Positions 1 through 64,000 of a stretch of DNA of 64,000 nt are shown piece by piece. The translations under genes and the position numbers were made by a program. Each line of letters starts with the position of its first letter. Position 1 is the stretch's first letter. This DNA comes from an uncultured Fluviicola sp. (lineage in GTDB: Bacteria; Bacteroidota; Bacteroidia; Flavobacteriales_D; Crocinitomicaceae), in contig NZ_CABHOL010000028.1 of NCBI RefSeq assembly GCF_902168135.1, positions 1 to 64,000 of the forward strand, given 5' to 3'. The notes under the pieces were generated by a model. It had not been told where the DNA came from, did not search any database, and saw only the letters and a program-made list of their open reading frames with translations.

Positions 1-1583
1 ATTTTCTGAAGATGAAGATGTCCGTTCGTCAGATGCCTCAATAGGGAAAGTGTATAAGGAACGACCATGTATCTTAAATCCCCAATAGCTTTTGCCCCCG
101 TTCCGTACAATCGTTCTGCAGTTCTGTATAAAATCGCTCTTGCAATTAGATCTTCATAATAGTTATTACTTACATCAGTTTCATCTGCAGATTTCATAAA
201 TTCTATAAAATTCCGTTGACGACCGCGAACTACCCACCAAGGTCCCATTTCCCATGTAATATCAAATTTTGCGAGATCTTCTTTGGCAAATTTCTGATGT
301 TTCGGGTTTCTTGCAAGCCATTTTTTCTGTTGAGCTTTGCGGTCTATCTGAGATAATTCATCGTTATATTGCCCTCTAGCTCTTTCATAATACCAGCGGG
401 TTTGACTTTTACCTGAGCTTGCAGGAGTCCAGACTTTTCTAGATAAATACTCCAGTTCTATATGAAATGGATGATTCGATGAAAAGTCTGCCTCGGAGAC
501 TTTGTTCTGAGTATTAGCATATTTGGAGATTAATGACACGATTTCCGGCTTTTTCCCCAGATCGCGAATAACTGTCAATTTTACCTGTACACAAACAGCA
601 TTTATGTTGGCATCCTTATATTTTCGCTGAGTCTGAAAAATGGAAGCTGTTGTCTGACCCCCATTGACAATCTGGAAATCTCTTATCGAAACAATTGACT
701 TACTGTCCCCGGAAATTTCAATGGATTCGGCAGTAGCTGAAATACCATTGTTATAAGCCATGAACATATGGGGTTCTCTCAGAATTGTATCTCTAATACC
801 TTTATTGATTGTTCCTCTGAATTGTAGAAAAGTTCGCACGTTCTGTTCTAAAAGACGTGCCCCATGATCTTTATAAATGGAGGCAAGAATTCTAGCAGGA
901 ATAACGCATAAATAAGATTCATAATCCTCATTCTTCTCTGGTGTTGGCAAACACGGAATCGCTTCTCCGAATGATTCAGTAAAATTAATTTCAATGGCTT
1001 GTTTACCTGTTCCTGATGTATGTATTCGGTGGATATATTCAATGTCTCGAAAGTGATAGTGGATCTGTAGATCGCCCATTTCTGATGGGTCTGGAACTTC
1101 TGTGGGAATAAGCATGTCGGACAGGACGTAAATATTCACTCTCACTATATCTTTGCTAATTTGATGCATTGTTTGAACAAAATCAAAGACAGGTGCCGTT
1201 TCTTCGATTCCTTCCATTTTTCCAGTTAGTATATTCTGCAAAAAACGGGTAGAAAGATTAATACCGGCTCTAATATCATCAGCATACAATCTGCCTAATT
1301 CGCTTGTTCCTTTGAAAATCGTAATGAAGAGATCCACGGTTTCATATCCTTCGCTGAGAGCGTAACCATTTATTTTGTGTACTCGATTTCCAATACTGTT
1401 TTCACGTATTTCACGGCATGGTATGGCAGCTTCTGTTTCTCCAGCTTCTTCCATATATTCAAGAATTACTTCTGTGAATTTTTCCTCTCGAATACCTCCT
1501 GTTTTATCAGATTCTATCAGATCAGATATATCTTGTAGTAACTCAGTCCTAAAGCGATTTATTTCAGTGTTAGTGGCAGACAT
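1..1583 (-). CDS. AIPR-family (abortive phage resistance) protein, 3' end beyond the window
   Basis: This gene is missing from the ORF track because its stop codon lies beyond base 1. From the ATG at 1583 the minus strand stays open for 527 codons. Residues ~240-520 match the AIPR core family (PF10592 as I recall it), with 'YNNGISATA' at ~277, 'VNGGQTTAS' at ~306 and 'YANTQNKV' at ~355. AIPR proteins are linked to phage abortive infection and occur beside Z1/MORC restriction clusters; their biochemical activity is uncertain. The N-terminal ~170 residues hold a 'VDLFITIF' stretch that could be a worn nuclease-like core, which is speculative. The start lies one base after the stop of the upstream ATPase gene, so it is the last gene visible in the defence operon. 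Confidence 0.82.
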   Translation of the reverse strand, partial: MSATNTEINRFRTELLQDISDLIESDKTGGIREEKFTEVILEYMEEAGETEAAIPCREIRENSIGNRVHKINGYALSEGYETVDLFITIFKGTSELGRLYADDIRAGINLSTRFLQNILTGKMEGIEETAPVFDFVQTMHQISKDIVRVNIYVLSDMLIPTEVPDPSEMGDLQIHYHFRDIEYIHRIHTSGTGKQAIEINFTESFGEAIPCLPTPEKNEDYESYLCVIPARILASIYKDHGARLLEQNVRTFLQFRGTINKGIRDTILREPHMFMAYNNGISATAESIEISGDSKSIVSIRDFQIVNGGQTTASIFQTQRKYKDANINAVCVQVKLTVIRDLGKKPEIVSLISKYANTQNKVSEADFSSNHPFHIELEYLSRKVWTPASSGKSQTRWYYERARGQYNDELSQIDRKAQQKKWLARNPKHQKFAKEDLAKFDITWEMGPWWVVRGRQRNFIEFMKSADETDVSNNYYEDLIARAILYRTAERLYGTGAKAIGDLRYMVVPYTLSLLRHLTNGHLHLQK

Positions 1584-1584
1584 T

Positions 1585-3381
1585 TTATTCAGTTTTTGTG
1601 TTTATTAATCTTTCTAAGGATTCGTAACTATTTCCATTCTTCCAATGGAATTCTTTGAACGGATCAATTGATGATGAATCAATAGAAAGTGAGTGACAAA
1701 AAGTTTGGTGAACTTCTTCAAATGATCCTCCATAACTAATTTTTGTCTTTGTTTTATTAGTGTCTTTTTCAGTTAATGGAAGGATATTAAATTTCAATAT
1801 TTTCTTTTCACCATCGTATTCTATACATCGTATTGGAGATGTTAATTCACTAATATACTCACGCTCAACACCTGTCTTTGCGTGTTTTTTCTTCCAATAT
1901 ATCTTTCTTCCAGCTTCTAATAGAATTGTATTATTCAGTTTTTTCAATTCATCAATTATTTCAAACACCAGTTCTAATTCTCTTCTATAAACAGGACTAT
2001 CGAGATCATCATGCGATAAAGGGTTCATGACAACTCTTAAGCAACTTTTTAATTTTTCAAAAGGATCGAATGTGAAGCCATTTTCATTAAGATATGATTC
2101 AAGTCTTGAGATTAGCGTATCTAACTTTGAAACAGCTACAATGTCGCCGCTTGAAAGTGCATCATACTTCTTGTAGTCAGGTAAGAAACGTTTTATCAAT
2201 CCTTCACAAATTTTACGCTGATAATTGGCACAGGCAGCATATTGCTTCATCCTAAAGTAATACTTGGATTTTTCTATATCATCTTCTCCAGGTAACCATG
2301 CGGGGAGATCAAAGCCTTTTGAGTGACGGTCAATATACATTTCTTGAAAATGCCATCTATTGTTTCCCAAATGGTTTTTGGCCAGTTCATACCATTGTCG
2401 ATCATAAGTAGTTAAGAAAATCTGGTGATCGATGAAGGTTTTTGATACTGTTCCTTGAATAATTGGATTTGTCAGGATGTCTAGCAAGGGAATTCTGTTA
2501 GAATTATCAAGTCCTGTAAAGATGTCGTCTAGAAAAAGAATCTTGTAATCAGGGGAAGGTACGGAAAGGTGTGCTGCAAGAAATATACATACCGCTAAGG
2601 CAGATAAACGGGCTTCATTTAGAAAATGATGATATTGTTCTCTTTGTTGATTCAAGTCTATTCCGAAATAAGATACGTTTACCTTTATTTCGGGCCTACT
2701 TTTCTTTAATGATTCTTCCGTAAGTTGAGAAAAAGACACCTCCATTGAATGATCAAAATAATGGAGTAAATGATTCAATGTTTCATTCAGATCTGCTAAT
2801 ATTTGATTGGCGCTTTGGGTAAAATCCTTGAGATTTATTTCGTCAGGACTTGTCCGGACAACCTCTAACAAAGCATTCATTTTTAGGTTTGTTTCTGGTC
2901 TGGAATAGACAGGGGTAGGAAGGTCAGCCAAAAGCCCGTCCATTGCAAACAAAAAATCAAATAGATTCACTTGAGGATCTTGAACAAAATGGACGCGTAA
3001 TAATTCCCTGTAAGTCATAAAACTTCTGCCACGAGCAACAGAACGAAGAAGCTCATCGTTTACACGTGTCCGATGTATATCGCTAGAAAAAGAAAATGTT
3101 TTTTCTTCGTTTTCTTTTTTGAAATCGGCTTGAATAAAAGGTTCTTCATCTAATTCTAGTTCTTGAGAAAAGACATTCTTAGTAAAGTGATAATCCGATT
3201 CAACTGATGCCCTAAACAGATCGTTCAGCGCTTTGTAAAAGGAACTTTTTCCACTTCCGTTTTCACCATAAATCAAGAGATTCTTTCCACCCTTGAGGTT
3301 GATGAAATATTTAGAATGCGCTTCTTCCTTCTCATTGTAAAAAGCTCTGTAGTTATTAATAGTGATTCGGCTAATTTTCAT
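1585..3381 (-). CDS. SMC/RecF-like AAA ATPase of the defence operon
   Basis: A 598-residue ATPase of the ABC/SMC/RecF type. It has Walker A 'GENGSGKSS' at 39-47, an SMC-like signature region around 254-272 ('NEARLSALAVCIFLA'), Walker B 'ILFLDDI' at 281-287 and an H-loop-like 'FLTTYD' at 322-327. The insertion between the Walker motifs is only ~230 residues, so this is a compact RecF/OLD-like head and not a long-armed SMC. Residues 370-598 form a helical C-terminal part of unknown role; 'NPLSHDD' at 453-459 recalls motifs in other abortive-infection ATPases. It starts 7 nt after the Z1 gene and ends one base before the AIPR gene. Related Z1 operons, as I recall them, often carry a PD-(D/E)XK (DUF4420-type) protein near here; no such motif is obvious in this one. 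Confidence 0.8.
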   Translation of the reverse strand: MKISRITINNYRAFYNEKEEAHSKYFINLKGGKNLLIYGENGSGKSSFYKALNDLFRASVESDYHFTKNVFSQELELDEEPFIQADFKKENEEKTFSFSSDIHRTRVNDELLRSVARGRSFMTYRELLRVHFVQDPQVNLFDFLFAMDGLLADLPTPVYSRPETNLKMNALLEVVRTSPDEINLKDFTQSANQILADLNETLNHLLHYFDHSMEVSFSQLTEESLKKSRPEIKVNVSYFGIDLNQQREQYHHFLNEARLSALAVCIFLAAHLSVPSPDYKILFLDDIFTGLDNSNRIPLLDILTNPIIQGTVSKTFIDHQIFLTTYDRQWYELAKNHLGNNRWHFQEMYIDRHSKGFDLPAWLPGEDDIEKSKYYFRMKQYAACANYQRKICEGLIKRFLPDYKKYDALSSGDIVAVSKLDTLISRLESYLNENGFTFDPFEKLKSCLRVVMNPLSHDDLDSPVYRRELELVFEIIDELKKLNNTILLEAGRKIYWKKKHAKTGVEREYISELTSPIRCIEYDGEKKILKFNILPLTEKDTNKTKTKISYGGSFEEVHQTFCHSLSIDSSSIDPFKEFHWKNGNSYESLERLINTKTE

Positions 3382-3388
3382 TTTAGGA

Positions 3389-6300
3389 TTATTGGGTAAA
3401 CACGGCTTTTATACTTTTTACTTTTTCATGGCTATCCAGATAATAGATCGTTTTACGCACAGAATGATCTCTGTCGTAAAGTACTTTAAACAGTTCTTCT
3501 GCCAAGGCAGCTCTTTTTTCTTTTATTGGTAAGTCTTTCGGAATAATAGATTCGAAGGATTCGTATAATGATTGTTTTTCCTGCTGCATGGATTCGGAAA
3601 AATACGTGCAGAAAATCAATGCATCCAGCATAGCAGCAAAATAAGATCTGATTGTACCAGTACCTAAAGCTTGCTCATTTCTGCCTGCTGCAACCATTAA
3701 TTCATACAGATGATCATACAACCACAACTGATTTTCTTCTGGATAAACAAGTGGAAACTTGTAGAGCACTTCATTTTTAATAAAATAAGTGTCTTTTTTC
3801 TGCTCACCGTTCACTCGTACCCAAGCTCCAAATAAGGTTGAATTGAAAAGTGCTGAGAGAAACCGTGCCTTTGAAGATTCCGAGCGTATTACCCAGCAAC
3901 TATCTGGAAAAGCAGCAGGTTGATCATGATAGCAAAATGTAACATATTTTGAACGTTTCAGACCGACGATATAATGTTCATTTTCTGTAAAATCCTGCTC
4001 AGTTTTAACTATAACCGAAGTAGGGTCATTCAAGTAGAACTGCTGAATCTCCTTCTCTGCATAAAATGGTACGGAGGTTAATCCAGATGCTTTTTCAGTA
4101 GTTAATATCACATTTGTATGTGATTTAAGTACCTCACTCAATTCATCATTTCCAGGATAGTATGGAACTAAACCACTATGAAAATCAGTTTCTTTCAAAA
4201 CATTCTGATAACTGTTTTCAATGAGACTCCTAAATGTTTTTTCACTTAGAGAACTTTTCCTGTTTGAATTACTCTTCTCAAGGTCATCTTCATCAGGATC
4301 GATATCATCCATATCCATCTCTTCTGGATAATCATACAATTGTTCCTGAAAAACTTCATTTACGGCATAAAGAACCTTTTCTTCGTTCTCCATGTATGGA
4401 AAGCTGATCGCTAGACCAATAATCGGAACATCACTATATGCAGAATCTTCTGTGCGAGGTTTTGGGTTCAATGGGTAAATCAATAATAAGGCGTTAGCTT
4501 CGTTCCTGTTTTTTCGGATACGTAAAGGACTAGGATGCTCGGTGGAAGTCTCTTTTCCGCTTTCAATCTTGTCTTTAATGGTTTCATCAAAGGCCTTGCT
4601 CAATTGGTCGTCATTGAGATCAATGTATTCGTGAAAGTTACCGATGATGTGCGCCTTTGTCAGCTCATAGTAAGACGATGTTTTTTCAGAATCGTCTTTC
4701 CGGAAGGAAAGGCCTATTTTCTGGTCTCCGAATATAACCTGGTTCTCATCATTGGCACTGCTATTCCTAATCAAAGCAATGGTCCAGTTAATAAGCTTAT
4801 TATTTAGAGCCTGTTTTTCTATATATTCCCTTAGCAAACCTGTGTGGAAAGATGGCTGAGATGATTGATATGCCGTAAGATACTCGATCACGTTTCTGAA
4901 ATTATTTTGACCCCGCCAGACCAGAGATTGCTTCTTGAGGTGTTTGCTTTCATTCGCAACACCATCTGGAGTTCCGAGCTTTTTGATAAGTTGTTGAGTG
5001 ATCAAATGATTTTGTTCGAAAAAGTCCTTTCGTGTTTTATCGAACTGCCAGGTTTCTTCCAGATTTCCTGAGAAACCAAAGGACATCATCTTCTTATAGC
5101 GGAATTTATTGGATGCAGTAATAGTTAAGACTCCTGTATGCGCTCTGACTTTCAAACCATAATCACGGGGTTTCTTTTTTAAGAGCCACATACGATCAAA
5201 TTCCGCCCGCATCTCTTCGGTTGCAGCTGTAATGTGTTTATAATTGCTTACTAAGTCTCCCGTTGTGAACAAGCGACAGAGATCCAGGTAACCTGGACGA
5301 TATCCAAACCAACGACCCATTTGCATGAGTGTATCATACATTTTGGAAGCCCGTAAGTAATAACTTACGGTCAAGCCCTCTAATGTAAGTCCACGTGATA
5401 GTTTGTTTCCTCCAACAGCAATTACCGAAAGTCCTTTTTTCTGATTTTCATAGTAATCAAGTGGTTGTATATTCTCTTGTTCCAGTCCTCCGAGTAATTT
5501 TGATCCATGAACAGCACGTACTCTGATCTTTGTTACTGCTGGAAGCAATTCCTGTTCCAGTTCGGTCCAATTTATCAATGTCATTCCTGAATCGCCGAAG
5601 CCGGGGAGTGATATTATTTCCTGCGTTTTAGGAATAAATTCGCGTTCCCACAATGTTTTCAACTCCTCCAAGAATTCGCGATTCCTAAATTCAATTCTGT
5701 TTTTATAGCGAAAAAGCTCCTCTTCGATTTTCAAAGCGATGTGGTTTTGCCAATCTATAAAACGTGTAATGTGCACCAACATTGAATTATGTACATTCAC
5801 TTGCCCTCTTGCGCGTCGGGCAGCACAAGACAGGATAAAATACTGAATGGCTTCTTTTAAAGAATCAGGTAATTCTTGTGGTTTTGCATCGTCTTTTTTA
5901 TGCCCATCCGGAATATAATTGAAGTTGGTTCCACGAATACTTTCTCTACTTACTTCACTATCGTAATAATCTTTTGGCTGATTATCATGAATTGGTTCGT
6001 ATAAATGAATTGGTAGTGAATTCTTAACAATCTCATCTTCTTCATCAGATGCACTTTCATATTGTTGATCTTCACTGACAATTCCGAAAAACTTCTCTGG
6101 TCCGATATAGTTGGAAGGAGGGGGGATATTGACAATAAAATCCCTTGGAAACAAATCTTCACCGACCGGATAATCTTTATTACCGACAATAATTTTCAGT
6201 CCTTTTCCAGGTTCCTTTTCATCTTTTGGAAGTGGAATAAATACATTAGCATAAGGTGTTGCCGTATATCCCACATAGGCACTCTTTCGAAACAAACACA

Positions 6301-7243
6301 ATAATGCACGGATTGATCCATTAATGGAAGAAACGCTGCTTTTACTAATATTGATAGATGCATTATCGGCCTCATCATCAATCAATAACATTGGAAGGTG
6401 ATTGATGATTTTGTGATCCGTTCCGGAAACATCTTCCCCGACCTTAGCAGATAACCACTGTATCAAGTTCTTTAACACAGCGTTGTTTTTCTTAACTACT
6501 ACAATTACAGGATCAGTCCCTCTGAGATTCAAGTTGATAGTCTCAGCTACATTTTTCCGAAAGTCGCCGTTTAATGCACTGCTCGTTAATGAGTGAGCAG
6601 GAACAGTTGGGTCTAATCGACCCACACCAATACGGTTATTGGACTGGATAAAACTCCGACTTGTTTCAGTATCATATCCCAGAAATCCTTCGTCGATTCG
6701 CAATTGGGTTTGGCTTCGTAACGAACTATGAATACCTGCAAGGACTATTATCAATTTATAACCGGCATCTGCCGCCTTCGTAATTAGTCCAACATAATTA
6801 GATGTCTTTCCGGATTGAACATGCCCCACAACTAATCCTCGCTTGTCAAATTCATCGTGAGCATCAGGATCAGCTAATCTATCTAAAATATTGTCTGTTA
6901 GTTCATCCAAACGAGAAATCACTTTAGGAGCTATTTTTTTATCATCTTCTAGATAAGTCTGATAACGTCTCCAAAATCGTCTTGATGATGCGTTTTGTGA
7001 CCATTTTTCAGTAACCCACGGTTCAATCTTGTCATTATCCAGAATCCGAGGAGCTTCTTGAGACACTCCTGTGACTTCTACCAATCTTGAAAATAGTAAT
7101 TCCTTATCCTCATTACTTAATGAAAGTAACTGACAGACTTTTTTAATGACATCATTTATTTTTTCGACTGTCTCAGGTGGGTCAAGATCCAGCAGATTCC
7201 GGCAGATTTTCTGCGCCTGTTCCAAAACTTTCTGATCACTCAT
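3389..7243 (-). CDS. Z1-domain superfamily II helicase/ATPase with a C-terminal target-recognition-like domain
   Basis: A 1284-residue protein. Walker A is 'GHVQSGKT' at 140-147, Walker B 'IDDEAD' at 288-293 and motif III-like 'GYTATPYANVF' at 325-335. The Z1 core follows around residues 640-710, with 'GGNKLSRGLTLEGL' and 'QMGRWFGYRPGY'. Z1 proteins are helicase-like ATPases of restriction clusters with MORC ATPases. This one is long for the family (my recollection is about 900 residues). The extra ~250 C-terminal residues resemble the specificity domain of TaqI/Eco57I-like enzymes: 'FPDSCWVI', then 'LSALFNSTLFGAWVRVNG', 'YKFPLV', a helical 'MLDALIFCTYF' and a final 'HSVRKTIYYLDS' segment. 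That likeness is by eye. The start codon overlaps the end of the MORC gene by 8 nt, implying translational coupling. Confidence 0.88.
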   Translation of the reverse strand: MSDQKVLEQAQKICRNLLDLDPPETVEKINDVIKKVCQLLSLSNEDKELLFSRLVEVTGVSQEAPRILDNDKIEPWVTEKWSQNASSRRFWRRYQTYLEDDKKIAPKVISRLDELTDNILDRLADPDAHDEFDKRGLVVGHVQSGKTSNYVGLITKAADAGYKLIIVLAGIHSSLRSQTQLRIDEGFLGYDTETSRSFIQSNNRIGVGRLDPTVPAHSLTSSALNGDFRKNVAETINLNLRGTDPVIVVVKKNNAVLKNLIQWLSAKVGEDVSGTDHKIINHLPMLLIDDEADNASINISKSSVSSINGSIRALLCLFRKSAYVGYTATPYANVFIPLPKDEKEPGKGLKIIVGNKDYPVGEDLFPRDFIVNIPPPSNYIGPEKFFGIVSEDQQYESASDEEDEIVKNSLPIHLYEPIHDNQPKDYYDSEVSRESIRGTNFNYIPDGHKKDDAKPQELPDSLKEAIQYFILSCAARRARGQVNVHNSMLVHITRFIDWQNHIALKIEEELFRYKNRIEFRNREFLEELKTLWEREFIPKTQEIISLPGFGDSGMTLINWTELEQELLPAVTKIRVRAVHGSKLLGGLEQENIQPLDYYENQKKGLSVIAVGGNKLSRGLTLEGLTVSYYLRASKMYDTLMQMGRWFGYRPGYLDLCRLFTTGDLVSNYKHITAATEEMRAEFDRMWLLKKKPRDYGLKVRAHTGVLTITASNKFRYKKMMSFGFSGNLEETWQFDKTRKDFFEQNHLITQQLIKKLGTPDGVANESKHLKKQSLVWRGQNNFRNVIEYLTAYQSSQPSFHTGLLREYIEKQALNNKLINWTIALIRNSSANDENQVIFGDQKIGLSFRKDDSEKTSSYYELTKAHIIGNFHEYIDLNDDQLSKAFDETIKDKIESGKETSTEHPSPLRIRKNRNEANALLLIYPLNPKPRTEDSAYSDVPIIGLAISFPYMENEEKVLYAVNEVFQEQLYDYPEEMDMDDIDPDEDDLEKSNSNRKSSLSEKTFRSLIENSYQNVLKETDFHSGLVPYYPGNDELSEVLKSHTNVILTTEKASGLTSVPFYAEKEIQQFYLNDPTSVIVKTEQDFTENEHYIVGLKRSKYVTFCYHDQPAAFPDSCWVIRSESSKARFLSALFNSTLFGAWVRVNGEQKKDTYFIKNEVLYKFPLVYPEENQLWLYDHLYELMVAAGRNEQALGTGTIRSYFAAMLDALIFCTYFSESMQQEKQSLYESFESIIPKDLPIKEKRAALAEELFKVLYDRDHSVRKTIYYLDSHEKVKSIKAVFTQ

Positions 7244-8726
7244 AATCCAATGTTTCTATTAATTGCTGATAATCACTGAATGGCTCTGTCATAAGTAATC
7301 TTCGCTTAATTAGTTCGTCGCTCATCCCTTGCTGTTTCCATCCGACAGCAAGTTCTTTCATCAATGAAATGATTTCTATATCTGCTGTTTTTTCGAAAGG
7401 TTTGAGCATGTTATCCGGAAATTCATTTTCTTTAGCAATTATAGCGGGACCGGGAACTGTTTCTTCGATTATCTTGAGCAATTTCTGAATTTCTTTTTTC
7501 TTGTCGGGAAGTTCATTCAAGAGTTTTTCAATAACAGGATGCTCTAGATTGATTCTGAAAAAATATCGACCATCTTTTACTATTTCTTTCCAAACAAATG
7601 AGAAATCTCCAGTTAATGATCGCTGGATTTGCTTCCCCCTATGCCTAAAAATCTGTTCAGCTTGAGTAACTACACTCATTGCGATAGCTTTCAGTTGCGG
7701 ACGCAAAGTTAGCGGAGGTCTTGCTCTGGATTTTTTGATGTCAATCTGCCATTCATGATCAACATTGTTTGGTAAATCAATCATGATTCTGGCTAATTTG
7801 TAATGAGATTTTTTACGTGTAATTCCTAGCCAGTCTGCAGCAAGTAGTAAGCGTTCATTTCGATAAATGTAAAAGCCCTGCAAAGCATCCCATCCACCTT
7901 CTCGTTGTTCGTTATCTATCCATACGGATTCGTCCAGTTTTGATCGGTGCGGAAGGATATAGGCCTTTATTTTTATAGAACCATTTTCCATAATTTCTTC
8001 CGGAAATGGTTGGGTTGCCGTTTCACCCCGCAGGAATGGATCCCAAGCTTTAACCGGAATATCGTTAAAGATGATTTTGAGTTTCCCAGTTTCCAAATAC
8101 CGGTGAAAGACCATTTCAATATGTCTTTTTACTTTTTCAGCAACTAAATAAAAATAATCTTCCGTATATTTCTTTTTGTTCAACTCAATTATCCGGTCTA
8201 AATAATCCCAAGATACCAAAGTTCCCTGATCCATTTCTTCGATCAGTTCAATGTCTCCTTTTTCCGCGACATTCAGAATTGTCCACCCTTCTGTTTTAGG
8301 AGAGGTCACATAATCTAAGTCCCATCTCCAAAAGGTAAGCGATTCTGACTTTTTTTTAGATATAACCGTAAACATTCTGCATTGAGACAGTGAAGCTGTT
8401 TTTAATCCAAGACCAAAACGTCCTAGATCACTTAAATCTCTTGCGGATGCAGGACTTTGACTACCTGGACGCATCGCTTGAATAAGCTCTTCTTCAAACA
8501 TTCCATTTCCATCATCCTTAAAAACAATACGTGACTTGTTGCCATCCCAGATAAAATTGATCCATACTGTGGTTGCTTTTGCAAAGATTGCATTGTCTAT
8601 GATATCAGACACAGCGGCTTCTGTAGAATAACCAAGATCACGAAGACTCTCCATCATAGATCCAGCTGGTGGAGCAGCATCTTGTTTTCTTATCTGTTCA
8701 TAATTCCTCTCTTCCATAGGCTGCAC
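7236..8726 (-). CDS. MORC/MutL-like GHKL ATPase of the defence operon
   Basis: A 496-residue ATPase with a Bergerat fold at the N-terminus. It shows an N-box 'AVSDIIDNAI' at 38-47, a G1 box 'DDGNGM' at 71-76 and a G2 box 'GRFGLGLKTAS' at 102-112. The first acidic residue of the N-box is Asp where many GHKL enzymes have Glu. The C-terminal half (~240-400) fits an S5-like transducer region of MORC/MutL proteins ('IDLPNNVDHEWQIDIKKSRARPP'-type segment, quoted in part). Prokaryotic MORC-like ATPases are known from restriction-modification clusters (Iyer, Abhiman and Aravind 2008) and probably act as DNA clamps. It overlaps the HNH gene by 29 nt if it starts at 8726; ATG at 8717 would shorten that to 20 nt. 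Confidence 0.88.
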   Translation of the reverse strand: MQPMEERNYEQIRKQDAAPPAGSMMESLRDLGYSTEAAVSDIIDNAIFAKATTVWINFIWDGNKSRIVFKDDGNGMFEEELIQAMRPGSQSPASARDLSDLGRFGLGLKTASLSQCRMFTVISKKKSESLTFWRWDLDYVTSPKTEGWTILNVAEKGDIELIEEMDQGTLVSWDYLDRIIELNKKKYTEDYFYLVAEKVKRHIEMVFHRYLETGKLKIIFNDIPVKAWDPFLRGETATQPFPEEIMENGSIKIKAYILPHRSKLDESVWIDNEQREGGWDALQGFYIYRNERLLLAADWLGITRKKSHYKLARIMIDLPNNVDHEWQIDIKKSRARPPLTLRPQLKAIAMSVVTQAEQIFRHRGKQIQRSLTGDFSFVWKEIVKDGRYFFRINLEHPVIEKLLNELPDKKKEIQKLLKIIEETVPGPAIIAKENEFPDNMLKPFEKTADIEIISLMKELAVGWKQQGMSDELIKRRLLMTEPFSDYQQLIETLDYE

Positions 8727-9696
8727 GATTAATTTTTTGTTTCAGTTCTTCCAGAGAAAGGGTTATTCCTTTTCGGCGGTGCACCATCCTGTGACAATTG
8801 GCACAGAGTACGATAAGGTCATTCAAAGAATTGGTCATTCTTTCTCCTGTTTCGTTATCGCCAAGAGGTGTCAAATGGTGGACTTCGATATAACCATTTC
8901 CCCAATCTCCATATATTTCCCCGAAATTGAAATTACATGCCTTACATGTTGTACCATGTTGTTTAATAGCCCTCTTTCTAAGCGCAGGATCTCTTTCCGG
9001 TTTACTAGATATATATACTTTTCTACCTCCTTCTGTTCGGCTTTCGCCTTCTTCATCCTTCTGAAATTGATCAGTTTCAATTTCTTGATCAGTTGTGTTT
9101 AGGATAAATCTGAAGTAGCTCTGAAAAGCACTTCTAAGATCCTTTCGACGCTTATTATCTTCACCTATATGTAATTCCATACTGATGACCTCTAGTTCTT
9201 CAATGTTTGTTACTTCGTAAAGGGAGCGATCTTGCTTGTTTATAGCAAACTCACTGAAGATAGTGTTATCAACTTGATTAGCATATGTCTGAATTGTGTT
9301 TCGTTGATAAGAAGTCCCATCTGGTTTTAGACCACCCTCAAGCCATTGTATGAACATCCTTTTTCGCGATTCTAAAATATCTTTTTTAATTGTATCTGCG
9401 ACATCCTTCAATTGATCTCTCTTTCCTGAAAATTCATTCCAAATATCTTTTTCCAGTTTGCCACCACCAGTCATTCCTTTACTTGAAGAAATCGGATCTA
9501 TTCGTTTAAAATTTGCTAACTTCAGAGAAACGCTGCTTATACTTCTTGAAAATCCAGAATTCAGATTCGATAAAGAAAGGAGATTACTCAATTTCTTGAT
9601 GTCGGGATTCTTACCATCCATCTGTCCAAAACTCAAACTAAAATAAAGGTTGAGCGCAAGTATCAATTCATTTCTATTCCAATCTGGATTCTTCAT
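8698..9696 (-). CDS. HNH endonuclease of the defence operon
   Basis: A 332-residue nuclease. The C-terminal ~90 residues are an HNH domain with a structural zinc site: 'CKACNF', the catalytic 'EVHHL', then 'CANCHRMVH'. The N-terminal ~100 residues ('NRNELILALNLYF ... KLANFKRIDP') are a domain seen ahead of HNH nucleases in many restriction loci, where it probably binds DNA. With two cytosine methyltransferases in the same transcript, it is the obvious restriction nuclease of the system, and I see no Vsr or PD-(D/E)XK nuclease here. The ATG lies 2 nt after the methyltransferase stop. Confidence 0.9.
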   Translation of the reverse strand: MKNPDWNRNELILALNLYFSLSFGQMDGKNPDIKKLSNLLSLSNLNSGFSRSISSVSLKLANFKRIDPISSSKGMTGGGKLEKDIWNEFSGKRDQLKDVADTIKKDILESRKRMFIQWLEGGLKPDGTSYQRNTIQTYANQVDNTIFSEFAINKQDRSLYEVTNIEELEVISMELHIGEDNKRRKDLRSAFQSYFRFILNTTDQEIETDQFQKDEEGESRTEGGRKVYISSKPERDPALRKRAIKQHGTTCKACNFNFGEIYGDWGNGYIEVHHLTPLGDNETGERMTNSLNDLIVLCANCHRMVHRRKGITLSLEELKQKINRAAYGREEL

Positions 9697-9698
9697 AA

Positions 9699-10754
9699 CT
9701 ATTGATTTTGAATCTGCTGATTAACAAATAAATAGTGAAGTAGCGCATATCCTGTATTCACACTTAAAGCATTTCCTGCCTGTTTGTATAACTGATGTTC
9801 ACTTACGCCTGAAGCAATTGCATTCTGATAAAAATCCTTTCCGAAACCTTGTAACTTCAAAGCTTCCCAGGGGGTAAGTTTTCTAACTGGGGTCGTATAA
9901 AGTACTTCTTTATCTGTTTCTTTATGAGAATGATTGTGTTGAATAAAATCATCAGAATAGTAATTGTCTTGACATGCCCTATGCATTTTTACCATAGTTG
10001 CTGTTAGGGTTCTGGCAATGTTTAAGTCTATCTGAGACTTACTTCTGAAATTTTTTGATCCGTCTGCTAGAATTGTGTGTTTGATTTTTTCCGATAAGTA
10101 ATATTTACTATCTACTTTCTTATCCAAAACTTCTAGTACATCATTAAATATGTGTAAGGAATGATCCTGAATCGATCTAAAATTTTCAGCAATTGCTCCT
10201 TCTGTGAGTTCGAGATCAAGAGCTCTTTTACTACAGACAAAAAAAACTCTTGCTCTCCGTTGTGGTAATCCAAAATTTTGTGAATCGAGCAACACATAGT
10301 TTACATATCTATATCCATGCTCTCTGAAAAAATCAAGAATTTTTTCAAGAGTAGCTCCTTTGTCATGTTGCAAAATATTCCGAACATTTTCAAGAACAAT
10401 AAATTCTGGTGATTTTTTGGCTAATAACTCATGAACACTAAACAAAATTTTCCCTCGTTCATCTTCAAGACCAAGTTGTTTTCCTAATAAACTAAAGGAC
10501 TGACAAGGAAAACCTCCGAGCAACAAATCAAACTCTGGGAGCGTTTGCAAATTTTCCTCACTAGAGGTGAAGTCCATCACATTGTTCATTCTGAGTTCTC
10601 CATTTAGATCATAGTTACTCTCATATGTTTTCAGTGCATGTGAGTCAATTTCTGAAAAGGCAATGCAATTCATATCGATACCGGTATCTCTTTCAAGAAG
10701 ATCTGCTGCGCGTCTAAATCCGCCAATTCCCGAAAATAATTCTACGTATCTCAT
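9699..10754 (-). CDS. DNA C5-cytosine methyltransferase (first of two)
   Basis: A 351-residue Dcm/HhaI-family enzyme that transfers a methyl group from S-adenosylmethionine to C5 of cytosine in DNA. Motif I is 'ELFSGIGGFRRA' at the N-terminus, the catalytic motif IV is 'GGFPCQSFS', motif VI is 'LENVRN', motif VIII is 'QRRARVFF' and motif X is 'QAGNALSVNTGYALL'. All core motifs look intact and the length is usual for a stand-alone m5C enzyme. The ATG overlaps the stop of the upstream methyltransferase as ATGA. The two enzymes differ greatly in sequence and probably recognise different sites, or different strands of one asymmetric site. Confidence 0.93.
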   Translation of the reverse strand: MRYVELFSGIGGFRRAADLLERDTGIDMNCIAFSEIDSHALKTYESNYDLNGELRMNNVMDFTSSEENLQTLPEFDLLLGGFPCQSFSLLGKQLGLEDERGKILFSVHELLAKKSPEFIVLENVRNILQHDKGATLEKILDFFREHGYRYVNYVLLDSQNFGLPQRRARVFFVCSKRALDLELTEGAIAENFRSIQDHSLHIFNDVLEVLDKKVDSKYYLSEKIKHTILADGSKNFRSKSQIDLNIARTLTATMVKMHRACQDNYYSDDFIQHNHSHKETDKEVLYTTPVRKLTPWEALKLQGFGKDFYQNAIASGVSEHQLYKQAGNALSVNTGYALLHYLFVNQQIQNQ

Positions 10755-12181
10755 TCAATAAAATCTTTTATTTCAAGGGCAATGGTTTCAGCAAGTTTTA
10801 CTGGAACTGCATTGCCGATTTGTTTGTACCAACTGTTCAGATTTCCTCTGAAAACATAGTCATCCGGAAACGTTTGTATACGTGCTGCTTCTCTGGGACT
10901 CAATCCTCTTGGTTGCTCGGGATGTATATACATATGACAATCAAACTTCATGTGAGAAGTTATCGTCTTTGAAACTTCGTCTCGTTTCAGTTTGTAATAT
11001 TTATCTTTGAAAATGTGTTCACGATTTTTGTAAACAAGAATATCTTGAATACACTCATGTAAAGAATTTGCTCCTTCAGGAAGACGGCGGAATATCTCCA
11101 AATCGTTGTCGTTATTGTAACGAGATTTGTGATTCCAAAGATATTTACTGCTCTTTCCTTTATTGATATCCTTTAAAAAATAATTTTGTTCAACGGTAAT
11201 GCCATTAACTGTATAACCATTATCATCACTTTCATAATCAATATTCAATTTATTCGGATTCGTACCAATCTCGGGTAATCCAAAAAGTGCATCTCCGAGT
11301 TTGTACCCTTGTCCGTTATAGTTGCCTGTTAGCAAACGTGTTTTTATCTGTTCAATACTGAATACATCTTTGCCTCCAATAAGGATGTAGCGGATTCTGC
11401 TTTGGGGAACGCCAAAGTTTTTAGCATCGAGAATCAATGGTGTAAAAAAGTATTCTTGGTTAGTTTCTAGGCGTATATCTTCTTCAACTTGATTTTCTAC
11501 TTTACGCATTCCGCGTACATTCTCCATGATGAAAAATTCAGGTTTTACAATTCCTAAGATCTGAACAAAGTGTTTGTATAATACATTGCGCTCATCATCG
11601 ATAAATCGTTTCTCTTGACTTGCTTGATCAATCTTGAAATTTTGTCTATTTGCGGTGGAGAATCCCTGACATGGAGGTCCTCCCGCGATCAGTTTTATTT
11701 TTTCAAGAAGCGGGTAGAATAGGTCAATGTTTGTAACGATTTCAGCTATATCACCATGAAAAAAACGATCCAGCGAGAGATTGTGATTGAAGTAATAGGT
11801 TTCTAAAGCATCCAAATAATTATCATTGACGAAAGCTGGTTTGAAGCCAGCATTTATAAGTCCTTGACTTAGTCCTCCTGCTCCGCTGAAGAAATCTGCA
11901 AATAACAACTCACCATCGGGTTCTTTTTTTAACTCAGGTAGATATTTCCATAAAACGGGATGGTTTTTAGCTTTATTCTTTCGAAGAGTGAAGTAGATAT
12001 GATTAAGTCTCTGAAAAAGCGAATCACTTAACCCAGCTTTATATACTTCGGAAATTTCATTCTTTTTGGCATTTTGAATTACAATGCTTTCAATTTGAAG
12101 GATTTTTTCAATTTCTTCAGCAAGTTTAGTGGCTTTATGCTTGAATTTGTTTCGATGATATTTATAGTAGAATTCAAGCAT
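10751..12181 (-). CDS. DNA C5-cytosine methyltransferase (second of two), first gene of the defence operon
   Basis: A 476-residue m5C methyltransferase. Motif I is 'DFFSGAGGLSQG' (~residues 96-107), motif IV 'GGPPCQGFS', motif VI 'MENVRGM', motif VIII 'QSRIRYILIG' and motif X 'QIGNAVPVKLAETIA'. It has an N-terminal helical, Lys-rich extension of ~90 residues that the other methyltransferase lacks. It is the promoter-proximal gene, so host DNA would be protected before the nucleases are made. The 488 bp between this gene and mraZ must hold its promoter, but I could not pick a clear -7/-33 pair on the minus strand. Confidence 0.93.
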   Translation of the reverse strand: MLEFYYKYHRNKFKHKATKLAEEIEKILQIESIVIQNAKKNEISEVYKAGLSDSLFQRLNHIYFTLRKNKAKNHPVLWKYLPELKKEPDGELLFADFFSGAGGLSQGLINAGFKPAFVNDNYLDALETYYFNHNLSLDRFFHGDIAEIVTNIDLFYPLLEKIKLIAGGPPCQGFSTANRQNFKIDQASQEKRFIDDERNVLYKHFVQILGIVKPEFFIMENVRGMRKVENQVEEDIRLETNQEYFFTPLILDAKNFGVPQSRIRYILIGGKDVFSIEQIKTRLLTGNYNGQGYKLGDALFGLPEIGTNPNKLNIDYESDDNGYTVNGITVEQNYFLKDINKGKSSKYLWNHKSRYNNDNDLEIFRRLPEGANSLHECIQDILVYKNREHIFKDKYYKLKRDEVSKTITSHMKFDCHMYIHPEQPRGLSPREAARIQTFPDDYVFRGNLNSWYKQIGNAVPVKLAETIALEIKDFIE

Positions 12182-12368
12182 TTAATTTGTTTTCTGTATA
12201 GGAAGCATCTTTAATTTTTTGTCACTTTTTAATACAAAAAGCTTTAAACTGGCAATTTGCCTGGTCCTCTCAAATTAATGAATGTGATTCAAGCGATAAA
12301 TATAAGAAATATTGCTTTTGATGTATTTAAATATTATAAGTTTTGCCTTATTAAATAACCACCCTCTC

Positions 12369-12390
12369 ATTATTGAGTTTTGTCAATAAT
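12369..12390. repeat. Perfect inverted repeat, possible operator
   Basis: Arms ATTATTGA and TCAATAAT (8 bp each) surround a 6-nt spacer. The element is AT-only apart from one G/C pair, has no T-tract, and lies in the divergent promoter region, so an operator is likelier than a terminator. Confidence 0.4.
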
Positions 12391-12403
12391 CGGATTGGAC
12401 TGT

Positions 12404-12443
12404 TTTTTTCATCTCCTTCTGTGCTTTTTTCATCTCCTTTTGT
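12404..12443. repeat. 19-bp direct repeat with 21-bp period
   Basis: Two copies of a T-rich 19-mer (TTTTTTCATCTCCTT[C/T]TGT) begin at 12404 and 12425 and differ at one base. A 21-bp period is two helical turns, which suits tandem binding of one protein on the same DNA face. Confidence 0.45.
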
Positions 12444-12499
12444 AAATGACAGAAAATGACTGACAAACCATTCTTTTTTTCCACAATCAAACAGTTGTT

Positions 12500-12514
12500 A
12501 CCACTTTTTACCAC
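12500..12514 (-). promoter_or_regulatory. MraZ-box-like pair facing the defence operon
   Basis: ACCACTTTTTACCAC is the reverse complement of GTGGTAAAAAGTGGT, two GTGG cores 10 bp apart. It is nearly the mirror image of the boxes next to mraZ (12621-12635). MraZ is known to bind tandem TGGG/GTGG-type repeats with about 10-bp spacing upstream of its own operon. Confidence 0.5.
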
Positions 12515-12610
12515 TAACTCAAAAAAGCATAAATATTCAGTAAAAACAGGAGTTTTTAATAATTTGTTGTAACCTTGTGTAGGTTGATTGCGTTAGAAGT
12601 TATCAACAAA

Positions 12611-12640
12611 GTGTAATTTGGTGGTAAAAAGTGGGTGATT
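12611..12640 (+). promoter_or_regulatory. mraZ: MraZ-binding repeats upstream of mraZ
   Basis: Three 10-bp steps, GTGtaatttg / GTGGtaaaaa / GTGGgtgatt, end about 30 bp before the mraZ start. This fits the tandem, 10-bp-spaced MraZ boxes known from other bacteria and suggests that MraZ autoregulates the dcw operon. The first copy matches only at GTG. Confidence 0.6.
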
Positions 12641-12669
12641 CTCCCTAATTTTACCCATTATTAATAGCT

Positions 12670-13131
12670 ATGGCTGGACTTGTCGGAGAATTTGAGGTGA
12701 AGCTGGACGGAAAAGGAAGATTTCTTTTCCCTGCCGGTTTGCGCAAACAACTCTCTCCGGAGGCTCAGGAACAATTTATGTTGAATAAAGGCTTTGAGGA
12801 ATGTTTGACTCTCTATCCCATGAACGAATGGGAAAAGTTGTCGGTAAAACTGTCAAAGCTGAATTTGTTTAAGCCACAGAACCGTATGTTCTACCGTTTG
12901 TTCCATCAGGGGGCAAAACAAATCGCGCTGGATAATGCCGGTCGTGTTTTGATTCCGGTAATGCACATGGAGCGGGTTGGTTTGGACAAAGATGTGATGC
13001 TGATTGCATACAACGACCGAATTGAGATCTGGGACAAGTCCAAATACTTCGAGTTGATCGATGGGAACATGGCTGATTTTGCTGATTTGGCAGATGAAGT
13101 AATGGGTGATTTGGGGAATGATGACGAATAA
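12670..13131 (+). CDS. mraZ: MraZ, DNA-binding regulator at the head of the dcw cluster
   Basis: A 153-residue protein of two SpoVT/AbrB-like domains. The N-terminal motif 'GEFEVKLDGKGRFLFP' is diagnostic, and the second copy carries 'ALDNAGRVLIP'. MraZ forms ring-shaped oligomers that bind tandem repeats upstream of its own operon and usually represses it. Length and position as the first dcw gene are normal. Candidate boxes lie directly upstream (12611-12640). The stop codon overlaps the start region of rsmH. Confidence 0.96.
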   Translation: MAGLVGEFEVKLDGKGRFLFPAGLRKQLSPEAQEQFMLNKGFEECLTLYPMNEWEKLSVKLSKLNLFKPQNRMFYRLFHQGAKQIALDNAGRVLIPVMHMERVGLDKDVMLIAYNDRIEIWDKSKYFELIDGNMADFADLADEVMGDLGNDDE

Positions 13132-14047
13132 TGATGCGACATACCACGTGCCTGTCATGTTGCAGGAGTGTCTGGATGGATTGAATATCAATCCGGACGG
13201 GATTTACGTTGATGTTACCTTTGGTGGTGGTGGTCACTCCCGTGCAATTTTCGAAAAACTTTCTTCAAAAGGCAGGCTGATTGTTTTTGATCAGGATCCG
13301 GATGCGCGTGCAAATGCATGGGAAGCTCCGAATTTTCATTTTGTAGCAGCCAATTTTGCTTTTCTAAAAAATCACTTACGAGTTTTGGGTATTCCGGCTG
13401 TTGATGGAATTCTTGCTGATTTGGGGGTTTCCTCTCATCAGTTTGATGATGCGAAGCGCGGTTTTTCCATTCGTTCCAATGAAGCGTTGGATATGCGTAT
13501 GAACCAGGCCGGTGATTTTACAGCTGCGAAAATTGTCCAGACTTACGATGAGGAACAGTTGGCTGCAATTTTTAGAAAATACGGCGAATTGGATCATCCT
13601 TTCAAGACAGCTGTCGAATTGGTGAAAGCACGGAATAAATCGAAAATAAAGACCACCGGTGAGTTGATGGAGGCTTTAATGCCCGTTGCTCCGAAGTTTA
13701 AGGATCATAAATTCTTTGCGCAGGTGTTCCAGGCGCTTCGTATAGAGGTGAACCAGGAAATGGACGTGCTGGAGAAGTTTCTGCTTCAGACAGCTGAGGT
13801 GTTAAAGCCGGAAGCTCGTTTGGTGGTGATGTCTTATCATTCCTTAGAAGACCGTTTGGTGAAAAACCTGATGAAACGCGGGAACCTGGACGGTTCGATT
13901 GAAAAGGATTTTTTCGGGAAGGTGCTGAAGCCTTTTGAAGAGGTGAATCGAAAACCGATTCTTCCGAGTGAAGAAGAGATTCAGCGGAATACACGTGCGC
14001 GTAGTGCGAAGTTGAGAATAGCTAAAAGAGTGACGGATGGAAAATGA
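13118..14047 (+). CDS. rsmH: 16S rRNA (cytosine(1402)-N(4))-methyltransferase RsmH (MraW)
   Basis: This enzyme methylates N4 of C1402 of 16S rRNA in the ribosomal P site with S-adenosylmethionine. The N-terminus 'HVPVMLQECLDGL', the SAM motif 'VDVTFGGGGHSRAIF' and 'GILADLGVSSHQFD' followed by 'RGFSIR' are typical. The ORF track starts at a GTG (13106); I prefer the ATG at 13118 (13121 is also possible), which leaves a 309-residue protein of usual length and a 14-nt overlap with mraZ. It overlaps the next gene by 11 nt. Confidence 0.95.
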   Translation: MMTNNDATYHVPVMLQECLDGLNINPDGIYVDVTFGGGGHSRAIFEKLSSKGRLIVFDQDPDARANAWEAPNFHFVAANFAFLKNHLRVLGIPAVDGILADLGVSSHQFDDAKRGFSIRSNEALDMRMNQAGDFTAAKIVQTYDEEQLAAIFRKYGELDHPFKTAVELVKARNKSKIKTTGELMEALMPVAPKFKDHKFFAQVFQALRIEVNQEMDVLEKFLLQTAEVLKPEARLVVMSYHSLEDRLVKNLMKRGNLDGSIEKDFFGKVLKPFEEVNRKPILPSEEEIQRNTRARSAKLRIAKRVTDGK

Positions 14048-14588
14048 GTACAGAGAACGGGAGGGTGTAAATCCGATGGATGCTGTACGTGGTAAGGCTC
14101 CCAGAGAAAAGTATTCGACGGATATACCTGTAAATGAAAAGCCGGGTAAGAAGAGCTCAAAGAAGACTGCTGCTGCCAGCGAAAAAACGAATGCGAAAAC
14201 GAATACCTATACAGATAAAAAGGCGGATACAAAAGCGAAGCCGGTTGGAAGTGCGAAACCAAAGCGTCAGAATTTGTTGATTCAGGTTTTGAACGGGGAA
14301 ATTTTAACCCGGGATTTTGTGTTGAATAACCTGACGTTCATCTTCTTCATTTTGTTCCTGTTGATGTTGATGGTGGCAAAAGGCTATTACGGAAAACAGT
14401 TGCAGAAGGATATTACGGATTTGCAGGCTGACGTGGATGCGCAGACTGCTGAATATATTGAGAACAAGGCGTGTTTGGAAGAATCGACTTCTCGTTACCG
14501 CCTGGTTCAGGCATTGGAGAAGCGGGGATTGAAAGAGACGGTCAATCCGGTGAAAGTGATACGATTAAAGCGAAAAGACAATGAGTGA
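14037..14588 (+). CDS. ftsL: FtsL-like bitopic division protein
   Basis: A 183-residue single-pass membrane protein in the ftsL slot between rsmH and ftsI. It has a long, Lys/Ala-rich cytoplasmic N-terminus (~1-90), one membrane segment around residues 100-117 ('LTFIFFILFLLMLMVAKGYY') and a periplasmic heptad-like coiled coil (~120-165) with a C-terminal 'ETVNPVKVIRL'. This matches the Bacteroidota FtsL-like family, which is diverged from E. coli FtsL. FtsL acts with FtsB/DivIC and FtsQ to activate FtsWI. The name rests mainly on synteny and topology. It overlaps both neighbours (11 nt and 8 nt). Confidence 0.8.
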   Translation: MENEYREREGVNPMDAVRGKAPREKYSTDIPVNEKPGKKSSKKTAAASEKTNAKTNTYTDKKADTKAKPVGSAKPKRQNLLIQVLNGEILTRDFVLNNLTFIFFILFLLMLMVAKGYYGKQLQKDITDLQADVDAQTAEYIENKACLEESTSRYRLVQALEKRGLKETVNPVKVIRLKRKDNE

Positions 14589-16683
14589 TAAAAAAGACTT
14601 GATGTGGCGGGCTTACCTGGTTTACATAGGTTTTTTCATTGCCTTGATTGTTGTGGTTGTGAAAACAATCATGATACAGTCTGAAGGCAGTGCTTCATTG
14701 TTTACGGCAACAAAAGAGAAAATCCCAACAAGAGCGGTGAAAAAATATCCGCGGCGGGGGGAGGTGCTTGATAGAAATTATACACCGCTGATTACGTCGG
14801 TGTCGTTCTTTGACATACACATGGATCCTACTGTTGTGGATCAGGAGATTTTTGACAAGGAGATCGGTGCTTTGTGTGAGGGGTTGAGTAAGGTTTTTCC
14901 TGAAACTTCTGCGCGTGATTTTGAAAATTACATCCGTAAGGGAAGGGCCAGGGGAAGAAGGTATATTACCATCAAGCTGAAGGCCACGAACGAGCAAAGA
15001 CACCGCCTGGAAGAACTTCCGATTTTCAATTTGGGAAGGAATAAAGGTGGATTGATCGACACGGATGAAACGATTTTGAGAAAGCGTCCGCATGGCGAGA
15101 TCCTGAAAAGAACATTGGGCTATTATCAGAACAACGGGAATTCGAAAGAGTTGCGTGTTGGTATTGAAGGTGCTTTCAATGAGATTCTGGCAGGTGAACC
15201 GGGTGAAGAAGTTGAACAGCGCATTTCTTCCGGCTGGAAAAAAACCGGGAAAATGATCCGTGAGCCTATTGAAGGAGCTGACCTTATTACTTCTATTGAT
15301 ATGGAAATCCAGGAAGTAGCACATTCGGAATTGTACCGCCAGTTGAAAAACCAGGGAGCAAAAAGTGGTTGCGTGATCGTAATGGATGTGAAGACCGGTT
15401 TTGTTCGTGCGGTTTCAAACCTTCAAATGGCTTCCGATGGAGAATATTACGAGTTGTACAACCACGCAATAGGTACCAAAGAGGTTCCTGGTTCAACATT
15501 TAAGCTGGCTTCATTAATGGCTGCTTTGGAAGATCAGAAGATCACACTCGATGATACGGTAAATGCGGTTGGTGAATACCAGTTCTATGATTTGAAACTA
15601 ACGGATTCTAATCCTTACGGATACGGACGTATTACCATTCGCAGGGCTTTTGAATTGTCTTCCAATGTGATTGCGCGAGTGATTAACAATGCTTACCGCA
15701 GAGAGCCGCAAGTGTTCATCGATCGTTTACGAACCTTCGGGATAGGAGATTCATTGGGAATTGATTTGCAGGGTGAGCCCAAGCCAACCTTATATTCGCC
15801 GGGAACTAAGCAATGGTCGGGAATTTCGCTTCCGTGGATGTCGATCGGCTATGAAGTGCAGCAAACGCCTTTGCAAACACTGGCTTTCTACAATGCAGTT
15901 GCGAATAACGGAACATTGGTTCGTCCGCAATTTGTAGAGCATATTCGACGTGGTCAGCGCATTGTGAAATCCTATAAGCCGATCGTTCTTCGTCCGAAGA
16001 TTTGTTCGGATAAAACATTGCGTTTGATGCAGGAATGTTTGAAGGGAGTTGTGAAACGAGGAACGGGAAGTGCTTTGAAGTCGGCCTTATTTGATATTGC
16101 CGGGAAAACGGGAACGGCTGTGGTGCAAAATGCCGATGGTCGTTACGGAGAAGAGGGAAACAAAACTTACCAGGCTTCTTTCGTGGGATATTTTCCGGCA
16201 GATGAACCGCTTTACTCGTGTATCGTAGTTGTTGCTGCGCCTTCTAAAGATATTTATGGAGCAACGGTTTCGGGAACAGTATTCTCTGCTATTGCGAATA
16301 AGGTGTACTCCAATTCTTTGAATTACCACAAAGCAATTAATGAAGAGAAGGAACGTATCAAAGATGCTCCGCTTATTAAGGATGGAAATATCAATGACCT
16401 GTTAGTGGTTTTAAAGCGCTTGCATTTGCCTTATCAAATGGATGCTTACAGCGAATGGTCGCGGGTGCGTGTTTCGGAATCACACATTTCGATTGTTCCC
16501 CGAAAAATTTCTTCAACAACAGTTCCAAGTGTTACGGGATTAACGGCTAAAGATGCGGTTTACCTGATTGAGCGCCTGGGAATGCATGTGTATATACGCG
16601 GAAGCGGAAAAGTAGTAAAACAAACAATCCCTGCGGGATCGCCAGCGGTAGCCGGAGGGTTAATGGAATTAATATTGGAATGA
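14581..16683 (+). CDS. ftsI: Division-specific penicillin-binding protein (FtsI/PBP3) with PASTA domain
   Basis: A 700-residue class B PBP that crosslinks septal peptidoglycan. It has an N-terminal membrane anchor (~11-28), a dimerisation/pedestal region and a transpeptidase domain with SxxK 'STFK' in 'VPGSTFKLAS', SxN 'SSN' in 'ELSSNVIARV' and KTG in 'IAGKTGTAVV'. A C-terminal PASTA domain (~640-700, 'VPSVTGLTAKDAVYLIERLG') is normal for Bacteroidota FtsI. It overlaps ftsL by 8 nt and murE by 4 nt (ATGA). Confidence 0.95.
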   Translation: MSDKKDLMWRAYLVYIGFFIALIVVVVKTIMIQSEGSASLFTATKEKIPTRAVKKYPRRGEVLDRNYTPLITSVSFFDIHMDPTVVDQEIFDKEIGALCEGLSKVFPETSARDFENYIRKGRARGRRYITIKLKATNEQRHRLEELPIFNLGRNKGGLIDTDETILRKRPHGEILKRTLGYYQNNGNSKELRVGIEGAFNEILAGEPGEEVEQRISSGWKKTGKMIREPIEGADLITSIDMEIQEVAHSELYRQLKNQGAKSGCVIVMDVKTGFVRAVSNLQMASDGEYYELYNHAIGTKEVPGSTFKLASLMAALEDQKITLDDTVNAVGEYQFYDLKLTDSNPYGYGRITIRRAFELSSNVIARVINNAYRREPQVFIDRLRTFGIGDSLGIDLQGEPKPTLYSPGTKQWSGISLPWMSIGYEVQQTPLQTLAFYNAVANNGTLVRPQFVEHIRRGQRIVKSYKPIVLRPKICSDKTLRLMQECLKGVVKRGTGSALKSALFDIAGKTGTAVVQNADGRYGEEGNKTYQASFVGYFPADEPLYSCIVVVAAPSKDIYGATVSGTVFSAIANKVYSNSLNYHKAINEEKERIKDAPLIKDGNINDLLVVLKRLHLPYQMDAYSEWSRVRVSESHISIVPRKISSTTVPSVTGLTAKDAVYLIERLGMHVYIRGSGKVVKQTIPAGSPAVAGGLMELILE

Positions 16684-18140
16684 AAACAGTCAATGAATTA
16701 GCAAAAGCAACGAAAGTGACTCAGTGGGTAGGACCTGCTGAAGCGCAAATCTCTGCGCTTATTTCTGACTCCCGAAAGGCAGCTGCGGGGACGCTTTTCG
16801 TAGCTGTAAAAGGTACGCAGGTGGATGCACATGATTTCATTCCTCAGGTTATTGAGAAAGGGTGTACGGTCGTTGTTTCGGAGCGCGTTGTTGACGTTCC
16901 GAAAGACGTAACCCTGTTGATCGTTCCGAATACAGCTTTGGCTCTGGGGGAGTTGGCGCATGCGTTTTACGATTATCCCTCTCATTCTTTACAGTTGGTG
17001 GGAATTACCGGGACTAACGGAAAAACCACCACTACAACACTTTTACACGATTTGTATACCGGATTGGGATACAAAGTGGGACTGCTTTCAACGGTGGTGA
17101 ATTTGATAGGAAAAGAAGTGATTCCTTCTACGCATACTACTCCGGACCAGATTGCTTTGAATGCTTTATTGGCAGACATGGTTGCGCAAGGATGTTCGCA
17201 TTGTTTCATGGAAGTGAGTTCTCATGCAGTTTCTCAGAATCGTATTGCAGGATTGGTTTTTAAGGGCGGAGCGTTTACGAACATCACGCACGATCATTTG
17301 GACTATCATGGAACGTTTAAAGAATACATCACAGCGAAGAAAGCCTTCTTTGATGGAATGAATAAAGATGCTTTCGCACTGGTGAATGCCGATGATAAAA
17401 ACGGAATGGTGATGGTACAGAATACCAAAGCCAAAGTTTCCACTTTCGCCTTAAAAACGCATGCCGATTTCAAAGTAAAAGTATTGGAAAACAGCTTTAG
17501 CGGCTTGCTGCTTACGGTAAATGGAATTGAATTGTGGACGCGTCTGATCGGTGATTTCAATGCGTACAACATTGCAACGGTTTATGGGGTCAGCCAGCTG
17601 CTGGGTTCAGACTCGACGGAAGTATTGACGGTCTTGAGCAGTTTAGAAGCAGTTGACGGTCGGTTCCAGTTCACAAAAAGTGCAACGGACATTACAGCTG
17701 TTGTGGACTATGCACACACGCCGGATGCTTTGGAAAATGTGTTGAAGACAATCGAAAATATCCGCACCAGGAATGAGCAGGTGATCACAGTTGTTGGCTG
17801 TGGGGGCGACCGGGATGCGTTGAAAAGACCGGAGATGGCAAGGATCGCTTGTGAAATGAGCGACAAAGTCATATTGACTTCGGATAATCCGCGTACAGAA
17901 GATCCGGCTGAGATCTTAAGACAGATGGAAGCGGGAGTGGGAGCACACCAAACAATGAAAGTGCTTTCCATTTTGGATCGCGACCAGGCGATTAAAACAG
18001 CAGTTTCCCTGGCGCAGGCAAAAGACATTATCCTGATTGCAGGAAAAGGACATGAAAAATATCAAGATATCAATGGGGTAAAACACCCTTTCGATGATTT
18101 CGAGGTGGTAAAGAATTACTTCAATAAACTCAGTAAATAG
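16680..18140 (+). CDS. murE: UDP-MurNAc-tripeptide synthetase MurE (meso-diaminopimelate type)
   Basis: A 486-residue cytoplasmic Mur ligase that adds the third amino acid to UDP-MurNAc-L-Ala-D-Glu with ATP. The P-loop is 'GITGTNGKTTTTT', followed by 'MEVSSHAVSQNR' and the C-terminal 'VVGCGGDRD'. The motif 'DNPRTEDP' is the one known to select meso-diaminopimelate over lysine, so the peptidoglycan is probably of the DAP type. The ATG overlaps ftsI by 4 nt. Confidence 0.96.
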   Translation: MKTVNELAKATKVTQWVGPAEAQISALISDSRKAAAGTLFVAVKGTQVDAHDFIPQVIEKGCTVVVSERVVDVPKDVTLLIVPNTALALGELAHAFYDYPSHSLQLVGITGTNGKTTTTTLLHDLYTGLGYKVGLLSTVVNLIGKEVIPSTHTTPDQIALNALLADMVAQGCSHCFMEVSSHAVSQNRIAGLVFKGGAFTNITHDHLDYHGTFKEYITAKKAFFDGMNKDAFALVNADDKNGMVMVQNTKAKVSTFALKTHADFKVKVLENSFSGLLLTVNGIELWTRLIGDFNAYNIATVYGVSQLLGSDSTEVLTVLSSLEAVDGRFQFTKSATDITAVVDYAHTPDALENVLKTIENIRTRNEQVITVVGCGGDRDALKRPEMARIACEMSDKVILTSDNPRTEDPAEILRQMEAGVGAHQTMKVLSILDRDQAIKTAVSLAQAKDIILIAGKGHEKYQDINGVKHPFDDFEVVKNYFNKLSK

Positions 18141-18148
18141 AAGAGAAA

Positions 18149-18180
18149 GCGCAGCTTTTGATCTGATCAAGCGGTAGCGC
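18149..18180 (+). repeat. Imperfect hairpin between murE and mraY
   Basis: GCGC at 18149 and GCGC at 18177 bracket an inner pair (GCTTTTGATC / GATCAAGC, with two extra T in the first arm). There is no T-tract, and the AT-rich leader of mraY follows. It could be an attenuator, an RNA-processing site or a small repeat. Confidence 0.3.
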
Positions 18181-18210
18181 AGATAAATAAAAAAATTAAT
18201 AATTAGAAAC

Positions 18211-19464
18211 ATGCTTACTTACTTGTTTAATTATTTAGAACAATTGGATTTCCCGGGAGCAGGATTATTCCAGTATATCTCATTCAGAGCTGCAATGGCA
18301 TTGATCACTTCATTGATCGTGTCCATTATTTTCGGGAAACGTTTGATCAACTTGCTGCGCCGCCAGCAGATCGGTGAAACAGTGCGCGATTTAGGTTTGG
18401 CAGGTCAGTTGGAAAAAGCAGGTACACCAACCATGGGTGGGATTATCATTCTTTCTGCTATCCTGATTCCGACATTGCTTTTCGCAAAGCTGCACAACGT
18501 GTATGTTTTCACGATGCTTTTGGCAACTGTTTGGCTGGGCGTTATCGGATTTGTAGATGACTACATCAAAGTGTTCAAGAAGAACAAAGAAGGCTTGAAA
18601 GGAAAATTCAAAGTAGTTGGTCAGATTGGAGTAGGTATCATTGTTGGGTCGATCTTGTATTTCCACCCGGATGTACAGGTACACAAACGCGTAGCTGCAA
18701 ACTACCAGTTACAGGCAGGGGAGTCATTCGTAACGCACCAGCATTCGAAAGATGTAGTTTCGGATACGATTCCTTCCAAATGGATTGTAACTCGTGATAT
18801 GACAACCACGATTCCTTTTGTGAAGAACAATGAGTTCAACTACAACTGGCTGATCGGGGATATCGATAAATCCTACGGATGGGCTTTGTTCATTCCGTTT
18901 GTGATCATTGTGGTGATTGCAGTTTCCAACGGTGCTAACATGACGGACGGACTTGATGGTCTGGCCACGGGAACGAGCGCGATTGCCGGAATTGCATTGG
19001 CGGTTTTGGCCTACGTTACTTCCAACGTTCATTTTGCGGATTATCTGAATGTGATGTATGTTCCGTATGCAGAAGAGCTCGTGATATTTATCGCGGCGTT
19101 CGTGGGTGCTTGTATCGGATTCTTGTGGTACAACAGTTACCCGGCCCAGGTTTTTATGGGTGACACCGGAAGTTTGGCTTTGGGAGGAATCATCGCGGTA
19201 TTCGCTATTTCCATCCGTAAGGAATTGCTGATCCCGGTATTGTGCGGAATCTTCCTGATCGAGAATTTATCCGTGATCATGCAGGTTGGGTATTTCAAAT
19301 ATACCAAGCGCAGATTGGGTGAAGGAAAACGAATCTTCCTGATGGCGCCGCTGCATCACCACTACCAGAAAAAAGGACTGCATGAAGCGAAAATTGTTTC
19401 TCGTTTCTGGATCGTTGCGATCCTGCTTGCTGTTGTATCCATTGTAACTCTGAAACTACGTTAA
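18211..19464 (+). CDS. mraY: Phospho-N-acetylmuramoyl-pentapeptide-transferase MraY
   Basis: A 417-residue polytopic membrane enzyme that makes lipid I from UDP-MurNAc-pentapeptide and undecaprenyl phosphate. It shows '[11 protein letters not shown]', the catalytic 'GFVDDYIKV', '[12 protein letters not shown]', '[12 protein letters not shown]' and the C-terminal '[12 protein letters not shown]'. It is longer than E. coli MraY (360 residues) because of a ~60-70 residue hydrophilic insertion around residues 150-220, which I believe is common in Bacteroidota. The last base of its stop codon is the first base of the murD ATG. Confidence 0.96.
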
Positions 19465-20807
19465 TGAACATTCAGAACAAAATAGTGGTTGTTTTGGGTG
19501 CCGGCGAAAGCGGTGTCGGTGCTGCGATCCTTGCAAAAGTGAAAGGGGCAAAAACGTTTGTTTCCGATTTCGGGACGATCAAGGATTCTTTCCAGGCTGA
19601 ATTGAACGAACATCAATTGGAGTGGGAGCAGGGTGCGCATTCCATGGAGCGCATTTTGGAAGCTGACCTGGTAATCAAATCTCCGGGTATTCCGGAGAAG
19701 GCACTGGTGATGAAGGCCATTCGTGAAAAGGGAATTAAGGTGATTTCCGAGATCGAATTTGCAGGTTATTTCACAACGGTAAAAAAAGTGTGTATTACCG
19801 GAAGTAACGGGAAAACGACAACAACCATGCTTATTCATCACATGTTGAAAAAAGCAGGTTTGAAAGTGGGATTGGCAGGAAATGTCGGTTACAGCTTCGC
19901 GAAACAGGTGGCTTTAGAGGACAATGAGATTTATGTGTTGGAATTGAGTTCGTTCCAATTGGATGATATGGAGGATTTCAAAGCGGAAATTGCCATTCTG
20001 ACAAACATTACTCCTGACCACTTGGACCGCTACGAATACAATATGCAATTGTACGTGAATTCGAAGTTCCGGATCCTTAACAACCAAACTGCAGCTGATT
20101 ATTTCATCTACAATGCAGACGATCAAACAATAACAACTGAAATGGAGAAGCGCTCCATTCCGGCAAAAAAACTTCCTTTCTCATTGACGCAGGAATTTGA
20201 AGAAGGAGGATATATAGCAAACAAACAACTCATCATAAACTTTAACAATCAATTCACTATGTCTATTCATGAACTAGCATTGAAGGGTAAGCACAATGCC
20301 CAAAACTCCCTGGCTTCCGGGCTGGCGGGTAGAATCCTTGATATTCGCAAGGAGATTGTGCGCGAAAGTCTGTCCGACTTCGTAAATGTGGAACACCGTC
20401 TGGAATTTGTTGCCAAGGTGTGCGGTATTGAATTTATCAATGATTCCAAAGCAACGAATGTAAACTCAACGTGGTTTGCATTGGAAAGCATGGAGCAGCC
20501 GACGGTTTGGATCGTTGGAGGTGTTGATAAAGGAAACGACTATTCCGAGTTGCTCGACCTGGTAAAGGAAAAAGTAAAAGCAATTATTTGCCTTGGAAAA
20601 GACAACCAAAAGATTATCGACACTTTTTCAGGTCATGTGGAAACAATTGTGGAAGCAGGTTCTGCTATGGAAGCGGTTGCTTACGGATACCGTCTGGCTA
20701 AAAAGGACGAAACAGTTTTGTTGTCACCGGCTTGTGCAAGTTTTGACCTGTTCGAAAATTACGAAGACAGAGGAAATCAATTTAAAGAGGCAGTTCGTTC
20801 ACTTTAA
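19464..20807 (+). CDS. murD: UDP-N-acetylmuramoyl-L-alanine--D-glutamate ligase MurD
   Basis: A 447-residue Mur ligase that adds D-glutamate to UDP-MurNAc-L-Ala. It has an N-terminal Rossmann-like domain ('VVVLGAGESGVGAA'), the P-loop 'ITGSNGKTTTTM', 'FINDSKATNVNST' and the typical C-terminus 'LLSPACASFDLFENYEDRG'. Length and order are normal. It shares one base with the mraY stop and is followed after 11 nt by an unknown gene. Confidence 0.96.
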   Translation: MNIQNKIVVVLGAGESGVGAAILAKVKGAKTFVSDFGTIKDSFQAELNEHQLEWEQGAHSMERILEADLVIKSPGIPEKALVMKAIREKGIKVISEIEFAGYFTTVKKVCITGSNGKTTTTMLIHHMLKKAGLKVGLAGNVGYSFAKQVALEDNEIYVLELSSFQLDDMEDFKAEIAILTNITPDHLDRYEYNMQLYVNSKFRILNNQTAADYFIYNADDQTITTEMEKRSIPAKKLPFSLTQEFEEGGYIANKQLIINFNNQFTMSIHELALKGKHNAQNSLASGLAGRILDIRKEIVRESLSDFVNVEHRLEFVAKVCGIEFINDSKATNVNSTWFALESMEQPTVWIVGGVDKGNDYSELLDLVKEKVKAIICLGKDNQKIIDTFSGHVETIVEAGSAMEAVAYGYRLAKKDETVLLSPACASFDLFENYEDRGNQFKEAVRSL

Positions 20808-20818
20808 ATCATTGCGTC

Positions 20819-21286
20819 ATGGAAATTAAAAAGGTTGATCAGCAGTCTCAACTGCTCCAGGCTCGGAAAGAGTCGCTGGATGCAGCGGAGAGAATGTCCC
20901 TGAGACCCTTGGGCAAATTGTGGGGAATGGATGTGTTTACGTGGTACAAACCATCTATTGTTGAACTTTCTGCAACCCTTTCGACTTTTCCGTTTCCTGT
21001 TTTCTGGTTGGCGAATGAAATCAATATCCGGGAAATGGCACAAGTGGATCCTGAAACGCTGCGTTCTGTTCAATGGTGCGCGCAATTCGATAATCCGCAG
21101 CTTTCCATTCCTTCCGATATCATTTCCCAAATGCCTTTGGTTACGGGAACAGAATCGCTGGAAGATGCCCTGGAGTTTTTGAAAAGAACGAAGCAGCCGC
21201 GACATATTTTGCTCTTTACCGTTCAGGGAAATGAGTGGAAGACAAAAATGGAGGTTTTTGAAAACTTTGTTAAGCTACATCAATAA
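20819..21286 (+). CDS. Uncharacterised dcw-cluster protein between murD and ftsW
   Basis: I do not recognise this 155-residue protein. It starts 11 nt after murD and ends 5 nt before ftsW, so it is co-transcribed with the cell-wall genes. It has no signal peptide or clear membrane segment. The N-terminal ~35 residues are charged and helical, followed by 'LWGMDVFTWYKP'. The last ~50 residues ('SLEDALEFLKRTKQPRHILLF...') recall by eye the C-terminal alpha/beta segment of Mur ligases ('AMEAVAYGYRLAKKDETVLL' in the neighbouring MurD), so a remnant of a duplicated Mur C-terminal domain is conceivable. No catalytic motif is visible. Confidence 0.75.
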   Translation: MEIKKVDQQSQLLQARKESLDAAERMSLRPLGKLWGMDVFTWYKPSIVELSATLSTFPFPVFWLANEINIREMAQVDPETLRSVQWCAQFDNPQLSIPSDIISQMPLVTGTESLEDALEFLKRTKQPRHILLFTVQGNEWKTKMEVFENFVKLHQ

Positions 21287-21291
21287 GTAAA

Positions 21292-22467
21292 ATGGTACAG
21301 TTTCTAAGAAAGCATTTTAAAGGAGATTTGGTGATTTGGGTGATTACGCTCATTTTACTTGGGTTTTCATTGGTTTCTGTGTACAGTTTTGTTCCTATCC
21401 TGGTGAAGATTGAGGGCGGAACACCATTTAAATACTTGTTCAAACATTTTATATACATCTTGTTGGCTGTCCTGGCAATGTATTGGGTGCATAAACGCGA
21501 TCCGATGTACATTTCCAAAATGTCCAGGATTATTTATTACGGATCAATTGCCTTGTTGATCTTTACGCTTTTCTTCGGAACAAAAGTAAACGAGGCCGGT
21601 CGATGGGTGAAAATCCCGTTTGTGGGATTAACCTTCCAGTCTTCGGATTTTGCCAAGCTTGCTCTGCTGATCTATGTTTCGCGGATGCTGGTCAAGAAAA
21701 AGAATGAAATGAATGATTGGAAAAAGGGCTTTTTACCGGTAATGGCACCGATAGTTATTATTTGTGGGTTGATTGTTAAGGATAACTTTTCAACGGCTGC
21801 CATCCTGTTTATGATAAGCTTTATACTGCTCTTCCTTGGACGGGTGCCTTTTTCCAAGCTCTTTTCGGTCGTTTTTGCCGGGATACTTTTGTTTGTAATG
21901 GCAATTGGTCTGCATAAGGCCTTGCCTGATCTGAATATTTTACCGCGCTATGAAACCTGGGTCAATCGCTGGGAGAACCGTTACCAGGAAAATGCGGATA
22001 TCGATTCTCCGGGAAACCTGCAGGCGAATAATGCTGAACAAGCTATTTATTTGGGTGGTTTCTTCGGTCAGGGAATCGGAAAAGGCAAGGTGAAGGAGTT
22101 TATCCCGGAGGCCTATGCGGATTTCTTCTATGCATCTTTTGTGGAAGAATTCGGATCGTTCTTCGCTATAGTATTGATCCTGTTCTACCTCATTTTGTTG
22201 TATCGCATTATGCGGATTGCACTCCGATCGGAACAGCTCTTTGAGACTTATGTCTGTTTGGGAATCGGAATTTTGCTGCTTTCCCAGGCAGCTGTAAATA
22301 TGATGGTTTGCACCGGGATTTTCCCGGTTACAGGTCAGAATATGCCTTTCCTGGCAATGGGAGGATCTGCAATGATTATGGCTTGTGTGGGGATTGGAAT
22401 TGTGCAGGGAGTTGCTCAGAAACAAGAAGATAAAAATAGTGTAGAATCTGAACCTGTTTTTGCATGA
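21292..22467 (+). CDS. ftsW: FtsW, septal peptidoglycan glycosyltransferase (SEDS family)
   Basis: A 391-residue SEDS-family membrane protein with about ten hydrophobic segments. It polymerises lipid II at the septum together with FtsI. 'GTKVNEAGRWVKI' and 'TFQSSDFAKLALLIY' are typical of the N-terminal half, and 'YLGGFFGQGIGKGKVKEFIPEAYADFFYA' of the large loop (only parts are needed for diagnosis). It closes with 'PVTGQNMPFLAMGGSAMI'. It overlaps murG by 4 nt. Confidence 0.94.
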   Translation: MVQFLRKHFKGDLVIWVITLILLGFSLVSVYSFVPILVKIEGGTPFKYLFKHFIYILLAVLAMYWVHKRDPMYISKMSRIIYYGSIALLIFTLFFGTKVNEAGRWVKIPFVGLTFQSSDFAKLALLIYVSRMLVKKKNEMNDWKKGFLPVMAPIVIICGLIVKDNFSTAAILFMISFILLFLGRVPFSKLFSVVFAGILLFVMAIGLHKALPDLNILPRYETWVNRWENRYQENADIDSPGNLQANNAEQAIYLGGFFGQGIGKGKVKEFIPEAYADFFYASFVEEFGSFFAIVLILFYLILLYRIMRIALRSEQLFETYVCLGIGILLLSQAAVNMMVCTGIFPVTGQNMPFLAMGGSAMIMACVGIGIVQGVAQKQEDKNSVESEPVFA

Positions 22468-23567
22468 AAGAATTGAAGAAAATAGTAATCTCGGGTGGTG
22501 GAACAGGTGGACACATCTTTCCTGCCTTAGCCATTGCCAATGAGATTAAGAAACGCAATCCGAATGTGGAAATCCTTTTCGTGGGTGCGGAGGGGAAAAT
22601 GGAAATGGAAAAAGTTCCTGCGGCCGGGTATAAAATTGTTGGCCTGCCGATCGTTGGTTTGCAGCGAAAACTGACGTTGAAAAATCTGGCGCTTCCTTTT
22701 AAATTGTTGAAGAGCCTCTCACTGGCAAAGAACATCCTGAAGGATTTTAAGCCGGAGGTTGTGATCGGAGTGGGCGGTTATGCCAGCGGCCCGACTTTGA
22801 AAATGGCGCAGCGTTTAGGTATTCCGACTTTGATCCAGGAACAGAATTCCTATCCCGGGAAAACGAATCGTTTGTTGGCTAAAAAGGTGAAAGCGGTTTG
22901 CACGGCATACGAAGGCCTGGAAAGTGTTTTTCCACCGGCAGCAATACGCTTAACCGGAAACCCGGTGCGTGAAGAGCTGAACAGGACCTCGATCAGTAAA
23001 GAAGAGGCATTCAGCCAATTTCCGGCTTTGGATCCTGCTAAGCGCACGATTCTCGTAATGGGAGGAAGTTTGGGAGCACGTACTTTAAATGAAGGAGTTC
23101 TTCATGGCTTGGCTGAATTGGCAGAAGCAAATGTACAAGTCCTGTGGCAGTGCGGAAAGTACTATTTTGAAGCGATGAAAAAGGAAATAGAGATTCGAAA
23201 GAAAGCTCCGATCTTCTTAACGGATTTCATTTCGCGCATGGACGCGGCGTATGGAGTTGCGGATGTTATCGTTTCGCGCGCAGGAGCATTGTCGATTTCG
23301 GAATTATGCATTGTTGGAAAACCGACAATCCTGGTTCCGTCACCGAATGTTTCCGAAGACCATCAGACAAAGAATGCAATGGCTTTGGTGAAAAACCAGG
23401 CGGCTATTCTGATCAAAGACGATGTGGCAAAAGAACAATTGATTTCAGAAGCAATTAAAGTTCTGAATGATGATGATAAAATGAATGAATTGCGGGTGGC
23501 AATTAAGCGCATGGCAAAGCCAAATGCAACAGCAGATATTGTGGATGTGATAGAGAATTTAGCGTAG
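22464..23567 (+). CDS. murG: UDP-GlcNAc:lipid I N-acetylglucosaminyltransferase MurG
   Basis: A 367-residue GT28 enzyme that converts lipid I to lipid II at the inner face of the membrane. It shows the G-loop 'SGGGTGGHIFPALAIA', 'VGVGGYASGPTL', 'EQNSYPGKTNR' and the UDP-GlcNAc-binding region 'SRAGALSISELC' with 'SEDHQTKNAMAL'. The start ATG overlaps ftsW by 4 nt. The stop TAG is part of a strong palindrome (23564-23591). Confidence 0.96.
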   Translation: MKELKKIVISGGGTGGHIFPALAIANEIKKRNPNVEILFVGAEGKMEMEKVPAAGYKIVGLPIVGLQRKLTLKNLALPFKLLKSLSLAKNILKDFKPEVVIGVGGYASGPTLKMAQRLGIPTLIQEQNSYPGKTNRLLAKKVKAVCTAYEGLESVFPPAAIRLTGNPVREELNRTSISKEEAFSQFPALDPAKRTILVMGGSLGARTLNEGVLHGLAELAEANVQVLWQCGKYYFEAMKKEIEIRKKAPIFLTDFISRMDAAYGVADVIVSRAGALSISELCIVGKPTILVPSPNVSEDHQTKNAMALVKNQAAILIKDDVAKEQLISEAIKVLNDDDKMNELRVAIKRMAKPNATADIVDVIENLA

Positions 23568-23591
23568 GGACGCGACGCATCGCGTCCGTAC
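23564..23591. repeat. GC-rich palindrome between murG and murC (REP-like)
   Basis: GGACGCGA and TCGCGTCC form a perfect 8-bp stem with loop CGCA. After one mismatch the arms extend by three more pairs (GTA/TAC). It begins inside the murG stop region, is far richer in GC than its surroundings and has no T-tract. It resembles the dispersed 'GGGACGCGA...TCGCGTCC' palindromes found in many genomes more than a terminator. Confidence 0.6.
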
Positions 23592-23614
23592 ATATTTTTG
23601 TAAAAAAGGATAAA

Positions 23615-24979
23615 ATGACATTGGACGGCATAAAACGCTTTTATTTCATTGGCATCGGCGGAATCGGGATGTCGGCATTGGCGCGTTATTTCAAAGCGAA
23701 AGGTTTTGATGTGGCCGGTTACGATAAAACACCATCGCCTTTAACGAATGAGTTGGAATCCGAGGGGATTGCAATTCATTTTGAGGATTTGGGTGGAAAT
23801 ATTCCTTCGGAATACCAAAATACGGATTCTACATTGGTTGTTTATACGCCGGCAATCCCGAAGAATATGGGAGAGTTGGTTTATGTACAGCAAAATCACA
23901 AAGTCCTGAAACGGAGCGAAGTGTTGGGGCTTATCACCCAAACAAGCAAAGGTCTTGGAGTTGCCGGTACTCATGGAAAAACCACTACTTCAACGATGCT
24001 GGCTTATGTATTGAGCCAGTCGCATTTGAAATGCTCTGCTTTTTTGGGGGGAATTTCTTCCAATTTTAATTCCAATGTATTGGTGAATGCGTCTGCGGAA
24101 TATTCCGTGATCGAAGCAGATGAGTTTGACCGCTCATTTCTGCGGCTGAAGCCATTTGCCAGTATCATTACAGCAATGGACCCGGACCATTTGGATATTT
24201 ACGGAACAACCGAATCGTTTATTGAAGGTTTCCAGGAATACGCGGATAAGCACAAGGAAAACCAGCTGGTAATCTATAAATACGGACTTCCGTTGAAGCA
24301 AACCGGATTTAAAGGGATTTCCTACGCAATCAACCAACCGGATGCACAGGTTTACGGAACAGAGCTGCATTATGAGAACGGTTGTTTTTTAATGAATGTA
24401 CATTTCGGCAATGAAACCTGGAAAGAGGTGGTTTTGGGGCTTCCCGGAATTCACAATGCGGAGAATGCGCTGGCAGTTGCCGTAATGTGTAAGGAGTTGG
24501 GGCTTTCGGAGTCAGAGATCCGTTCCGGACTGCAAAGTTTCAAGGGGGTTAAAAGACGTTTTGAATACCAGGTGAGAACGGAGAAGTTGGTTTATATTGA
24601 CGATTATGCACACCATCCGACCGAAATTGCAGCACTTGTTTCTTCCGTTCGTTTGCTCTACCCGGATAAGAAAGTGGTGGGGATTTTTCAGCCGCACTTA
24701 TTTTCCCGTACGCGTGATTTCGAAGAAGGATTTGTTCGGGAGCTGAGCAGATTGGATGAAGCGATTATCATGCCGATCTATCCGGCGAGAGAAGAGCCAA
24801 TTCCAGGAGTTACCAGTGATGAGTTGGTCCGAAAGATTGGTGCAAAAGCCAGTTTAAAAACCCCGGATCAGGTTTTGGAATACGTAAAAGCGATTGAGAA
24901 CGCAGTTGTATTGACGATCGGTGCAGGAGATATTGACCGCATCGTTCCGGAAGTGAAAAATAGTTTAGAAAGGAAGTAA
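23615..24979 (+). CDS. murC: UDP-N-acetylmuramate--L-alanine ligase MurC
   Basis: A 454-residue Mur ligase that adds L-alanine to UDP-MurNAc. The N-terminal 'FIGIGGIGMSALA' is the MurC nucleotide-binding motif, the P-loop is 'GVAGTHGKTTTST' and 'IDDYAHHPTEI' is typical of MurC. Length is normal. It lies 47 nt after murG across the palindrome and is followed one base later by the TTG start of ftsQ. Confidence 0.96.
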   Translation: MTLDGIKRFYFIGIGGIGMSALARYFKAKGFDVAGYDKTPSPLTNELESEGIAIHFEDLGGNIPSEYQNTDSTLVVYTPAIPKNMGELVYVQQNHKVLKRSEVLGLITQTSKGLGVAGTHGKTTTSTMLAYVLSQSHLKCSAFLGGISSNFNSNVLVNASAEYSVIEADEFDRSFLRLKPFASIITAMDPDHLDIYGTTESFIEGFQEYADKHKENQLVIYKYGLPLKQTGFKGISYAINQPDAQVYGTELHYENGCFLMNVHFGNETWKEVVLGLPGIHNAENALAVAVMCKELGLSESEIRSGLQSFKGVKRRFEYQVRTEKLVYIDDYAHHPTEIAALVSSVRLLYPDKKVVGIFQPHLFSRTRDFEEGFVRELSRLDEAIIMPIYPAREEPIPGVTSDELVRKIGAKASLKTPDQVLEYVKAIENAVVLTIGAGDIDRIVPEVKNSLERK

Positions 24980-24980
24980 C

Positions 24981-25787
24981 TTGAAAGGGAAACTGAAAAT
25001 AGCAGCCTGGGCTTTATTTGCCATTGCCGTGATAGCGGTGCTTTTCCTTGCGCGTAAAAACCAGGAAGAGTCGGTTGTACAGAATCCCAATATTTCCATT
25101 TCTGTGGTTGATGAAAATGCTTTTTTAACGGAAAGTGAGTTACTGGTGCGTTTGAAACGTCTGAATCTTTTCTATCCGAACCAATTGATGAAGAACCTGA
25201 ATACGAAAGCAATTGAGGAACATATCCGGAAAATGCACGAGGTGGAAGAGGTGAATGTATTTAAGCAATTGGGAGGAAATTGGGGGATCAAATTAAAAGT
25301 AAGGCAACCTTATGCCCGCATTTTTAACCAGTTCGGAGAAAGTTTCTATGTAGACTCAAAAGGTGCTACCATGGACCCGACACCAAATTTTACTGCTCGT
25401 ATCCTGGTTTTTACCGGGAATATCAAAGATAAGTCCGATACGCTGCTTGTAAGCGACATCGAAGCGGATCCTAAATTAAAGAACGACCGAAGTCTCGATG
25501 AAATCTTCCACATCGCAAAAGTGATTCATGAAAATCCCTTTTTAACTGCCCAAATCAGCCAGGTTCACCGCGATCGCTGGGGAGACTTTATTCTGATCCC
25601 GAGAGTGGGAGCTCAGCGAATTGTATTAGGGCCTGCTCCTTCCGAACGTGATGTGGCCGAAAAATTAAAAAAATTGGTTGTTTTTTATGCGAATGGCCTT
25701 CCTTATGTGGGATGGAATAAATACAAAACGATCAACCTCAAATACCGCAATCAAGTGGTATGCACTTATCTGCGCGACACCCTTTAA
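24981..25787 (+). CDS. ftsQ: FtsQ/DivIB-like cell division protein
   Basis: A 268-residue bitopic protein with one N-terminal membrane segment (~6-22, 'IAAWALFAIAVIAVLFLA') and a periplasmic part with POTRA-like and beta domains. 'SESELLVRLKRL' and 'EVNVFKQLGGNWGIKLKVRQPYARIF'-type text (shortened here) fit FtsQ. FtsQ bridges FtsL/FtsB to the divisome. Assignment rests on topology and on position after murC. The start is a TTG one base after the murC stop; no nearby ATG preserves the membrane segment. It is the last gene of the contiguous dcw block, because ftsA lies 3.6 kb away. Confidence 0.85.
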   Translation: MKGKLKIAAWALFAIAVIAVLFLARKNQEESVVQNPNISISVVDENAFLTESELLVRLKRLNLFYPNQLMKNLNTKAIEEHIRKMHEVEEVNVFKQLGGNWGIKLKVRQPYARIFNQFGESFYVDSKGATMDPTPNFTARILVFTGNIKDKSDTLLVSDIEADPKLKNDRSLDEIFHIAKVIHENPFLTAQISQVHRDRWGDFILIPRVGAQRIVLGPAPSERDVAEKLKKLVVFYANGLPYVGWNKYKTINLKYRNQVVCTYLRDTL

Positions 25788-25861
25788 GTTGTTTGTTTTT
25801 AAACAATATCAAGTCAGTAGTGTTGTAATTCTTTAGCACTAAAATTTAGTAACTTTATTTT

Positions 25862-25876
25862 GAGGGGGCAGCCCTC
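25862..25876. repeat. Short hairpin downstream of ftsQ
   Basis: GAGGG and CCCTC arms enclose a 5-nt loop, with TT/AA pairs around them, 75 bp after the ftsQ stop. It could end the dcw transcript but lacks a clear T-tract. The rest of 25788-25944 shows only AT-rich sequence. Confidence 0.3.
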
Positions 25877-25944
25877 TTAAATATATGCTTTCATAAATTT
25901 AGATTTGTTACGGTAAACTTAACGAAGGATATTTTTAAGCATAG

Positions 25945-26235
25945 ATGACACGTAATAATCTACTACTACTTTTTTTCAACGTTGTGTATTTTAGTTCTGT
26001 GGCACAACGGGATGTTACGTTAAATCATCTGCAGCCCGGTTTTTTGGTAGTGGACGCCTCTTAGATTAGGAGGTGAAAATGGAGAGATACCAACTAAACC
26101 CTTGCGAGCAACAATAACGCTCCTACTGGTTATATTCACGTTTGCACGACGATTGATATTCCCAGTGGGAGCAAGTTGCGTACCTGGACAATGAATATGC
26201 GTCTTTGCAGATATACAGGAATATTGAATGATTAG
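25945..26235 (+). pseudogene. Decayed secreted-protein gene between ftsQ and the two-component system
   Basis: From the ATG at 25945 the frame encodes a signal-peptide-like start ('MTRNNLLLLFFNVVYFSSVAQ') and 39 codons before a TAG at 26062. The same frame then meets TGA and TAA within 35 bp. It resumes as a protein-like stretch of about 45 codons ('TLASNNNAPTGYIHVCTTID...') that ends at TAG 26233. One gene with three in-frame stops or local indels is the simplest reading. I do not recognise the product. The ORF track shows nothing here. Confidence 0.4.
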
Positions 26236-26340
26236 ACCACTACTACTACTGCTTAAAATGAGGTTGCACAGCTATGCCCCGAAACTAAGAGATTCTGTAA
26301 GAACAGGGTCTCTTGTTGTTTGTGGAAGAATAGCATAAAT

Positions 26341-26388
26341 GTTCAAATGTTCAAATGTTCAAATGTTCAAATGTTCAAATGTTCAAAA
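26341..26388. repeat. Tandem 8-bp repeat (GTTCAAAT)n
   Basis: GTTCAAAT is repeated five times in perfect register from 26341, followed by a sixth copy with its last base changed (GTTCAAAA). It lies between the decayed gene and the 3' end of the response regulator. The small ORF listed at 26355-26558 is produced by this repeat and is not a gene. Confidence 0.9.
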
Positions 26389-26429
26389 ATCTACTTAAAC
26401 AACTTGAACTCTTTGAACTTATTTTAACT

Positions 26430-27089
26430 TCATTTCAGTTGGTCGGAATCCAGCAGGAACTTATTTTCCATGCACCAAAGAATCAGGCTGTTGTTGCGGG
26501 CATCCAGGTTCAATTTTTTACAGATCCGGGAGCGGTAATTTTCGACCGATTTCGTTGAAACAAAAAGCAGGTTTGCGATCTCTTTACTGGAGTGTTTTTT
26601 ACTTACCAGTTTTAATACTTTTAATTCGGTTGGTGTAAGGGAATTGATCTCATCCGTTATTAACTCCATGCGCGGATCCGCTTCACGTTTGTCGTGTTGA
26701 TTTCTTAAAACAAGCGGCAGGTATGTTTTTCCAGCCAGTACCCAGTTGATGCATTCCACGATTTCTTCCGAAGTATTATCCTTAATCAAATAGCCTCTTG
26801 CACCGTTGTAAAAAGCCAGTTTGATGATGTCAGTGGTTTTGTGAATGGAAAGGATGATAACGGCTAAATCAGGATATTTTTGTTGAATGAGCGAACAGGT
26901 TTCCAATCCGTTTTGCACCGGCATGTCAATATCTAATAAGACAATGTCAGGATTGAATAAAGGTATGTTTTCCATTACTTGTGCTCCATTTTCATAAGCC
27001 TGGATCTCTACATGGTCAAAGGAAGATTCCAGCAGGAATTTTAAGCCGCTTCTGAAAATGGGGTGATCGTCTGCCAGAATTACCTTCAT
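26430..27089 (-). CDS. NarL/LuxR-family response regulator
   Basis: A 219-residue response regulator. The receiver domain (1-120) has the acidic pair 'ADDHP' at 6-10, the phospho-acceptor Asp53 in 'LLDIDMP' and the conserved Lys in 'SIHK'. The C-terminal LuxR-type helix-turn-helix (~150-210) reads 'LTPTELKVLKLVSKKHSSKEIA' and 'VSTKSVENYRSRI' (two separate parts). It directly follows its histidine kinase gene with no intervening base. Target genes cannot be told from the sequence. Confidence 0.95.
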   Translation of the reverse strand: MKVILADDHPIFRSGLKFLLESSFDHVEIQAYENGAQVMENIPLFNPDIVLLDIDMPVQNGLETCSLIQQKYPDLAVIILSIHKTTDIIKLAFYNGARGYLIKDNTSEEIVECINWVLAGKTYLPLVLRNQHDKREADPRMELITDEINSLTPTELKVLKLVSKKHSSKEIANLLFVSTKSVENYRSRICKKLNLDARNNSLILWCMENKFLLDSDQLK

Positions 27090-29057
27090 TTAAATAGTTA
27101 TTGTTAGAGAAATTCCCTTGTTGGTACCTGTTTTTAGTTCCAATCGACCACCGATAATAGCTGTTCTTTCCTGTATGGTTAAAAGGCCCAGTCCTAGTTT
27201 GTTTTGTGAGTCGGTGATGCCGATTCCGTTATCTCTGTATTGAATAATAAGTTCGTCGGTTTTTCGTTCAACACTTACTTTCAGCGCACTTGCACGGGCA
27301 TGTTTAATGGTGTTCGAAATGCATTCCTGGATAATGCGGTAAATCTGCGAGCTTGTTTCCAAATCAACTTCTCTTCCGTCAAGGTCGAAATCAAAATTAC
27401 AGACCATATCAGTTCCGGATTGCGTTTTTTCAATGATGGAGTTTAGAGCGCTTTCCAGTCCGATTTTCTCCAATGCAGTAGGGTGGAGCTGGTGGCTTAG
27501 TAGTCGTGTTTGTTCCAGTATATCACCGATTTCTGCATCCACACCGTCCAGGTTTGTAATTTTGCCCGTGGTAAACAGGTTCAGTTTTGATTTTACCACA
27601 GCCAGACTTTGCCCGATATCGTCATGAAGGTCTTTTGAGATCCTTGAACGCTCTTCGTCAATTTGTTCAATGAGTTTCTGCGAGAAGAGGGATTTTATTT
27701 TTCGGGATTTTCGAACGTGGTAAATATAGATTGCGGCCAAAATAAGTAAGAACAGGGACAGGATTACCAGGAAAGTGAAGCGGTAATTCGCAGATTTCAG
27801 ATCGCTCTGAGTGCGAAGTATCTTGTTGCGTTGTTTGGAGTCAGTAAGTTCGTTCTCAAGTCTTTCTTTGCCATAAATTGTTTGCAGGCGCATCTGTTCA
27901 TTCTCGTTCGATACTTCGCGGATACTATCGGATAAAGCGCTAAACTTCTGTTCCAGTTCATAAGCCAGCTTGTAGTTTCTCTGAGCAGCTGCCAGTTTGG
28001 ATTGCAATGAAATGAGCTCTTTGCGGAAATTAGGATCATCATCCTTGAGCAGATAAAATTGTACGGAGTCAATGCAGCGCTCCACGGTTGCAAAGTCTTT
28101 TTGTTCTACGGAAACCATTCCCCTTACCAGAAAAGAGTTGATAATGAAAAGTGGGTCCCGGTAGGTCTGAACAATTGCAAGTGCCGAATCACTGCTGTTT
28201 GAAGCCTCTGTAAGCTGTTTATTGTCCAGGTAAGAAGAGGAGAGATTGATGTAAGCTGCAATTATTCCTGAAGGGAAGCCAATCTTTTTTGCTTCAACAA
28301 CCGTTTGTTTGTAATGAATTACCGAACCCTTGAAATCCTTTATTTCATGCGTTACCAATCCGAGGTTGTTCAATACGATTAAACGAAGTCTTGGTTGCTC
28401 GGTTTCAGTAGATATGACAAGTGCGCGTTCCAGGTCTTTTTTAGCTTCAACATACTTTTTGGATTTAAGTTTGATCAGGGCCAGGTTATTCAGCAGGTAA
28501 CCTGTAGGAATTTTTTTGTCGTATTTTTCTGACATTCGGAGTCCTTTCAGGTAGTTTTCCGTGGCCTTGTCATACATGAGCCTGGCTTCATACACGATCC
28601 CCAAACCGTTATAGATTTCCAGCTGATTTTCGATGTAATGACCTCTTTGGGCATCGATTAGTAGTTTCTTAAAACCATCTTCAGCTTTCAGTACATCCTG
28701 GTCCATAATGAGAAAGTTGAGCCTGATTTTTGTAGAATTGATCAACTGATAGTCTTTTGTCTTTTCTCCAACAGTAAGGCTTTTGGCATAGTATTTTTTT
28801 GCCTCGCTTATATTGTTGGCGTAATACTTAAAGCTCCCGTAGTATTGGTAAACGTAGCCGATTTCATTTTCCTTGTTAAGTTTTTTGGCCAGTTGGATGC
28901 ATTGTTTTCCGAGAGAGAAAACAGTTGAGCTGTCGTAATAAGTTGCCTGCTTGATTTTCAGTTTTAAATCCTCAAGTCTTTGAATGTCCGTTTTTTGGGC
29001 GTTCAAGGGTTGGAAAACCAACAGTAGTAATAGTACGATCAAAAGTCGTTTTGACAT
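27090..29057 (-). CDS. TPR-containing sensor histidine kinase (HisKA_3 type)
   Basis: A 655-residue kinase with a signal peptide (1-20, ends 'LNAQ'). A periplasmic region of TPR repeats (~30-370) is followed by a coiled segment, one membrane helix at ~425-445 ('FTFLVILSLFLLILAAIYIY'), a HisKA_3 dimerisation helix with the phospho-acceptor His in 'ISKDLHDDIGQSL', and a HATPase_c domain ending with 'GLGLLTIQERTAIIGG'. This architecture is common in Bacteroidota and pairs with LuxR-type regulators such as the adjacent one. The pair lies between ftsQ and ftsA on the opposite strand, so it interrupts the division cluster. Confidence 0.93.
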   Translation of the reverse strand: MSKRLLIVLLLLLVFQPLNAQKTDIQRLEDLKLKIKQATYYDSSTVFSLGKQCIQLAKKLNKENEIGYVYQYYGSFKYYANNISEAKKYYAKSLTVGEKTKDYQLINSTKIRLNFLIMDQDVLKAEDGFKKLLIDAQRGHYIENQLEIYNGLGIVYEARLMYDKATENYLKGLRMSEKYDKKIPTGYLLNNLALIKLKSKKYVEAKKDLERALVISTETEQPRLRLIVLNNLGLVTHEIKDFKGSVIHYKQTVVEAKKIGFPSGIIAAYINLSSSYLDNKQLTEASNSSDSALAIVQTYRDPLFIINSFLVRGMVSVEQKDFATVERCIDSVQFYLLKDDDPNFRKELISLQSKLAAAQRNYKLAYELEQKFSALSDSIREVSNENEQMRLQTIYGKERLENELTDSKQRNKILRTQSDLKSANYRFTFLVILSLFLLILAAIYIYHVRKSRKIKSLFSQKLIEQIDEERSRISKDLHDDIGQSLAVVKSKLNLFTTGKITNLDGVDAEIGDILEQTRLLSHQLHPTALEKIGLESALNSIIEKTQSGTDMVCNFDFDLDGREVDLETSSQIYRIIQECISNTIKHARASALKVSVERKTDELIIQYRDNGIGITDSQNKLGLGLLTIQERTAIIGGRLELKTGTNKGISLTITI

Positions 29058-29438
29058 GGTAATAATTGGTTTCGTGCGTAGTCTTTAAAGTTAAATAAAT
29101 TTTTTGTTTCCGGAATGTGAAGACGCTGATAATTAATAGTGTAGTTGAAAGGTCCTGATTTTACTGGGATACAGGCGTGTTTTAGGCCTAAAAACAGGCG
29201 TGCCTTTATTAACAATACTTGTTTAATAAGTATTCTAAATTCACGAAAAACACGGCAAAATAAAATTTAAGTTTGTATATACCGTATTATGGGTCAGGAC
29301 TAAAGCATCGATATGTATTGGTTTTTACCCGATAAAAGCACTAATTAATTGGATAAACTATTTAGCTAGTGATAGTTCGGTTTGATTTGACCTCTTGTTA
29401 ATAACCGGAGAAATAAGTTGAAAGAAAAAGAAGAGTTT
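29058..29438. other. Divergent intergenic region between the kinase gene and ftsA
   Basis: This gap of about 380 bp must hold the promoter of the kinase operon (leftward) and a promoter for ftsA/ftsZ (rightward). It contains a palindrome flanked by direct repeats (29171-29202). I found no exact TAnnTTTG box on either strand and no gene. Confidence 0.6.
29171..29202. promoter_or_regulatory. Palindrome flanked by 9-bp direct repeats, candidate operator
   Basis: A perfect 14-bp palindrome (TTTTAGGCCTAAAA, 29180-29193) is flanked on both sides by the same 9-mer ACAGGCGTG (29171-29179 and 29194-29202). Such an arrangement suggests a protein-binding site; it lies ~115 bp upstream of the kinase start and ~240 bp upstream of ftsA. 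Confidence 0.5.
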
Positions 29439-30725
29439 ATGTCAGCGGGAAAAAAGATTGTAGTTGGATTGGATATTGGAACAACTAAAATTGCATGTTT
29501 GGTTGGTACGAAAAATGATCATGGGAAAATTGAGATTATTTCCATGGGTAAAAGCGAGTCTTTGGGCGTTGCCAGAGGGATCGTGTCCAATATTGAGAAA
29601 ACAGTTCAGTCCATCAAGTCTGCTGTAGAAGAAGCTCAAAACCGTGTAGATGCAGACCTGATCATTCGTGTAGTGAATGTGGGAATTGCCGGACAGCACA
29701 TCAAAAGCTTACAGCACCGCGGAATTTATACGCGAAATAATCCGGACACGGAGATTTCTCAGAAGGATATCAACGCTTTGATCGATGACATGTATAAGCT
29801 GGTAATGCCTCCGGGAGAAGAAATTATCCACGTGCTGCCACAGGAATACATTGTCGACAATGAGCAGGGAATTATTGATCCGATCGGGATGATGGGGGTT
29901 CGCCTGGAAGCGAATTTCCACATTATTACAGGTCAGATCAATGCTGCAAAGAATATTAAAGTTTGTGTGGATAAAGCGGGGCTTCAGGTGAAAGATATCA
30001 TCCTGGAACCAATTGCTTCTGCAGATGCTGTTTTAAATGATGAAGAAAAAGAAGCCGGGGTTGTTTTGGTGGATATCGGTGGTGGTACAACCGACGTGGC
30101 AATTTTCCACGAAGGTGTGATCCGTCATACAGCGGTAATTCCTTTCGGCGGAAACGTGATTACGGATGATATCAAGGAGGGTTGCACGATTTTGCGCCGA
30201 CATGCGGAAGCGTTGAAAGTAAAATTCGGTTCTGCTCTGGCATCCGAAAGCCTGGAAACGGAAGTTGTTTGTATTCCGGGATTGCGCGGTAGAGATCCGA
30301 AAGAGATTACACTGCGTAACCTGGCAAGCATCATACAGGCACGTATGGAAGAGATCATTGAACACGTTCATTACGAAATCGTGAATTCCGGGTACGAGAA
30401 GAAAATGATTGCAGGTATTGTTGTAACAGGCGGTGGATCTCAGTTGAAACACATCACGCAGTTGTTCGAATACATGACAGGAATGACAACACGTATCGGT
30501 CTTCCGACAGAGCATTTGGCGTCAACAAATACCATCGAAGCGATTACTTCTCCGATGTACGCAACAGGTATTGGGCTGGTAATGAAAGGTTTTGAGAATG
30601 ATACGCCTCAGAAACAAGTAGAAGCCGTAACCGGACAGGTAAAAACGCATTCTACGAAAACAAGAGGAAGTTTCTTCGATACTTTGTTAACAAAGAGTAA
30701 AAATTTCTTCGCGGAAGAGGAGTAA
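29439..30725 (+). CDS. ftsA: FtsA, actin-like membrane tether of the Z-ring
   Basis: An actin-fold ATPase that binds the FtsZ tail and anchors it to the membrane. It has 'VVGLDIGTTKIACLVG' (phosphate 1), 'GVVLVDIGGGTTDVAIF' (phosphate 2), 'IVVTGGGSQL' (adenosine) and a C-terminal amphipathic end ('FFDTLLTKSKNFFAEEE'). The ORF track begins at a TTG (29418); the ATG at 29439 gives 428 residues and the usual short N-terminus, and I prefer it, although a GGAG stands 7 nt before the TTG. Confidence 0.93.
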   Translation: MSAGKKIVVGLDIGTTKIACLVGTKNDHGKIEIISMGKSESLGVARGIVSNIEKTVQSIKSAVEEAQNRVDADLIIRVVNVGIAGQHIKSLQHRGIYTRNNPDTEISQKDINALIDDMYKLVMPPGEEIIHVLPQEYIVDNEQGIIDPIGMMGVRLEANFHIITGQINAAKNIKVCVDKAGLQVKDIILEPIASADAVLNDEEKEAGVVLVDIGGGTTDVAIFHEGVIRHTAVIPFGGNVITDDIKEGCTILRRHAEALKVKFGSALASESLETEVVCIPGLRGRDPKEITLRNLASIIQARMEEIIEHVHYEIVNSGYEKKMIAGIVVTGGGSQLKHITQLFEYMTGMTTRIGLPTEHLASTNTIEAITSPMYATGIGLVMKGFENDTPQKQVEAVTGQVKTHSTKTRGSFFDTLLTKSKNFFAEEE

Positions 30726-30733
30726 TATTAAAT

Positions 30734-30763
30734 TAGCCGGAACGGATTTTTTAGTTCCGGTTA
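30734..30763 (+). repeat. Hairpin between ftsA and ftsZ
   Basis: CCGGAAC (30737-30743) pairs with GTTCCGG (30754-30760) around a T-rich 10-nt loop, with further pairing outward through one G-T wobble. No T-tract follows, so it is more likely an RNA stability or processing element, or a partial attenuator, than a full terminator. Confidence 0.4.
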
Positions 30764-30802
30764 GGAAAAGACAACAATAACAACAACAATAAAAAGAAGC
30801 AT

Positions 30803-32341
30803 ATGGAATTCGATTTGCCAAAAGGAACAACTTCAATTATCAAGGTGATTGGTGTTGGTGGTGGTGGAAGTAATGCTGTAAACCACATGTTCGATCAGGA
30901 AATCAAAGGTGTTGATTTCATCGTTTGTAATACAGACCGTCAGGCTTTGGATATTTCTCCGGTGCCTTATAAAATTCAGTTGGGGCCTAGCCTTACTGAA
31001 GGACGGGGTGCGGGGGCAATTCCTGAAATTGGCAGAAATGCTGCGGTTGAGAATATTGATGATATTCGCACATTGCTTTCAAGCGGTACCAAAATGGTTT
31101 TCGTTACTGCCGGAATGGGTGGTGGAACCGGAACAGGTGCTGCGCCGGTAATTGCGCAGGTTGCTAAAGAATTAAATATATTGACTGTCGGTATCGTAAC
31201 GGTTCCTTTCGCTTTTGAAGGACGCCGCCGCCGTCAGCAGGCTGAAGAAGGATTGGACGTAATGCGTCAGTGTGTAGATACTTTATTAGTAATCAACAAC
31301 GAGCGTTTGCGTGAAGTAGGTGGAAATATGTCATTGGCCCAGGCATTTGCTATGGCTGATAATGTATTGGCAACTGCTGCAAAAGGAATTGCGGATGTGA
31401 TCACAACAACAGGTGCTATCAACGTGGATTTCAACGACGTGAATACGGTTATGCGTGATTCGGGTGTTGCGATCATGGGATCATCTGTTGCTGAAGGTGA
31501 AGGCCGTGCTATCACTGCTGTTCAGGAAGCTTTGAACTCTCCGTTGTTGAATGATAATAACATTGAAGGAGCGAAATACATCTTGTTGAACATCACTTAC
31601 GGTGATATCGAAGTAACGATGGATGAGATCGGTGAGATCACGGATTACATTCAGGATGAAGCAGGATCTACTGCAGACGTTATTTGGGGGCATGGTTACG
31701 ATCCTAGCTTAGGAAATAAATTGAGCGTTACTTTGGTTGCAACCGGGTTTAATTCTACTCCGTTCACGGGCTTTGAAAAAGCTCCGGAAAAAACAGTTTC
31801 TGTTTTGGAAGACGAACCGAAAAACGAGATCAAAACTCCTTTGACATCTCCGACGCACCAGGTTGTACCTGAGAAAAAGGAAGAAGAGCCTTTTTTGAAG
31901 TCAGAACCGAAAGCAGAAGAGACCAAAACAACTAATTCCGGTACTATCGAGTTTGATTGGGAAGTGAAATCAGAGGCAAAACCAATGGTTACACCGATGT
32001 CAACTCCTTCTGTTGAAGAGAAAGAAGAGCCGAAACGTTACTTCCTGGAAGATGAAGCAGAAGCCAAAGTAGAATTGGAAAATGTAGTACAGAAAGCTCC
32101 TGTAAGCGCAGAAGAATTGCAACGTCGCAATTTGGAGCGTATGGAACGCATCAAGAACTACAACAACAAGTTGAAGAAAGCGGAAGGGTTGAAAGAATTG
32201 GAAGATGAGCCTGCATTTGTTAGAAGAAACATTCATTTGGACCAGGTCGTGAAAAGCGAAGAGTCCAACGTGAGCCGTTTCGGTCTTTCAGATGACGGAA
32301 TTAAGACCAATAACTCATTCTTACACGATAACGTAGATTAA
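30803..32341 (+). CDS. ftsZ: FtsZ, tubulin-like division GTPase
   Basis: A 512-residue FtsZ that polymerises into the Z-ring. The GTP-binding loops 'GVGGGGSNAVNHM', 'NTDRQAL' and the tubulin signature 'GMGGGTGTGAAPV' lie in the first ~320 residues. A long Glu/Lys/Pro-rich linker (~320-440) follows, then a C-terminal tail ending 'NNSFLHDNVD', typical of Bacteroidota FtsZ in my recollection. It lies 77 nt after ftsA across a hairpin. Confidence 0.97.
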   Translation: MEFDLPKGTTSIIKVIGVGGGGSNAVNHMFDQEIKGVDFIVCNTDRQALDISPVPYKIQLGPSLTEGRGAGAIPEIGRNAAVENIDDIRTLLSSGTKMVFVTAGMGGGTGTGAAPVIAQVAKELNILTVGIVTVPFAFEGRRRRQQAEEGLDVMRQCVDTLLVINNERLREVGGNMSLAQAFAMADNVLATAAKGIADVITTTGAINVDFNDVNTVMRDSGVAIMGSSVAEGEGRAITAVQEALNSPLLNDNNIEGAKYILLNITYGDIEVTMDEIGEITDYIQDEAGSTADVIWGHGYDPSLGNKLSVTLVATGFNSTPFTGFEKAPEKTVSVLEDEPKNEIKTPLTSPTHQVVPEKKEEEPFLKSEPKAEETKTTNSGTIEFDWEVKSEAKPMVTPMSTPSVEEKEEPKRYFLEDEAEAKVELENVVQKAPVSAEELQRRNLERMERIKNYNNKLKKAEGLKELEDEPAFVRRNIHLDQVVKSEESNVSRFGLSDDGIKTNNSFLHDNVD

Positions 32342-32345
32342 TTAG

Positions 32346-32410
32346 ACTTATAGACTAAAGACGCAAGACTAAAAGACAGATTTGTCTGTAGTCTTTTGTC
32401 TTCAGTCTTA
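32346..32410. repeat. GAC/GTC-rich imperfect hairpin downstream of ftsZ
   Basis: ACAGA/TCTGT form the top stem around TTTG, and AAAAG/CTTTT continue it after a 3-nt bulge. The outer parts consist of repeated AGACT...AGTCT words. The end, GTCTTCAGTCT, recurs at 50646, so this is one member of a dispersed family. It may also end the ftsZ transcript. Confidence 0.45.
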
Positions 32411-32421
32411 AATCTCATAAA

Positions 32422-32874
32422 ATGGACTTTACAGAAAAAATAAATCAGGATATAAAGAATGCAATGCTTGCCAAGGAAAAAGAACGCCTGGCAGTTTTGC
32501 GTGATATTAAAAGTAAACTATTACTGGAAGCAACCTCGGGAGGTTCCGGCGAATTGACAGAAGAAGTGGCGAACAAGATTGTTTTGAAACTTCACAAGCA
32601 GCGCATGGAAACTTACCAGATTTATGTGGACCAGGGAAGAAACGATTTGGCAGAAGAAGAATTGTTTCAGGCTAAAGTGTTGGAAGATTATTTACCAAAA
32701 ATGATGTCCGACGATGAAGTGCGCCAGGTAATTGCAGCTAAAATTGCTGAAATTGGTGCAAGCGGACCCCAGGACATGGGGAAAGTGATGGGGCCGGTAA
32801 ACGGGCAGTTGGCTGGAAAAGCCGACGGCAAGCGTGTTTCCGAACTCGTTAAAGAAGCTTTGGCGAATTTGTAG
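32422..32874 (+). CDS. GatB/YqeY domain protein
   Basis: A 150-residue stand-alone GatB/YqeY domain. 'AVLRDIKSKLL', 'KIVLKLHKQRMETYQIYVDQGR' (quoted in part), 'EDYLPKMMSDDEV' and 'GPQDMGKVMGPV' are typical. The domain resembles the tRNA-binding tail of the GatB amidotransferase subunit, but the role of free YqeY proteins is not established. It follows ftsZ after ~80 nt. Confidence 0.9.
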   Translation: MDFTEKINQDIKNAMLAKEKERLAVLRDIKSKLLLEATSGGSGELTEEVANKIVLKLHKQRMETYQIYVDQGRNDLAEEELFQAKVLEDYLPKMMSDDEVRQVIAAKIAEIGASGPQDMGKVMGPVNGQLAGKADGKRVSELVKEALANL

Positions 32875-32922
32875 TGTATTGTTAAACAAGAGTTTCCTTA
32901 GACTCTGTTTTTATTGTTGGAG

Positions 32923-32953
32923 AATCCTCCTGGCCATAGCCGGGAGGATTTTT
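32923..32953. terminator. Intrinsic terminator between convergent yqeY and tetR genes
   Basis: AATCCTCCTGGC pairs with GCCGGGAGGATT (12 bp with one T-G wobble) around a CATA loop and is followed by a short T run. It lies between two convergent genes and probably serves both strands. Confidence 0.7.
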
Positions 32954-32956
32954 GAT

Positions 32957-33568
32957 TTATAGTCTTTTTAACAAGAATTCCCTTTGTGCTTCTTTGGTGA
33001 AATACGGAAAGAACATTTCTACCAATAAATTGTGATACTTGTCTACAGTCGTTTCTACAGGTTCATTATACACTTCCGCGGATGCAATCCAGAAATCGCT
33101 GAAAACCCGGATGCGTTCATTTAACCCATGATATTCTGTTTCAAAAGCCGGTGCCCGCATGATTCCGGCTTTAATGGCTAAATCAAACGAATACAAATAA
33201 GTGGTTCTTCGTACTTCTTCCAATTCTTTGAAATGCTCGTGGATCTTCGGGTTTTCACGCATGACCTGGTTAAAATCGATCATCAGAAAGCGATACCTGA
33301 AGAGTGCCTCCATTCCGGCGCGTGTGGAATCCAGGACAAACTGGAAGTTGATCTCTTCCGTATCGAGCTTCCCTTTTTCCGTGTTAAAGACTTCCATCAG
33401 CTGGAAAAAAAGCGCTTCAATGATGTCTTCCCGATGCTTGAAATGATAATTCAGGTTTCCCTGACTGATGAACATTTCCGCTGCAATCCTGCGAAGCGTA
33501 ACATTTGGAACCCCATACTGATTGAATAAGTTCAAGGCTGTGTGTAATATTTTATCTCTCGTCTTCAT
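32957..33568 (-). CDS. TetR/AcrR-family regulator
   Basis: A 203-residue regulator. The N-terminal helix-turn-helix is clear: 'ILHTALNLFNQYGVPNVTLRRIA' in outline, then 'ISQGNLNYHFKHREDIIEALF'. The C-terminal ligand domain has no recognised ligand. It is divergent from a predicted methyltransferase gene, with two near-identical 20-bp repeats over the shared promoter (33572-33620), so autoregulation and control of that gene are likely. Confidence 0.9.
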   Translation of the reverse strand: MKTRDKILHTALNLFNQYGVPNVTLRRIAAEMFISQGNLNYHFKHREDIIEALFFQLMEVFNTEKGKLDTEEINFQFVLDSTRAGMEALFRYRFLMIDFNQVMRENPKIHEHFKELEEVRRTTYLYSFDLAIKAGIMRAPAFETEYHGLNERIRVFSDFWIASAEVYNEPVETTVDKYHNLLVEMFFPYFTKEAQREFLLKRL

Positions 33569-33571
33569 TTA

Positions 33572-33620
33572 TTTTAGTAATCTTGACCTAATTCAAATAG
33601 TTTTAGTACTTTTGACCTAA
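33572..33620. promoter_or_regulatory. Two 20-bp direct repeats, candidate TetR operators
   Basis: TTTTAGTAATCTTGACCTAA (33572-33591) and TTTTAGTACTTTTGACCTAA (33601-33620) match at 18 of 20 bases with a 29-bp period. Each has a weak dyad (TTAG...CTAA). They cover the rightward promoter between the divergent tetR and methyltransferase genes. Confidence 0.6.
33583..33614 (+). promoter_or_regulatory. Bacteroidota-type promoter of the methyltransferase gene
   Basis: TTG at 33583-33585 and TACTTTTG at 33607-33614 (exact TAnnTTTG) are 21 bp apart. The ATG follows 28 nt after the -7 box. Both elements fall inside the repeated operator units, so regulator binding would block the polymerase. Confidence 0.55.
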
Positions 33621-33642
33621 AGTTACAAAAAATATCTTTGTT

Positions 33643-34413
33643 ATGAAACGAAAACAACTATTCGAATTTGAAGATCAATCCTGGTTTCCTGGTTTTTTAA
33701 GAAACTACCTGACGGATTTTCTTCAGTTTATCTCCAATCAATTTGACATTTACAAGAATATTACGCCGCTTCTATCCGAATTAGTAAAAAAAGATGGCAA
33801 CAATACGATTGTGGATTTAGCATCCGGCGGCGGAGGCGGTTTGTATCGTTTGTCAAATCGGTTAAAGGAAGAACATCCGGATTTGAAAATCATTCTCACA
33901 GATTATTATCCGAACCTGAAAGCTTTTGAATATGTTCGCAAACAATCAGCAAATTTCGGGTATGAAAAAGAGTCTGTTGATGCACGTAAAGTTCCTTCTC
34001 ACTTAAAAGGAGTGCGAACGCAATTTTTATCCCTGCATCATTTCCGGGAAGAAGATGCGGTTCAGATCTTGCAAAATGCAGTAGACAGTAAAAGTCCGAT
34101 AGCTCTGTTCGAATCCCAGGAACGAAATGTAAAAAGCGTACTTGCCATGTTGTTTTCACCGATCAATGTACTATTAATGACACCGTTTATAAAACCTTTT
34201 TCTCTCGGTCGTATAGTTTTTACTTATATCATTCCGCTTGTGCCGCTTTTCGTAATGCTCGACGGAGTTCTTTCTGCGTTAAGAACATACACCATTCCTG
34301 AAATGAACGAATTAATTTCCCGCGTGGAGGGCCATGAGCATTTTGAGTGGAAGACAGGAAAGCAGAAATCCAGTCCGGTTGGAATCTTATACTTGATAGG
34401 AACCCCGAAATAG
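33643..34413 (+). CDS. Predicted class I SAM-dependent methyltransferase with membrane-prone C-terminal part
   Basis: A 256-residue protein. Residues ~60-160 look like a class I methyltransferase: 'NTIVDLASGGGGGLYRL' is the glycine-rich SAM loop and 'IILTDYYPNLKAF' the acidic second strand. The segment ~165-215 is strongly hydrophobic ('LAMLFSPINVLLMTPF', 'IVFTYIIPLVPLFVML') and could sit in or on the membrane. The substrate is unknown. It is controlled with the divergent TetR gene. Homologues may be annotated only as hypothetical. Confidence 0.65.
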   Translation: MKRKQLFEFEDQSWFPGFLRNYLTDFLQFISNQFDIYKNITPLLSELVKKDGNNTIVDLASGGGGGLYRLSNRLKEEHPDLKIILTDYYPNLKAFEYVRKQSANFGYEKESVDARKVPSHLKGVRTQFLSLHHFREEDAVQILQNAVDSKSPIALFESQERNVKSVLAMLFSPINVLLMTPFIKPFSLGRIVFTYIIPLVPLFVMLDGVLSALRTYTIPEMNELISRVEGHEHFEWKTGKQKSSPVGILYLIGTPK

Positions 34414-34427
34414 AATAAAAAAACGAT

Positions 34428-34474
34428 CAATTATAAATTATCAGGTTTGTCTATGACTTGATAATTTATAATTG
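34428..34474. repeat. Perfect 16-bp AT-rich inverted repeat
   Basis: CAATTATAAATTATCA (34428-34443) and TGATAATTTATAATTG (34459-34474) are exact reverse complements separated by 15 nt. It lies just after the methyltransferase stop. It shares the AATTATCA/TGATAATT words with elements at 48623 and 49686. It may end transcription, although no long T-tract follows directly. Confidence 0.7.
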
Positions 34475-34510
34475 TGTAATTGATAATTTTTAATTCACAA
34501 ACCTATACCT

Positions 34511-34518
34511 TATCTTTG
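34511..34518 (+). promoter_or_regulatory. ahcY: -7 box of the ahcY promoter
   Basis: TATCTTTG matches TAnnTTTG exactly and lies 30 nt before the ATG. No TTG is found at the ideal -33 distance. Confidence 0.5.
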
Positions 34519-34548
34519 CATACTTAAAATAAGAGCAAACAATCATTT

Positions 34549-35862
34549 ATGAGCAATACAACTGAAAAATTAGCTTACAAAGTAAAAGACATTTCACTTG
34601 CTGAGTGGGGTCGTAAAGAGATCGTTTTAGCAGAAGCTGAAATGCCGGGATTAATGTCTTTACGCGCTGAATATGGTGCAAAAAAACCGTTGAAAGGTGC
34701 ACGTATCGCAGGATGTCTTCACATGACAATTCAAACAGCTGTTTTAATTGAAACTTTGGTCGAATTGGGAGCGGAAGTTACCTGGTCTTCTTGTAACATC
34801 TTCTCAACACAAGATCACGCTGCTGCTGCAATTGCTGCTGCAGGAATTCCTGTTTTTGCATGGAAAGGTATGAATGAAGAGGAATTTGACTGGTGTATCG
34901 AGCAAACATTATTCGCATTCGAAGGTGGAAAGCCGTTGAATATGATTTTGGATGACGGAGGTGACCTTACAAATATGGTTTTCGATCGTTTCCCTGAATT
35001 GACTGCAGATATCCGCGGATTGTCTGAAGAGACTACAACAGGTGTTCACCGTTTGTATGAGCGTAAGAAAAATGGAACATTGGTTATGCCTGCAATCAAC
35101 GTAAATGATTCGGTAACAAAATCAAAGTTCGACAACAAATACGGATGTAAAGAATCATTGGTTGATTCAATTCGTCGTGCAACAGATGTTATGATGGCAG
35201 GTAAAGTTGCTGTAGTTTGTGGTTACGGGGACGTTGGTAAAGGTTCTGCTGCTTCTTTACGTGGTGCGGGAGCTCGTGTTATCGTTACTGAAATCGATCC
35301 GATCTGTGCTTTGCAGGCTGCAATGGACGGATTTGAGGTGAAAAAATTGGATAGCGTAGTTCACAATGTAGATATCGTTGTGACAACTACAGGAAATAAA
35401 GACATCGTAATGGGTCGTCATTTCGAGAAAATGAAAGATAAAACGATCGTTTGTAACATCGGTCACTTCGATAACGAAATCGATATGGCATGGTTGAATA
35501 CAAACTACGGTTCTACAAAATCTACAGTAAAGCCGCAGGTTGATATTTACAATGTTAAAGGAAACGATATCATTATCCTTGCAGAGGGACGTTTGGTGAA
35601 TTTGGGTTGTGCTACAGGTCACCCTTCATTTGTAATGTCTAATTCATTCACGAACCAAACATTGGCTCAATTGGAATTGTGGGAAAACTCTGCAAACTAT
35701 GAGAACGATGTATACGTGTTACCAAAACATTTGGATGAAAAAGTAGCTCGTTTGCATTTGGCTAAAATTGGTGTTGAATTGGAAACATTGACGCAAGATC
35801 AGGCGGATTATATCGGAGTAACGGTAGAAGGTCCGTTCAAATCGGATGCTTACAGATACTAA
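34549..35862 (+). CDS. ahcY: Adenosylhomocysteinase (SAH hydrolase)
   Basis: A 437-residue NAD-dependent enzyme that reversibly splits S-adenosylhomocysteine into homocysteine and adenosine, clearing the inhibitor made by methyltransferases. '[12 protein letters not shown]'-type N-terminal substrate residues (here '[13 protein letters not shown]'), '[17 protein letters not shown]', the NAD loop '[13 protein letters not shown]' and the C-terminal 'SDAYRY' are all present. It is a single-gene unit with its own -7 box and a strong terminator. Confidence 0.97.
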
Positions 35863-35905
35863 GAAAAGCTTACATTGAATGTAGTCGAAATGTAAATTAT
35901 ATTGG

Positions 35906-35936
35906 AAAGGAATCTCGAAAGGGATTCCTTTTTTTT
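35906..35936 (+). terminator. Intrinsic terminator of ahcY
   Basis: AAAGGAATCTC pairs with GGGATTCCTTT around a GAAA tetraloop, followed by eight T. This is a textbook rho-independent terminator 44 bp after the ahcY stop. Confidence 0.88.
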
Positions 35937-35947
35937 ATCCTCCTCCC

Positions 35948-35980
35948 GCGCGTCAAGGGGATTAATCCTCTTGAACGCGC
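35948..35980. repeat. Long GC-capped palindrome
   Basis: GCGCG-T-CAAG and CTTG-AA-CGCGC arms (one bulged base) enclose the perfect palindrome GGATTAATCC, with one mismatched pair between. It lies between the ahcY terminator and the promoter of the glycosyltransferase gene. An operator or a REP-like element is possible. Confidence 0.5.
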
Positions 35981-36007
35981 ATACACGAAGAAGTAACCGT
36001 AACTTAA

Positions 36008-36037
36008 TTGCATAATTTGCCAGATTCACTAATTTTG
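36008..36037 (+). promoter_or_regulatory. Promoter directly abutting the glycosyltransferase start
   Basis: TTG at 36008-36010 and TAATTTTG at 36030-36037 are 19 bp apart, a full match to the Bacteroidota consensus. The ATG lies only 4 nt after the -7 box, so the transcript may be leaderless. Confidence 0.6.
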
Positions 36038-36041
36038 TTTC

Positions 36042-37541
36042 ATGCAACTTTCGGAAAGAATTAAAACCATAGATTGGACATCACTTAGAACTATTTTGTT
36101 TGTCGGACTGATCGTTCGATTAATAGCTGCAATTTTTGCAGAGGGTTACAGCATGCATGACGATCATTTTCTGGTGATAGAAGCTGCCGGTTCCTGGGCT
36201 GACGGTTTTGACTACAATGCATGGCTTCCCTGGAATAAAGAACCCGGTGCATCTCCCGAGGGTCATAGCTTTACTTATGTTGGGCTGAACTTCCTGTTTT
36301 TTAAGATACTGAAAACTATCGGAATCGCAGATCCGAAAACATTGATGCTCATAAACCGCATTGTGCATGCCCTGTTTTCGTTGTTGGTTATCCGGTTTGG
36401 ATATTTGATCACGGAAAAATTATCCAATAAAAAAACAGCAAGTTATGTCGGCTGGGTCTTGGCTCTGCTTTGGGCAATGCCTTTCCTGTCGGTAAGAAAC
36501 CTGGTGGAAGTGGTAAGTATTCCTTTCCTGATGTGGGCGGTTTGGCTGACTTTAAATGAAAAAAGTAAGTGGGCCTTGTTTTATGCAGGGTTGTTAATCG
36601 GTGTGGCGGTCTCTTTCCGTTACCAGATTGCAATTTATGCAGTTGGTTTGGGAATTTACTACATACTAAAGTTCGAATGGAGAAAGCTGTTTCTGATGAC
36701 GGCAGGTTCGCTCGTTATGTTCGTTCTTACGCAGGGAGTTGTCGATTATTTTATATGGGGATATCCGTTTGCGGAATTCAAAGGATACGTGGTTTATAAC
36801 ATGAATGAAGGAACGCGTTATATGAAGAATGCAAACTACTTCATGTACTTTTATGTGCTTTTCGGATTCTTGCTTTTCCCACTTGGGATTTTGGCACTGA
36901 TTGCTTATTTCAAAGCTGTAAGAAAATACCTTTTATTATTTATCCCGACTTTTGTTTTCCTGTTGTTCCATACCATTTTTCCGAATAGACAAGAGCGTTT
37001 TATTCTGACCATTTTTCCATTGGTAATCATTTTGGTTTTCCTGGGGATTGAACAACTTAGAGAACGTAAGTTCTGGAATGGTTTCTGGAAAGTTTCCTGG
37101 ATTGGCTTTTGGATTCTGAATATCCCGCTTTTCTGCATTGTAACGGTTATGCCGTCGAAAAAATCCCGTGTGAATACCATGTATGCGCTTTATGGAAAAG
37201 CGCGTGGTGATGAGCATATATTAATTGAGGCAACCGGGGAGACCAATCCCGAAATGATGCCTTATTTCTATTCCGGAAAGTGGCAGTATACCATTTTGGA
37301 ACGATGGAGTACGGATACCATAAATCCGGCAAGCTTTTATACGGTTGAACCGCAGGACTACATTTTCTTCTTCGGCCAAAAGAATTTGGAGCAGCGTATC
37401 GACACTTTTAAGGTATTCTATCCCAAAATGCACCTGGAAGCTCAAATTGAACCGGGATTTGTAGATAAGTTCCTGCACGGAATAAATCCGCGTAACTCGA
37501 ATTCTTACGTAGAGATCTGGAAGACGGAAGCGAAGAAGTAA
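36042..37541 (+). CDS. Polytopic membrane glycosyltransferase (Alg9/PIG-B or GT39-like, GT-C fold)
   Basis: A 499-residue integral membrane protein with about ten hydrophobic segments. The first loop has an acidic pair in 'GYSMHDDHFLV', where GT-C enzymes keep a DD/DE motif. 'FPNRQERFILTIFP' around residue 318 resembles the 'KEERFL' motif of GT22 (Alg9/GPI mannosyltransferase-like) enzymes. It probably transfers a sugar from a lipid-linked donor outside the cytoplasm; acceptor and sugar are unknown. The C-terminal ~130 residues are soluble. Confidence 0.7.
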   Translation: MQLSERIKTIDWTSLRTILFVGLIVRLIAAIFAEGYSMHDDHFLVIEAAGSWADGFDYNAWLPWNKEPGASPEGHSFTYVGLNFLFFKILKTIGIADPKTLMLINRIVHALFSLLVIRFGYLITEKLSNKKTASYVGWVLALLWAMPFLSVRNLVEVVSIPFLMWAVWLTLNEKSKWALFYAGLLIGVAVSFRYQIAIYAVGLGIYYILKFEWRKLFLMTAGSLVMFVLTQGVVDYFIWGYPFAEFKGYVVYNMNEGTRYMKNANYFMYFYVLFGFLLFPLGILALIAYFKAVRKYLLLFIPTFVFLLFHTIFPNRQERFILTIFPLVIILVFLGIEQLRERKFWNGFWKVSWIGFWILNIPLFCIVTVMPSKKSRVNTMYALYGKARGDEHILIEATGETNPEMMPYFYSGKWQYTILERWSTDTINPASFYTVEPQDYIFFFGQKNLEQRIDTFKVFYPKMHLEAQIEPGFVDKFLHGINPRNSNSYVEIWKTEAKK

Positions 37542-37599
37542 CAGATTGCTTTAGGATAAGTTTTCCACGTCTGAAATTTACGAAATTTTAGAATTCGAT

Positions 37600-37619
37600 T
37601 GTTCGCTAATTTGCGAACA
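37600..37619. repeat. Short inverted repeat after the glycosyltransferase gene
   Basis: TGTTCGC and GCGAACA (7 bp) surround a 6-nt loop 58 bp after the stop. There is no T-tract. The rest of 37542-37725 shows nothing notable. Confidence 0.4.
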
Positions 37620-37725
37620 GATTTCCATGTAAAAATCTGGACAACAAAACTTTACATGTTTTTATTGGTGGAGTTTTTTATTAGAATACGAAGAAGATAT
37701 TGACCTTTAAGTTATTCCGGAAAAA

Positions 37726-38148
37726 TCAATTGTAGATTCTCAATATATTACTTCCATTCCATTCAGTCTGGTACTTGCGCAATCCCCAATCGGAACCGGA
37801 TATAGGAGATCCGTCGTACATGGAGAACTTGGCACCGGAACAAGCATCATTCAGCTGCAGAAAATTGGTGGTGTCGATTGTTAAAGGAGTGGCACAAACA
37901 TTGTCAGGATCTTCAGGGGACATACGCTCCCATGCAACGAAAATATCTGTGGACTGCCTGTAAACAACAATTCCTTTTATTCCACCGGAAACATAAGCCC
38001 ATCCACCAACACTGTTCAGTTCCTGGTAGGAAGGCAGAGTAAGGTCGATTTGGAAATCAAACGCAATGCTTGGAATAGGGTGTGTCCTGTTTTTTTTACA
38101 AGAAACGCCGGCCAAGACCAAAATCAATAAAAAGATTCGTATTTTCAC
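37726..38148 (-). CDS. Hypothetical lipoprotein
   Basis: A 140-residue protein with a lipoprotein signal peptide (lipobox 'LAGVSC' at ~14-19) and a short globular domain of ~110 residues. 'GGWAYVSGGIKGIVVYRQ' is reminiscent of Rieske-like lipoproteins of Bacteroidota, but the Cys-x-His pairs of a Rieske centre are absent. The start codon is GTG at 38148. A -7 box on the minus strand (38167-38174) overlaps the start of the divergent gene. Confidence 0.75.
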   Translation of the reverse strand: MKIRIFLLILVLAGVSCKKNRTHPIPSIAFDFQIDLTLPSYQELNSVGGWAYVSGGIKGIVVYRQSTDIFVAWERMSPEDPDNVCATPLTIDTTNFLQLNDACSGAKFSMYDGSPISGSDWGLRKYQTEWNGSNILRIYN

Positions 38149-38166
38149 TTTACCTTATTGGAATGA

Positions 38167-38197
38167 CAAAATTATGAAGTTAAGAACGTTTTTACAA
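38167..38197 (-). promoter_or_regulatory. Promoter of the hypothetical lipoprotein gene
   Basis: On the minus strand TAATTTTG (38174-38167) is preceded by TTG (38197-38195) at 20 bp. The -7 box shares bases with the ATG of the divergent gene, so the two genes may interfere in expression. Confidence 0.5.
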
Positions 38198-38449
38198 CTC
38201 TTTGTATTGTGTGGACTGTTTATTTTTGGTGCTGGATCAGTTACTTCATCATACGCTCAGGACGGATCAGTTGCCAAAGCAGAGAAAACCATTGCCAAGC
38301 GTAGAAAGAAAGAAGCCAAGGCAGCGAAAAAAGAAGCCAAGAAATCCAAAAAAGCATTTTGGGACAAACAATCCAAAGCAGCTAAGAAAAGCGTGAAACG
38401 AAATGCAAAACGCCAGAAAAGAGCCAAACGACAGTCGAATGGATGGTGA
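38174..38449 (+). CDS. Small secreted Lys/Arg/Ala-rich basic protein
   Basis: A 91-residue protein starting at the ATG at 38174; the ORF track begins earlier at 38066, inside the divergent lipoprotein gene. Residues 1-28 are a signal peptide ('LFVLCGLFIFGAGS', cleavage near 'SYAQ'). The mature part is almost entirely Lys, Arg and Ala ('AKKEAKKSKKAFW') with no globular signature. It could bind nucleic acid or polyanions outside the cytoplasm, which is speculation. Confidence 0.65.
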   Translation: MKLRTFLQLFVLCGLFIFGAGSVTSSYAQDGSVAKAEKTIAKRRKKEAKAAKKEAKKSKKAFWDKQSKAAKKSVKRNAKRQKRAKRQSNGW

Positions 38450-38562
38450 CTTCGGTTACGCTAAATCCCCCTTTCCGGATTTATCTTATTATCGAATGGC
38501 TAAAAGGTCATTGAGCGTTTAAAAATCTTGACCGAAGCGTCAATGGGAGTCGAAATGGCCTT

Positions 38563-39429
38563 TTAAACGAATAGTTTTTCCTCCCAGTGTTCCGCTTCTT
38601 CTTCCGAAACCAGGTTTAGTTTTTTCAAATAATGGGTAGTCTTTTCAAATGCAAGCGGATATTCGGCTCCCTGGTAGTTCCAATCTGTTTCGGACAACCA
38701 AAGTTTCACCTGATCCAAACGCAGGTTGTAGCGCCATGAAATCATTTCTGCGGATTTCGGATTTTCTTTTACTTCCGATGCTTTTTGATTAACGATCGCG
38801 CACATTTTCTTTAAGATCTCCGGGTATTTCTCTGCAATTTCCGTTCGTGCGGCAATGACGAAACACGGCCATGGAGTTACCACGTCTCCGACATAATCGC
38901 ATTTTCCCTGTTCCACGAAAGGAGAGGTCGTGTATTTTTCCCAGAGGAAAGCTTGTGCTTCGTTATGTTCCAAAGCCCATAAACCACCGTATACATCACC
39001 GATTACGTTGAATTTTAATCCTTCAAGTTTCCAGTTGTACTGATCGGCCATAACGTAAGCCATTAAATGTGATCCGGATCCAAAACGCGAAATAGCGAAA
39101 GTTTGTTCTTCAACATCTTCCGGTTTTTTGATAGCTCCCTTTGCAGGTACGTGTATTCCCCAGCTTAACGGGGAGACAACATATACTTCCAGGATTTTTG
39201 CATCCAGTCCCTGAAGGATAGACTTGGTGATTCCTTCCGTGAGAAGTACCGCAACGTCAATGGAACCCGTTTCGAGTCCGCGGACCATCTGCCCGGTTCC
39301 GCCTGTCATGTCAGACCAGTGGAGGTTTAAACCGATTTCCTGGAACCTTCCTTCTTCAATAGCTAATCTCCAGGGTAAATTAAAATGTTCAGGAACACCG
39401 CCGATCTTAAGGCCTAATTCGTTTGTCAT
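38563..39429 (-). CDS. Substrate-binding-like protein without signal peptide (SsuA/NMT1 fold)
   Basis: A 288-residue type 2 periplasmic-binding fold of the NMT1/SsuA group: 'PWRLAIEEGRFQEIGLNL' at the N-terminus, 'GTGQMVRGLETGSIDVAVLLTEG' in part, and 'FAISRFGSGSHLMAYV'. Typical transporters use such proteins for sulfonates, nitrate, taurine or thiamin precursors. This copy lacks any signal peptide or lipobox, so it probably works in the cytoplasm as a sensor or enzyme. Its ATG overlaps the stop of an ABC exporter (ATGA). Confidence 0.8.
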   Translation of the reverse strand: MTNELGLKIGGVPEHFNLPWRLAIEEGRFQEIGLNLHWSDMTGGTGQMVRGLETGSIDVAVLLTEGITKSILQGLDAKILEVYVVSPLSWGIHVPAKGAIKKPEDVEEQTFAISRFGSGSHLMAYVMADQYNWKLEGLKFNVIGDVYGGLWALEHNEAQAFLWEKYTTSPFVEQGKCDYVGDVVTPWPCFVIAARTEIAEKYPEILKKMCAIVNQKASEVKENPKSAEMISWRYNLRLDQVKLWLSETDWNYQGAEYPLAFEKTTHYLKKLNLVSEEEAEHWEEKLFV

Positions 39430-41186
39430 TTCTTTGTAAATTGCATGGAATGTAGTTTTTTGTACATACCATCTTTGCGTAATAATTCTTCGTGAGACCC
39501 CATTTCCTGGATTTCACCTTTGTCCAGGACAATGATCTTGTCTGCTGCTTGTATCGTAGATAATCGGTGTGCGATAACTATGGAGGTGCGTCCTTTGGTA
39601 AGCTGTTCGGTAGCACGCTGGATCAATAGTTCGGATTCATTGTCGACGCTGGAAGTTGCTTCATCCAGGATCAAAATATGCGGATTGTACACATAGGCGC
39701 GAATGAAAGCCAGGAGTTGTCGCTGTCCCACGGAAAGCACTCCGCCTCGCTCACCAACCTGGTAATCGTATCCATCCGGTAATTTTTCAATGAAGCTGTC
39801 AGCTCCGACGGCTTTTGCTGCGGCAATCACCTCTTCACGTGTAATAGCTTCATTCCCTAAAGTGATATTGTTGTGGATCGTATCGGAAAACAGGAAGACA
39901 TCCTGGAGTACAATCGCTATATTTTTTCGCAAAGTATCCATATGGATTTCGCGTAGTTCCACTTCACCGATGTGAATGCTCCCTTTCTGGTATTCGTAAA
40001 AACGGCTCAACAGGTTAACGATCGAAGTTTTTCCGGCTCCGGTTGCTCCGACAAAGGCAATCGTTTCTTTCGGCTGAATGGTCAGGTTGATATCCTTTAA
40101 CACCCAATCTTCGTCCTTGTAAGCAAAATAAACATGCTCGAATTTCAGGGGCTGTTCAAAATCCAGTTTGGTTACTGTTCCGGATTCCTGCACGTGTTCG
40201 TTGGTGTCCAATAACTCAAATACTTTGTCAGCGCGGACAATACCACGCTGCAGGATATTGAACTTATCTGCCAGCATACGGATTGGCCGGAACAACATCT
40301 CGATCCAAAGTGTAAAGCTGAATACCGTTCCGAACAATTCTTTGTCCCCGATGGTTTCGCCTGTCATTGAAAAAGCACACCAAACAATTAACAAGGCCAT
40401 AGAAAGTGAACTCAGGAATTCCACTACCGGGAAGAAAATGGAAAATGCCCAAACTGCATTCACGTGTGCCTGACGATGCGTTTTATTCACTTCCTGGAAA
40501 GCTGTATACTCCATTTTTTCCCTTCCGAAAATCTGCACGATATTCATCCCGGTCAGGCGTTCCTGTACGAAAGCGTTCAGGCGGTGCACAGCTGTACCTT
40601 CCTGCTGGAAACTTCTGCGCATGGCTTTTGCAAATACACGTGTTGCGAAAATCAGGATCGGAATTGGAATAAGGACAATTAAAGAAAGCTGCCAGTTGCT
40701 GGTAAACATAAGAGCCAAAACAACCACAAGCATTAACAAATCACCTAAAATATCAATCAATCCCGAGGAAAAAACCTCTGAAATTGCTTCAATATCCGAA
40801 ACGACACGAGTGACCAAACCGCCAACCGGGGAACGGTCGAAGAACTGCATACGGAAAGTGGACAAATGATTGAATACTTTGATGCGAATATCACGAATTA
40901 TGGATTGGGCCATCAGGTTCGAAAAATAAGCAGTCAGGAATTGAAGTAAAGCTTCAACAAGTAAAATCCCTCCAACAATTAATGTCCATTTTAAAAATTG
41001 GTCGGGGTTTTTACTGTCAACCACGTATTTCTGCACCATATTCCCGATAATCATTGGGCGCAAAGGTCCAAGGAGAGATAAGGAAACAGTGCAGATGAAA
41101 GCCAAAACTAAAAGTCCCCTGTAGGGTTTTGCAAACTTCAATAAGCGTCTGAAAATTCGAAAATCAATTTTGCTTTGTTTGGCCAT
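39426..41186 (-). CDS. MsbA-like ABC transporter, fused permease and ATPase
   Basis: A 586-residue half-transporter with six membrane helices (1-~310) and an intact ATPase domain: Walker A 'GATGAGKTS', Q-loop 'VLQDVFLFSDTI', signature 'LSVGQRQ', Walker B 'ILILDEATSSVD' and H-loop 'VIAHRL'. It probably exports lipids or drugs as a dimer. The gene reads directly into the substrate-binding-like gene (4-nt overlap). A -7 box lies only 4 nt upstream of the ATG. Confidence 0.93.
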   Translation of the reverse strand: MAKQSKIDFRIFRRLLKFAKPYRGLLVLAFICTVSLSLLGPLRPMIIGNMVQKYVVDSKNPDQFLKWTLIVGGILLVEALLQFLTAYFSNLMAQSIIRDIRIKVFNHLSTFRMQFFDRSPVGGLVTRVVSDIEAISEVFSSGLIDILGDLLMLVVVLALMFTSNWQLSLIVLIPIPILIFATRVFAKAMRRSFQQEGTAVHRLNAFVQERLTGMNIVQIFGREKMEYTAFQEVNKTHRQAHVNAVWAFSIFFPVVEFLSSLSMALLIVWCAFSMTGETIGDKELFGTVFSFTLWIEMLFRPIRMLADKFNILQRGIVRADKVFELLDTNEHVQESGTVTKLDFEQPLKFEHVYFAYKDEDWVLKDINLTIQPKETIAFVGATGAGKTSIVNLLSRFYEYQKGSIHIGEVELREIHMDTLRKNIAIVLQDVFLFSDTIHNNITLGNEAITREEVIAAAKAVGADSFIEKLPDGYDYQVGERGGVLSVGQRQLLAFIRAYVYNPHILILDEATSSVDNESELLIQRATEQLTKGRTSIVIAHRLSTIQAADKIIVLDKGEIQEMGSHEELLRKDGMYKKLHSMQFTKK

Positions 41187-41190
41187 GTTA

Positions 41191-41198
41191 CAAAATTA
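41191..41198 (-). promoter_or_regulatory. -7 box abutting the ABC exporter start
   Basis: TAATTTTG on the minus strand (41198-41191) is followed by 4 nt and the ATG. The geometry equals that of the glycosyltransferase promoter at 36030. No TTG is seen at the -33 distance. Confidence 0.45.
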
Positions 41199-41306
41199 CA
41201 TCTAAGGATTGGGATATGACTTATTTTTAACTGCTAAAATTCACTAACAAAACACATTTTTATTTCCATTGTTTGCTTTTATTCCTTTATTTTGCGGATA
41301 GGCAAC

Positions 41307-41999
41307 ATGCCTGAAGATATAGCACATAATTTACCTCCAATTTTCAATACTATGGTTTACAATTTAGGTCAGTCAACATCCATCTTCAATACTTTTTTGG
41401 GAGAGCTGAGAGATTGCACGGTTCAAACTGATCCCATGCGTTTTAGACGTAATTTAGAACGCGTTGCCGAAGTATTGGCTTATGAGTTAAGCAAACATTT
41501 GGATTACCAAACAGAACTGGTAACAACGCCGCTGGGAGAAGCAGAAGTGGAGACCCTGAAGCAGCAGCCGGTTCTGGCAACAATCTTACGAGCCGGATTA
41601 CCCATGCACCAGGGACTGCTGAATTATTTTGACCGGGCAGAAAGCGCATTTGTTTCTGCTTATAGAAAACACACCACCGCTGAAGATTTTGATATTCACG
41701 TTGAATATTTGGCTGCCCCTTCCATCGACGGAAAAACATTGATCATTTCCGATCCGATGCTGGCAACAGGTAGTTCGATGGTGATGGTGTATAAAGCATT
41801 GTTGAAGCAGGGGAAACCTTCAAAAGTGCACATTGTGGCTGCAATTGCAGCACCTGAGGCTATTGAGTTTGTAAAGAAACACCTTCCTGATACTATCAGT
41901 ATTTGGGTCGGTGCAATTGATAAGGAATTAACCGCACAATCTTACATCGTTCCGGGATTGGGTGATGCCGGAGATCTGGCTTATGGAGTAAAATGTTAA
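41307..41999 (+). CDS. upp: Uracil phosphoribosyltransferase
   Basis: A 230-residue enzyme of pyrimidine salvage that makes UMP from uracil and PRPP. 'MRFRRNLERVAEVLAYE', 'TILRAGLPMHQGLLNYF', the PRPP loop 'ISDPMLATGSSMVMV' and the uracil-binding C-terminus 'IVPGLGDAGDLAYG' are diagnostic. The ORF track starts at a TTG (41292); I use the ATG at 41307. Confidence 0.94.
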   Translation: MPEDIAHNLPPIFNTMVYNLGQSTSIFNTFLGELRDCTVQTDPMRFRRNLERVAEVLAYELSKHLDYQTELVTTPLGEAEVETLKQQPVLATILRAGLPMHQGLLNYFDRAESAFVSAYRKHTTAEDFDIHVEYLAAPSIDGKTLIISDPMLATGSSMVMVYKALLKQGKPSKVHIVAAIAAPEAIEFVKKHLPDTISIWVGAIDKELTAQSYIVPGLGDAGDLAYGVKC

Positions 42000-42010
42000 G
42001 GAGATAAACA

Positions 42011-42484
42011 ATGCACTGGCACTTTTACATATCACTCTTTGGTTTATCGATGATTAAATTCATGTTTGCTCCTTTTGCTGGTCCAAGAATGCATTTAAGC
42101 TATTTTGAAACCTACCTTTCTTGTATTGCAGGAGCTTTTTTGGCTGCATTTATTTTTTATTTTTCGAGCGAGTTCTTTCTAATCCGTGCGCACAAAAAAC
42201 GGAAAGCGGCGTTACAGGAATCGATCAGGACCGGGATTCCACTGAAAGCAAAAAAGAAATTTACCCGCTTCAATAAGTTGATCGTAAAATTGAAACGCAG
42301 CCTGGGGATTTACGGAATTGCATTCTATGCACCCTTGTTTTTATCCGTTCCGGTTGGATCGATTGTAACCGCAAAATTCTACGGTAAAGAAAAACGGACA
42401 TTCCCGCTGATCCTGATCGGGATTTGTATAAACGGGGCGATAACTACGGGAATTGCATACATTATTGAATCATTCTTTAAATGA
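42011..42484 (+). CDS. Small membrane protein of unknown function
   Basis: A 157-residue protein with about four membrane segments: one near the N-terminus, one at ~35-58 ('CIAGAFLAAFIFYFSSEFFL'), and two in the C-terminal half ('GIAFYAPLFLSVPVGSIV', 'LILIGICINGAITTGIAYII'). A basic cytoplasmic loop (~60-95) separates the pairs. I know no function. It lies 12 nt after upp and overlaps the HAD gene by 4 nt, so the three are co-transcribed. Confidence 0.8.
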   Translation: MHWHFYISLFGLSMIKFMFAPFAGPRMHLSYFETYLSCIAGAFLAAFIFYFSSEFFLIRAHKKRKAALQESIRTGIPLKAKKKFTRFNKLIVKLKRSLGIYGIAFYAPLFLSVPVGSIVTAKFYGKEKRTFPLILIGICINGAITTGIAYIIESFFK

Positions 42485-43197
42485 AAATACGTCAGATATT
42501 CTTTGACCTTGATCGTACCTTGTGGGATTTTGAAACCAATTCGCGTTTTGCACTGCAATACTTGTATGATGATTTGAAACTGGGTGATACCATCGAGCAT
42601 TTCATGCATTTTCACCATACGTATATTCGGATCAATGCAGATTTGTGGAACCAATACGGAAACGGAAAACTGAGCAAAGAAGAACTCCGGGATAATCGTT
42701 TCAAAAAAGCACTGGAATATCACGGGATTCATGACGAGCAACTGGCAAAGCAAATGAGTGAAGGCTACATCGATCTTTCCCCGAAGCAAACAGCTCTTTT
42801 CCCGGGAGCAGTTGAAATGCTGGAAACCTTGAAAGCACAAGACTATTCTCTACACATTATTACCAATGGTTTCAAAGAAGTACAGCACATTAAACTGGAG
42901 AAAAGCGGAATCAGCCAATTTTTCAATACGGTGCTCTGCTCCGAAGAAATTGGTGTAACAAAACCACACCGGGAAATTTTCCAGGAAGCGCTGCGCCTCA
43001 CGAATTGTAAAACCGAACATGCGATCATGATCGGAGACGATTTTAAAGCAGATATCATTGGGGCGCTCAATGCCGGTTGGACAGCAATTCATTTTGATCC
43101 GGAACACAGATACAAGAAAGAACGAAATGTTCCAAGAATCAGGGAATTGGCAGAGATTCCTGAAGTGGTGAATCTTTTGCCGATTGTGGCAAACTAA
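42481..43197 (+). CDS. YjjG-family HAD hydrolase (pyrimidine nucleotidase type)
   Basis: A 238-residue HAD phosphatase. Motif I is 'FFDLDRTLWDFETNS', which matches YjjG closely; motif II lies in 'LHIITNGF', and motif IV is 'MIGDDFKADIIGA'. E. coli YjjG dephosphorylates non-canonical pyrimidine nucleotides. The upp-orf-yjjG grouping fits pyrimidine nucleotide housekeeping. Confidence 0.88.
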   Translation: MKIRQIFFDLDRTLWDFETNSRFALQYLYDDLKLGDTIEHFMHFHHTYIRINADLWNQYGNGKLSKEELRDNRFKKALEYHGIHDEQLAKQMSEGYIDLSPKQTALFPGAVEMLETLKAQDYSLHIITNGFKEVQHIKLEKSGISQFFNTVLCSEEIGVTKPHREIFQEALRLTNCKTEHAIMIGDDFKADIIGALNAGWTAIHFDPEHRYKKERNVPRIRELAEIPEVVNLLPIVAN

Positions 43198-43240
43198 GCA
43201 GATAAGGTTGGTGAGAAAGCAACTCTTCTCGATTCAGGAG

Positions 43241-43267
43241 GTCTTAAAATCTTAATATCCTGATGTC
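43241..43267. repeat. 27-bp repeat upstream of the DEAD-box helicase gene
   Basis: GTCTTAAAATCTTAATATCC... matches 23 of 27 bases with a copy at 44553-44579 on the far side of the helicase gene, in the same orientation. Confidence 0.5.
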
Positions 43268-43292
43268 TTGGCATCTTAACATCTAATTTTCC

Positions 43293-43354
43293 TATCTTTG
43301 CGCCTCCGCTGAAGCTCTTAACCTTCGCAAAGCCGCTTAGGCGCAGCAAGGTTA
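43293..43354 (+). promoter_or_regulatory. -7 box and structured leader of the DEAD-box helicase gene
   Basis: TATCTTTG (43293-43300) matches TAnnTTTG; a TTG lies 22 bp upstream. The leader then folds into a hairpin with arms TAACCTT (43319-43325) and AAGGTTA (43348-43354) and an inner GCC/GGC stem. Long structured leaders are common ahead of cold-shock RNA helicases. A similar GC-rich stretch occurs near 54408. Confidence 0.45.
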
Positions 43355-43386
43355 GCGCAAGCGTTGTACCCTCAAATAAAATCAGG

Positions 43387-44529
43387 ATGTCATTTTCTTC
43401 TTTCGGCTTATCGCCATTTTTAATAAAAGCTTTAAGCGAAACGAATTACGAAAAGCCGACTCCGATCCAGGAAATCGCCATCCCGGCAATTCTCACAGGA
43501 AAGGATGTTTTAGGAATTGCGCCAACCGGTTCCGGTAAAACTGCGAGTTATGCACTTCCGATTTTAACCCAGCTTTCCAAATCAGAAAAAGCAAAGAATC
43601 GGCATATTCAGTCACTTATTTTAGTCCCGACCCGCGAATTGGCAATCCAGGTAGAAGAAGTGTTCAAGGAATTTGCACGTGCATTTCCCGAACCGCAAAA
43701 GGTAAAAGCTGTTTATGGCGGGGTTTCCATCAATCCGCAAATGAAAGCGATGATGGGTGTTTCTGTTTTAATTGCAACTCCCGGTCGATTGATCGAACTT
43801 GCGGAATCCAATGCAATCCGGTTAAGTACATTGAAATCCCTGGTACTGGATGAAGCTGATAAATTGCTGAACCTTGATTTCCAGGAAGAAATGAAACGCA
43901 TTTTGGGCTGGATCCCGAAGAAACGTCAGAATTTATTGTTTTCGGCGACCTTAAATGATAAGGTGTCTGAGATCACGCAGCTGGTTTTACACGATCCGAT
44001 TGTACTAAAGATAGAGCAGGAAGAAGATTCTATTGACCTGATCCGGCAAACTGCTTTTCGGGTTTCTGATGATCGAAAAGGACCATTATTACGTTATTTG
44101 ATCCGTTCGCGAAATATGAAACAGGTGTTAATTTTCACCAGTTCTACTTTCAAAGCAGACCAGGTCGTTGAGAAATTACGCAAAAACAATATCGATGCCC
44201 AGGCTATTCACAGTAAGAAAAGCCAGGATGCAAGAACGCGTGTGATGCGCAATTTCAAAGCCGGACATTTAAAAGTAATGGTTGCCACGGATTTGATTGC
44301 CCGCGGAATTGACATTGAATTTTTACCTTTCGTTATTAACTACGAATTACCGCGTTCTCCCAAAGATTTTGTGCACCGTATCGGCCGCACGGGGAGGGCA
44401 GAAGCAACCGGTGAAGCCCTGACTTTTGTGTCTCCGGCAGACGAACATCATTTTAAGATCATTCAAAAGAAAATGGGAAAACAGATTCCGTTTGAAGAAA
44501 CCGACCAACTGGACCTGCAGGGATATTAA
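43387..44529 (+). CDS. DEAD-box RNA helicase (RhlE-like)
   Basis: A 380-residue helicase. Q motif 'YEKPTPIQEIAIPAI', motif I 'APTGSGKT', Ia 'LVPTRELAIQ', II 'LDEAD', III 'FSATL', V 'VATDLIARGIDI' and VI 'HRIGRTGRAEATG' are all present. It ends soon after the second RecA domain and lacks the long basic tail of many RhlE/CsdA proteins. It unwinds RNA in ribosome assembly or mRNA turnover. Near-identical 27-bp repeats flank it. Confidence 0.93.
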   Translation: MSFSSFGLSPFLIKALSETNYEKPTPIQEIAIPAILTGKDVLGIAPTGSGKTASYALPILTQLSKSEKAKNRHIQSLILVPTRELAIQVEEVFKEFARAFPEPQKVKAVYGGVSINPQMKAMMGVSVLIATPGRLIELAESNAIRLSTLKSLVLDEADKLLNLDFQEEMKRILGWIPKKRQNLLFSATLNDKVSEITQLVLHDPIVLKIEQEEDSIDLIRQTAFRVSDDRKGPLLRYLIRSRNMKQVLIFTSSTFKADQVVEKLRKNNIDAQAIHSKKSQDARTRVMRNFKAGHLKVMVATDLIARGIDIEFLPFVINYELPRSPKDFVHRIGRTGRAEATGEALTFVSPADEHHFKIIQKKMGKQIPFEETDQLDLQGY

Positions 44530-44552
44530 TCTCGTTCCAATAAAAGATTTCA

Positions 44553-44579
44553 GTCTTAAAGTCTTAACATCCTGAAATC
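44553..44579. repeat. 27-bp repeat downstream of the DEAD-box helicase gene
   Basis: This is the second copy of the repeat at 43241 (23 of 27 bases), in the 66-bp gap between the helicase and J-domain genes. Confidence 0.5.
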
Positions 44580-44595
44580 CTAAAGTCTAAAAAAA

Positions 44596-45045
44596 ATGAA
44601 AAGAATAGCAGCATACAAAAAACTCTTCAATATTGAAGAGGAAATGAGCCTGGCTCAATTGAAAACAACTTACCGCAAATTGGTAAAAGAGTGGCATCCT
44701 GATAAATTCCAGGAAGAAGATCCGAAAAAAGCAGAAGCTGAGAAAAGAAGTTTGGAGATCATTGATGCCTATCATTTCTTAGTGAGTATTGCCCCGGAAA
44801 CTTTGGAGCAAAACCTGGAGGAATACACGGAAACAATCAATACTTCAATGATTGCTGATTATCACTACAAAGGCTTGACCTTAAAAGTGACTTTCCTGAA
44901 TGGACAGGTATTCGAGTATTTCGGAGTTCCAAACAATGTTTACAAGAAACTGAATCAAAGTGCAACACCGGAGCGTTTTGCCCGCAGACACATTTTCACA
45001 TCACATACTTATCGCATGGCGAGTAAAGGAATGGCGGAGGTTTAA
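44596..45045 (+). CDS. J-domain protein with C-terminal KTSC domain
   Basis: A 149-residue fusion. Residues 5-65 are a J domain with the 'HPD' motif ('LVKEWHPDKF') that stimulates Hsp70 ATPase. Residues ~85-145 look like a KTSC domain ('YHYKGLTLKVTFLNGQVFEY' then 'GVPNNVYKKL'), a small domain often found in nucleic-acid-linked proteins. There is no zinc finger or substrate-binding domain, so it is a specialised co-chaperone. It ends one base from the convergent TonB-like gene. Confidence 0.8.
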   Translation: MKRIAAYKKLFNIEEEMSLAQLKTTYRKLVKEWHPDKFQEEDPKKAEAEKRSLEIIDAYHFLVSIAPETLEQNLEEYTETINTSMIADYHYKGLTLKVTFLNGQVFEYFGVPNNVYKKLNQSATPERFARRHIFTSHTYRMASKGMAEV

Positions 45046-45046
45046 G

Positions 45047-45721
45047 TCATTTCTTCTTTTCGCGGTTAAAAGTAACCGGAAGAGAGAATTTTGAACGAAT
45101 GGGTTTTCCTTCCAGGAGCGCGGGTTTGAATACCAATAGTTTTACTACACGGATTACTTCCGCATCTGCTAACGGACTTAACGATTTTTTGATCCTTACA
45201 TCAGTCACATGTCCAGCCGTGTCAACTGTGAACGAAACATATACTTTGCCTTCAATACTATCGGCAGGATAAACGATGTTCTCTTTCAGAAAATCCTTTA
45301 GAGCAGCCCATCCTCCGGGATATTCCGGAGAATCATCAATGATGACTCCGACGATGTCCATTTGCTTGGGTACTGTTGGACAAACCGCTCCACTTGATTT
45401 TGTAGCAGGAAGTTTAAACGGATCTTCTTCTTCCTGTGCATATAGATTTTGAAATGAACTACTTAATCCGATAGTCAAAGCGGTTGCTGCGGCCAGTTGG
45501 AAATAACGTTCGTATCCTTTCATTACTTGCTTCTCGGAGAAAATTCCGCAAATGGATTGGTTTTTCTTTTTGAGCTGTTCAAGTTCTTCGGCGGATTTAT
45601 TCCTAAAATCAATAATGATCCGCTCACAAGTCTTACAGTGTTTGTTACGCCCACAAGAAGCCATGTCGTTGATATTTTCTTTGCAGGGAAGTGAAAAACG
45701 AATGTTTCGAATCGCAGACAT
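45047..45721 (-). CDS. TonB C-terminal domain protein with Cys-rich N-terminus
   Basis: A 224-residue protein. The N-terminal ~50 residues have a Cys-rich motif ('CGRNKHCKTCERIIIDF') that recurs at the head of Bacteroidota TonB-like proteins. A membrane segment at ~73-90 ('YFQLAAATALTIGL') and a TonB-like C-terminal domain (~125-222, 'GKVYVSFTVDTAGHVTDVRI' then 'VVKLLVFKPALLEGKPI') follow. It may link to outer-membrane receptors or act as a periplasmic scaffold. No ExbB/ExbD genes are nearby. Confidence 0.82.
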   Translation of the reverse strand: MSAIRNIRFSLPCKENINDMASCGRNKHCKTCERIIIDFRNKSAEELEQLKKKNQSICGIFSEKQVMKGYERYFQLAAATALTIGLSSSFQNLYAQEEEDPFKLPATKSSGAVCPTVPKQMDIVGVIIDDSPEYPGGWAALKDFLKENIVYPADSIEGKVYVSFTVDTAGHVTDVRIKKSLSPLADAEVIRVVKLLVFKPALLEGKPIRSKFSLPVTFNREKKK

Positions 45722-45741
45722 CTTATAATTATTAAATGAAT

Positions 45742-45749
45742 CAAATATA
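45742..45749 (-). promoter_or_regulatory. -7 box of the TonB-like gene
   Basis: TATATTTG on the minus strand (45749-45742) lies 20 nt before the ATG and matches TAnnTTTG. Confidence 0.45.
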
Positions 45750-45974
45750 AAATCAAAAATTAGAGATCATCCGGTGAATTAGTCAACTGTAGTTTTTCTT
45801 TATTTTGGATATCGTCTGAACGAGCTCGCTAAGTCTTTGTCCCTAAAAAAAAAATCTGCGGAATCGGCGAGATCTGCGTGAGAAAGAAAAGAGTCTGTCG
45901 AAGACGGACATCGACTAAAACCTATTTGCTCCTCTGCTGGAAAAAACAGACAAATGATTCCTCGTTTAATTCCT

Positions 45975-45982
45975 TATTTTTG
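45975..45982 (+). promoter_or_regulatory. -7 box of the DUF6265/YCII gene
   Basis: TATTTTTG lies 18 nt before the ATG at 46001. It supports that ATG over the longer ORF start at 45878, which would put the promoter inside the gene. Confidence 0.5.
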
Positions 45983-46000
45983 AAAAACAGATTTGTACTT

Positions 46001-46867
46001 ATGAAAAACAGATTATTGGGATTGATACTCGTTGTCTCGGGTTCACTTTCCGCACAAAACAAATTCCCGGACTTCCTTGTTGGAACCTGGCTTTCGGAGG
46101 ATGGAAGATCTTATGAGCATTGGGACCGGCTTTCTGCAACTCTTTTGAAGGGATATTCTTACCAGGTGAAGAACGGTGAAACGAAAGTCAGCGAATACCT
46201 GGATTTGGTTCAGAGAAAAGACGGTATTTTCTACATACCGACTGTTATTGGCCAGAACGAAGGGAAACCGGTGGAATTCAAGTTAACTTCTTCGGACTCT
46301 GTATTCATTTTTGAGAATAAAGAACACGATTTTCCTAAAAAACTCTGCTATAAAATGGTTTCTTCCACCGAGATTTTTGTCCGGGTTTTGGGAGAGAATG
46401 ATAAAGGATTCAGCTTTACAATGAAAAAGACAAATCCTGCTGTTCTTGTTACCAAAGAAAAGAATACAACAGATAATCCGAATTATGATAAAGCATTGGC
46501 TGAAAAACTAAAAGGCGACGATTACGGAATGAAGAGCTATATGTTTGTTGCATTGAAGACGGGGCCAAATGCAACAACAGATAAAAAGTACATTGATAGT
46601 TGTTTCACCGGACACATGGGAAATATAGGGCGTCTGGTGGAAGAAGGAAAATTGATTGTTGCAGGTCCTTTCGGCAAGAATTCACTCACCTACCGCGGCT
46701 TGTTTATTTTCAATGTTACTACTAAAGAAGAAGCTGAGGCCTTGTTGAAAACGGATCCGGCAGTGAATTCAGGGTTACTGACCTACGATTTAATTCCATG
46801 GTACGGTTCGGCTGCAATTTCCGAATACCTGGATGCTTCCGATAAAATATGGCGGAAGAAGTTTTAA
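46001..46867 (+). CDS. Secreted DUF6265-like and YCII-like domain fusion
   Basis: A 288-residue exported protein. A signal peptide (1-19, 'LGLILVVSGSLSAQ') leads to a DUF6265-like beta domain (~22-145: 'FLVGTWLSEDGRSYEHW', 'ENKEHDFPKK'). The second half (~165-280) is a YCII-like alpha/beta domain ('HMGNIGRLVEEGKLIVAGPFG' in part, 'LFIFNVTTKEEAEALL'). YCII domains are ferredoxin-like and often of unknown activity. A secreted fusion of the two is uncommon as far as I know. The next gene starts 31 nt later. Confidence 0.75.
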   Translation: MKNRLLGLILVVSGSLSAQNKFPDFLVGTWLSEDGRSYEHWDRLSATLLKGYSYQVKNGETKVSEYLDLVQRKDGIFYIPTVIGQNEGKPVEFKLTSSDSVFIFENKEHDFPKKLCYKMVSSTEIFVRVLGENDKGFSFTMKKTNPAVLVTKEKNTTDNPNYDKALAEKLKGDDYGMKSYMFVALKTGPNATTDKKYIDSCFTGHMGNIGRLVEEGKLIVAGPFGKNSLTYRGLFIFNVTTKEEAEALLKTDPAVNSGLLTYDLIPWYGSAAISEYLDASDKIWRKKF

Positions 46868-46898
46868 TAATCCGTATTCTTATATAAAAATTTTTGGG

Positions 46899-48623
46899 AT
46901 GAAAAAATGGTTTTTCTTTGGAGTTCTTTGTGTTTTGGCAGCCTGCCAGGAAGAAAAAGTACAAACAGATGCTGATTTTGATAAGTACAAAAAAGCATTT
47001 GTATTGCGGTTGTGGGAAATGAATCCCGGATGGGCAAGCAGTACGGGTTTCCATAAGTATGATTCTGTTTTGGTCATTCCGGATAAAGCGCGGGAAGAAA
47101 AAGAGCATCAATTTGTGCAAAAGGAATTGGAGCAGCTGAGTCAATTCCAATCGGATAAACTTTCGGAGGCAAACCAAATTGACCTGAAGTTAATGCGCAA
47201 CTATTTGGAAGGAAGCAACTGGGAACGTGAACAACTGAGATCGGGGGAGTGGAATCCGTCGAATTACAATGTGTGCGGTGGTTTTGCAGAAATGCTGGGA
47301 AATAATTACGCTCCGCTGGATGAGCGTTTGAAAAACTTTTCCATTCGGTTGAAAAATGTTCCGGCTTATTATGAGGCCGCAAAAAAGAATATCAAGCATC
47401 CAACGAAGGAGCATACCCAATTGGCAATCGAGCAAAACCGCGGAGGATTGTCTGTATTTACTGACGATCTGCCTGCAGCGTTAGAAAAAAGCAAGTTGAC
47501 AGCCGGTGAAAAAGCAGAATTGCTGAAAAGGAGTGAATCGGCTATAAAGGCTATCAATGGATTTGCCGACTGGCTGGAAAAAATGCCTAACCCGAATCCG
47601 AGAAGCTTCCGCTTAGGAAGTGAATTGTATGCTAAGAAATTCGAGTTCGATATACAGTCGGATAAATCGGCAAAAGAAATCTACCAAAGTGCTTTGGCAC
47701 ACAAAAAAGAACTGCATCAAAAAATGGTGAAGATTTCGCGTCAGATTTGGAGCAAGCACATGGGGCAGAAGCCAATGCCAAAAGACGAATATGTGTTGGT
47801 GAAGCAGTTGATTGATCAGCTTTCTTTGCAGCACACCACGCCGGAAAATTTTCAAAAGGACATCGAGAAACAAATCCCGCAGCTGGAGAAATTTGTGCAG
47901 GACAAGAAATTAATCTACCTGGACCCGAAAAAACCACTGGTAGTTCGCCGGGAACCGGATTATATGGCGGGAGTTGCCGGAGCTTCTATTTCTGCTCCCG
48001 GACCTTATGATAAGAACGGGAATACCTATTATAACGTAGGAAGTATGAACGGCTGGCCGACTGAACAATCGGAAAGTTACCTGCGCGAATACAACGATTA
48101 CGTATTGCAAATCCTGAATATTCACGAAGCTGTTCCGGGGCATTATACCCAATTGATTTATAGCAATAATTCACCGAGTATCATCAAATCGATTTTTGGG
48201 AACGGAGCAATGGTGGAAGGTTGGGCGGTTTATACCGAGTTAATGATGCTGGAAAACGGATACGGCAACAATAGCCCGGAAATGTGGTTGATGTACTACA
48301 AATGGAATTTAAGAACGACTTGTAATACCATTTTGGATTATTCTGTTCACAACCTTCACTTCACCAAAGAACAAGCTATGAATTTACTGGTCAATGAGGC
48401 TTATCAGCAGCAAGCAGAAGCCGAAGGGAAGTGGAGACGGGCAACTTTAAGCCAGGTGCAGCTATGCAGCTATTATACCGGTTTCACTGAAATTTGCAGT
48501 TTAAGAGAGGAATTGAAGAAAAAACAAGGAAAGGCATTTGATCTGAAAACCTTTCATGAAAAATTCCTGAGTTACGGAAGCGCTCCGGTGAGAGATATCC
48601 GACAGATGATGCTGGGAAAATGA
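46899..48623 (+). CDS. DUF885-family lipoprotein, predicted metallopeptidase
   Basis: A 574-residue protein starting at ATG 46899 with a lipobox 'LAAC' (residues ~13-16). The DUF885 family is a predicted zinc-dependent carboxypeptidase-like group; the motif 'HEAVPGHYTQ' and the downstream 'EGWAVYTELMMLENG' carry the presumed metal ligands and are intact here. It probably cleaves peptides at the cell surface or in the periplasm. It follows the DUF6265/YCII gene after 31 nt, likely in one transcript. Confidence 0.88.
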   Translation: MKKWFFFGVLCVLAACQEEKVQTDADFDKYKKAFVLRLWEMNPGWASSTGFHKYDSVLVIPDKAREEKEHQFVQKELEQLSQFQSDKLSEANQIDLKLMRNYLEGSNWEREQLRSGEWNPSNYNVCGGFAEMLGNNYAPLDERLKNFSIRLKNVPAYYEAAKKNIKHPTKEHTQLAIEQNRGGLSVFTDDLPAALEKSKLTAGEKAELLKRSESAIKAINGFADWLEKMPNPNPRSFRLGSELYAKKFEFDIQSDKSAKEIYQSALAHKKELHQKMVKISRQIWSKHMGQKPMPKDEYVLVKQLIDQLSLQHTTPENFQKDIEKQIPQLEKFVQDKKLIYLDPKKPLVVRREPDYMAGVAGASISAPGPYDKNGNTYYNVGSMNGWPTEQSESYLREYNDYVLQILNIHEAVPGHYTQLIYSNNSPSIIKSIFGNGAMVEGWAVYTELMMLENGYGNNSPEMWLMYYKWNLRTTCNTILDYSVHNLHFTKEQAMNLLVNEAYQQQAEAEGKWRRATLSQVQLCSYYTGFTEICSLREELKKKQGKAFDLKTFHEKFLSYGSAPVRDIRQMMLGK

Positions 48624-48712
48624 ATTATCAATGGAAAAATTATCAAGAAGGTTAACCCCTGTTGTAGCTAATTGAAATCCCTTGATAATTTTGAAATTCA
48701 TCATTGATAATT
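48623..48712. repeat. Nested AT-rich inverted repeats
   Basis: Two perfect stems are nested: AATTATCAATG (48623-48633) with CATTGATAATT (48702-48712), and AAAATTATCAAG (48636-48647) with CTTGATAATTTT (48681-48692). The outer arm begins in the stop codon of the DUF885 gene. It belongs to the same word family as 34428 and 49686. Confidence 0.7.
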
Positions 48713-48720
48713 AATCTCCG

Positions 48721-48728
48721 TATATTTG
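48721..48728 (+). promoter_or_regulatory. -7 box of the AraC-type regulator gene
   Basis: TATATTTG matches TAnnTTTG and lies 20 nt before the ATG at 48749, which supports that start over the TTG at 48704. Confidence 0.5.
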
Positions 48729-48748
48729 AATTTTGCAATTCATCTCAC

Positions 48749-49672
48749 ATGGAGTTCCTAAGTTTGGAAGAATTTTACCAGTCGATCTGTAATCTCAATG
48801 GTTCATCTTTAGTTCCGGAAGGGATTAGTAAGGAGTTGGGTCAGTTCAATGTGTTTGACACCAGTGAACTACTTGCGCAGAACAATGGTAAGAAAGGGAA
48901 AATGCCCTATAACCGGCGCTTGTATTACAAGATCAGCTTGATTTCGGGAAGAAGTACGGCGGAATATGCCGATAAAGTCATTGAAATTGAAAAACATGCA
49001 CTCCTTTTTGCTACTCCGAAAGTTCCATATAATTATACTTCCGAAGACGAAGGCCATAACGCGGTTTTTTGTGTTTTCAGTACGGATTTCATTACAAGAG
49101 CAAATACCGGGTTTGCGTTGGATGAACTGCCGATTTTCAGTCCGGGAAGCGTACCTGTTTTTGAATTGTCCGAAAGCGAATACCAGTACATCAGAACCGT
49201 TTTTTCAAAAATGAAGGCAGAACAGTCTTCAGATTATGCATTTAAGTACGATCTGATCCGGACTTATGTGATGGAATTGATCCATTTAGGGCAAAAATTG
49301 CAGCCGGCTTCAGTTTTGTACCCGAAACATACGGCTTCGGAAAGGGTGACATCTTTATTTGTGGAGCTATTGGAAAGACAGTTTCCTATCGAATCGAACC
49401 AGCAGCGGATTGGCTTGAGAACTGCCAAAGATTTTGCTGATCGACTTTCGGTTCATGTGAATCACCTCAATAAGGTGTTGAAAGAAAACACCGGAAAAAC
49501 AACAACCGAAGTAATTGGCCACCGCATTACCCAGGAAGCAAAAATCTTATTGAAGCAGACAAATTGGACAGTTTCCGAGATCGGTTATTGTTTGGGATTT
49601 GAAGAAGTGGCGCATTTCTCTAATTTCTTCCGGAAACACACGCAGATCACCCCGAATTCCTTCCGGAATTAA
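48749..49672 (+). CDS. AraC-family transcriptional regulator
   Basis: A 307-residue regulator from ATG 48749. The N-terminal ~190 residues form a cupin-like sensor domain ('KHALLFATPKVPYNY'). The C-terminal ~100 residues are an AraC-type double helix-turn-helix ('ADRLSVHVNHLNKVLKENTG', 'VSEIGYCLGFEEVAHFSNFF', 'HTQITPNSFR'). Such regulators beside a downstream SDR gene often control it, which is an inference from position. Confidence 0.92.
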   Translation: MEFLSLEEFYQSICNLNGSSLVPEGISKELGQFNVFDTSELLAQNNGKKGKMPYNRRLYYKISLISGRSTAEYADKVIEIEKHALLFATPKVPYNYTSEDEGHNAVFCVFSTDFITRANTGFALDELPIFSPGSVPVFELSESEYQYIRTVFSKMKAEQSSDYAFKYDLIRTYVMELIHLGQKLQPASVLYPKHTASERVTSLFVELLERQFPIESNQQRIGLRTAKDFADRLSVHVNHLNKVLKENTGKTTTEVIGHRITQEAKILLKQTNWTVSEIGYCLGFEEVAHFSNFFRKHTQITPNSFRN

Positions 49673-49685
49673 TCATCAATGCAGG

Positions 49686-49749
49686 AATTATCAATTTCAA
49701 GGAGGTTTGCAGTTCTTCTTGTTAATTGAACCATTCATAATTGATAATT
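49686..49749. repeat. AT-rich inverted repeat between AraC and SDR genes
   Basis: AATTATCAATT (49686-49696) and AATTGATAATT (49739-49749) are exact reverse complements 42 nt apart. They share words with the elements at 34428 and 48623. Confidence 0.6.
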
Positions 49750-49807
49750 ATTTGTTTTTTGCAACTCTTGGATTGCTTCATGCAAACAAACCACCTGATT
49801 CGAACGA

Positions 49808-49815
49808 TACCTTTG
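49808..49815 (+). promoter_or_regulatory. -7 box of the SDR gene
   Basis: TACCTTTG matches TAnnTTTG and lies 19 nt before the ATG. No TTG is at the ideal -33 distance, which could mean dependence on an activator such as the neighbouring AraC protein. Confidence 0.5.
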
Positions 49816-49834
49816 TTTCATCAAATTAAAACAC

Positions 49835-50596
49835 ATGAAAACAAATAAATTAGCACTCATTACCGGAGGAAGCCGCGGACTTGGAAGGAGTATGGCAAAC
49901 AAATTGGCAGAAAAAGGGATCAATGTTGTTATTACTTATCACACAAACAAAACCGAAGCAGACAAGGTTGTTTCAGAAGTTCAGTCAAAAGGAGCAGAAG
50001 CAGTCGCTTTGCCGCTGGATGTTAGCAAATCCGAAACATTCGAAGCGTTTGTCGCCGAATTGAAAAATACCATCAAGAGCAAATTCAATGCGGAGAAAAT
50101 AGACTTTTTGGTAAACAACGCCGGAATTGGTTTGCCAACACCATTGGGAGCAACAGAAGTATCAGTTATTGATTCATTGACAAATATTCACTTCAAAGCA
50201 CCATTTTTACTGACTCAATTAATCGTTCCATTCTTAAATGACGGTGGTGGGATCGTAAATATCTCAAGCGGTCTGGCTCGTTTTACAGCACCCGGATATT
50301 CGGTTTACGGATCATTAAAAGCTGCTGTAGAGCAATTGTCCAGGTACCTGGCAAAAGAATTGGGATCGCGTCAAATTCGGGTAAACTGTGTGGCGCCGGG
50401 AGCAATTGAAACGGACTTTGGCGGTGGTGCAGTGCGTGATAATGCCGATTACAACAAAATGGTAGCTGATGCAACGGCACTTGGAAGAGCAGGTTTGCCG
50501 GATGATATCGGTGATGTGGTAGCATTCCTTTGTACGGACGAGTCTCGTTGGATTAACGGACAACGCATCGAAGTTTCGGGGGGAACGAATTTGTAG
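49835..50596 (+). CDS. Short-chain dehydrogenase/reductase
   Basis: A 253-residue classical SDR. The cofactor loop 'TGGSRGLGRSMA', 'NNAGIG', the catalytic Ser in 'NISSG', 'YSVYGSLK' (YxxxK) and the C-terminal 'WINGQRIEVSGGTNL' are in order. Basic residues after the glycine loop suggest NADP(H). The substrate is unknown; resemblance to FabG-like reductases is general. Confidence 0.93.
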   Translation: MKTNKLALITGGSRGLGRSMANKLAEKGINVVITYHTNKTEADKVVSEVQSKGAEAVALPLDVSKSETFEAFVAELKNTIKSKFNAEKIDFLVNNAGIGLPTPLGATEVSVIDSLTNIHFKAPFLLTQLIVPFLNDGGGIVNISSGLARFTAPGYSVYGSLKAAVEQLSRYLAKELGSRQIRVNCVAPGAIETDFGGGAVRDNADYNKMVADATALGRAGLPDDIGDVVAFLCTDESRWINGQRIEVSGGTNL

Positions 50597-50656
50597 AGAT
50601 GATAAAAGACGAAAGACCGAAGACGAAAGACTTTTGTAGTCTCTAGTCTTCAGTCT
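50596..50656. repeat. GAC/GTC-rich hairpin after the SDR gene
   Basis: GAAGAC (50619) pairs with GTCTTC (50646), and AGACT (50628) with AGTCT (50638) inside it. The string GTCTTCAGTCT also occurs downstream of ftsZ (32397 area). It lies between the convergent SDR and RDD genes. Confidence 0.45.
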
Positions 50657-50676
50657 CGTGTATAACTTCTTTTATA

Positions 50677-51252
50677 TCAATCCAGCAAATCTTCCTGCTT
50701 CTCGGAAAAAGATCCAAGCAATTTTTGCAGTTCTGCTTTTTCAGATCGTTTCACCACGTAAGTCTTGGATAAGGTATCGTGCCAGCCTCTTTCCCCAAAA
50801 CAGGAAAAGGATTCAAATGGAATATATCTGCAAACAGTCCTTAGCAATGCTTTCGAAAAACTCACTTTATTCGCGTGTTCATCGATAACCGTATAGCCAC
50901 AAATCAATTTTCCCAAAGTAGCTCCTCCCAGTCCTTCGCTAATAGCATAATAGAGGAAGAAAATCGGATAACCAATGTAATTAAGCACTCCTATAAGAGT
51001 TGAATCGGGCCTCAAGGCTTCTACATTTCCGGTAGCTACCACGATAATCCCGATAAGCATCCCGACGATAAATGTAATGATGTAAAAGAATACCACATCA
51101 ATCAGAAAATATCCGAAACGCACTCCCTGACTCACAACTTCAGGTGGTCTGCCCACCATCTTGGTTTCCGCTACTTTAGTAACAATTCCGTTTTCGTCTC
51201 GTTGGTTCTTAAAGACTGTTTTCTCAACTTTTAGGTTTTCGATTGTATTCAT
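50677..51252 (-). CDS. RDD-family membrane protein
   Basis: A 191-residue protein with an RDD domain: 'GVRFGYFLIDVVFFYIITFI' opens the first membrane segment (~42-65), a second one is near 'NYIGYPIFFLYYAISEG', followed by 'TLGKLICGYTVID'. RDD proteins are thought to transport small solutes or ions, with little direct evidence. It stands alone on the minus strand. Confidence 0.85.
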   Translation of the reverse strand: MNTIENLKVEKTVFKNQRDENGIVTKVAETKMVGRPPEVVSQGVRFGYFLIDVVFFYIITFIVGMLIGIIVVATGNVEALRPDSTLIGVLNYIGYPIFFLYYAISEGLGGATLGKLICGYTVIDEHANKVSFSKALLRTVCRYIPFESFSCFGERGWHDTLSKTYVVKRSEKAELQKLLGSFSEKQEDLLD

Positions 51253-51285
51253 TTAGGTTGTTTTAAATTAGGGCTAAACTAAAAA

Positions 51286-52110
51286 TTATTTGGCTGCTTT
51301 CACCTGTTTCAATCGTTCGTAAAGGATCATCCCGGTAGCAACTCCCACGTTCAACGAAGAAATATCTCCGGCCATTGGAATGGACAAACGTGCATCCGAC
51401 ATTTTCAGCAAATCATGTGAAATTCCATCTTCTTCCGATCCCAGGATAATTGCTGTCGGACCGAAGAACGAATAATTCTCAACAGAAACTTTGGATTTCT
51501 CCGTACAGGAAACAATCTGGAAACCGCTTTGCTGTAAATAAAACAGGCTGTTTTTCAACAGGTCGGTTTTACACACCGGGATAGTATGTAATGCTCCGGC
51601 AGAAGTTTTGATGGCATCTGCAGAAACGAGTGCACTTCCTTTGGACGGGATCAAAATAGCATCAACTCCCATGCATGCCGCTGTACGAGCAATTCCACCG
51701 AAGTTTCGAACGTCCGTAATACGGTCTAACACCAAAATGCACGGCTCTTTTCCTTCGGAAAGCCATTGGTCGCACAAATCTTCGATATTCTTGTATTCAA
51801 CCGGAGAGGTAAAAGCAATAACTCCCTGGTGATTGTTTGCCGTTAATTTGTTGAGTTTTTCAACCGGAACGAATTGCAGTTGGTACTCTTTCCCGGTTAA
51901 TACCGTTCTCAATTCCTCGAACAAATCTTTGTCAATTCCTTTTTGGATCAGGATCTTGTTGATTTCTACTTCATTTTTGATCGCTTCAATAACAACGCGG
52001 ATCCCATAAATAATATCCGATGGATCTTCCTTGGGTTTACGTTCGAAATTCTTTTTGTCGCGGTTAAATCCTCCGCCTCTTTCTTCGCGGTCGTTTTTCT
52101 TATTATACAT
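51286..52110 (-). CDS. rlmB: SpoU/TrmH-family RNA 2'-O-methyltransferase (RlmB-like)
   Basis: A 274-residue enzyme. The N-terminal substrate-binding domain ('IIYGIRVVIEAI', ~30-110) precedes the SPOUT domain with 'ILVLDRITDVRNFGGIARTA', 'ILGSEEDGIS' and 'SLNVGVATGMILYE'. RlmB methylates G2251 of 23S rRNA; other SpoU enzymes act on tRNA, so the target is not certain. I use the ATG at 52110 because the longer ORF start (52155) would overlap osmC by 53 nt; with 52110 the overlap is 8 nt. Confidence 0.88.
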   Translation of the reverse strand: MYNKKNDREERGGGFNRDKKNFERKPKEDPSDIIYGIRVVIEAIKNEVEINKILIQKGIDKDLFEELRTVLTGKEYQLQFVPVEKLNKLTANNHQGVIAFTSPVEYKNIEDLCDQWLSEGKEPCILVLDRITDVRNFGGIARTAACMGVDAILIPSKGSALVSADAIKTSAGALHTIPVCKTDLLKNSLFYLQQSGFQIVSCTEKSKVSVENYSFFGPTAIILGSEEDGISHDLLKMSDARLSIPMAGDISSLNVGVATGMILYERLKQVKAAK

Positions 52111-52507
52111 GGAATGTAATTTCAAGTTCGATATCTTCACTAACTGATTTTGCAACCGGACAAGCCAGGGCAGCGCGTTTTACCTTTTCAATAGTTGTTT
52201 CGTCCCAACCGTTGTTTCTCAGGTCGATCTCAATGACCAGTTTCCCGATTCTTCTTGGATTTGACTCCATAATCTTGGTAACCTCTGCAGAACCATGTTC
52301 GTAATGGTATCCGTGCTCATTGCAGTAAATGCCAATGATACTTAGCATGCAGGAAGCGTAAGCTGTTGCAACCAGATCTGTCGGGGAGAATTTTTCTCCT
52401 TTTCCATGATTGTCTGTCGGTGCATCGGTGTGGATCACTGTCCCGGATTGAAGGTGCGTACATTCCGTACGCAATCCTCCCAAATATTTTACTGTTGCTG
52501 TTGGCAT
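52103..52507 (-). CDS. OsmC-family peroxiredoxin-like protein
   Basis: A 134-residue OsmC/Ohr-fold protein. 'PTDLVATAYASCMLSIIGIY' carries the first reactive Cys and 'ALACPVAKSV' the second. The family reduces organic hydroperoxides. The ORF track begins at 52630; I prefer ATG 52507, which lies 17 nt after an exact -7 box on the minus strand and matches the usual family start. Confidence 0.9.
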   Translation of the reverse strand: MPTATVKYLGGLRTECTHLQSGTVIHTDAPTDNHGKGEKFSPTDLVATAYASCMLSIIGIYCNEHGYHYEHGSAEVTKIMESNPRRIGKLVIEIDLRNNGWDETTIEKVKRAALACPVAKSVSEDIELEITFHV

Positions 52508-52524
52508 TTTATTTAATTCTATCA

Positions 52525-52532
52525 CAAAGTTA
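52525..52532 (-). promoter_or_regulatory. -7 box of the osmC-rlmB operon
   Basis: TAACTTTG on the minus strand (52532-52525) matches TAnnTTTG and supports the osmC start at 52507. Confidence 0.5.
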
Positions 52533-52648
52533 GTCTTATTAAATGTAATTGAATATTTGATGTGCATTTTAATAATTGAACCAGGAAGCTGATTGGAGGT
52601 CTTTTTGTATCTTGTTTCATTCATGATCACAATACTTTGGATAACCTG

Positions 52649-53257
52649 ATGAAACTAATAGCAAGCATTTTTACCATGGTCTTAATCTCTTCTTGTGGTT
52701 TTGTTCATTATATGGGAACTAAAAGTACGGTTGACAAATCAAGCTTAGAAGTCAATAACTATCTCATAAGGAACAAAATATCTTTTTACGATTATAACCT
52801 TTTTATAAAAGATGAATTGATTGATTCGTTATCAAGTAAAAAACACGCTGTAAATTTATGGCAATTGGAGCATGGTACTGAGCAATCAACTATCCAATTA
52901 AGAATTTATGATTCACTTGGAGTTCTCGTCAATGCTTATGTTCAATGTTATGGCGAATTTAAAAGACTGAATATTTTATCTGATAAACCGTATAAAAAAT
53001 TTAACCATTTACCAACTAATTTTGAGTTACAATTCAATGATAATTTGGATCTGTGGAATATCAATGAGTCCGACAGACAAGAAATTTTGGAAAAAGCAAG
53101 CCAGAAAAAATACACGATAGTGGTTTACTGGAATATATGGTCCAATTATTACTCAAAAGTGATGCTGAAAGAACTTCGGAAGTATTTGAAGAAATATCAA
53201 ATGAAAGATGAGGTTTTAATCATTCTGGTGAATACAGATTTCTCAAAAACGAATTGA
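52649..53257 (+). CDS. Hypothetical lipoprotein with a thioredoxin-like C-terminal segment
   Basis: A 202-residue protein from ATG 52649 (the track's 52637 is a TTG). It has a lipoprotein signal ('MVLISSCGF'). The last ~50 residues ('YTIVVYWNIWSNYYSK' and 'DEVLIILVNTDF') have the strand-helix-strand look of thioredoxin-like proteins, but the CxxC site is replaced by 'SNYY', so it cannot act as a thiol oxidoreductase by that site. Base composition is more AT-rich than its neighbours. Confidence 0.65.
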   Translation: MKLIASIFTMVLISSCGFVHYMGTKSTVDKSSLEVNNYLIRNKISFYDYNLFIKDELIDSLSSKKHAVNLWQLEHGTEQSTIQLRIYDSLGVLVNAYVQCYGEFKRLNILSDKPYKKFNHLPTNFELQFNDNLDLWNINESDRQEILEKASQKKYTIVVYWNIWSNYYSKVMLKELRKYLKKYQMKDEVLIILVNTDFSKTN

Positions 53258-53336
53258 TCTGTTCTTATGTGTTCTATTGAACTCTTAACGAGTCGAACTT
53301 TTTGAATCTTTTCTACTTCGTTTGCTTGCTTCTTCG

Positions 53337-53344
53337 TACTTTTG
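53337..53344 (+). promoter_or_regulatory. lipA: -7 box upstream of lipA
   Basis: TACTTTTG matches TAnnTTTG, 60 nt before the lipA ATG. The leader between them contains a short TCAG...CTGA hairpin. Confidence 0.4.
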
Positions 53345-53404
53345 TAGAACCAATTTTCTCAGTGCCAAAGGTGCTGAATTTTTGAATAGGGGAAAGGCAC
53401 GACT

Positions 53405-54286
53405 ATGTCAGAAGAAATAACAACAACAGAAAACAACGTTCGTATTAAAAAACCGAATTGGCTGCGCGTAAAATTGCCGATCGGTGAGAATTACAAGAAG
53501 GTACGAGCTTTGGTAGACGAACATAAACTGCACACCATTTGTGAAAGTGGTTCTTGCCCGAATATGGGGGAGTGTTGGGGAGAAGGAACAGCAACGTTCA
53601 TGATCCTGGGAAATATCTGTACACGCTCGTGCGGTTTCTGCGCGGTTCAGACCGGACGGCCGGATGCGGTAGATGAATTTGAACCGGGTAAAGTGGCTCA
53701 CTCCATCAAAACCATGCAGATCAAACATGCAGTCATTACTTCTGTGGATCGGGATGATTTGAAAGACGGTGGTGCCGGGATTTGGGTACAGACGGTAAAA
53801 GCTGTACGCCACCAAAGTCCGGGAACAACCATGGAAACACTCATTCCTGATTTTGCGGGGAAATGGGAAAATTTACAGCAAATTATTGATGTAGCTCCGG
53901 AAATCGTTTCACACAACCTGGAAACGGTGCGCCGCCTGACTAAACAGGTGCGTATCCAGGCAAAATACGACCGCAGTTTGGAAGTATTGTTCCGCCTGAA
54001 AAAAGGAGGGATGCGAACCAAATCCGGAGTAATGCTCGGTTTGGGGGAAACGGACGAGGAAGTGATCGAAACCATGGAAGACCTCAGAGCTGTTGGGGTG
54101 GATATCCTGACTTTAGGACAATACCTGCAGCCAACTCCCAAACATTTACCGATTGTTGAATTCGTAACTCCGGAACGCTTCGATAAATACCGCGAGTTGG
54201 GTTTGAAAATGGGATTCCGTTTCGTGGAAAGCGGACCGTTGGTGCGTTCTTCTTACCACGCCGAAAAACATATTTTTGATTTGTAG
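53405..54286 (+). CDS. lipA: Lipoyl synthase
   Basis: A 293-residue radical-SAM enzyme that inserts two sulfurs into octanoyl groups of lipoyl-dependent enzymes. It has the auxiliary cluster motif '[13 protein letters not shown]', the radical-SAM motif '[10 protein letters not shown]' (CxxxCxxC), '[10 protein letters not shown]' and '[13 protein letters not shown]'. The C-terminal '[10 protein letters not shown]' includes the Ser that ligates the auxiliary cluster. Length and motifs are normal. Confidence 0.97.
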
Positions 54287-54656
54287 TTAAGACAGGAATC
54301 CAGTTGATTTCATGTTGCCTATGTTTCACAAAAGGTGGGGTATCTGCAACCCATGCATGCAATATATCTGATATACTTTCACACTAACGCTTACGCAGTA
54401 GCTTGTGCCGCCGCTAAAGCTTTGGCGACATGCGGTCAGCGAAGGCGCAACGCTTGTTGTATAGTCTTCTTAAGTCATAGCCCGGGATTGGTTGCCAGCT
54501 ATTTATTACGTGTCTTTAAGTAGCCTGTTGTTTTTCTTCATCATTTACCTTCTATTTCTGTTGTCAGTACGGATTTTCGCAACTGGTTTAAAATGAGTGT
54601 GATTTTGCCGTTTTCTCAATAGAGGTGTTACAAGTAGTTTTGCTAAAAACTACACA
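54287..54656. other. Intergenic region between lipA and a beta-barrel gene
   Basis: This 370-bp gap has no gene; the listed ORF at 54335-54523 has no protein character. It holds a GC-rich stretch (54408-54465) beginning CCGCTAAAGCT and ending near TTGTA. That stretch resembles the leader of the DEAD-box gene (43305-43367). Confidence 0.5.
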
Positions 54657-55286
54657 ATGAAAACACTTATTACAACCTTGCTTTTTATCCCTTTTATCGG
54701 CTTGGCGCAATATGATTCGAGTCCTCAATTCGGAGCTTTTTTGAATCCGGGGATAAGAGATTTTACGCTTGGTTCCGGAGAAATAAAAACAAAGTTTGGT
54801 CTGGAGGCCGGACTGAATGTGAAACATTCTACCAGGAATGGCGTGCTGCGTTTGGTTTATGCTGTAGGGCATAGTTATGATGTTTTTAAAAGGAAGGCCC
54901 GAACGATTGAGAAAGGCTATAGCATAATTGATAATAGAATAAAAGGAGTAAATGTCCTTTTCCGGCCAGAATTCAGGATTGTGAATAGGGAACGTGTATC
55001 TATGTATGTTGGTGTCGGCCCGAGATTCAGTGCTTTTTATTCATTTATGGAAAAAAGAGCTATAACTGAAAATGGAATTACTACTATAGAAGGCTGGAAA
55101 AAGAAAGGAATTTATGAAGTTGCATTTTTTGGAGCACACGCAGCGATATCTATTGAATATAAATTTGCCGAACATTGGGTACTTAACCTGGGGTTGAATG
55201 CTTTTACCGGTTTCGAATTCGAATTCTTTAACGGAGAAATTTATTCCGGAGGAAATTTGACAACCGGCGTTGCTTATGTTTTTTAA
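54657..55286 (+). CDS. Predicted small outer-membrane beta-barrel protein
   Basis: A 209-residue protein with a signal peptide (1-18, 'LLFIPFIGLAQ') and alternating beta-strands ending in the aromatic 'TTGVAYVF', the C-terminal Phe signature of outer-membrane barrels. 'YVGVGPRFSAFYSF' and 'IEYKFAEHWVLNLGLNAF' are typical strand repeats. The function is unknown. It is followed by a similar gene after 45 nt. Confidence 0.7.
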   Translation: MKTLITTLLFIPFIGLAQYDSSPQFGAFLNPGIRDFTLGSGEIKTKFGLEAGLNVKHSTRNGVLRLVYAVGHSYDVFKRKARTIEKGYSIIDNRIKGVNVLFRPEFRIVNRERVSMYVGVGPRFSAFYSFMEKRAITENGITTIEGWKKKGIYEVAFFGAHAAISIEYKFAEHWVLNLGLNAFTGFEFEFFNGEIYSGGNLTTGVAYVF

Positions 55287-55331
55287 TGCTGTTCGCTATT
55301 TACAAAGAATAATTTCACTTAAAATCAATTT

Positions 55332-56024
55332 ATGAAAACTCTGATGGCTATAATAGTATGTATCCCTTTTATTCTCAAAAGCCAGCAAACCCCGCGTGTT
55401 CAGCTTGGGATATATGGCGGGATGGGAGTTGCATTTGCAGGAGAGAACCGCCGCAAAGGAATTTCTTACGAATTGGGACAGAGTACCATTATAAAAAAGA
55501 AAGGAAATGCGAACAGGCGTATAGAGGTTTATCTGCAGTTTACAGATTACAATTACACCTCGGATTCCAGGGATGGTTATTCCGGAGGGTATTCATCCGA
55601 TTCAACATATGCTTTCACCCGGTATAAGTCACAGGTGTTTAATGCCGGGTTAAAATGGCACATTCCCATTATTCATCATGAAAGATACCGTTTAATAATT
55701 GCGCCCGGATTTGCATTGGGTTCTCTCTTAACATTCAGATACAAAAGAACGTGGTACCATCGTTCTACGGATGAGTTTGTGCATGAAATGAATTCAACGG
55801 TTTATCCGACTGTACGGTTTATGCTGGGGCCTCATGTTTCCATCAACCAGGAATTTAAACTTACACCTATGATGTACTTTCATCTGGATCTGAATTTTTT
55901 AGTTCAGTCAAATTTAGCCGGTTACGAAGGTTATTCGGTTGGTTGGGGAGGTGTTACCGTGAGATCGGGTCTTTATTGGTATCTTAAACCAAAGAATGCT
56001 TCCGGAAAATCAGAAGTTAAATAA
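55332..56024 (+). CDS. Predicted small outer-membrane beta-barrel protein, tandem neighbour
   Basis: A 230-residue protein whose start 'MKTLMAIIVCIPFIL' resembles that of the gene before it, and whose body is again amphipathic beta-strands ('LGIYGGMGVAFAGENRR', 'YRLIIAPGFALGSLLTF'). It ends ~10 residues after the last strand with a charged tail. It may be an old duplicate of the upstream gene. The function is unknown. It ends 16 bp from the convergent tolC-like gene. Confidence 0.65.
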   Translation: MKTLMAIIVCIPFILKSQQTPRVQLGIYGGMGVAFAGENRRKGISYELGQSTIIKKKGNANRRIEVYLQFTDYNYTSDSRDGYSGGYSSDSTYAFTRYKSQVFNAGLKWHIPIIHHERYRLIIAPGFALGSLLTFRYKRTWYHRSTDEFVHEMNSTVYPTVRFMLGPHVSINQEFKLTPMMYFHLDLNFLVQSNLAGYEGYSVGWGGVTVRSGLYWYLKPKNASGKSEVK

Positions 56025-56040
56025 TCTTGAAGTGATGTTT

Positions 56041-57420
56041 TTAAAGACCCAGTTTACCTGAAACATACAATTCCGATAAGCGGGATTTATTGGTCTTAGA
56101 CAATGTTTCAATCCATTTTCCCTGTGCGCTCAGGTAAGAAATTTCACGTGCATTCACCAGGAAAAGAGAGCTTTCTCCATTGAGGAAAAGGGTTCGCTCC
56201 GCATCTGCAAGCTGCCGGTAGCGGTTAGCGATCGTTTCTGCCATCCGGGCCTGTGTAACGGCGGTATTCCATTCGTTGCGGACCTGGAGTTGTTTGGTAC
56301 GCAATTCACGTTGTTTTAACTGCTGTTCCATCCGTGTGTTCTCAATCTTTGTTTTGGTAATGGACAAACTGTTCCGTTCCTTCCGCAAAAGGATCGGCAT
56401 GTAGAAAGTCGCTCCCCATTTGTAGTTGGTCCAGCTGTAATTGCTTGAAATAATATCAGGTGCGGGTGTCAGCAGATTGTAATTCACACTGAATTGCGGT
56501 TTCAATTGTTCTGCTTTTAAACGGCGTTCGAAATCCAGGTCGGATAATTTCCAATCATAATAACGCACCGCCGGGTGTGTTGCCGATGAGTCTGCCAGTG
56601 ATGCACCGGGTTCTTTCACGCTGAGCTTTTCCGGCACAAGTGTGCTGTCCAGTTGAAGGGGAATGCGGCCTTGCTCCCAAAGGTAGTTCTCTACGGCAAT
56701 GCGTGCGTTTTGCTGCTGTAATCTCCGCTGTTCCACTTCCATTTTTCGGAGAAAAAGCTGAGCCGAAGCTTCTACCGTATCAACATAGGGGCGATCGCCG
56801 AGCGTAACATTGATCATCAATTGATCGAAGCGTGTTTCTGTAAAGCTCAATCCTTCCAGTGCCAATTCGTATTGTGCTTCCTGTTCCTGCCATTGAATAA
56901 AGGCTTGTCCGGCTTCGTAAAGCAAATCGTTGAGAGTTAACTGCTGTTCGGTGTAGCTTTGATTTAAGGCTACCTGTGCTCTCCTGATTTGTGTTCTGCG
57001 TTCGTCAGTAAACATGCCGCGCCCGAGCTGTGCTTCAAATCCGACGTATGTGAGGCCGTTTTCGGGAACCCGGTTTTGCGGATTCAGATAAGTACCCCTG
57101 TTCCAGTCTCCCATCGCTTTGAAATCGATTCCCACACGGGTAGGGATTTTAATTCCTGTGGAAAGCGTACTGTAATAAGTGGTGCCGTTGTAATACTTCT
57201 GATCCATACCTCCGAGCAAAACAGGATCGAAACTTCCTTTTGACTGACGAACGAAAAGTTCGGCCATATCAACCTGGTTGGAAGCTACGAGAGCTACCGG
57301 ATGGTTTTCCCGGATGTGCTGCAGGTACTGATCAAGCGTCAACTGGCGGATGGTATCCTGCGTATTTCCCAATAGAGGAATCATACTGAGGACTGCTAAT
57401 AAAAGGAGTGCTTTCATCAT
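56041..57420 (-). CDS. TolC-family outer-membrane efflux protein
   Basis: A 459-residue outer-membrane channel component with a signal peptide (1-20, 'LLLLAVLSMIPLLGNTQ') and two coiled-coil-rich OEP repeats ('LSFTETRFDQLMINVTLGDR', 'RYRQLADAERTLFLNGESSL'). It would form the outer duct of a tripartite exporter with the HlyD and ABC proteins encoded just upstream. It overlaps the HlyD gene by 4 nt (ATGA). Confidence 0.9.
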   Translation of the reverse strand: MMKALLLLAVLSMIPLLGNTQDTIRQLTLDQYLQHIRENHPVALVASNQVDMAELFVRQSKGSFDPVLLGGMDQKYYNGTTYYSTLSTGIKIPTRVGIDFKAMGDWNRGTYLNPQNRVPENGLTYVGFEAQLGRGMFTDERRTQIRRAQVALNQSYTEQQLTLNDLLYEAGQAFIQWQEQEAQYELALEGLSFTETRFDQLMINVTLGDRPYVDTVEASAQLFLRKMEVEQRRLQQQNARIAVENYLWEQGRIPLQLDSTLVPEKLSVKEPGASLADSSATHPAVRYYDWKLSDLDFERRLKAEQLKPQFSVNYNLLTPAPDIISSNYSWTNYKWGATFYMPILLRKERNSLSITKTKIENTRMEQQLKQRELRTKQLQVRNEWNTAVTQARMAETIANRYRQLADAERTLFLNGESSLFLVNAREISYLSAQGKWIETLSKTNKSRLSELYVSGKLGL

Positions 57421-58733
57421 TTTTTTGATTTGGTTTCAGAACCCGCAGGCAGGTAGTAATTCGGAGGGAATCCGTTGATTTTTCGCCATAATTCATACCA
57501 AATAGGAACATTGTCGAGTAAAGTCATCGTTTTTACTGCAACTCCCATGCGCAATTCTTTTGGCCAGGGATGATCATTTTTATCGGGAGCAACCAGGACG
57601 CGGTATTTTCCGTTTGTTCCGACAAAATTATCTATTGCAACTACCTTTCCTCCGTAAGAACCATAACTCACCATGGGCCATCCTGAGAAAACAATTGCAG
57701 GCCATCCGTCGAACTGCAGGCGGACTTCATTACCCAGGTGGACCAATGGTAAATCTACCGGAGAAACAAACATCTCCACCGCAAAATCAGATAGATTCGG
57801 AACAATACTTACCAGTTCAGCGCCTTCTTTTACGGTTTCTCCCACACCGTTTTTTAGTGCTTTGGAAATGTATCCGTCCTGTGGTGCAGTCACGTAATAA
57901 TACCCGGACCGAATGCTGTAATTGCTGATCTGGTTTTGCATTTTCGTGACAGTTGCTTCCGTATCATATAAACTGGAAAGTGCGGTAGACTTTTCAGATT
58001 CGCTTTTCGCAATCTTGTCGCGGTAATCCGCATCAATGGACTGGATTTCAGTGATGGCATTAATCAATTCGTTGCGTGATGCGAGCAACTTATTTTCCAG
58101 GCTCACCACCTTTGCTTCCATTTCCTGTACTTTTAATCGTTTGTTTTCCAATTCAGTAAGGGATTTCAGGTTTTGACGGTGCAATTCTTCCGTTCGTTCG
58201 TATTGTTTGATCGCAATTTCAAGCTGCTTTTCGTTGGCTTTGTAATCCATGCTGTCTGAAGTTACTTTGAGCCGTGTTTGTCTTACCTTATTCTGTGCCT
58301 GCTGCAGCTTTAATGCGCGGTTATCAATCAATGCATCAATTTGTTTGTCGAGGGATTGTACTTTGGACATGTAAGATTCAGCACTGTTTTCTTTCGATCG
58401 CATAGCAGATTCCGTGCGCTCAATCAGTGCCGGGTCCATGTATTCACTCTTGATCTCGCTCAGGTAAACCAGGGTGTCACCCTTTTTCACGAATTGTCCT
58501 TCCCGGACATACCATTTTTCAATCCGTCCGCCAATAATGGAATGAACGGTTTGCGGGCGGTTATTTGGACTGAGAGCGGTAACGGTGCCGGGAGAATCAA
58601 TATTCTGGGTCCAGGGTAAAAACAGGATGATGAGCAGAATTCCGAAGAAGTAAATACTCAATCTTCGCCAACGCAGAGGTGTCTTTAATTTTTTGACCGT
58701 TTGAATGCAGGTGTAAGATTCGAATCGTTTCAT
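57417..58733 (-). CDS. HlyD-family membrane fusion protein
   Basis: A 438-residue periplasmic adaptor with one N-terminal membrane helix (~26-43, 'LSIYFFGILLIILFLPW'), a biotinyl-lipoyl half ('GGRIEKWYVREGQFVKKGDT'), a long coiled coil (~105-275), the second half ('VTAPQDGYISKALKNGVGETV' in part) and a beta-barrel C-terminus. It connects the inner-membrane ABC component with TolC. It overlaps both neighbours by 4 nt. Confidence 0.92.
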   Translation of the reverse strand: MKRFESYTCIQTVKKLKTPLRWRRLSIYFFGILLIILFLPWTQNIDSPGTVTALSPNNRPQTVHSIIGGRIEKWYVREGQFVKKGDTLVYLSEIKSEYMDPALIERTESAMRSKENSAESYMSKVQSLDKQIDALIDNRALKLQQAQNKVRQTRLKVTSDSMDYKANEKQLEIAIKQYERTEELHRQNLKSLTELENKRLKVQEMEAKVVSLENKLLASRNELINAITEIQSIDADYRDKIAKSESEKSTALSSLYDTEATVTKMQNQISNYSIRSGYYYVTAPQDGYISKALKNGVGETVKEGAELVSIVPNLSDFAVEMFVSPVDLPLVHLGNEVRLQFDGWPAIVFSGWPMVSYGSYGGKVVAIDNFVGTNGKYRVLVAPDKNDHPWPKELRMGVAVKTMTLLDNVPIWYELWRKINGFPPNYYLPAGSETKSKK

Positions 58734-60352
58734 AGTCCTAAATCATTAAAATCGATAGTGTTCCAGTTTAAAAGAAGCGGGCTTTCAGTTGCTATTACAA
58801 GGGTTGCTTCCGGATTGTTTTTCCGTATAGCTTCAATCAGTTCCAATCGTCCATCAGTTGAAATCGGAGATCCGATGAAGGAAATAATCAACAGCTGTGG
58901 ATTGCTGGCAATAGCTCTTGCAATCAGTAAGCGATCGCGTTCCTCTTCCGATAAGAATTTGTCGGATTTACTGATCTTAAAGTCCAGGCCTTGTGGTTGT
59001 TCTTTGTACAAGTGAGTGAGTTTTACAAGGTTTAGGATATGAATTACCTGTTCTTCCGAAACCGTTTTTCTGCCGAATTGTACATTTTCAACCAGGGTTC
59101 CCTCAATTAGATGTGTTCCCTTGGCAAACCATCCGATCTGGTTGAACCCGGAGGTGAGCTGATTTCCGTTTGGAATGTGAAAGTTCCAGCGTGGAGTATA
59201 TTTTCCGTCAACGGTAGGGTCTATGAGTTGGCGCAGGAAGGTGTTGATCTTTAGTTGATTGCCTCCGGTTAACTGCGTGTTCTGTCCTTTCTCAATGCGG
59301 ACGACCGGTTTGATTTCAGATTGGTTTGCCGGGATCATTTCCATCGGGAATAGTTCGATCTCCTCATCCGTTGTGTTCTCTTCAAATGTTACCGGGATTT
59401 CCCTTACCTGTTCCAGTTTTTCAAGAGATGTGCATACATCATAAAGCGTTTCTAGCGACTGAATGATTTTTTCCACTGCTGCTAATAGTAACAGGATGAG
59501 TACTTCAGCTGCTACGAACTGCCCTAAATTAATTTGTTGTGAAATAACCAGGTAGCCCCCAAGCCCAAGAAGCGAAGCAACTATCAGGGCTTTGATAGCA
59601 ATCATCCAAATGAATTGTTTCCAAAGAATCTGGAAGTGATCTTCCCGGCTTTTTAGGTAGGAATTGGCATGTTCATCCAATCGGTTCAGGGAAAGGGTTT
59701 CATTCGGTATCAATCGAAAGCTCCAATCTGCTCGTGCAATTTCCTGCAGCCAGTAAGCACTGGCATATTTGTATTTGGATTCTCTTAAAGAAGTTTCCAA
59801 ACCTCTTTTAATAATCGGTCTAAAGATCAAAACAAGCAACCCGATCAGCAGGAAGCTGAATGCAATATAGAAAGGGTGGTAAAGCGATAAGACTAAAAGA
59901 CTGAAGGTAATTTGCAAAAGAGCCGAGGTGAAATCCAGCAATACTTTTGAAAATCCTTTTTGTAAACTGATGACATCAAAAAAACGATTCATGAGTTCTA
60001 CTGGAATTTTACCGGTAAGTGCCTGGCGATTGAACCGGGGGAAACGATGGGCAAAGTCAAAAGAATAACGAACGTAAATCCTTTGCTGGATGTTTTCGGT
60101 GATTCGCAATTGCATAATCTGCATTACTCCTGTTAGTACAACACCCGAAATTACGAGTAGCACAAGCAGTAGCCAGGAAGTAGTTATCTGACCACTTTGT
60201 ATAAAATGAATAACAGATTGAATACCAAGTGGTAAACTCAGACTCAGGATTCCGCTTACCACCGCATAAAAGTAAAGTGCTGAAATATCTGATTTTTCCA
60301 GTTTGAGCAGGTCACTCAAATGTTTCAAAGGATTAATAGCCGGTTTTTTCAT
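58730..60352 (-). CDS. ABC transporter subunit with a degenerate ATPase domain
   Basis: A 540-residue protein: six membrane helices (~25-300) of the type I exporter fold, then an ABC domain that has lost its catalytic motifs. Walker A should be near 361-369 but reads 'LTGGNQLKI' (no GxGKST). The signature is 'LSEEE' (467-471) instead of LSGGQ. Walker B is 'LLIISFIGS' (487-495) instead of LLLDEPT. The H-loop His is Glu ('ATES'). A Q-loop-like 'NQIGWFAKGTHLIEGTL' remains. The fold seems kept, so it is probably not a random pseudogene. It is the first transporter gene after tetR (20-nt overlap). Confidence 0.85.
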   Translation of the reverse strand: MKKPAINPLKHLSDLLKLEKSDISALYFYAVVSGILSLSLPLGIQSVIHFIQSGQITTSWLLLVLLVISGVVLTGVMQIMQLRITENIQQRIYVRYSFDFAHRFPRFNRQALTGKIPVELMNRFFDVISLQKGFSKVLLDFTSALLQITFSLLVLSLYHPFYIAFSFLLIGLLVLIFRPIIKRGLETSLRESKYKYASAYWLQEIARADWSFRLIPNETLSLNRLDEHANSYLKSREDHFQILWKQFIWMIAIKALIVASLLGLGGYLVISQQINLGQFVAAEVLILLLLAAVEKIIQSLETLYDVCTSLEKLEQVREIPVTFEENTTDEEIELFPMEMIPANQSEIKPVVRIEKGQNTQLTGGNQLKINTFLRQLIDPTVDGKYTPRWNFHIPNGNQLTSGFNQIGWFAKGTHLIEGTLVENVQFGRKTVSEEQVIHILNLVKLTHLYKEQPQGLDFKISKSDKFLSEEERDRLLIARAIASNPQLLIISFIGSPISTDGRLELIEAIRKNNPEATLVIATESPLLLNWNTIDFNDLGL

Positions 60353-61019
60353 TAGTTTGCAATGAAGAGGTTAATAAATGGAGATAAAATGAACCAATTG
60401 ATTCGTGATTTTTGCTTCTGTTTGTCAAACGCGGTAAATGATCCGCAAAAAAATGTTGTAAATGAGCACCTTCAATAATCGTTGTGATCAGCATATTCGG
60501 ATAAGGATAGTTCGGATTGATTTGATGGATGAGTTCTGCCAGGTATCCTACCAATTGCTTGTAGTTCTCAAACGCCCCGGTTTGATTGATACTGTCAACT
60601 TCTTTTGTTAACAGGGATTTCACCCCCTCTTGCTCGATGATTTCCTGCAATTTTGCTTCATCAATAAACGGAGTTCGCTGATCGTCTAAACTGCGTTCGA
60701 TTAATAATGAGATTGCTTTTTCCAATCGCTCGAAGCTTGTTTTTGAAGAAGTGATTTCGTGTTGAACACGGTAGTTCATCCAACCCCAGTACCAGGAAAA
60801 AAGAAAGAGAAGCAACTGCTGTTTGCTCTGGAAATAGCGATAAACACTGGCTTCCGTGCAACCGATAGATTCACTGAGCTTTTTGAAAGTAAAGCGTTCG
60901 AAACCGATTTCATGGATCAAAAGAATACTATGCTGAATGATAGAGAATCCCAGTTTTGTCTCCTGAGGATCCTTTAAATAAGTACACGTCGGTTGTGCAA
61001 TTTTAAACTGAATAATCAT
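60333..61019 (-). CDS. TetR/AcrR-family regulator of the export operon
   Basis: A 228-residue regulator starting at ATG 61019. The ORF track begins at 61085, but a strong palindrome at 61024-61057 fits an operator better than coding sequence. The helix-turn-helix reads 'GFERFTFKKLSESIGCTEAS' then 'VYRYFQSKQQLL'. It overlaps the ABC gene by 20 nt, so regulator and exporter share a transcript, probably autoregulated. Confidence 0.88.
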   Translation of the reverse strand: MIIQFKIAQPTCTYLKDPQETKLGFSIIQHSILLIHEIGFERFTFKKLSESIGCTEASVYRYFQSKQQLLLFLFSWYWGWMNYRVQHEITSSKTSFERLEKAISLLIERSLDDQRTPFIDEAKLQEIIEQEGVKSLLTKEVDSINQTGAFENYKQLVGYLAELIHQINPNYPYPNMLITTIIEGAHLQHFFADHLPRLTNRSKNHESIGSFYLHLLTSSLQTNEKTGY

Positions 61020-61023
61020 TTTG

Positions 61024-61057
61024 ATAGTAATACTATTATTCGCGAATGTATTACTAT
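61024..61057. promoter_or_regulatory. Palindromic operator upstream of the export operon
   Basis: ATAGTAATAC (61024-61033) and GTATTACTAT (61048-61057) are exact reverse complements 14 nt apart. A second 10-bp palindrome, ATTCGCGAAT, lies between them. It ends 5 nt before the tetR start, as expected for autorepression. Confidence 0.65.
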
Positions 61058-61094
61058 TATTTTGAAAGGAAATGATGTTTAACATTTATTTGCA

Positions 61095-61943
61095 CTAAGG
61101 ATTACAAATGTCGCAATACATGGGATCCTCGAAGCGTTTGGAATGAGGGAATTCGACTATTTTCTCGTGCGAGCAGTTTGTACAATGGTAGATATGTGCC
61201 GAAGTTGACCGGGTAGCTGTCCCGCATTGAGCACACGGCAAACCGCCTTTTACCTTTGAAATCCAGAAACCGGGATAGCCGCAGGATGGGCATTCACTTT
61301 CGAGTTTGCGGACAAGGTTTTGAGTAGCCTGCTGAATCGCAAGCATTCGGGTAGGATTGTAAAGCGCTCTCATATCTGTTTCAATCCATAACTTACCGTT
61401 GGTCTGTAAATATTTCCTGACGCTGGTGAGTAAGTGCTCTTGTTGCGTGATTCCTTTTTCAATGCACGTATTTGCATGTTGTTGTCCCTTAAGAATTAAG
61501 CCGTGGGAGGGAAAGAGAGCTCTGTTTGCGAATTCAAGAGCTTCGTTTTCGGTGGTTATCTCCGTAGCGTCAAAATTGGTGTCGGTAGTGAGATAACTTG
61601 CTACAATTTCCAGCTGGTTCCTACGGTCTTGGAGTATGACCAGTTCTTCGTTGGCTTTGGCGAAAAATAAATGAGGATGCTGTCCGAACGAACCCTCATT
61701 GGCAATTACTAAATCGGCTCCCGAAAGATCAAAAGCCAGTTCGCATTTTAAACGCAGTGTGCCAAGTGGGTCTTGTTTTCGTTCGATTTCACCGGAAAAG
61801 GTTCCGAGTACATCGGTATTGATACCCGGAACAAGCCTGCAGTTTACCTGCAGGCTTTTCTCCATGATTGGCTGTATGACCGTTTCTTTTCCGTGCATGG
61901 TGGCAATTGCCAGGATGCGGTTCTTAAATAGTGTTGTTCCCAC
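61095..61943 (-). CDS. DUF6671-like protein with zinc ribbons
   Basis: A 282-residue protein. The N-terminal ~190 residues form an alpha/beta domain I associate with DUF6671 ('ILAIATMHGKETVIQPI', 'GADLVIANEGSFGQHPH'). The C-terminal ~70 residues hold three CxxC pairs and a CxxC tail ('CPSCGYPG', 'CAQCGT', 'CTNCSHEKIV', 'CDICNP'), which fits two zinc ribbons. The activity is unknown. It is last in the dabA operon, 5 nt after the small gene. Confidence 0.7.
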   Translation of the reverse strand: MGTTLFKNRILAIATMHGKETVIQPIMEKSLQVNCRLVPGINTDVLGTFSGEIERKQDPLGTLRLKCELAFDLSGADLVIANEGSFGQHPHLFFAKANEELVILQDRRNQLEIVASYLTTDTNFDATEITTENEALEFANRALFPSHGLILKGQQHANTCIEKGITQQEHLLTSVRKYLQTNGKLWIETDMRALYNPTRMLAIQQATQNLVRKLESECPSCGYPGFWISKVKGGLPCAQCGTATRSTSAHIYHCTNCSHEKIVEFPHSKRFEDPMYCDICNP

Positions 61944-61948
61944 TGTAT

Positions 61949-62248
61949 TCAGGCATGTGTATTCAAGGAATTTGTTTCTTGAACGACTATGCCGATTGAT
62001 AGCGTGAAATCGACTTTATTGGATTTGTCAGAATCGGCAAGGAGTTGTTTGAGTTCCTCTTTTTGTTTTTTCAAATGCGCCATTTTTGCATTGCTTTCTT
62101 CTTTTGAGATGAAATGATTCCTTTCCCAGGCAATCATCTGTTGTTCGTTGTAAGTGTTTATCTGCTGTTCGAAGAACTTTAGTAAAAAGTGTCCGGCTTC
62201 TTCCAATGCCACTCCTTTTTCTGCAATGGTGATGTTTTTTGTTTTCAT
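61949..62248 (-). CDS. Small helical protein of the dabA operon
   Basis: A 99-residue protein I do not recognise. Residues 10-75 are predicted helical with many Lys/Glu/Gln and heptad-like spacing ('AHLKKQKEELKQLLAD'); the tail 'VDFTLSIGIVVQETNSL' may be a strand pair. There is no signal peptide. It lies 21 nt after dabA and 5 nt before the DUF6671-like gene, so a role linked to inorganic carbon is possible by position only. Confidence 0.65.
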   Translation of the reverse strand: MKTKNITIAEKGVALEEAGHFLLKFFEQQINTYNEQQMIAWERNHFISKEESNAKMAHLKKQKEELKQLLADSDKSNKVDFTLSIGIVVQETNSLNTHA

Positions 62249-62269
62249 AGATATGGATTATATAATGGG

Positions 62270-64000
62270 TTATTCTGCTGATGATAATACAGGAATCTCT
62301 TCCGTGAAGGTTTGTTTATTGATGAATGATTTCCATTGAAGCTTCGAAACATACTGTTCGCTGACTGTACCTGCGTTGTCTAGTCGGAAAAGATGAATCC
62401 ATTTGTTGTCGAACAGGTTTCTCACTGAGGGGTGTTTTGCAAGGATTTTGTTGATCGCTTCGACCGGAGCATCGATGAAAACGTTCAAGCGTTGAGGAAG
62501 GTGCTCGAAATCGATTCCTGTATGAACGGATTGCAGGGGTAATCCTATTCGTAAATCACCGGATGATCCCTCAAGTACGCCGATTCCCGCCGTAACATTG
62601 TGAATGGTTTTGTCTCCTGCCCCGAATCGCTTGTTGTCTACTGTGCTGGCGTAATATTGTAAGTTGATCCAGGTTGTAACGATCATTGGTGCAGTGACAA
62701 TTGTTTCGAGTATTTTGAGATCGTGATCTTCCCGGAAATGATAGTCATGCAGGAATGTTTTTCCCTCCAGGTTCAGATTTTTAGTTTTGTCTCTGGGTGC
62801 GATTACAAAGGAGTTACATCCTGCCAGTCCCCACTCCGGCCTTACCTGGGCCCAGTCTTTGCTGCGATCCGGGAGGTTTTTGGCGCTTTGTTCAAGCGGA
62901 GAAGTCAGTCGATAACTTCGTTCTTTGCGCGTCAATTCCGAAGCAAGTGTAAGTTTTTCAGTTAATCTGTTGAATTCATTCCGGTGTGAGTCTGTTACCA
63001 GTTGTGCATTCAGGATCGAGATCTGATCGGTGGTTGTATCATGAAGTCCGGCCAGGAAAATAGTCTCTTCCGGAATTTCCACTCCTTTTGATCTCAATGC
63101 TTTTCGGACTTCCGGATTGTTGCAGATATTTGCAGCTACGAGGGCGTTAATATCTCCAGAATGTCCGCCGCAGGCCCCGCATTCCAGTCCTGCTGCATGC
63201 GGATTGTTTACCGAAGAAGAGCCATGTCCCACAAACAATACCATGGAAGCGAACCGCTTGCTTAACCCGGTTGTGTTTAGGGTTGCCAGCGCCATGTTCA
63301 CCTGGTCTTCAAATGGGAAATCGGAGAGGTCTATCTGGCGTTGAACGAGGTAATTTTCGCGGTAGCCTCTCTGAGCAGCTTTGGAGATTATACGTGTCAG
63401 GCGGAAGGAGTCGCTCACGAGCTTTGGAAGGAAGAACAATCCCAGCGAACTTACAAAACCGAAAGAACTGATGGCGCCTGATTTGAATCCTTTCACGGTT
63501 TCTTTTGTCTGGGTATCGACGTTTCTTTTTGTGTTTAGTTTCTCCCAAACTGTTTGATTGGCCGTTTCTTTCACCAGTGGCCCCGAAGGCAGCAGCACCG
63601 GGCATTGATTCACTGGGTTTGTTGCTCCTGCTGCCTGGTATTTGATTGGGAATCCGAAGAATCCTGCGAAGCCGATGGTTTGAATCTCCGGATCTGCAGA
63701 CTCCAGGTTTCGTCGGTAAACTTCTGACCGCACATCGATGCAAAATACAGTCTGTGCGAGCGGTTTTTTCCAGGTATTTGATGTCTGATTGGCGGCAAAC
63801 TTTTTTCGTAATTCACGCTGGCCGGCAAGTTCAAAAGCATGCTGCAAAATGCTTTGTGTCCGGAACGAACCTTCCGGATTTTCCAGTAAAAGTTTTTGTA
63901 CGGCATACTGGTTTTTCTGTCTCCAGAGTTCATCTACCCCCAGTTGTTGGTAGGCTCTCAGCAAGCAGAAATCCCAACTCAGAAGAATGGTGATGAATTG
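62270..64000 (-). CDS. dabA: DabA-type inorganic carbon transporter subunit (DUF2309), 5' end beyond the window
   Basis: The reading frame is open to base 64000, so the N-terminus lies outside; the TTG at 63964 listed as a start is internal. The visible 576 codons match DabA/UPF0753: 'TVFCIDVRSEVYRR' holds the zinc-binding Cys and Asp, and 'GHGSSSVNNPHAAGLECGACGG' (parts) the His and Cys, an arrangement like a beta-carbonic anhydrase site. DabA works with the NuoL-like membrane protein DabB in energy-coupled uptake of inorganic carbon. dabB is expected just beyond the right edge. Confidence 0.9.
   Translation of the reverse strand, partial: QFITILLSWDFCLLRAYQQLGVDELWRQKNQYAVQKLLLENPEGSFRTQSILQHAFELAGQRELRKKFAANQTSNTWKKPLAQTVFCIDVRSEVYRRNLESADPEIQTIGFAGFFGFPIKYQAAGATNPVNQCPVLLPSGPLVKETANQTVWEKLNTKRNVDTQTKETVKGFKSGAISSFGFVSSLGLFFLPKLVSDSFRLTRIISKAAQRGYRENYLVQRQIDLSDFPFEDQVNMALATLNTTGLSKRFASMVLFVGHGSSSVNNPHAAGLECGACGGHSGDINALVAANICNNPEVRKALRSKGVEIPEETIFLAGLHDTTTDQISILNAQLVTDSHRNEFNRLTEKLTLASELTRKERSYRLTSPLEQSAKNLPDRSKDWAQVRPEWGLAGCNSFVIAPRDKTKNLNLEGKTFLHDYHFREDHDLKILETIVTAPMIVTTWINLQYYASTVDNKRFGAGDKTIHNVTAGIGVLEGSSGDLRIGLPLQSVHTGIDFEHLPQRLNVFIDAPVEAINKILAKHPSVRNLFDNKWIHLFRLDNAGTVSEQYVSKLQWKSFINKQTFTEEIPVLSSAE

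What the first reader, a model, noticed from the sequence alone, without database searches (positions are those of the whole stretch)
3389..4160. Target-recognition-like domain fused to the C-terminus of the Z1 helicase
The last ~250 residues read like the specificity end of type IIG/TaqI-like enzymes: 'FPDSCWVI', then 'LSALFNSTLFGAWVRVNG', 'YKFPLV', the helical 'MLDALIFCTYF' and 'HSVRKTIYYLDS'. In those enzymes this part reads the DNA sequence for the methylase/nuclease. Here it sits on a motor protein, which would let the translocase recognise sites directly. I do not recall such a fusion in a Z1 protein.
Basis: inference. Interest (0 to 1): 0.82.

Follow-up and report, generated by a model that had tools for sequence, protein, structure and literature searches.

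The report
Site-reading domain fused to restriction motor
A DNA-motor protein of a Bacteroidota MZA-like phage-defence operon carries, at its end, the DNA-sequence-reading domain normally found on adenine methylases, and it comes with a partner ATPase gene that accompanies the same domain in a quite different restriction system, so the two seem to move as one portable targeting unit.

Summary
Residues ~1046-1190 of the Z1 protein are a compact TaqI_C-type target-recognition domain (TRD). Alone it scores below Pfam's cut-off, but profile-profile comparison with 18 ordinary TaqI_C enzymes gives 97% (E 1e-11), and AlphaFold/Foldseek point to CamA, M.BseCI, MmeI and PglX. It is rare: 1 of 18 Z1 proteins in 396 genomes of the phylum, 4 of the 80 closest relatives in GTDB. 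The others end near the acidic linker where the extension begins.

(1) The last ~92 residues are a separate helical tail, present in 5/5 Z1 extensions and 0/40 ordinary TaqI_C enzymes, and otherwise found on proteins encoded directly before one ABC-ATPase subfamily (19 of 20 such ATPase genes follow a TRD/tail gene). The same ATPase follows the window's Z1. (2) Extension plus ATPase replace the DUF4420 nuclease, described as a core gene: 5/5 extended loci have the ATPase instead; all 68 loci with DUF4420 after Z1 lack the extension.

Best reading: a TRD-tail-ATPase targeting unit shared between two restriction architectures, giving the Z1 motor its own site reader. Site recognition itself is inferred, not shown.

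The parts
4319..7243 (-). Z1 motor core, residues 1-975 (SF2 ATPase motifs VQSGKT and IDDEAD; Pfam Z1 domain at 5132-5863)
   Evidence: Pfam PF10593 E 2.8e-80; MzaC models; motifs intact and aligned with relatives
4109..4318 (-). Acidic linker, residues 976-1045; unextended relatives end at or near its start
   Evidence: Junction alignment; tail lengths of 80 relatives
3674..4108 (-). Compact TaqI_C-type target-recognition domain, residues ~1046-1190
   Evidence: Pfam below cut-off; hhalign 97.4%, E 1.4e-11; AlphaFold and Foldseek
3392..3673 (-). Helical tail, residues ~1191-1284, shared with ABC-ATPase-linked TRD proteins; proposed ATPase docking part
   Evidence: Tail HMM trained without Z1 proteins: window E 7e-12, 5/5 Z1 extensions, 0/40 unlinked TaqI_C enzymes; 7/7 new ATPase loci
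1585..3381 (-). ABC (RecF/SMC-like) ATPase, partner of the TRD-tail; replaces DUF4420
   Evidence: Pfam AAA_15/AAA_21; motifs GENGSGKS, LNEARLS, FLDDIF present; linkage
3..1583 (-). AIPR protein (MzaE-like), C-terminus cut by the contig start
   Evidence: Pfam AIPR E 4.5e-85; MzaE; contig starts at window base 1
7236..8726 (-). MutL/MORC-like GHKL ATPase (MzaB-like)
   Evidence: HATPase_c_3 E 1.7e-29; MzaB
8698..9696 (-). HNH endonuclease, candidate cutting subunit
   Evidence: Pfam HNH E 1.2e-5
9699..10754 (-). C5-cytosine DNA methylase
   Evidence: Pfam PF00145 E 1.9e-66; HhaI-like
10751..12181 (-). C5-cytosine DNA methylase, first gene of the operon
   Evidence: Pfam PF00145 E 1.4e-57; HaeIII-like

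Best explanation
The C-terminal ~310 residues of this Z1 motor are a TaqI_C-type target-recognition domain plus a helical tail. With the next gene, an ABC ATPase, they form a portable targeting unit shared with type IIG-like methylase/SNF2-helicase systems. In this MZA-like C5-methylase operon the unit has taken the place of the DUF4420 nuclease gene. Proposed working: the TRD binds an unmodified site; the tail holds the dimerising ABC ATPase, which gates or clamps the complex on DNA; this licenses the Z1 motor to hydrolyse ATP and move; the HNH nuclease cuts, with the MutL-like ATPase and the AIPR protein assisting. The two separate C5 methylases protect the host's own sites. Shown computationally: homology and fold of the TRD, linkage of tail and ATPase, replacement of DUF4420. 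Inferred: DNA reading, tail-ATPase contact, gating, and which protein cuts.
For: TRD homology and fold. Tail HMM separates ATPase-linked and Z1-borne TRDs from 40 ordinary ones without error. 12 of 13 ATPase loci in 396 genomes and 7 of 7 further ones follow a TRD or tail gene directly; a stand-alone TRD-tail plus ATPase pair exists on a Nostoc plasmid. 5/5 extended loci have the ATPase in place of DUF4420; 68/68 loci with DUF4420 after Z1 are unextended. Extended Z1 cores and their ATPases each form one clade. Precedents: Z1 motors of CglI and NgoAVII need a separate reader to become active (PMC4267653); ABC ATPase plus sequence-reader pairs in Dnd systems (PMC10853773).
Against: No binding or restriction data. 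The TRD lacks a segment of ~60-80 residues present in many type IIG TRDs, although some methylase-borne TRDs lack it too (L114, L115, L124). The tail occurs without an adjacent ATPase in L122 and L124. The extension changes very fast (18-25% identity between the two subclades), which relaxed constraint could also give. The TRD tree does not resolve one origin. L019 shows no obvious nuclease gene between methylase and MutL gene.
Confidence: 0.62

Rival explanations
1. The TRD no longer reads DNA. The extension is kept because its tail docks the ABC ATPase, which does the new work; site choice lies with the HNH protein, the ATPase or another subunit.
For: The tail, not the TRD, is what sets ATPase-linked proteins apart. 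The TRD is compact and fast-changing.
Against: The TaqI_C core is kept in all five members, with the near-invariant NS of the NSxLF segment, and models well. Compact TRDs occur on methylases too. In 19 of 20 ATPase loci the neighbour carries a TRD and/or tail.
Confidence: 0.2
2. The TRD guides modification rather than restriction: the Z1 protein and ATPase bring one of the separate C5 methylases to sites.
For: TaqI_C TRDs normally serve a methylase, and two C5 methylase genes are in the operon.
Against: Both C5 methylases are full length with their own family match end to end, and C5 enzymes carry their own recognition region; M.CglI/M.NgoAVII act alone (PMC4267653). Unextended loci have C5 methylases as well.
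Confidence: 0.08
3. The extension binds a phage protein (a sensor or decoy role, like TRD-binding DNA mimics) instead of reading DNA.
For: PARIS AriA-type ATPases, to which this ATPase is weakly similar, sense phage Ocr (PMC12839542), and a PDB match of the TRD model is BrxX bound to Ocr.
Against: Nothing specific points to protein sensing; the match is to BrxX's DNA-reading part in general.
Confidence: 0.07
4. Chance similarity or an assembly join: no real fusion.
For: The single-sequence Pfam match is weak.
Against: Five independent genomes, one clade, same junction; hhalign and Foldseek agree.
Confidence: 0.01

Closest known systems
MZA defence system (mzaABCDE) and its C5-methylase relatives with Z1, DUF4420 and AIPR (PMC9523054; Iyer et al. 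2008, PMC2292703)
   Same: MutL-like ATPase, Z1 motor, AIPR protein and C5 methylase in the same order
   Different: DUF4420, described as core in all variants, is absent; an ABC ATPase sits in its place and the Z1 protein carries a TRD and tail
Type IIG-like Eco57I/TaqI_C methylases encoded with a PLD-SNF2 helicase and an ABC ATPase (loci found here, e.g. L113, L114, L172)
   Same: Same TRD type, same tail, same ABC ATPase subfamily directly downstream
   Different: There the TRD is fused to an N6 methylase and the motor is a separate SNF2 protein; here it is fused to the motor and the methylases are separate C5 enzymes
CglI / NgoAVII restriction systems (PMC4267653)
   Same: Z1 motor plus C5 methylase; site recognition switches on the motor
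   Different: There the site is read in trans by the B3 domain of the R-protein, which also cuts with a PLD domain; here the presumed reader is in the motor chain and no B3 or PLD protein was found in the operon
DndH (PMC10853773)
   Same: SF2 helicase part and a type II-like TRD in one chain
   Different: SNF2-type inactive helicase part, inactive methylase and REase in the same chain; no Z1 and no such tail reported
DndD/DndE pair (PMC10853773)
   Same: An ABC ATPase gene paired with the gene of a sequence reader, the pair occurring with different modification enzymes
   Different: DndE is a ribbon-helix-helix protein, not a TaqI_C TRD; the ATPase here matches RecF/GajA/LmuB/mad3-like models weakly

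Membership tests
TaqI_C target-recognition domain (PF12950) | Scores above Pfam's gathering cut-off | tested here: not met
   17.8 bits (window) and 22.8 bits (L032) against 26.5
TaqI_C target-recognition domain (PF12950) | Profile similarity to independently chosen family members | tested here: met
   hhalign 97.4%, E 1.4e-11; control 0.2%
TaqI_C target-recognition domain (PF12950) | Fold of N6-methylase TRDs | tested here: met
   Foldseek to CamA, M.BseCI, MmeI, PglX, TaqI; same top targets with the model built from Z1 extensions only, at weaker scores
TaqI_C target-recognition domain (PF12950) | Sequence-specific DNA binding | not testable with these tools
   Needs binding assay
Type IIG enzyme | Methylase (Eco57I/N6) domain in the same chain as the TRD | tested here: not met
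   Only Z1 found by Pfam in the 1284-aa chain
MZA system | MzaB, MzaC and MzaE homologues | tested here: met
   PADLOC E 2e-109, 1.8e-156, 8e-79; NCBIfam 424, 634 and 330 bits, all below that library's equivalog cut-offs, so relatives rather than equivalogs
MZA system | MzaD (DUF4420) | tested here: not met
   ABC ATPase between Z1 and AIPR genes; no DUF4420 hit in the genome (whose controls did not ring either); DUF4420 found with a local model in 68 relatives
MZA system | MzaA (sigma-like factor) | tested here: not met
   No MzaA match among the seven operon proteins; present in only a few of the related systems per PMC9523054
CglI/NgoAVII type | Z1 motor with C5 methylase | tested here: met
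CglI/NgoAVII type | R-protein with B3 and PLD domains | tested here: not met
   No such Pfam match among operon proteins
Type ISP / DndH-like single-chain motor-TRD proteins | SF2 motor, methylase (active or dead) and TRD in one chain | tested here: not met
   Motor and TRD present, no methylase domain found

The most novel reading that the evidence does not exclude
A TRD, its helical tail and a dedicated ABC ATPase form a self-contained site-recognition cassette that moves between unrelated restriction machines: on the methylase in SNF2 systems, on the motor in Z1 systems, and standing alone on a plasmid. It substitutes for the DUF4420 protein, which would imply that DUF4420 proteins supply site recognition or motor licensing in ordinary MZA-like systems.
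Probability: 0.45. Interest if true: 0.8.

Novelty: new variant of a known kind. Interest (0 to 1): 0.68.

Why it matters
How MZA-like systems choose their DNA target is not described in the papers read here. A motor with its own site reader makes that testable: restriction should depend on a definable sequence. The tail is a marker for a two-gene recognition unit (TRD plus ABC ATPase) that can be searched for in other defence systems. The exchange with DUF4420 hints at what that uncharacterised core protein does.

Tried and rejected
Single-sequence searches of the PDB found nothing for the whole protein or the extension. The first AlphaFold model, from the five Z1 extensions only, was weak (pLDDT 61) but already pointed to the same folds. 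A viral-contig scan with the ATPase found no relatives. Paper searches for a Z1-TRD fusion or a TRD-ABC pair found no description; the main ABC ATPase classification paper is not held. PDB matches did not tell the specificity of the two C5 methylases. Considered and dropped: that the extension is the C-terminal domain of all Z1 proteins; that two C5 methylases imply an asymmetric TRD site (L017-L019 show only one each).

Full report
What was checked. The finding concerns the C-terminus of a 1284-residue protein read on the minus strand of 3389-7243. Its core matches the Pfam Z1 domain at E 2.8e-80 and PADLOC's MzaC at E 1.8e-156. Neither model reaches the last ~310 residues. Motor motifs (VQSGKT, IDDEAD) are intact. 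The gene lies in an operon that runs: C5 methylase, C5 methylase, HNH nuclease, MutL-like ATPase, Z1 protein, ABC ATPase, AIPR protein. The contig starts at window base 1, inside the AIPR gene.

The domain is a target-recognition domain. Residues 1030-1284 alone give TaqI_C as their only Pfam hit, below the cut-off (E 0.0042). A homologue in Cyclobacterium (L032) again gives TaqI_C as best hit (E 1e-4). Searching 396 genomes of the phylum with this piece gave 15 non-self hits; the four scanned with Pfam are Eco57I methylases with TaqI_C domains. A profile of the five Z1 extensions, compared with a profile of 18 TaqI_C enzymes drawn without regard to the Z1 proteins, gives 97.4% probability and E 1.4e-11; a control comparison gives 0.2%. 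An AlphaFold model (pLDDT 79, pTM 0.79) matches CamA, M.BseCI, MmeI, PglX and TaqI in the PDB. Its alignment included methylase TRDs, so the unbiased check is the weaker model built from Z1 extensions only: its 30 best PDB matches are MmeI, CamA and M.BseCI, none with E below 0.02.

The fusion is rare and has a clean edge. Of 18 Z1 proteins in 396 genomes of the phylum, only this one is longer than 1019 residues. Among the 80 best of 587 relatives found in the GTDB species set, four have the extension (L017, L018, L019, L032); the rest end at or shortly after the acidic segment at residue ~976. The five extended Z1 cores form one clade (SH-aLRT 99). The GTDB scan used peptide patterns and kept the best 80 only, so extended members in distant lineages may have been missed.

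A tail that marks ATPase partnership. The piece quoted as 'HSVRKTIYYLDS' is not in ordinary TaqI_C enzymes, many of which end within ~55-75 residues of the domain. It belongs to a helical tail of ~92 residues. An HMM of this tail, trained on 13 ATPase-linked proteins with no Z1 protein among them, hits all five Z1 extensions (E 7e-12 to 3e-8) and none of 40 unlinked TaqI_C enzymes (best E 1e-3). The link to the ATPase came up because TaqI_C hits and ABC ATPase hits fell side by side: of 13 non-self ATPase loci in the 396 genomes, 12 follow a TaqI_C gene directly. Seven further ATPase loci, found later in other genomes of the class, all follow a tail-bearing gene: 19 of 20 in all. The window extension hits 9 of the 12 ATPase-linked TaqI_C genes and 5 of 129 unlinked ones (Fisher p 8e-9; the total of 141 is my count of the match column). 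The loci of this kind that were scanned encode an SNF2 helicase with a PLD-like domain, a type IIG-like methylase and the ATPase. On a Nostoc plasmid a TRD-tail protein of about 340 residues stands alone before the same ATPase, with no methylase remnant in the ~4 kb before it. Exceptions: L122 and L124 carry the tail without an ATPase gene beside them; in L118 the ATPase gene has an internal deletion; in G201 the ATPase is a fragment with no TRD gene before it.

An exchange inside the operon. Among the 80 relatives, all 68 loci with DUF4420 directly after Z1 lack the extension, and the four extended loci, like the window, have the ABC ATPase there and no DUF4420. Eight unextended loci have neither, three of them at a contig end. 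A 2022 study lists Z1, a PD-(D/E)XK protein of this kind and a C5 methylase as the core genes shared by all variants of this system (PMC9523054). Z1-linked ATPases form one clade (support 96/94) that groups with one set of methylase-linked ATPases and the Nostoc one. The TRD tree is unresolved, so one acquisition followed by fast change, and later replacement of the TRD, are both possible. The extension changes much faster than the core (TRD 18-25% against 41-64% identity between the two subclades). This fits changing specificity, but relaxed constraint would look the same, and the tail changes as fast.

How it probably works. Z1 motors of CglI and NgoAVII burn ATP only when a partner protein with a B3 domain has bound an unmethylated site (PMC4267653). 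ABC ATPases of the RecF/SMC kind dimerise on DNA (established knowledge), and pairing of an ABC ATPase with a sequence reader is described for DndD/DndE (PMC10853773). The proposed order, site reading by the TRD, ATPase engagement through the tail, licensing of Z1, cutting by HNH, is inference from these precedents. The step from homology to DNA reading is likely but untested, and the TRD is compact.

Verdict. A TRD on an SF2 helicase chain has a precedent in DndH and in type ISP enzymes (own knowledge). What is new is the combination with Z1, the absence of any methylase part, the ATPase-linked tail, and the exchange for DUF4420. No description was found in the papers that could be searched, which do not cover the whole literature.

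Noticed in passing
L113, L114, L119, L172-L178 and similar loci: A recurrent three-gene set in Bacteroidota: ~1100-aa gene (PLD plus SNF2 helicase in L113), type IIG-like Eco57I/TaqI_C methylase with the helical tail, ABC ATPase; often followed by varied helicase or other genes. It may be a restriction system type of its own.
   Followed up: partly
L130:10979-13431 (Nostoc plasmid pANSO36B): A stand-alone TRD-tail protein of about 340 aa directly before the ABC ATPase gene, with no methylase remnant upstream.
   Followed up: partly
L118:7654-8019: ABC ATPase gene with a large internal deletion directly after an intact tail-bearing methylase gene.
   Followed up: no
L032:7998-11871 (Cyclobacterium qasimii): The closest homologue of the Z1 gene is split over three frames, with breaks in or near runs of A; it could be sequencing error or a decayed gene.
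   Followed up: no
window 12181-16683: The defence operon ends next to, and is divergent from, the mraZ-rsmH-ftsL-PBP cell-division cluster.
   Followed up: no
L017:5744-6538, L018:5747-6538, L022:5686-6459: The slot held by HNH in the window is held by a NOV_C (nuclease-like) protein in relatives, with or without the extension, and by a DUF2971 protein in L036; L019 shows none. This slot looks freely exchangeable.
   Followed up: partly
L026, L027, L058, L092, L096: Unextended Z1 loci with neither DUF4420 nor the ABC ATPase directly after Z1, not at contig ends; possible further variants.
   Followed up: no
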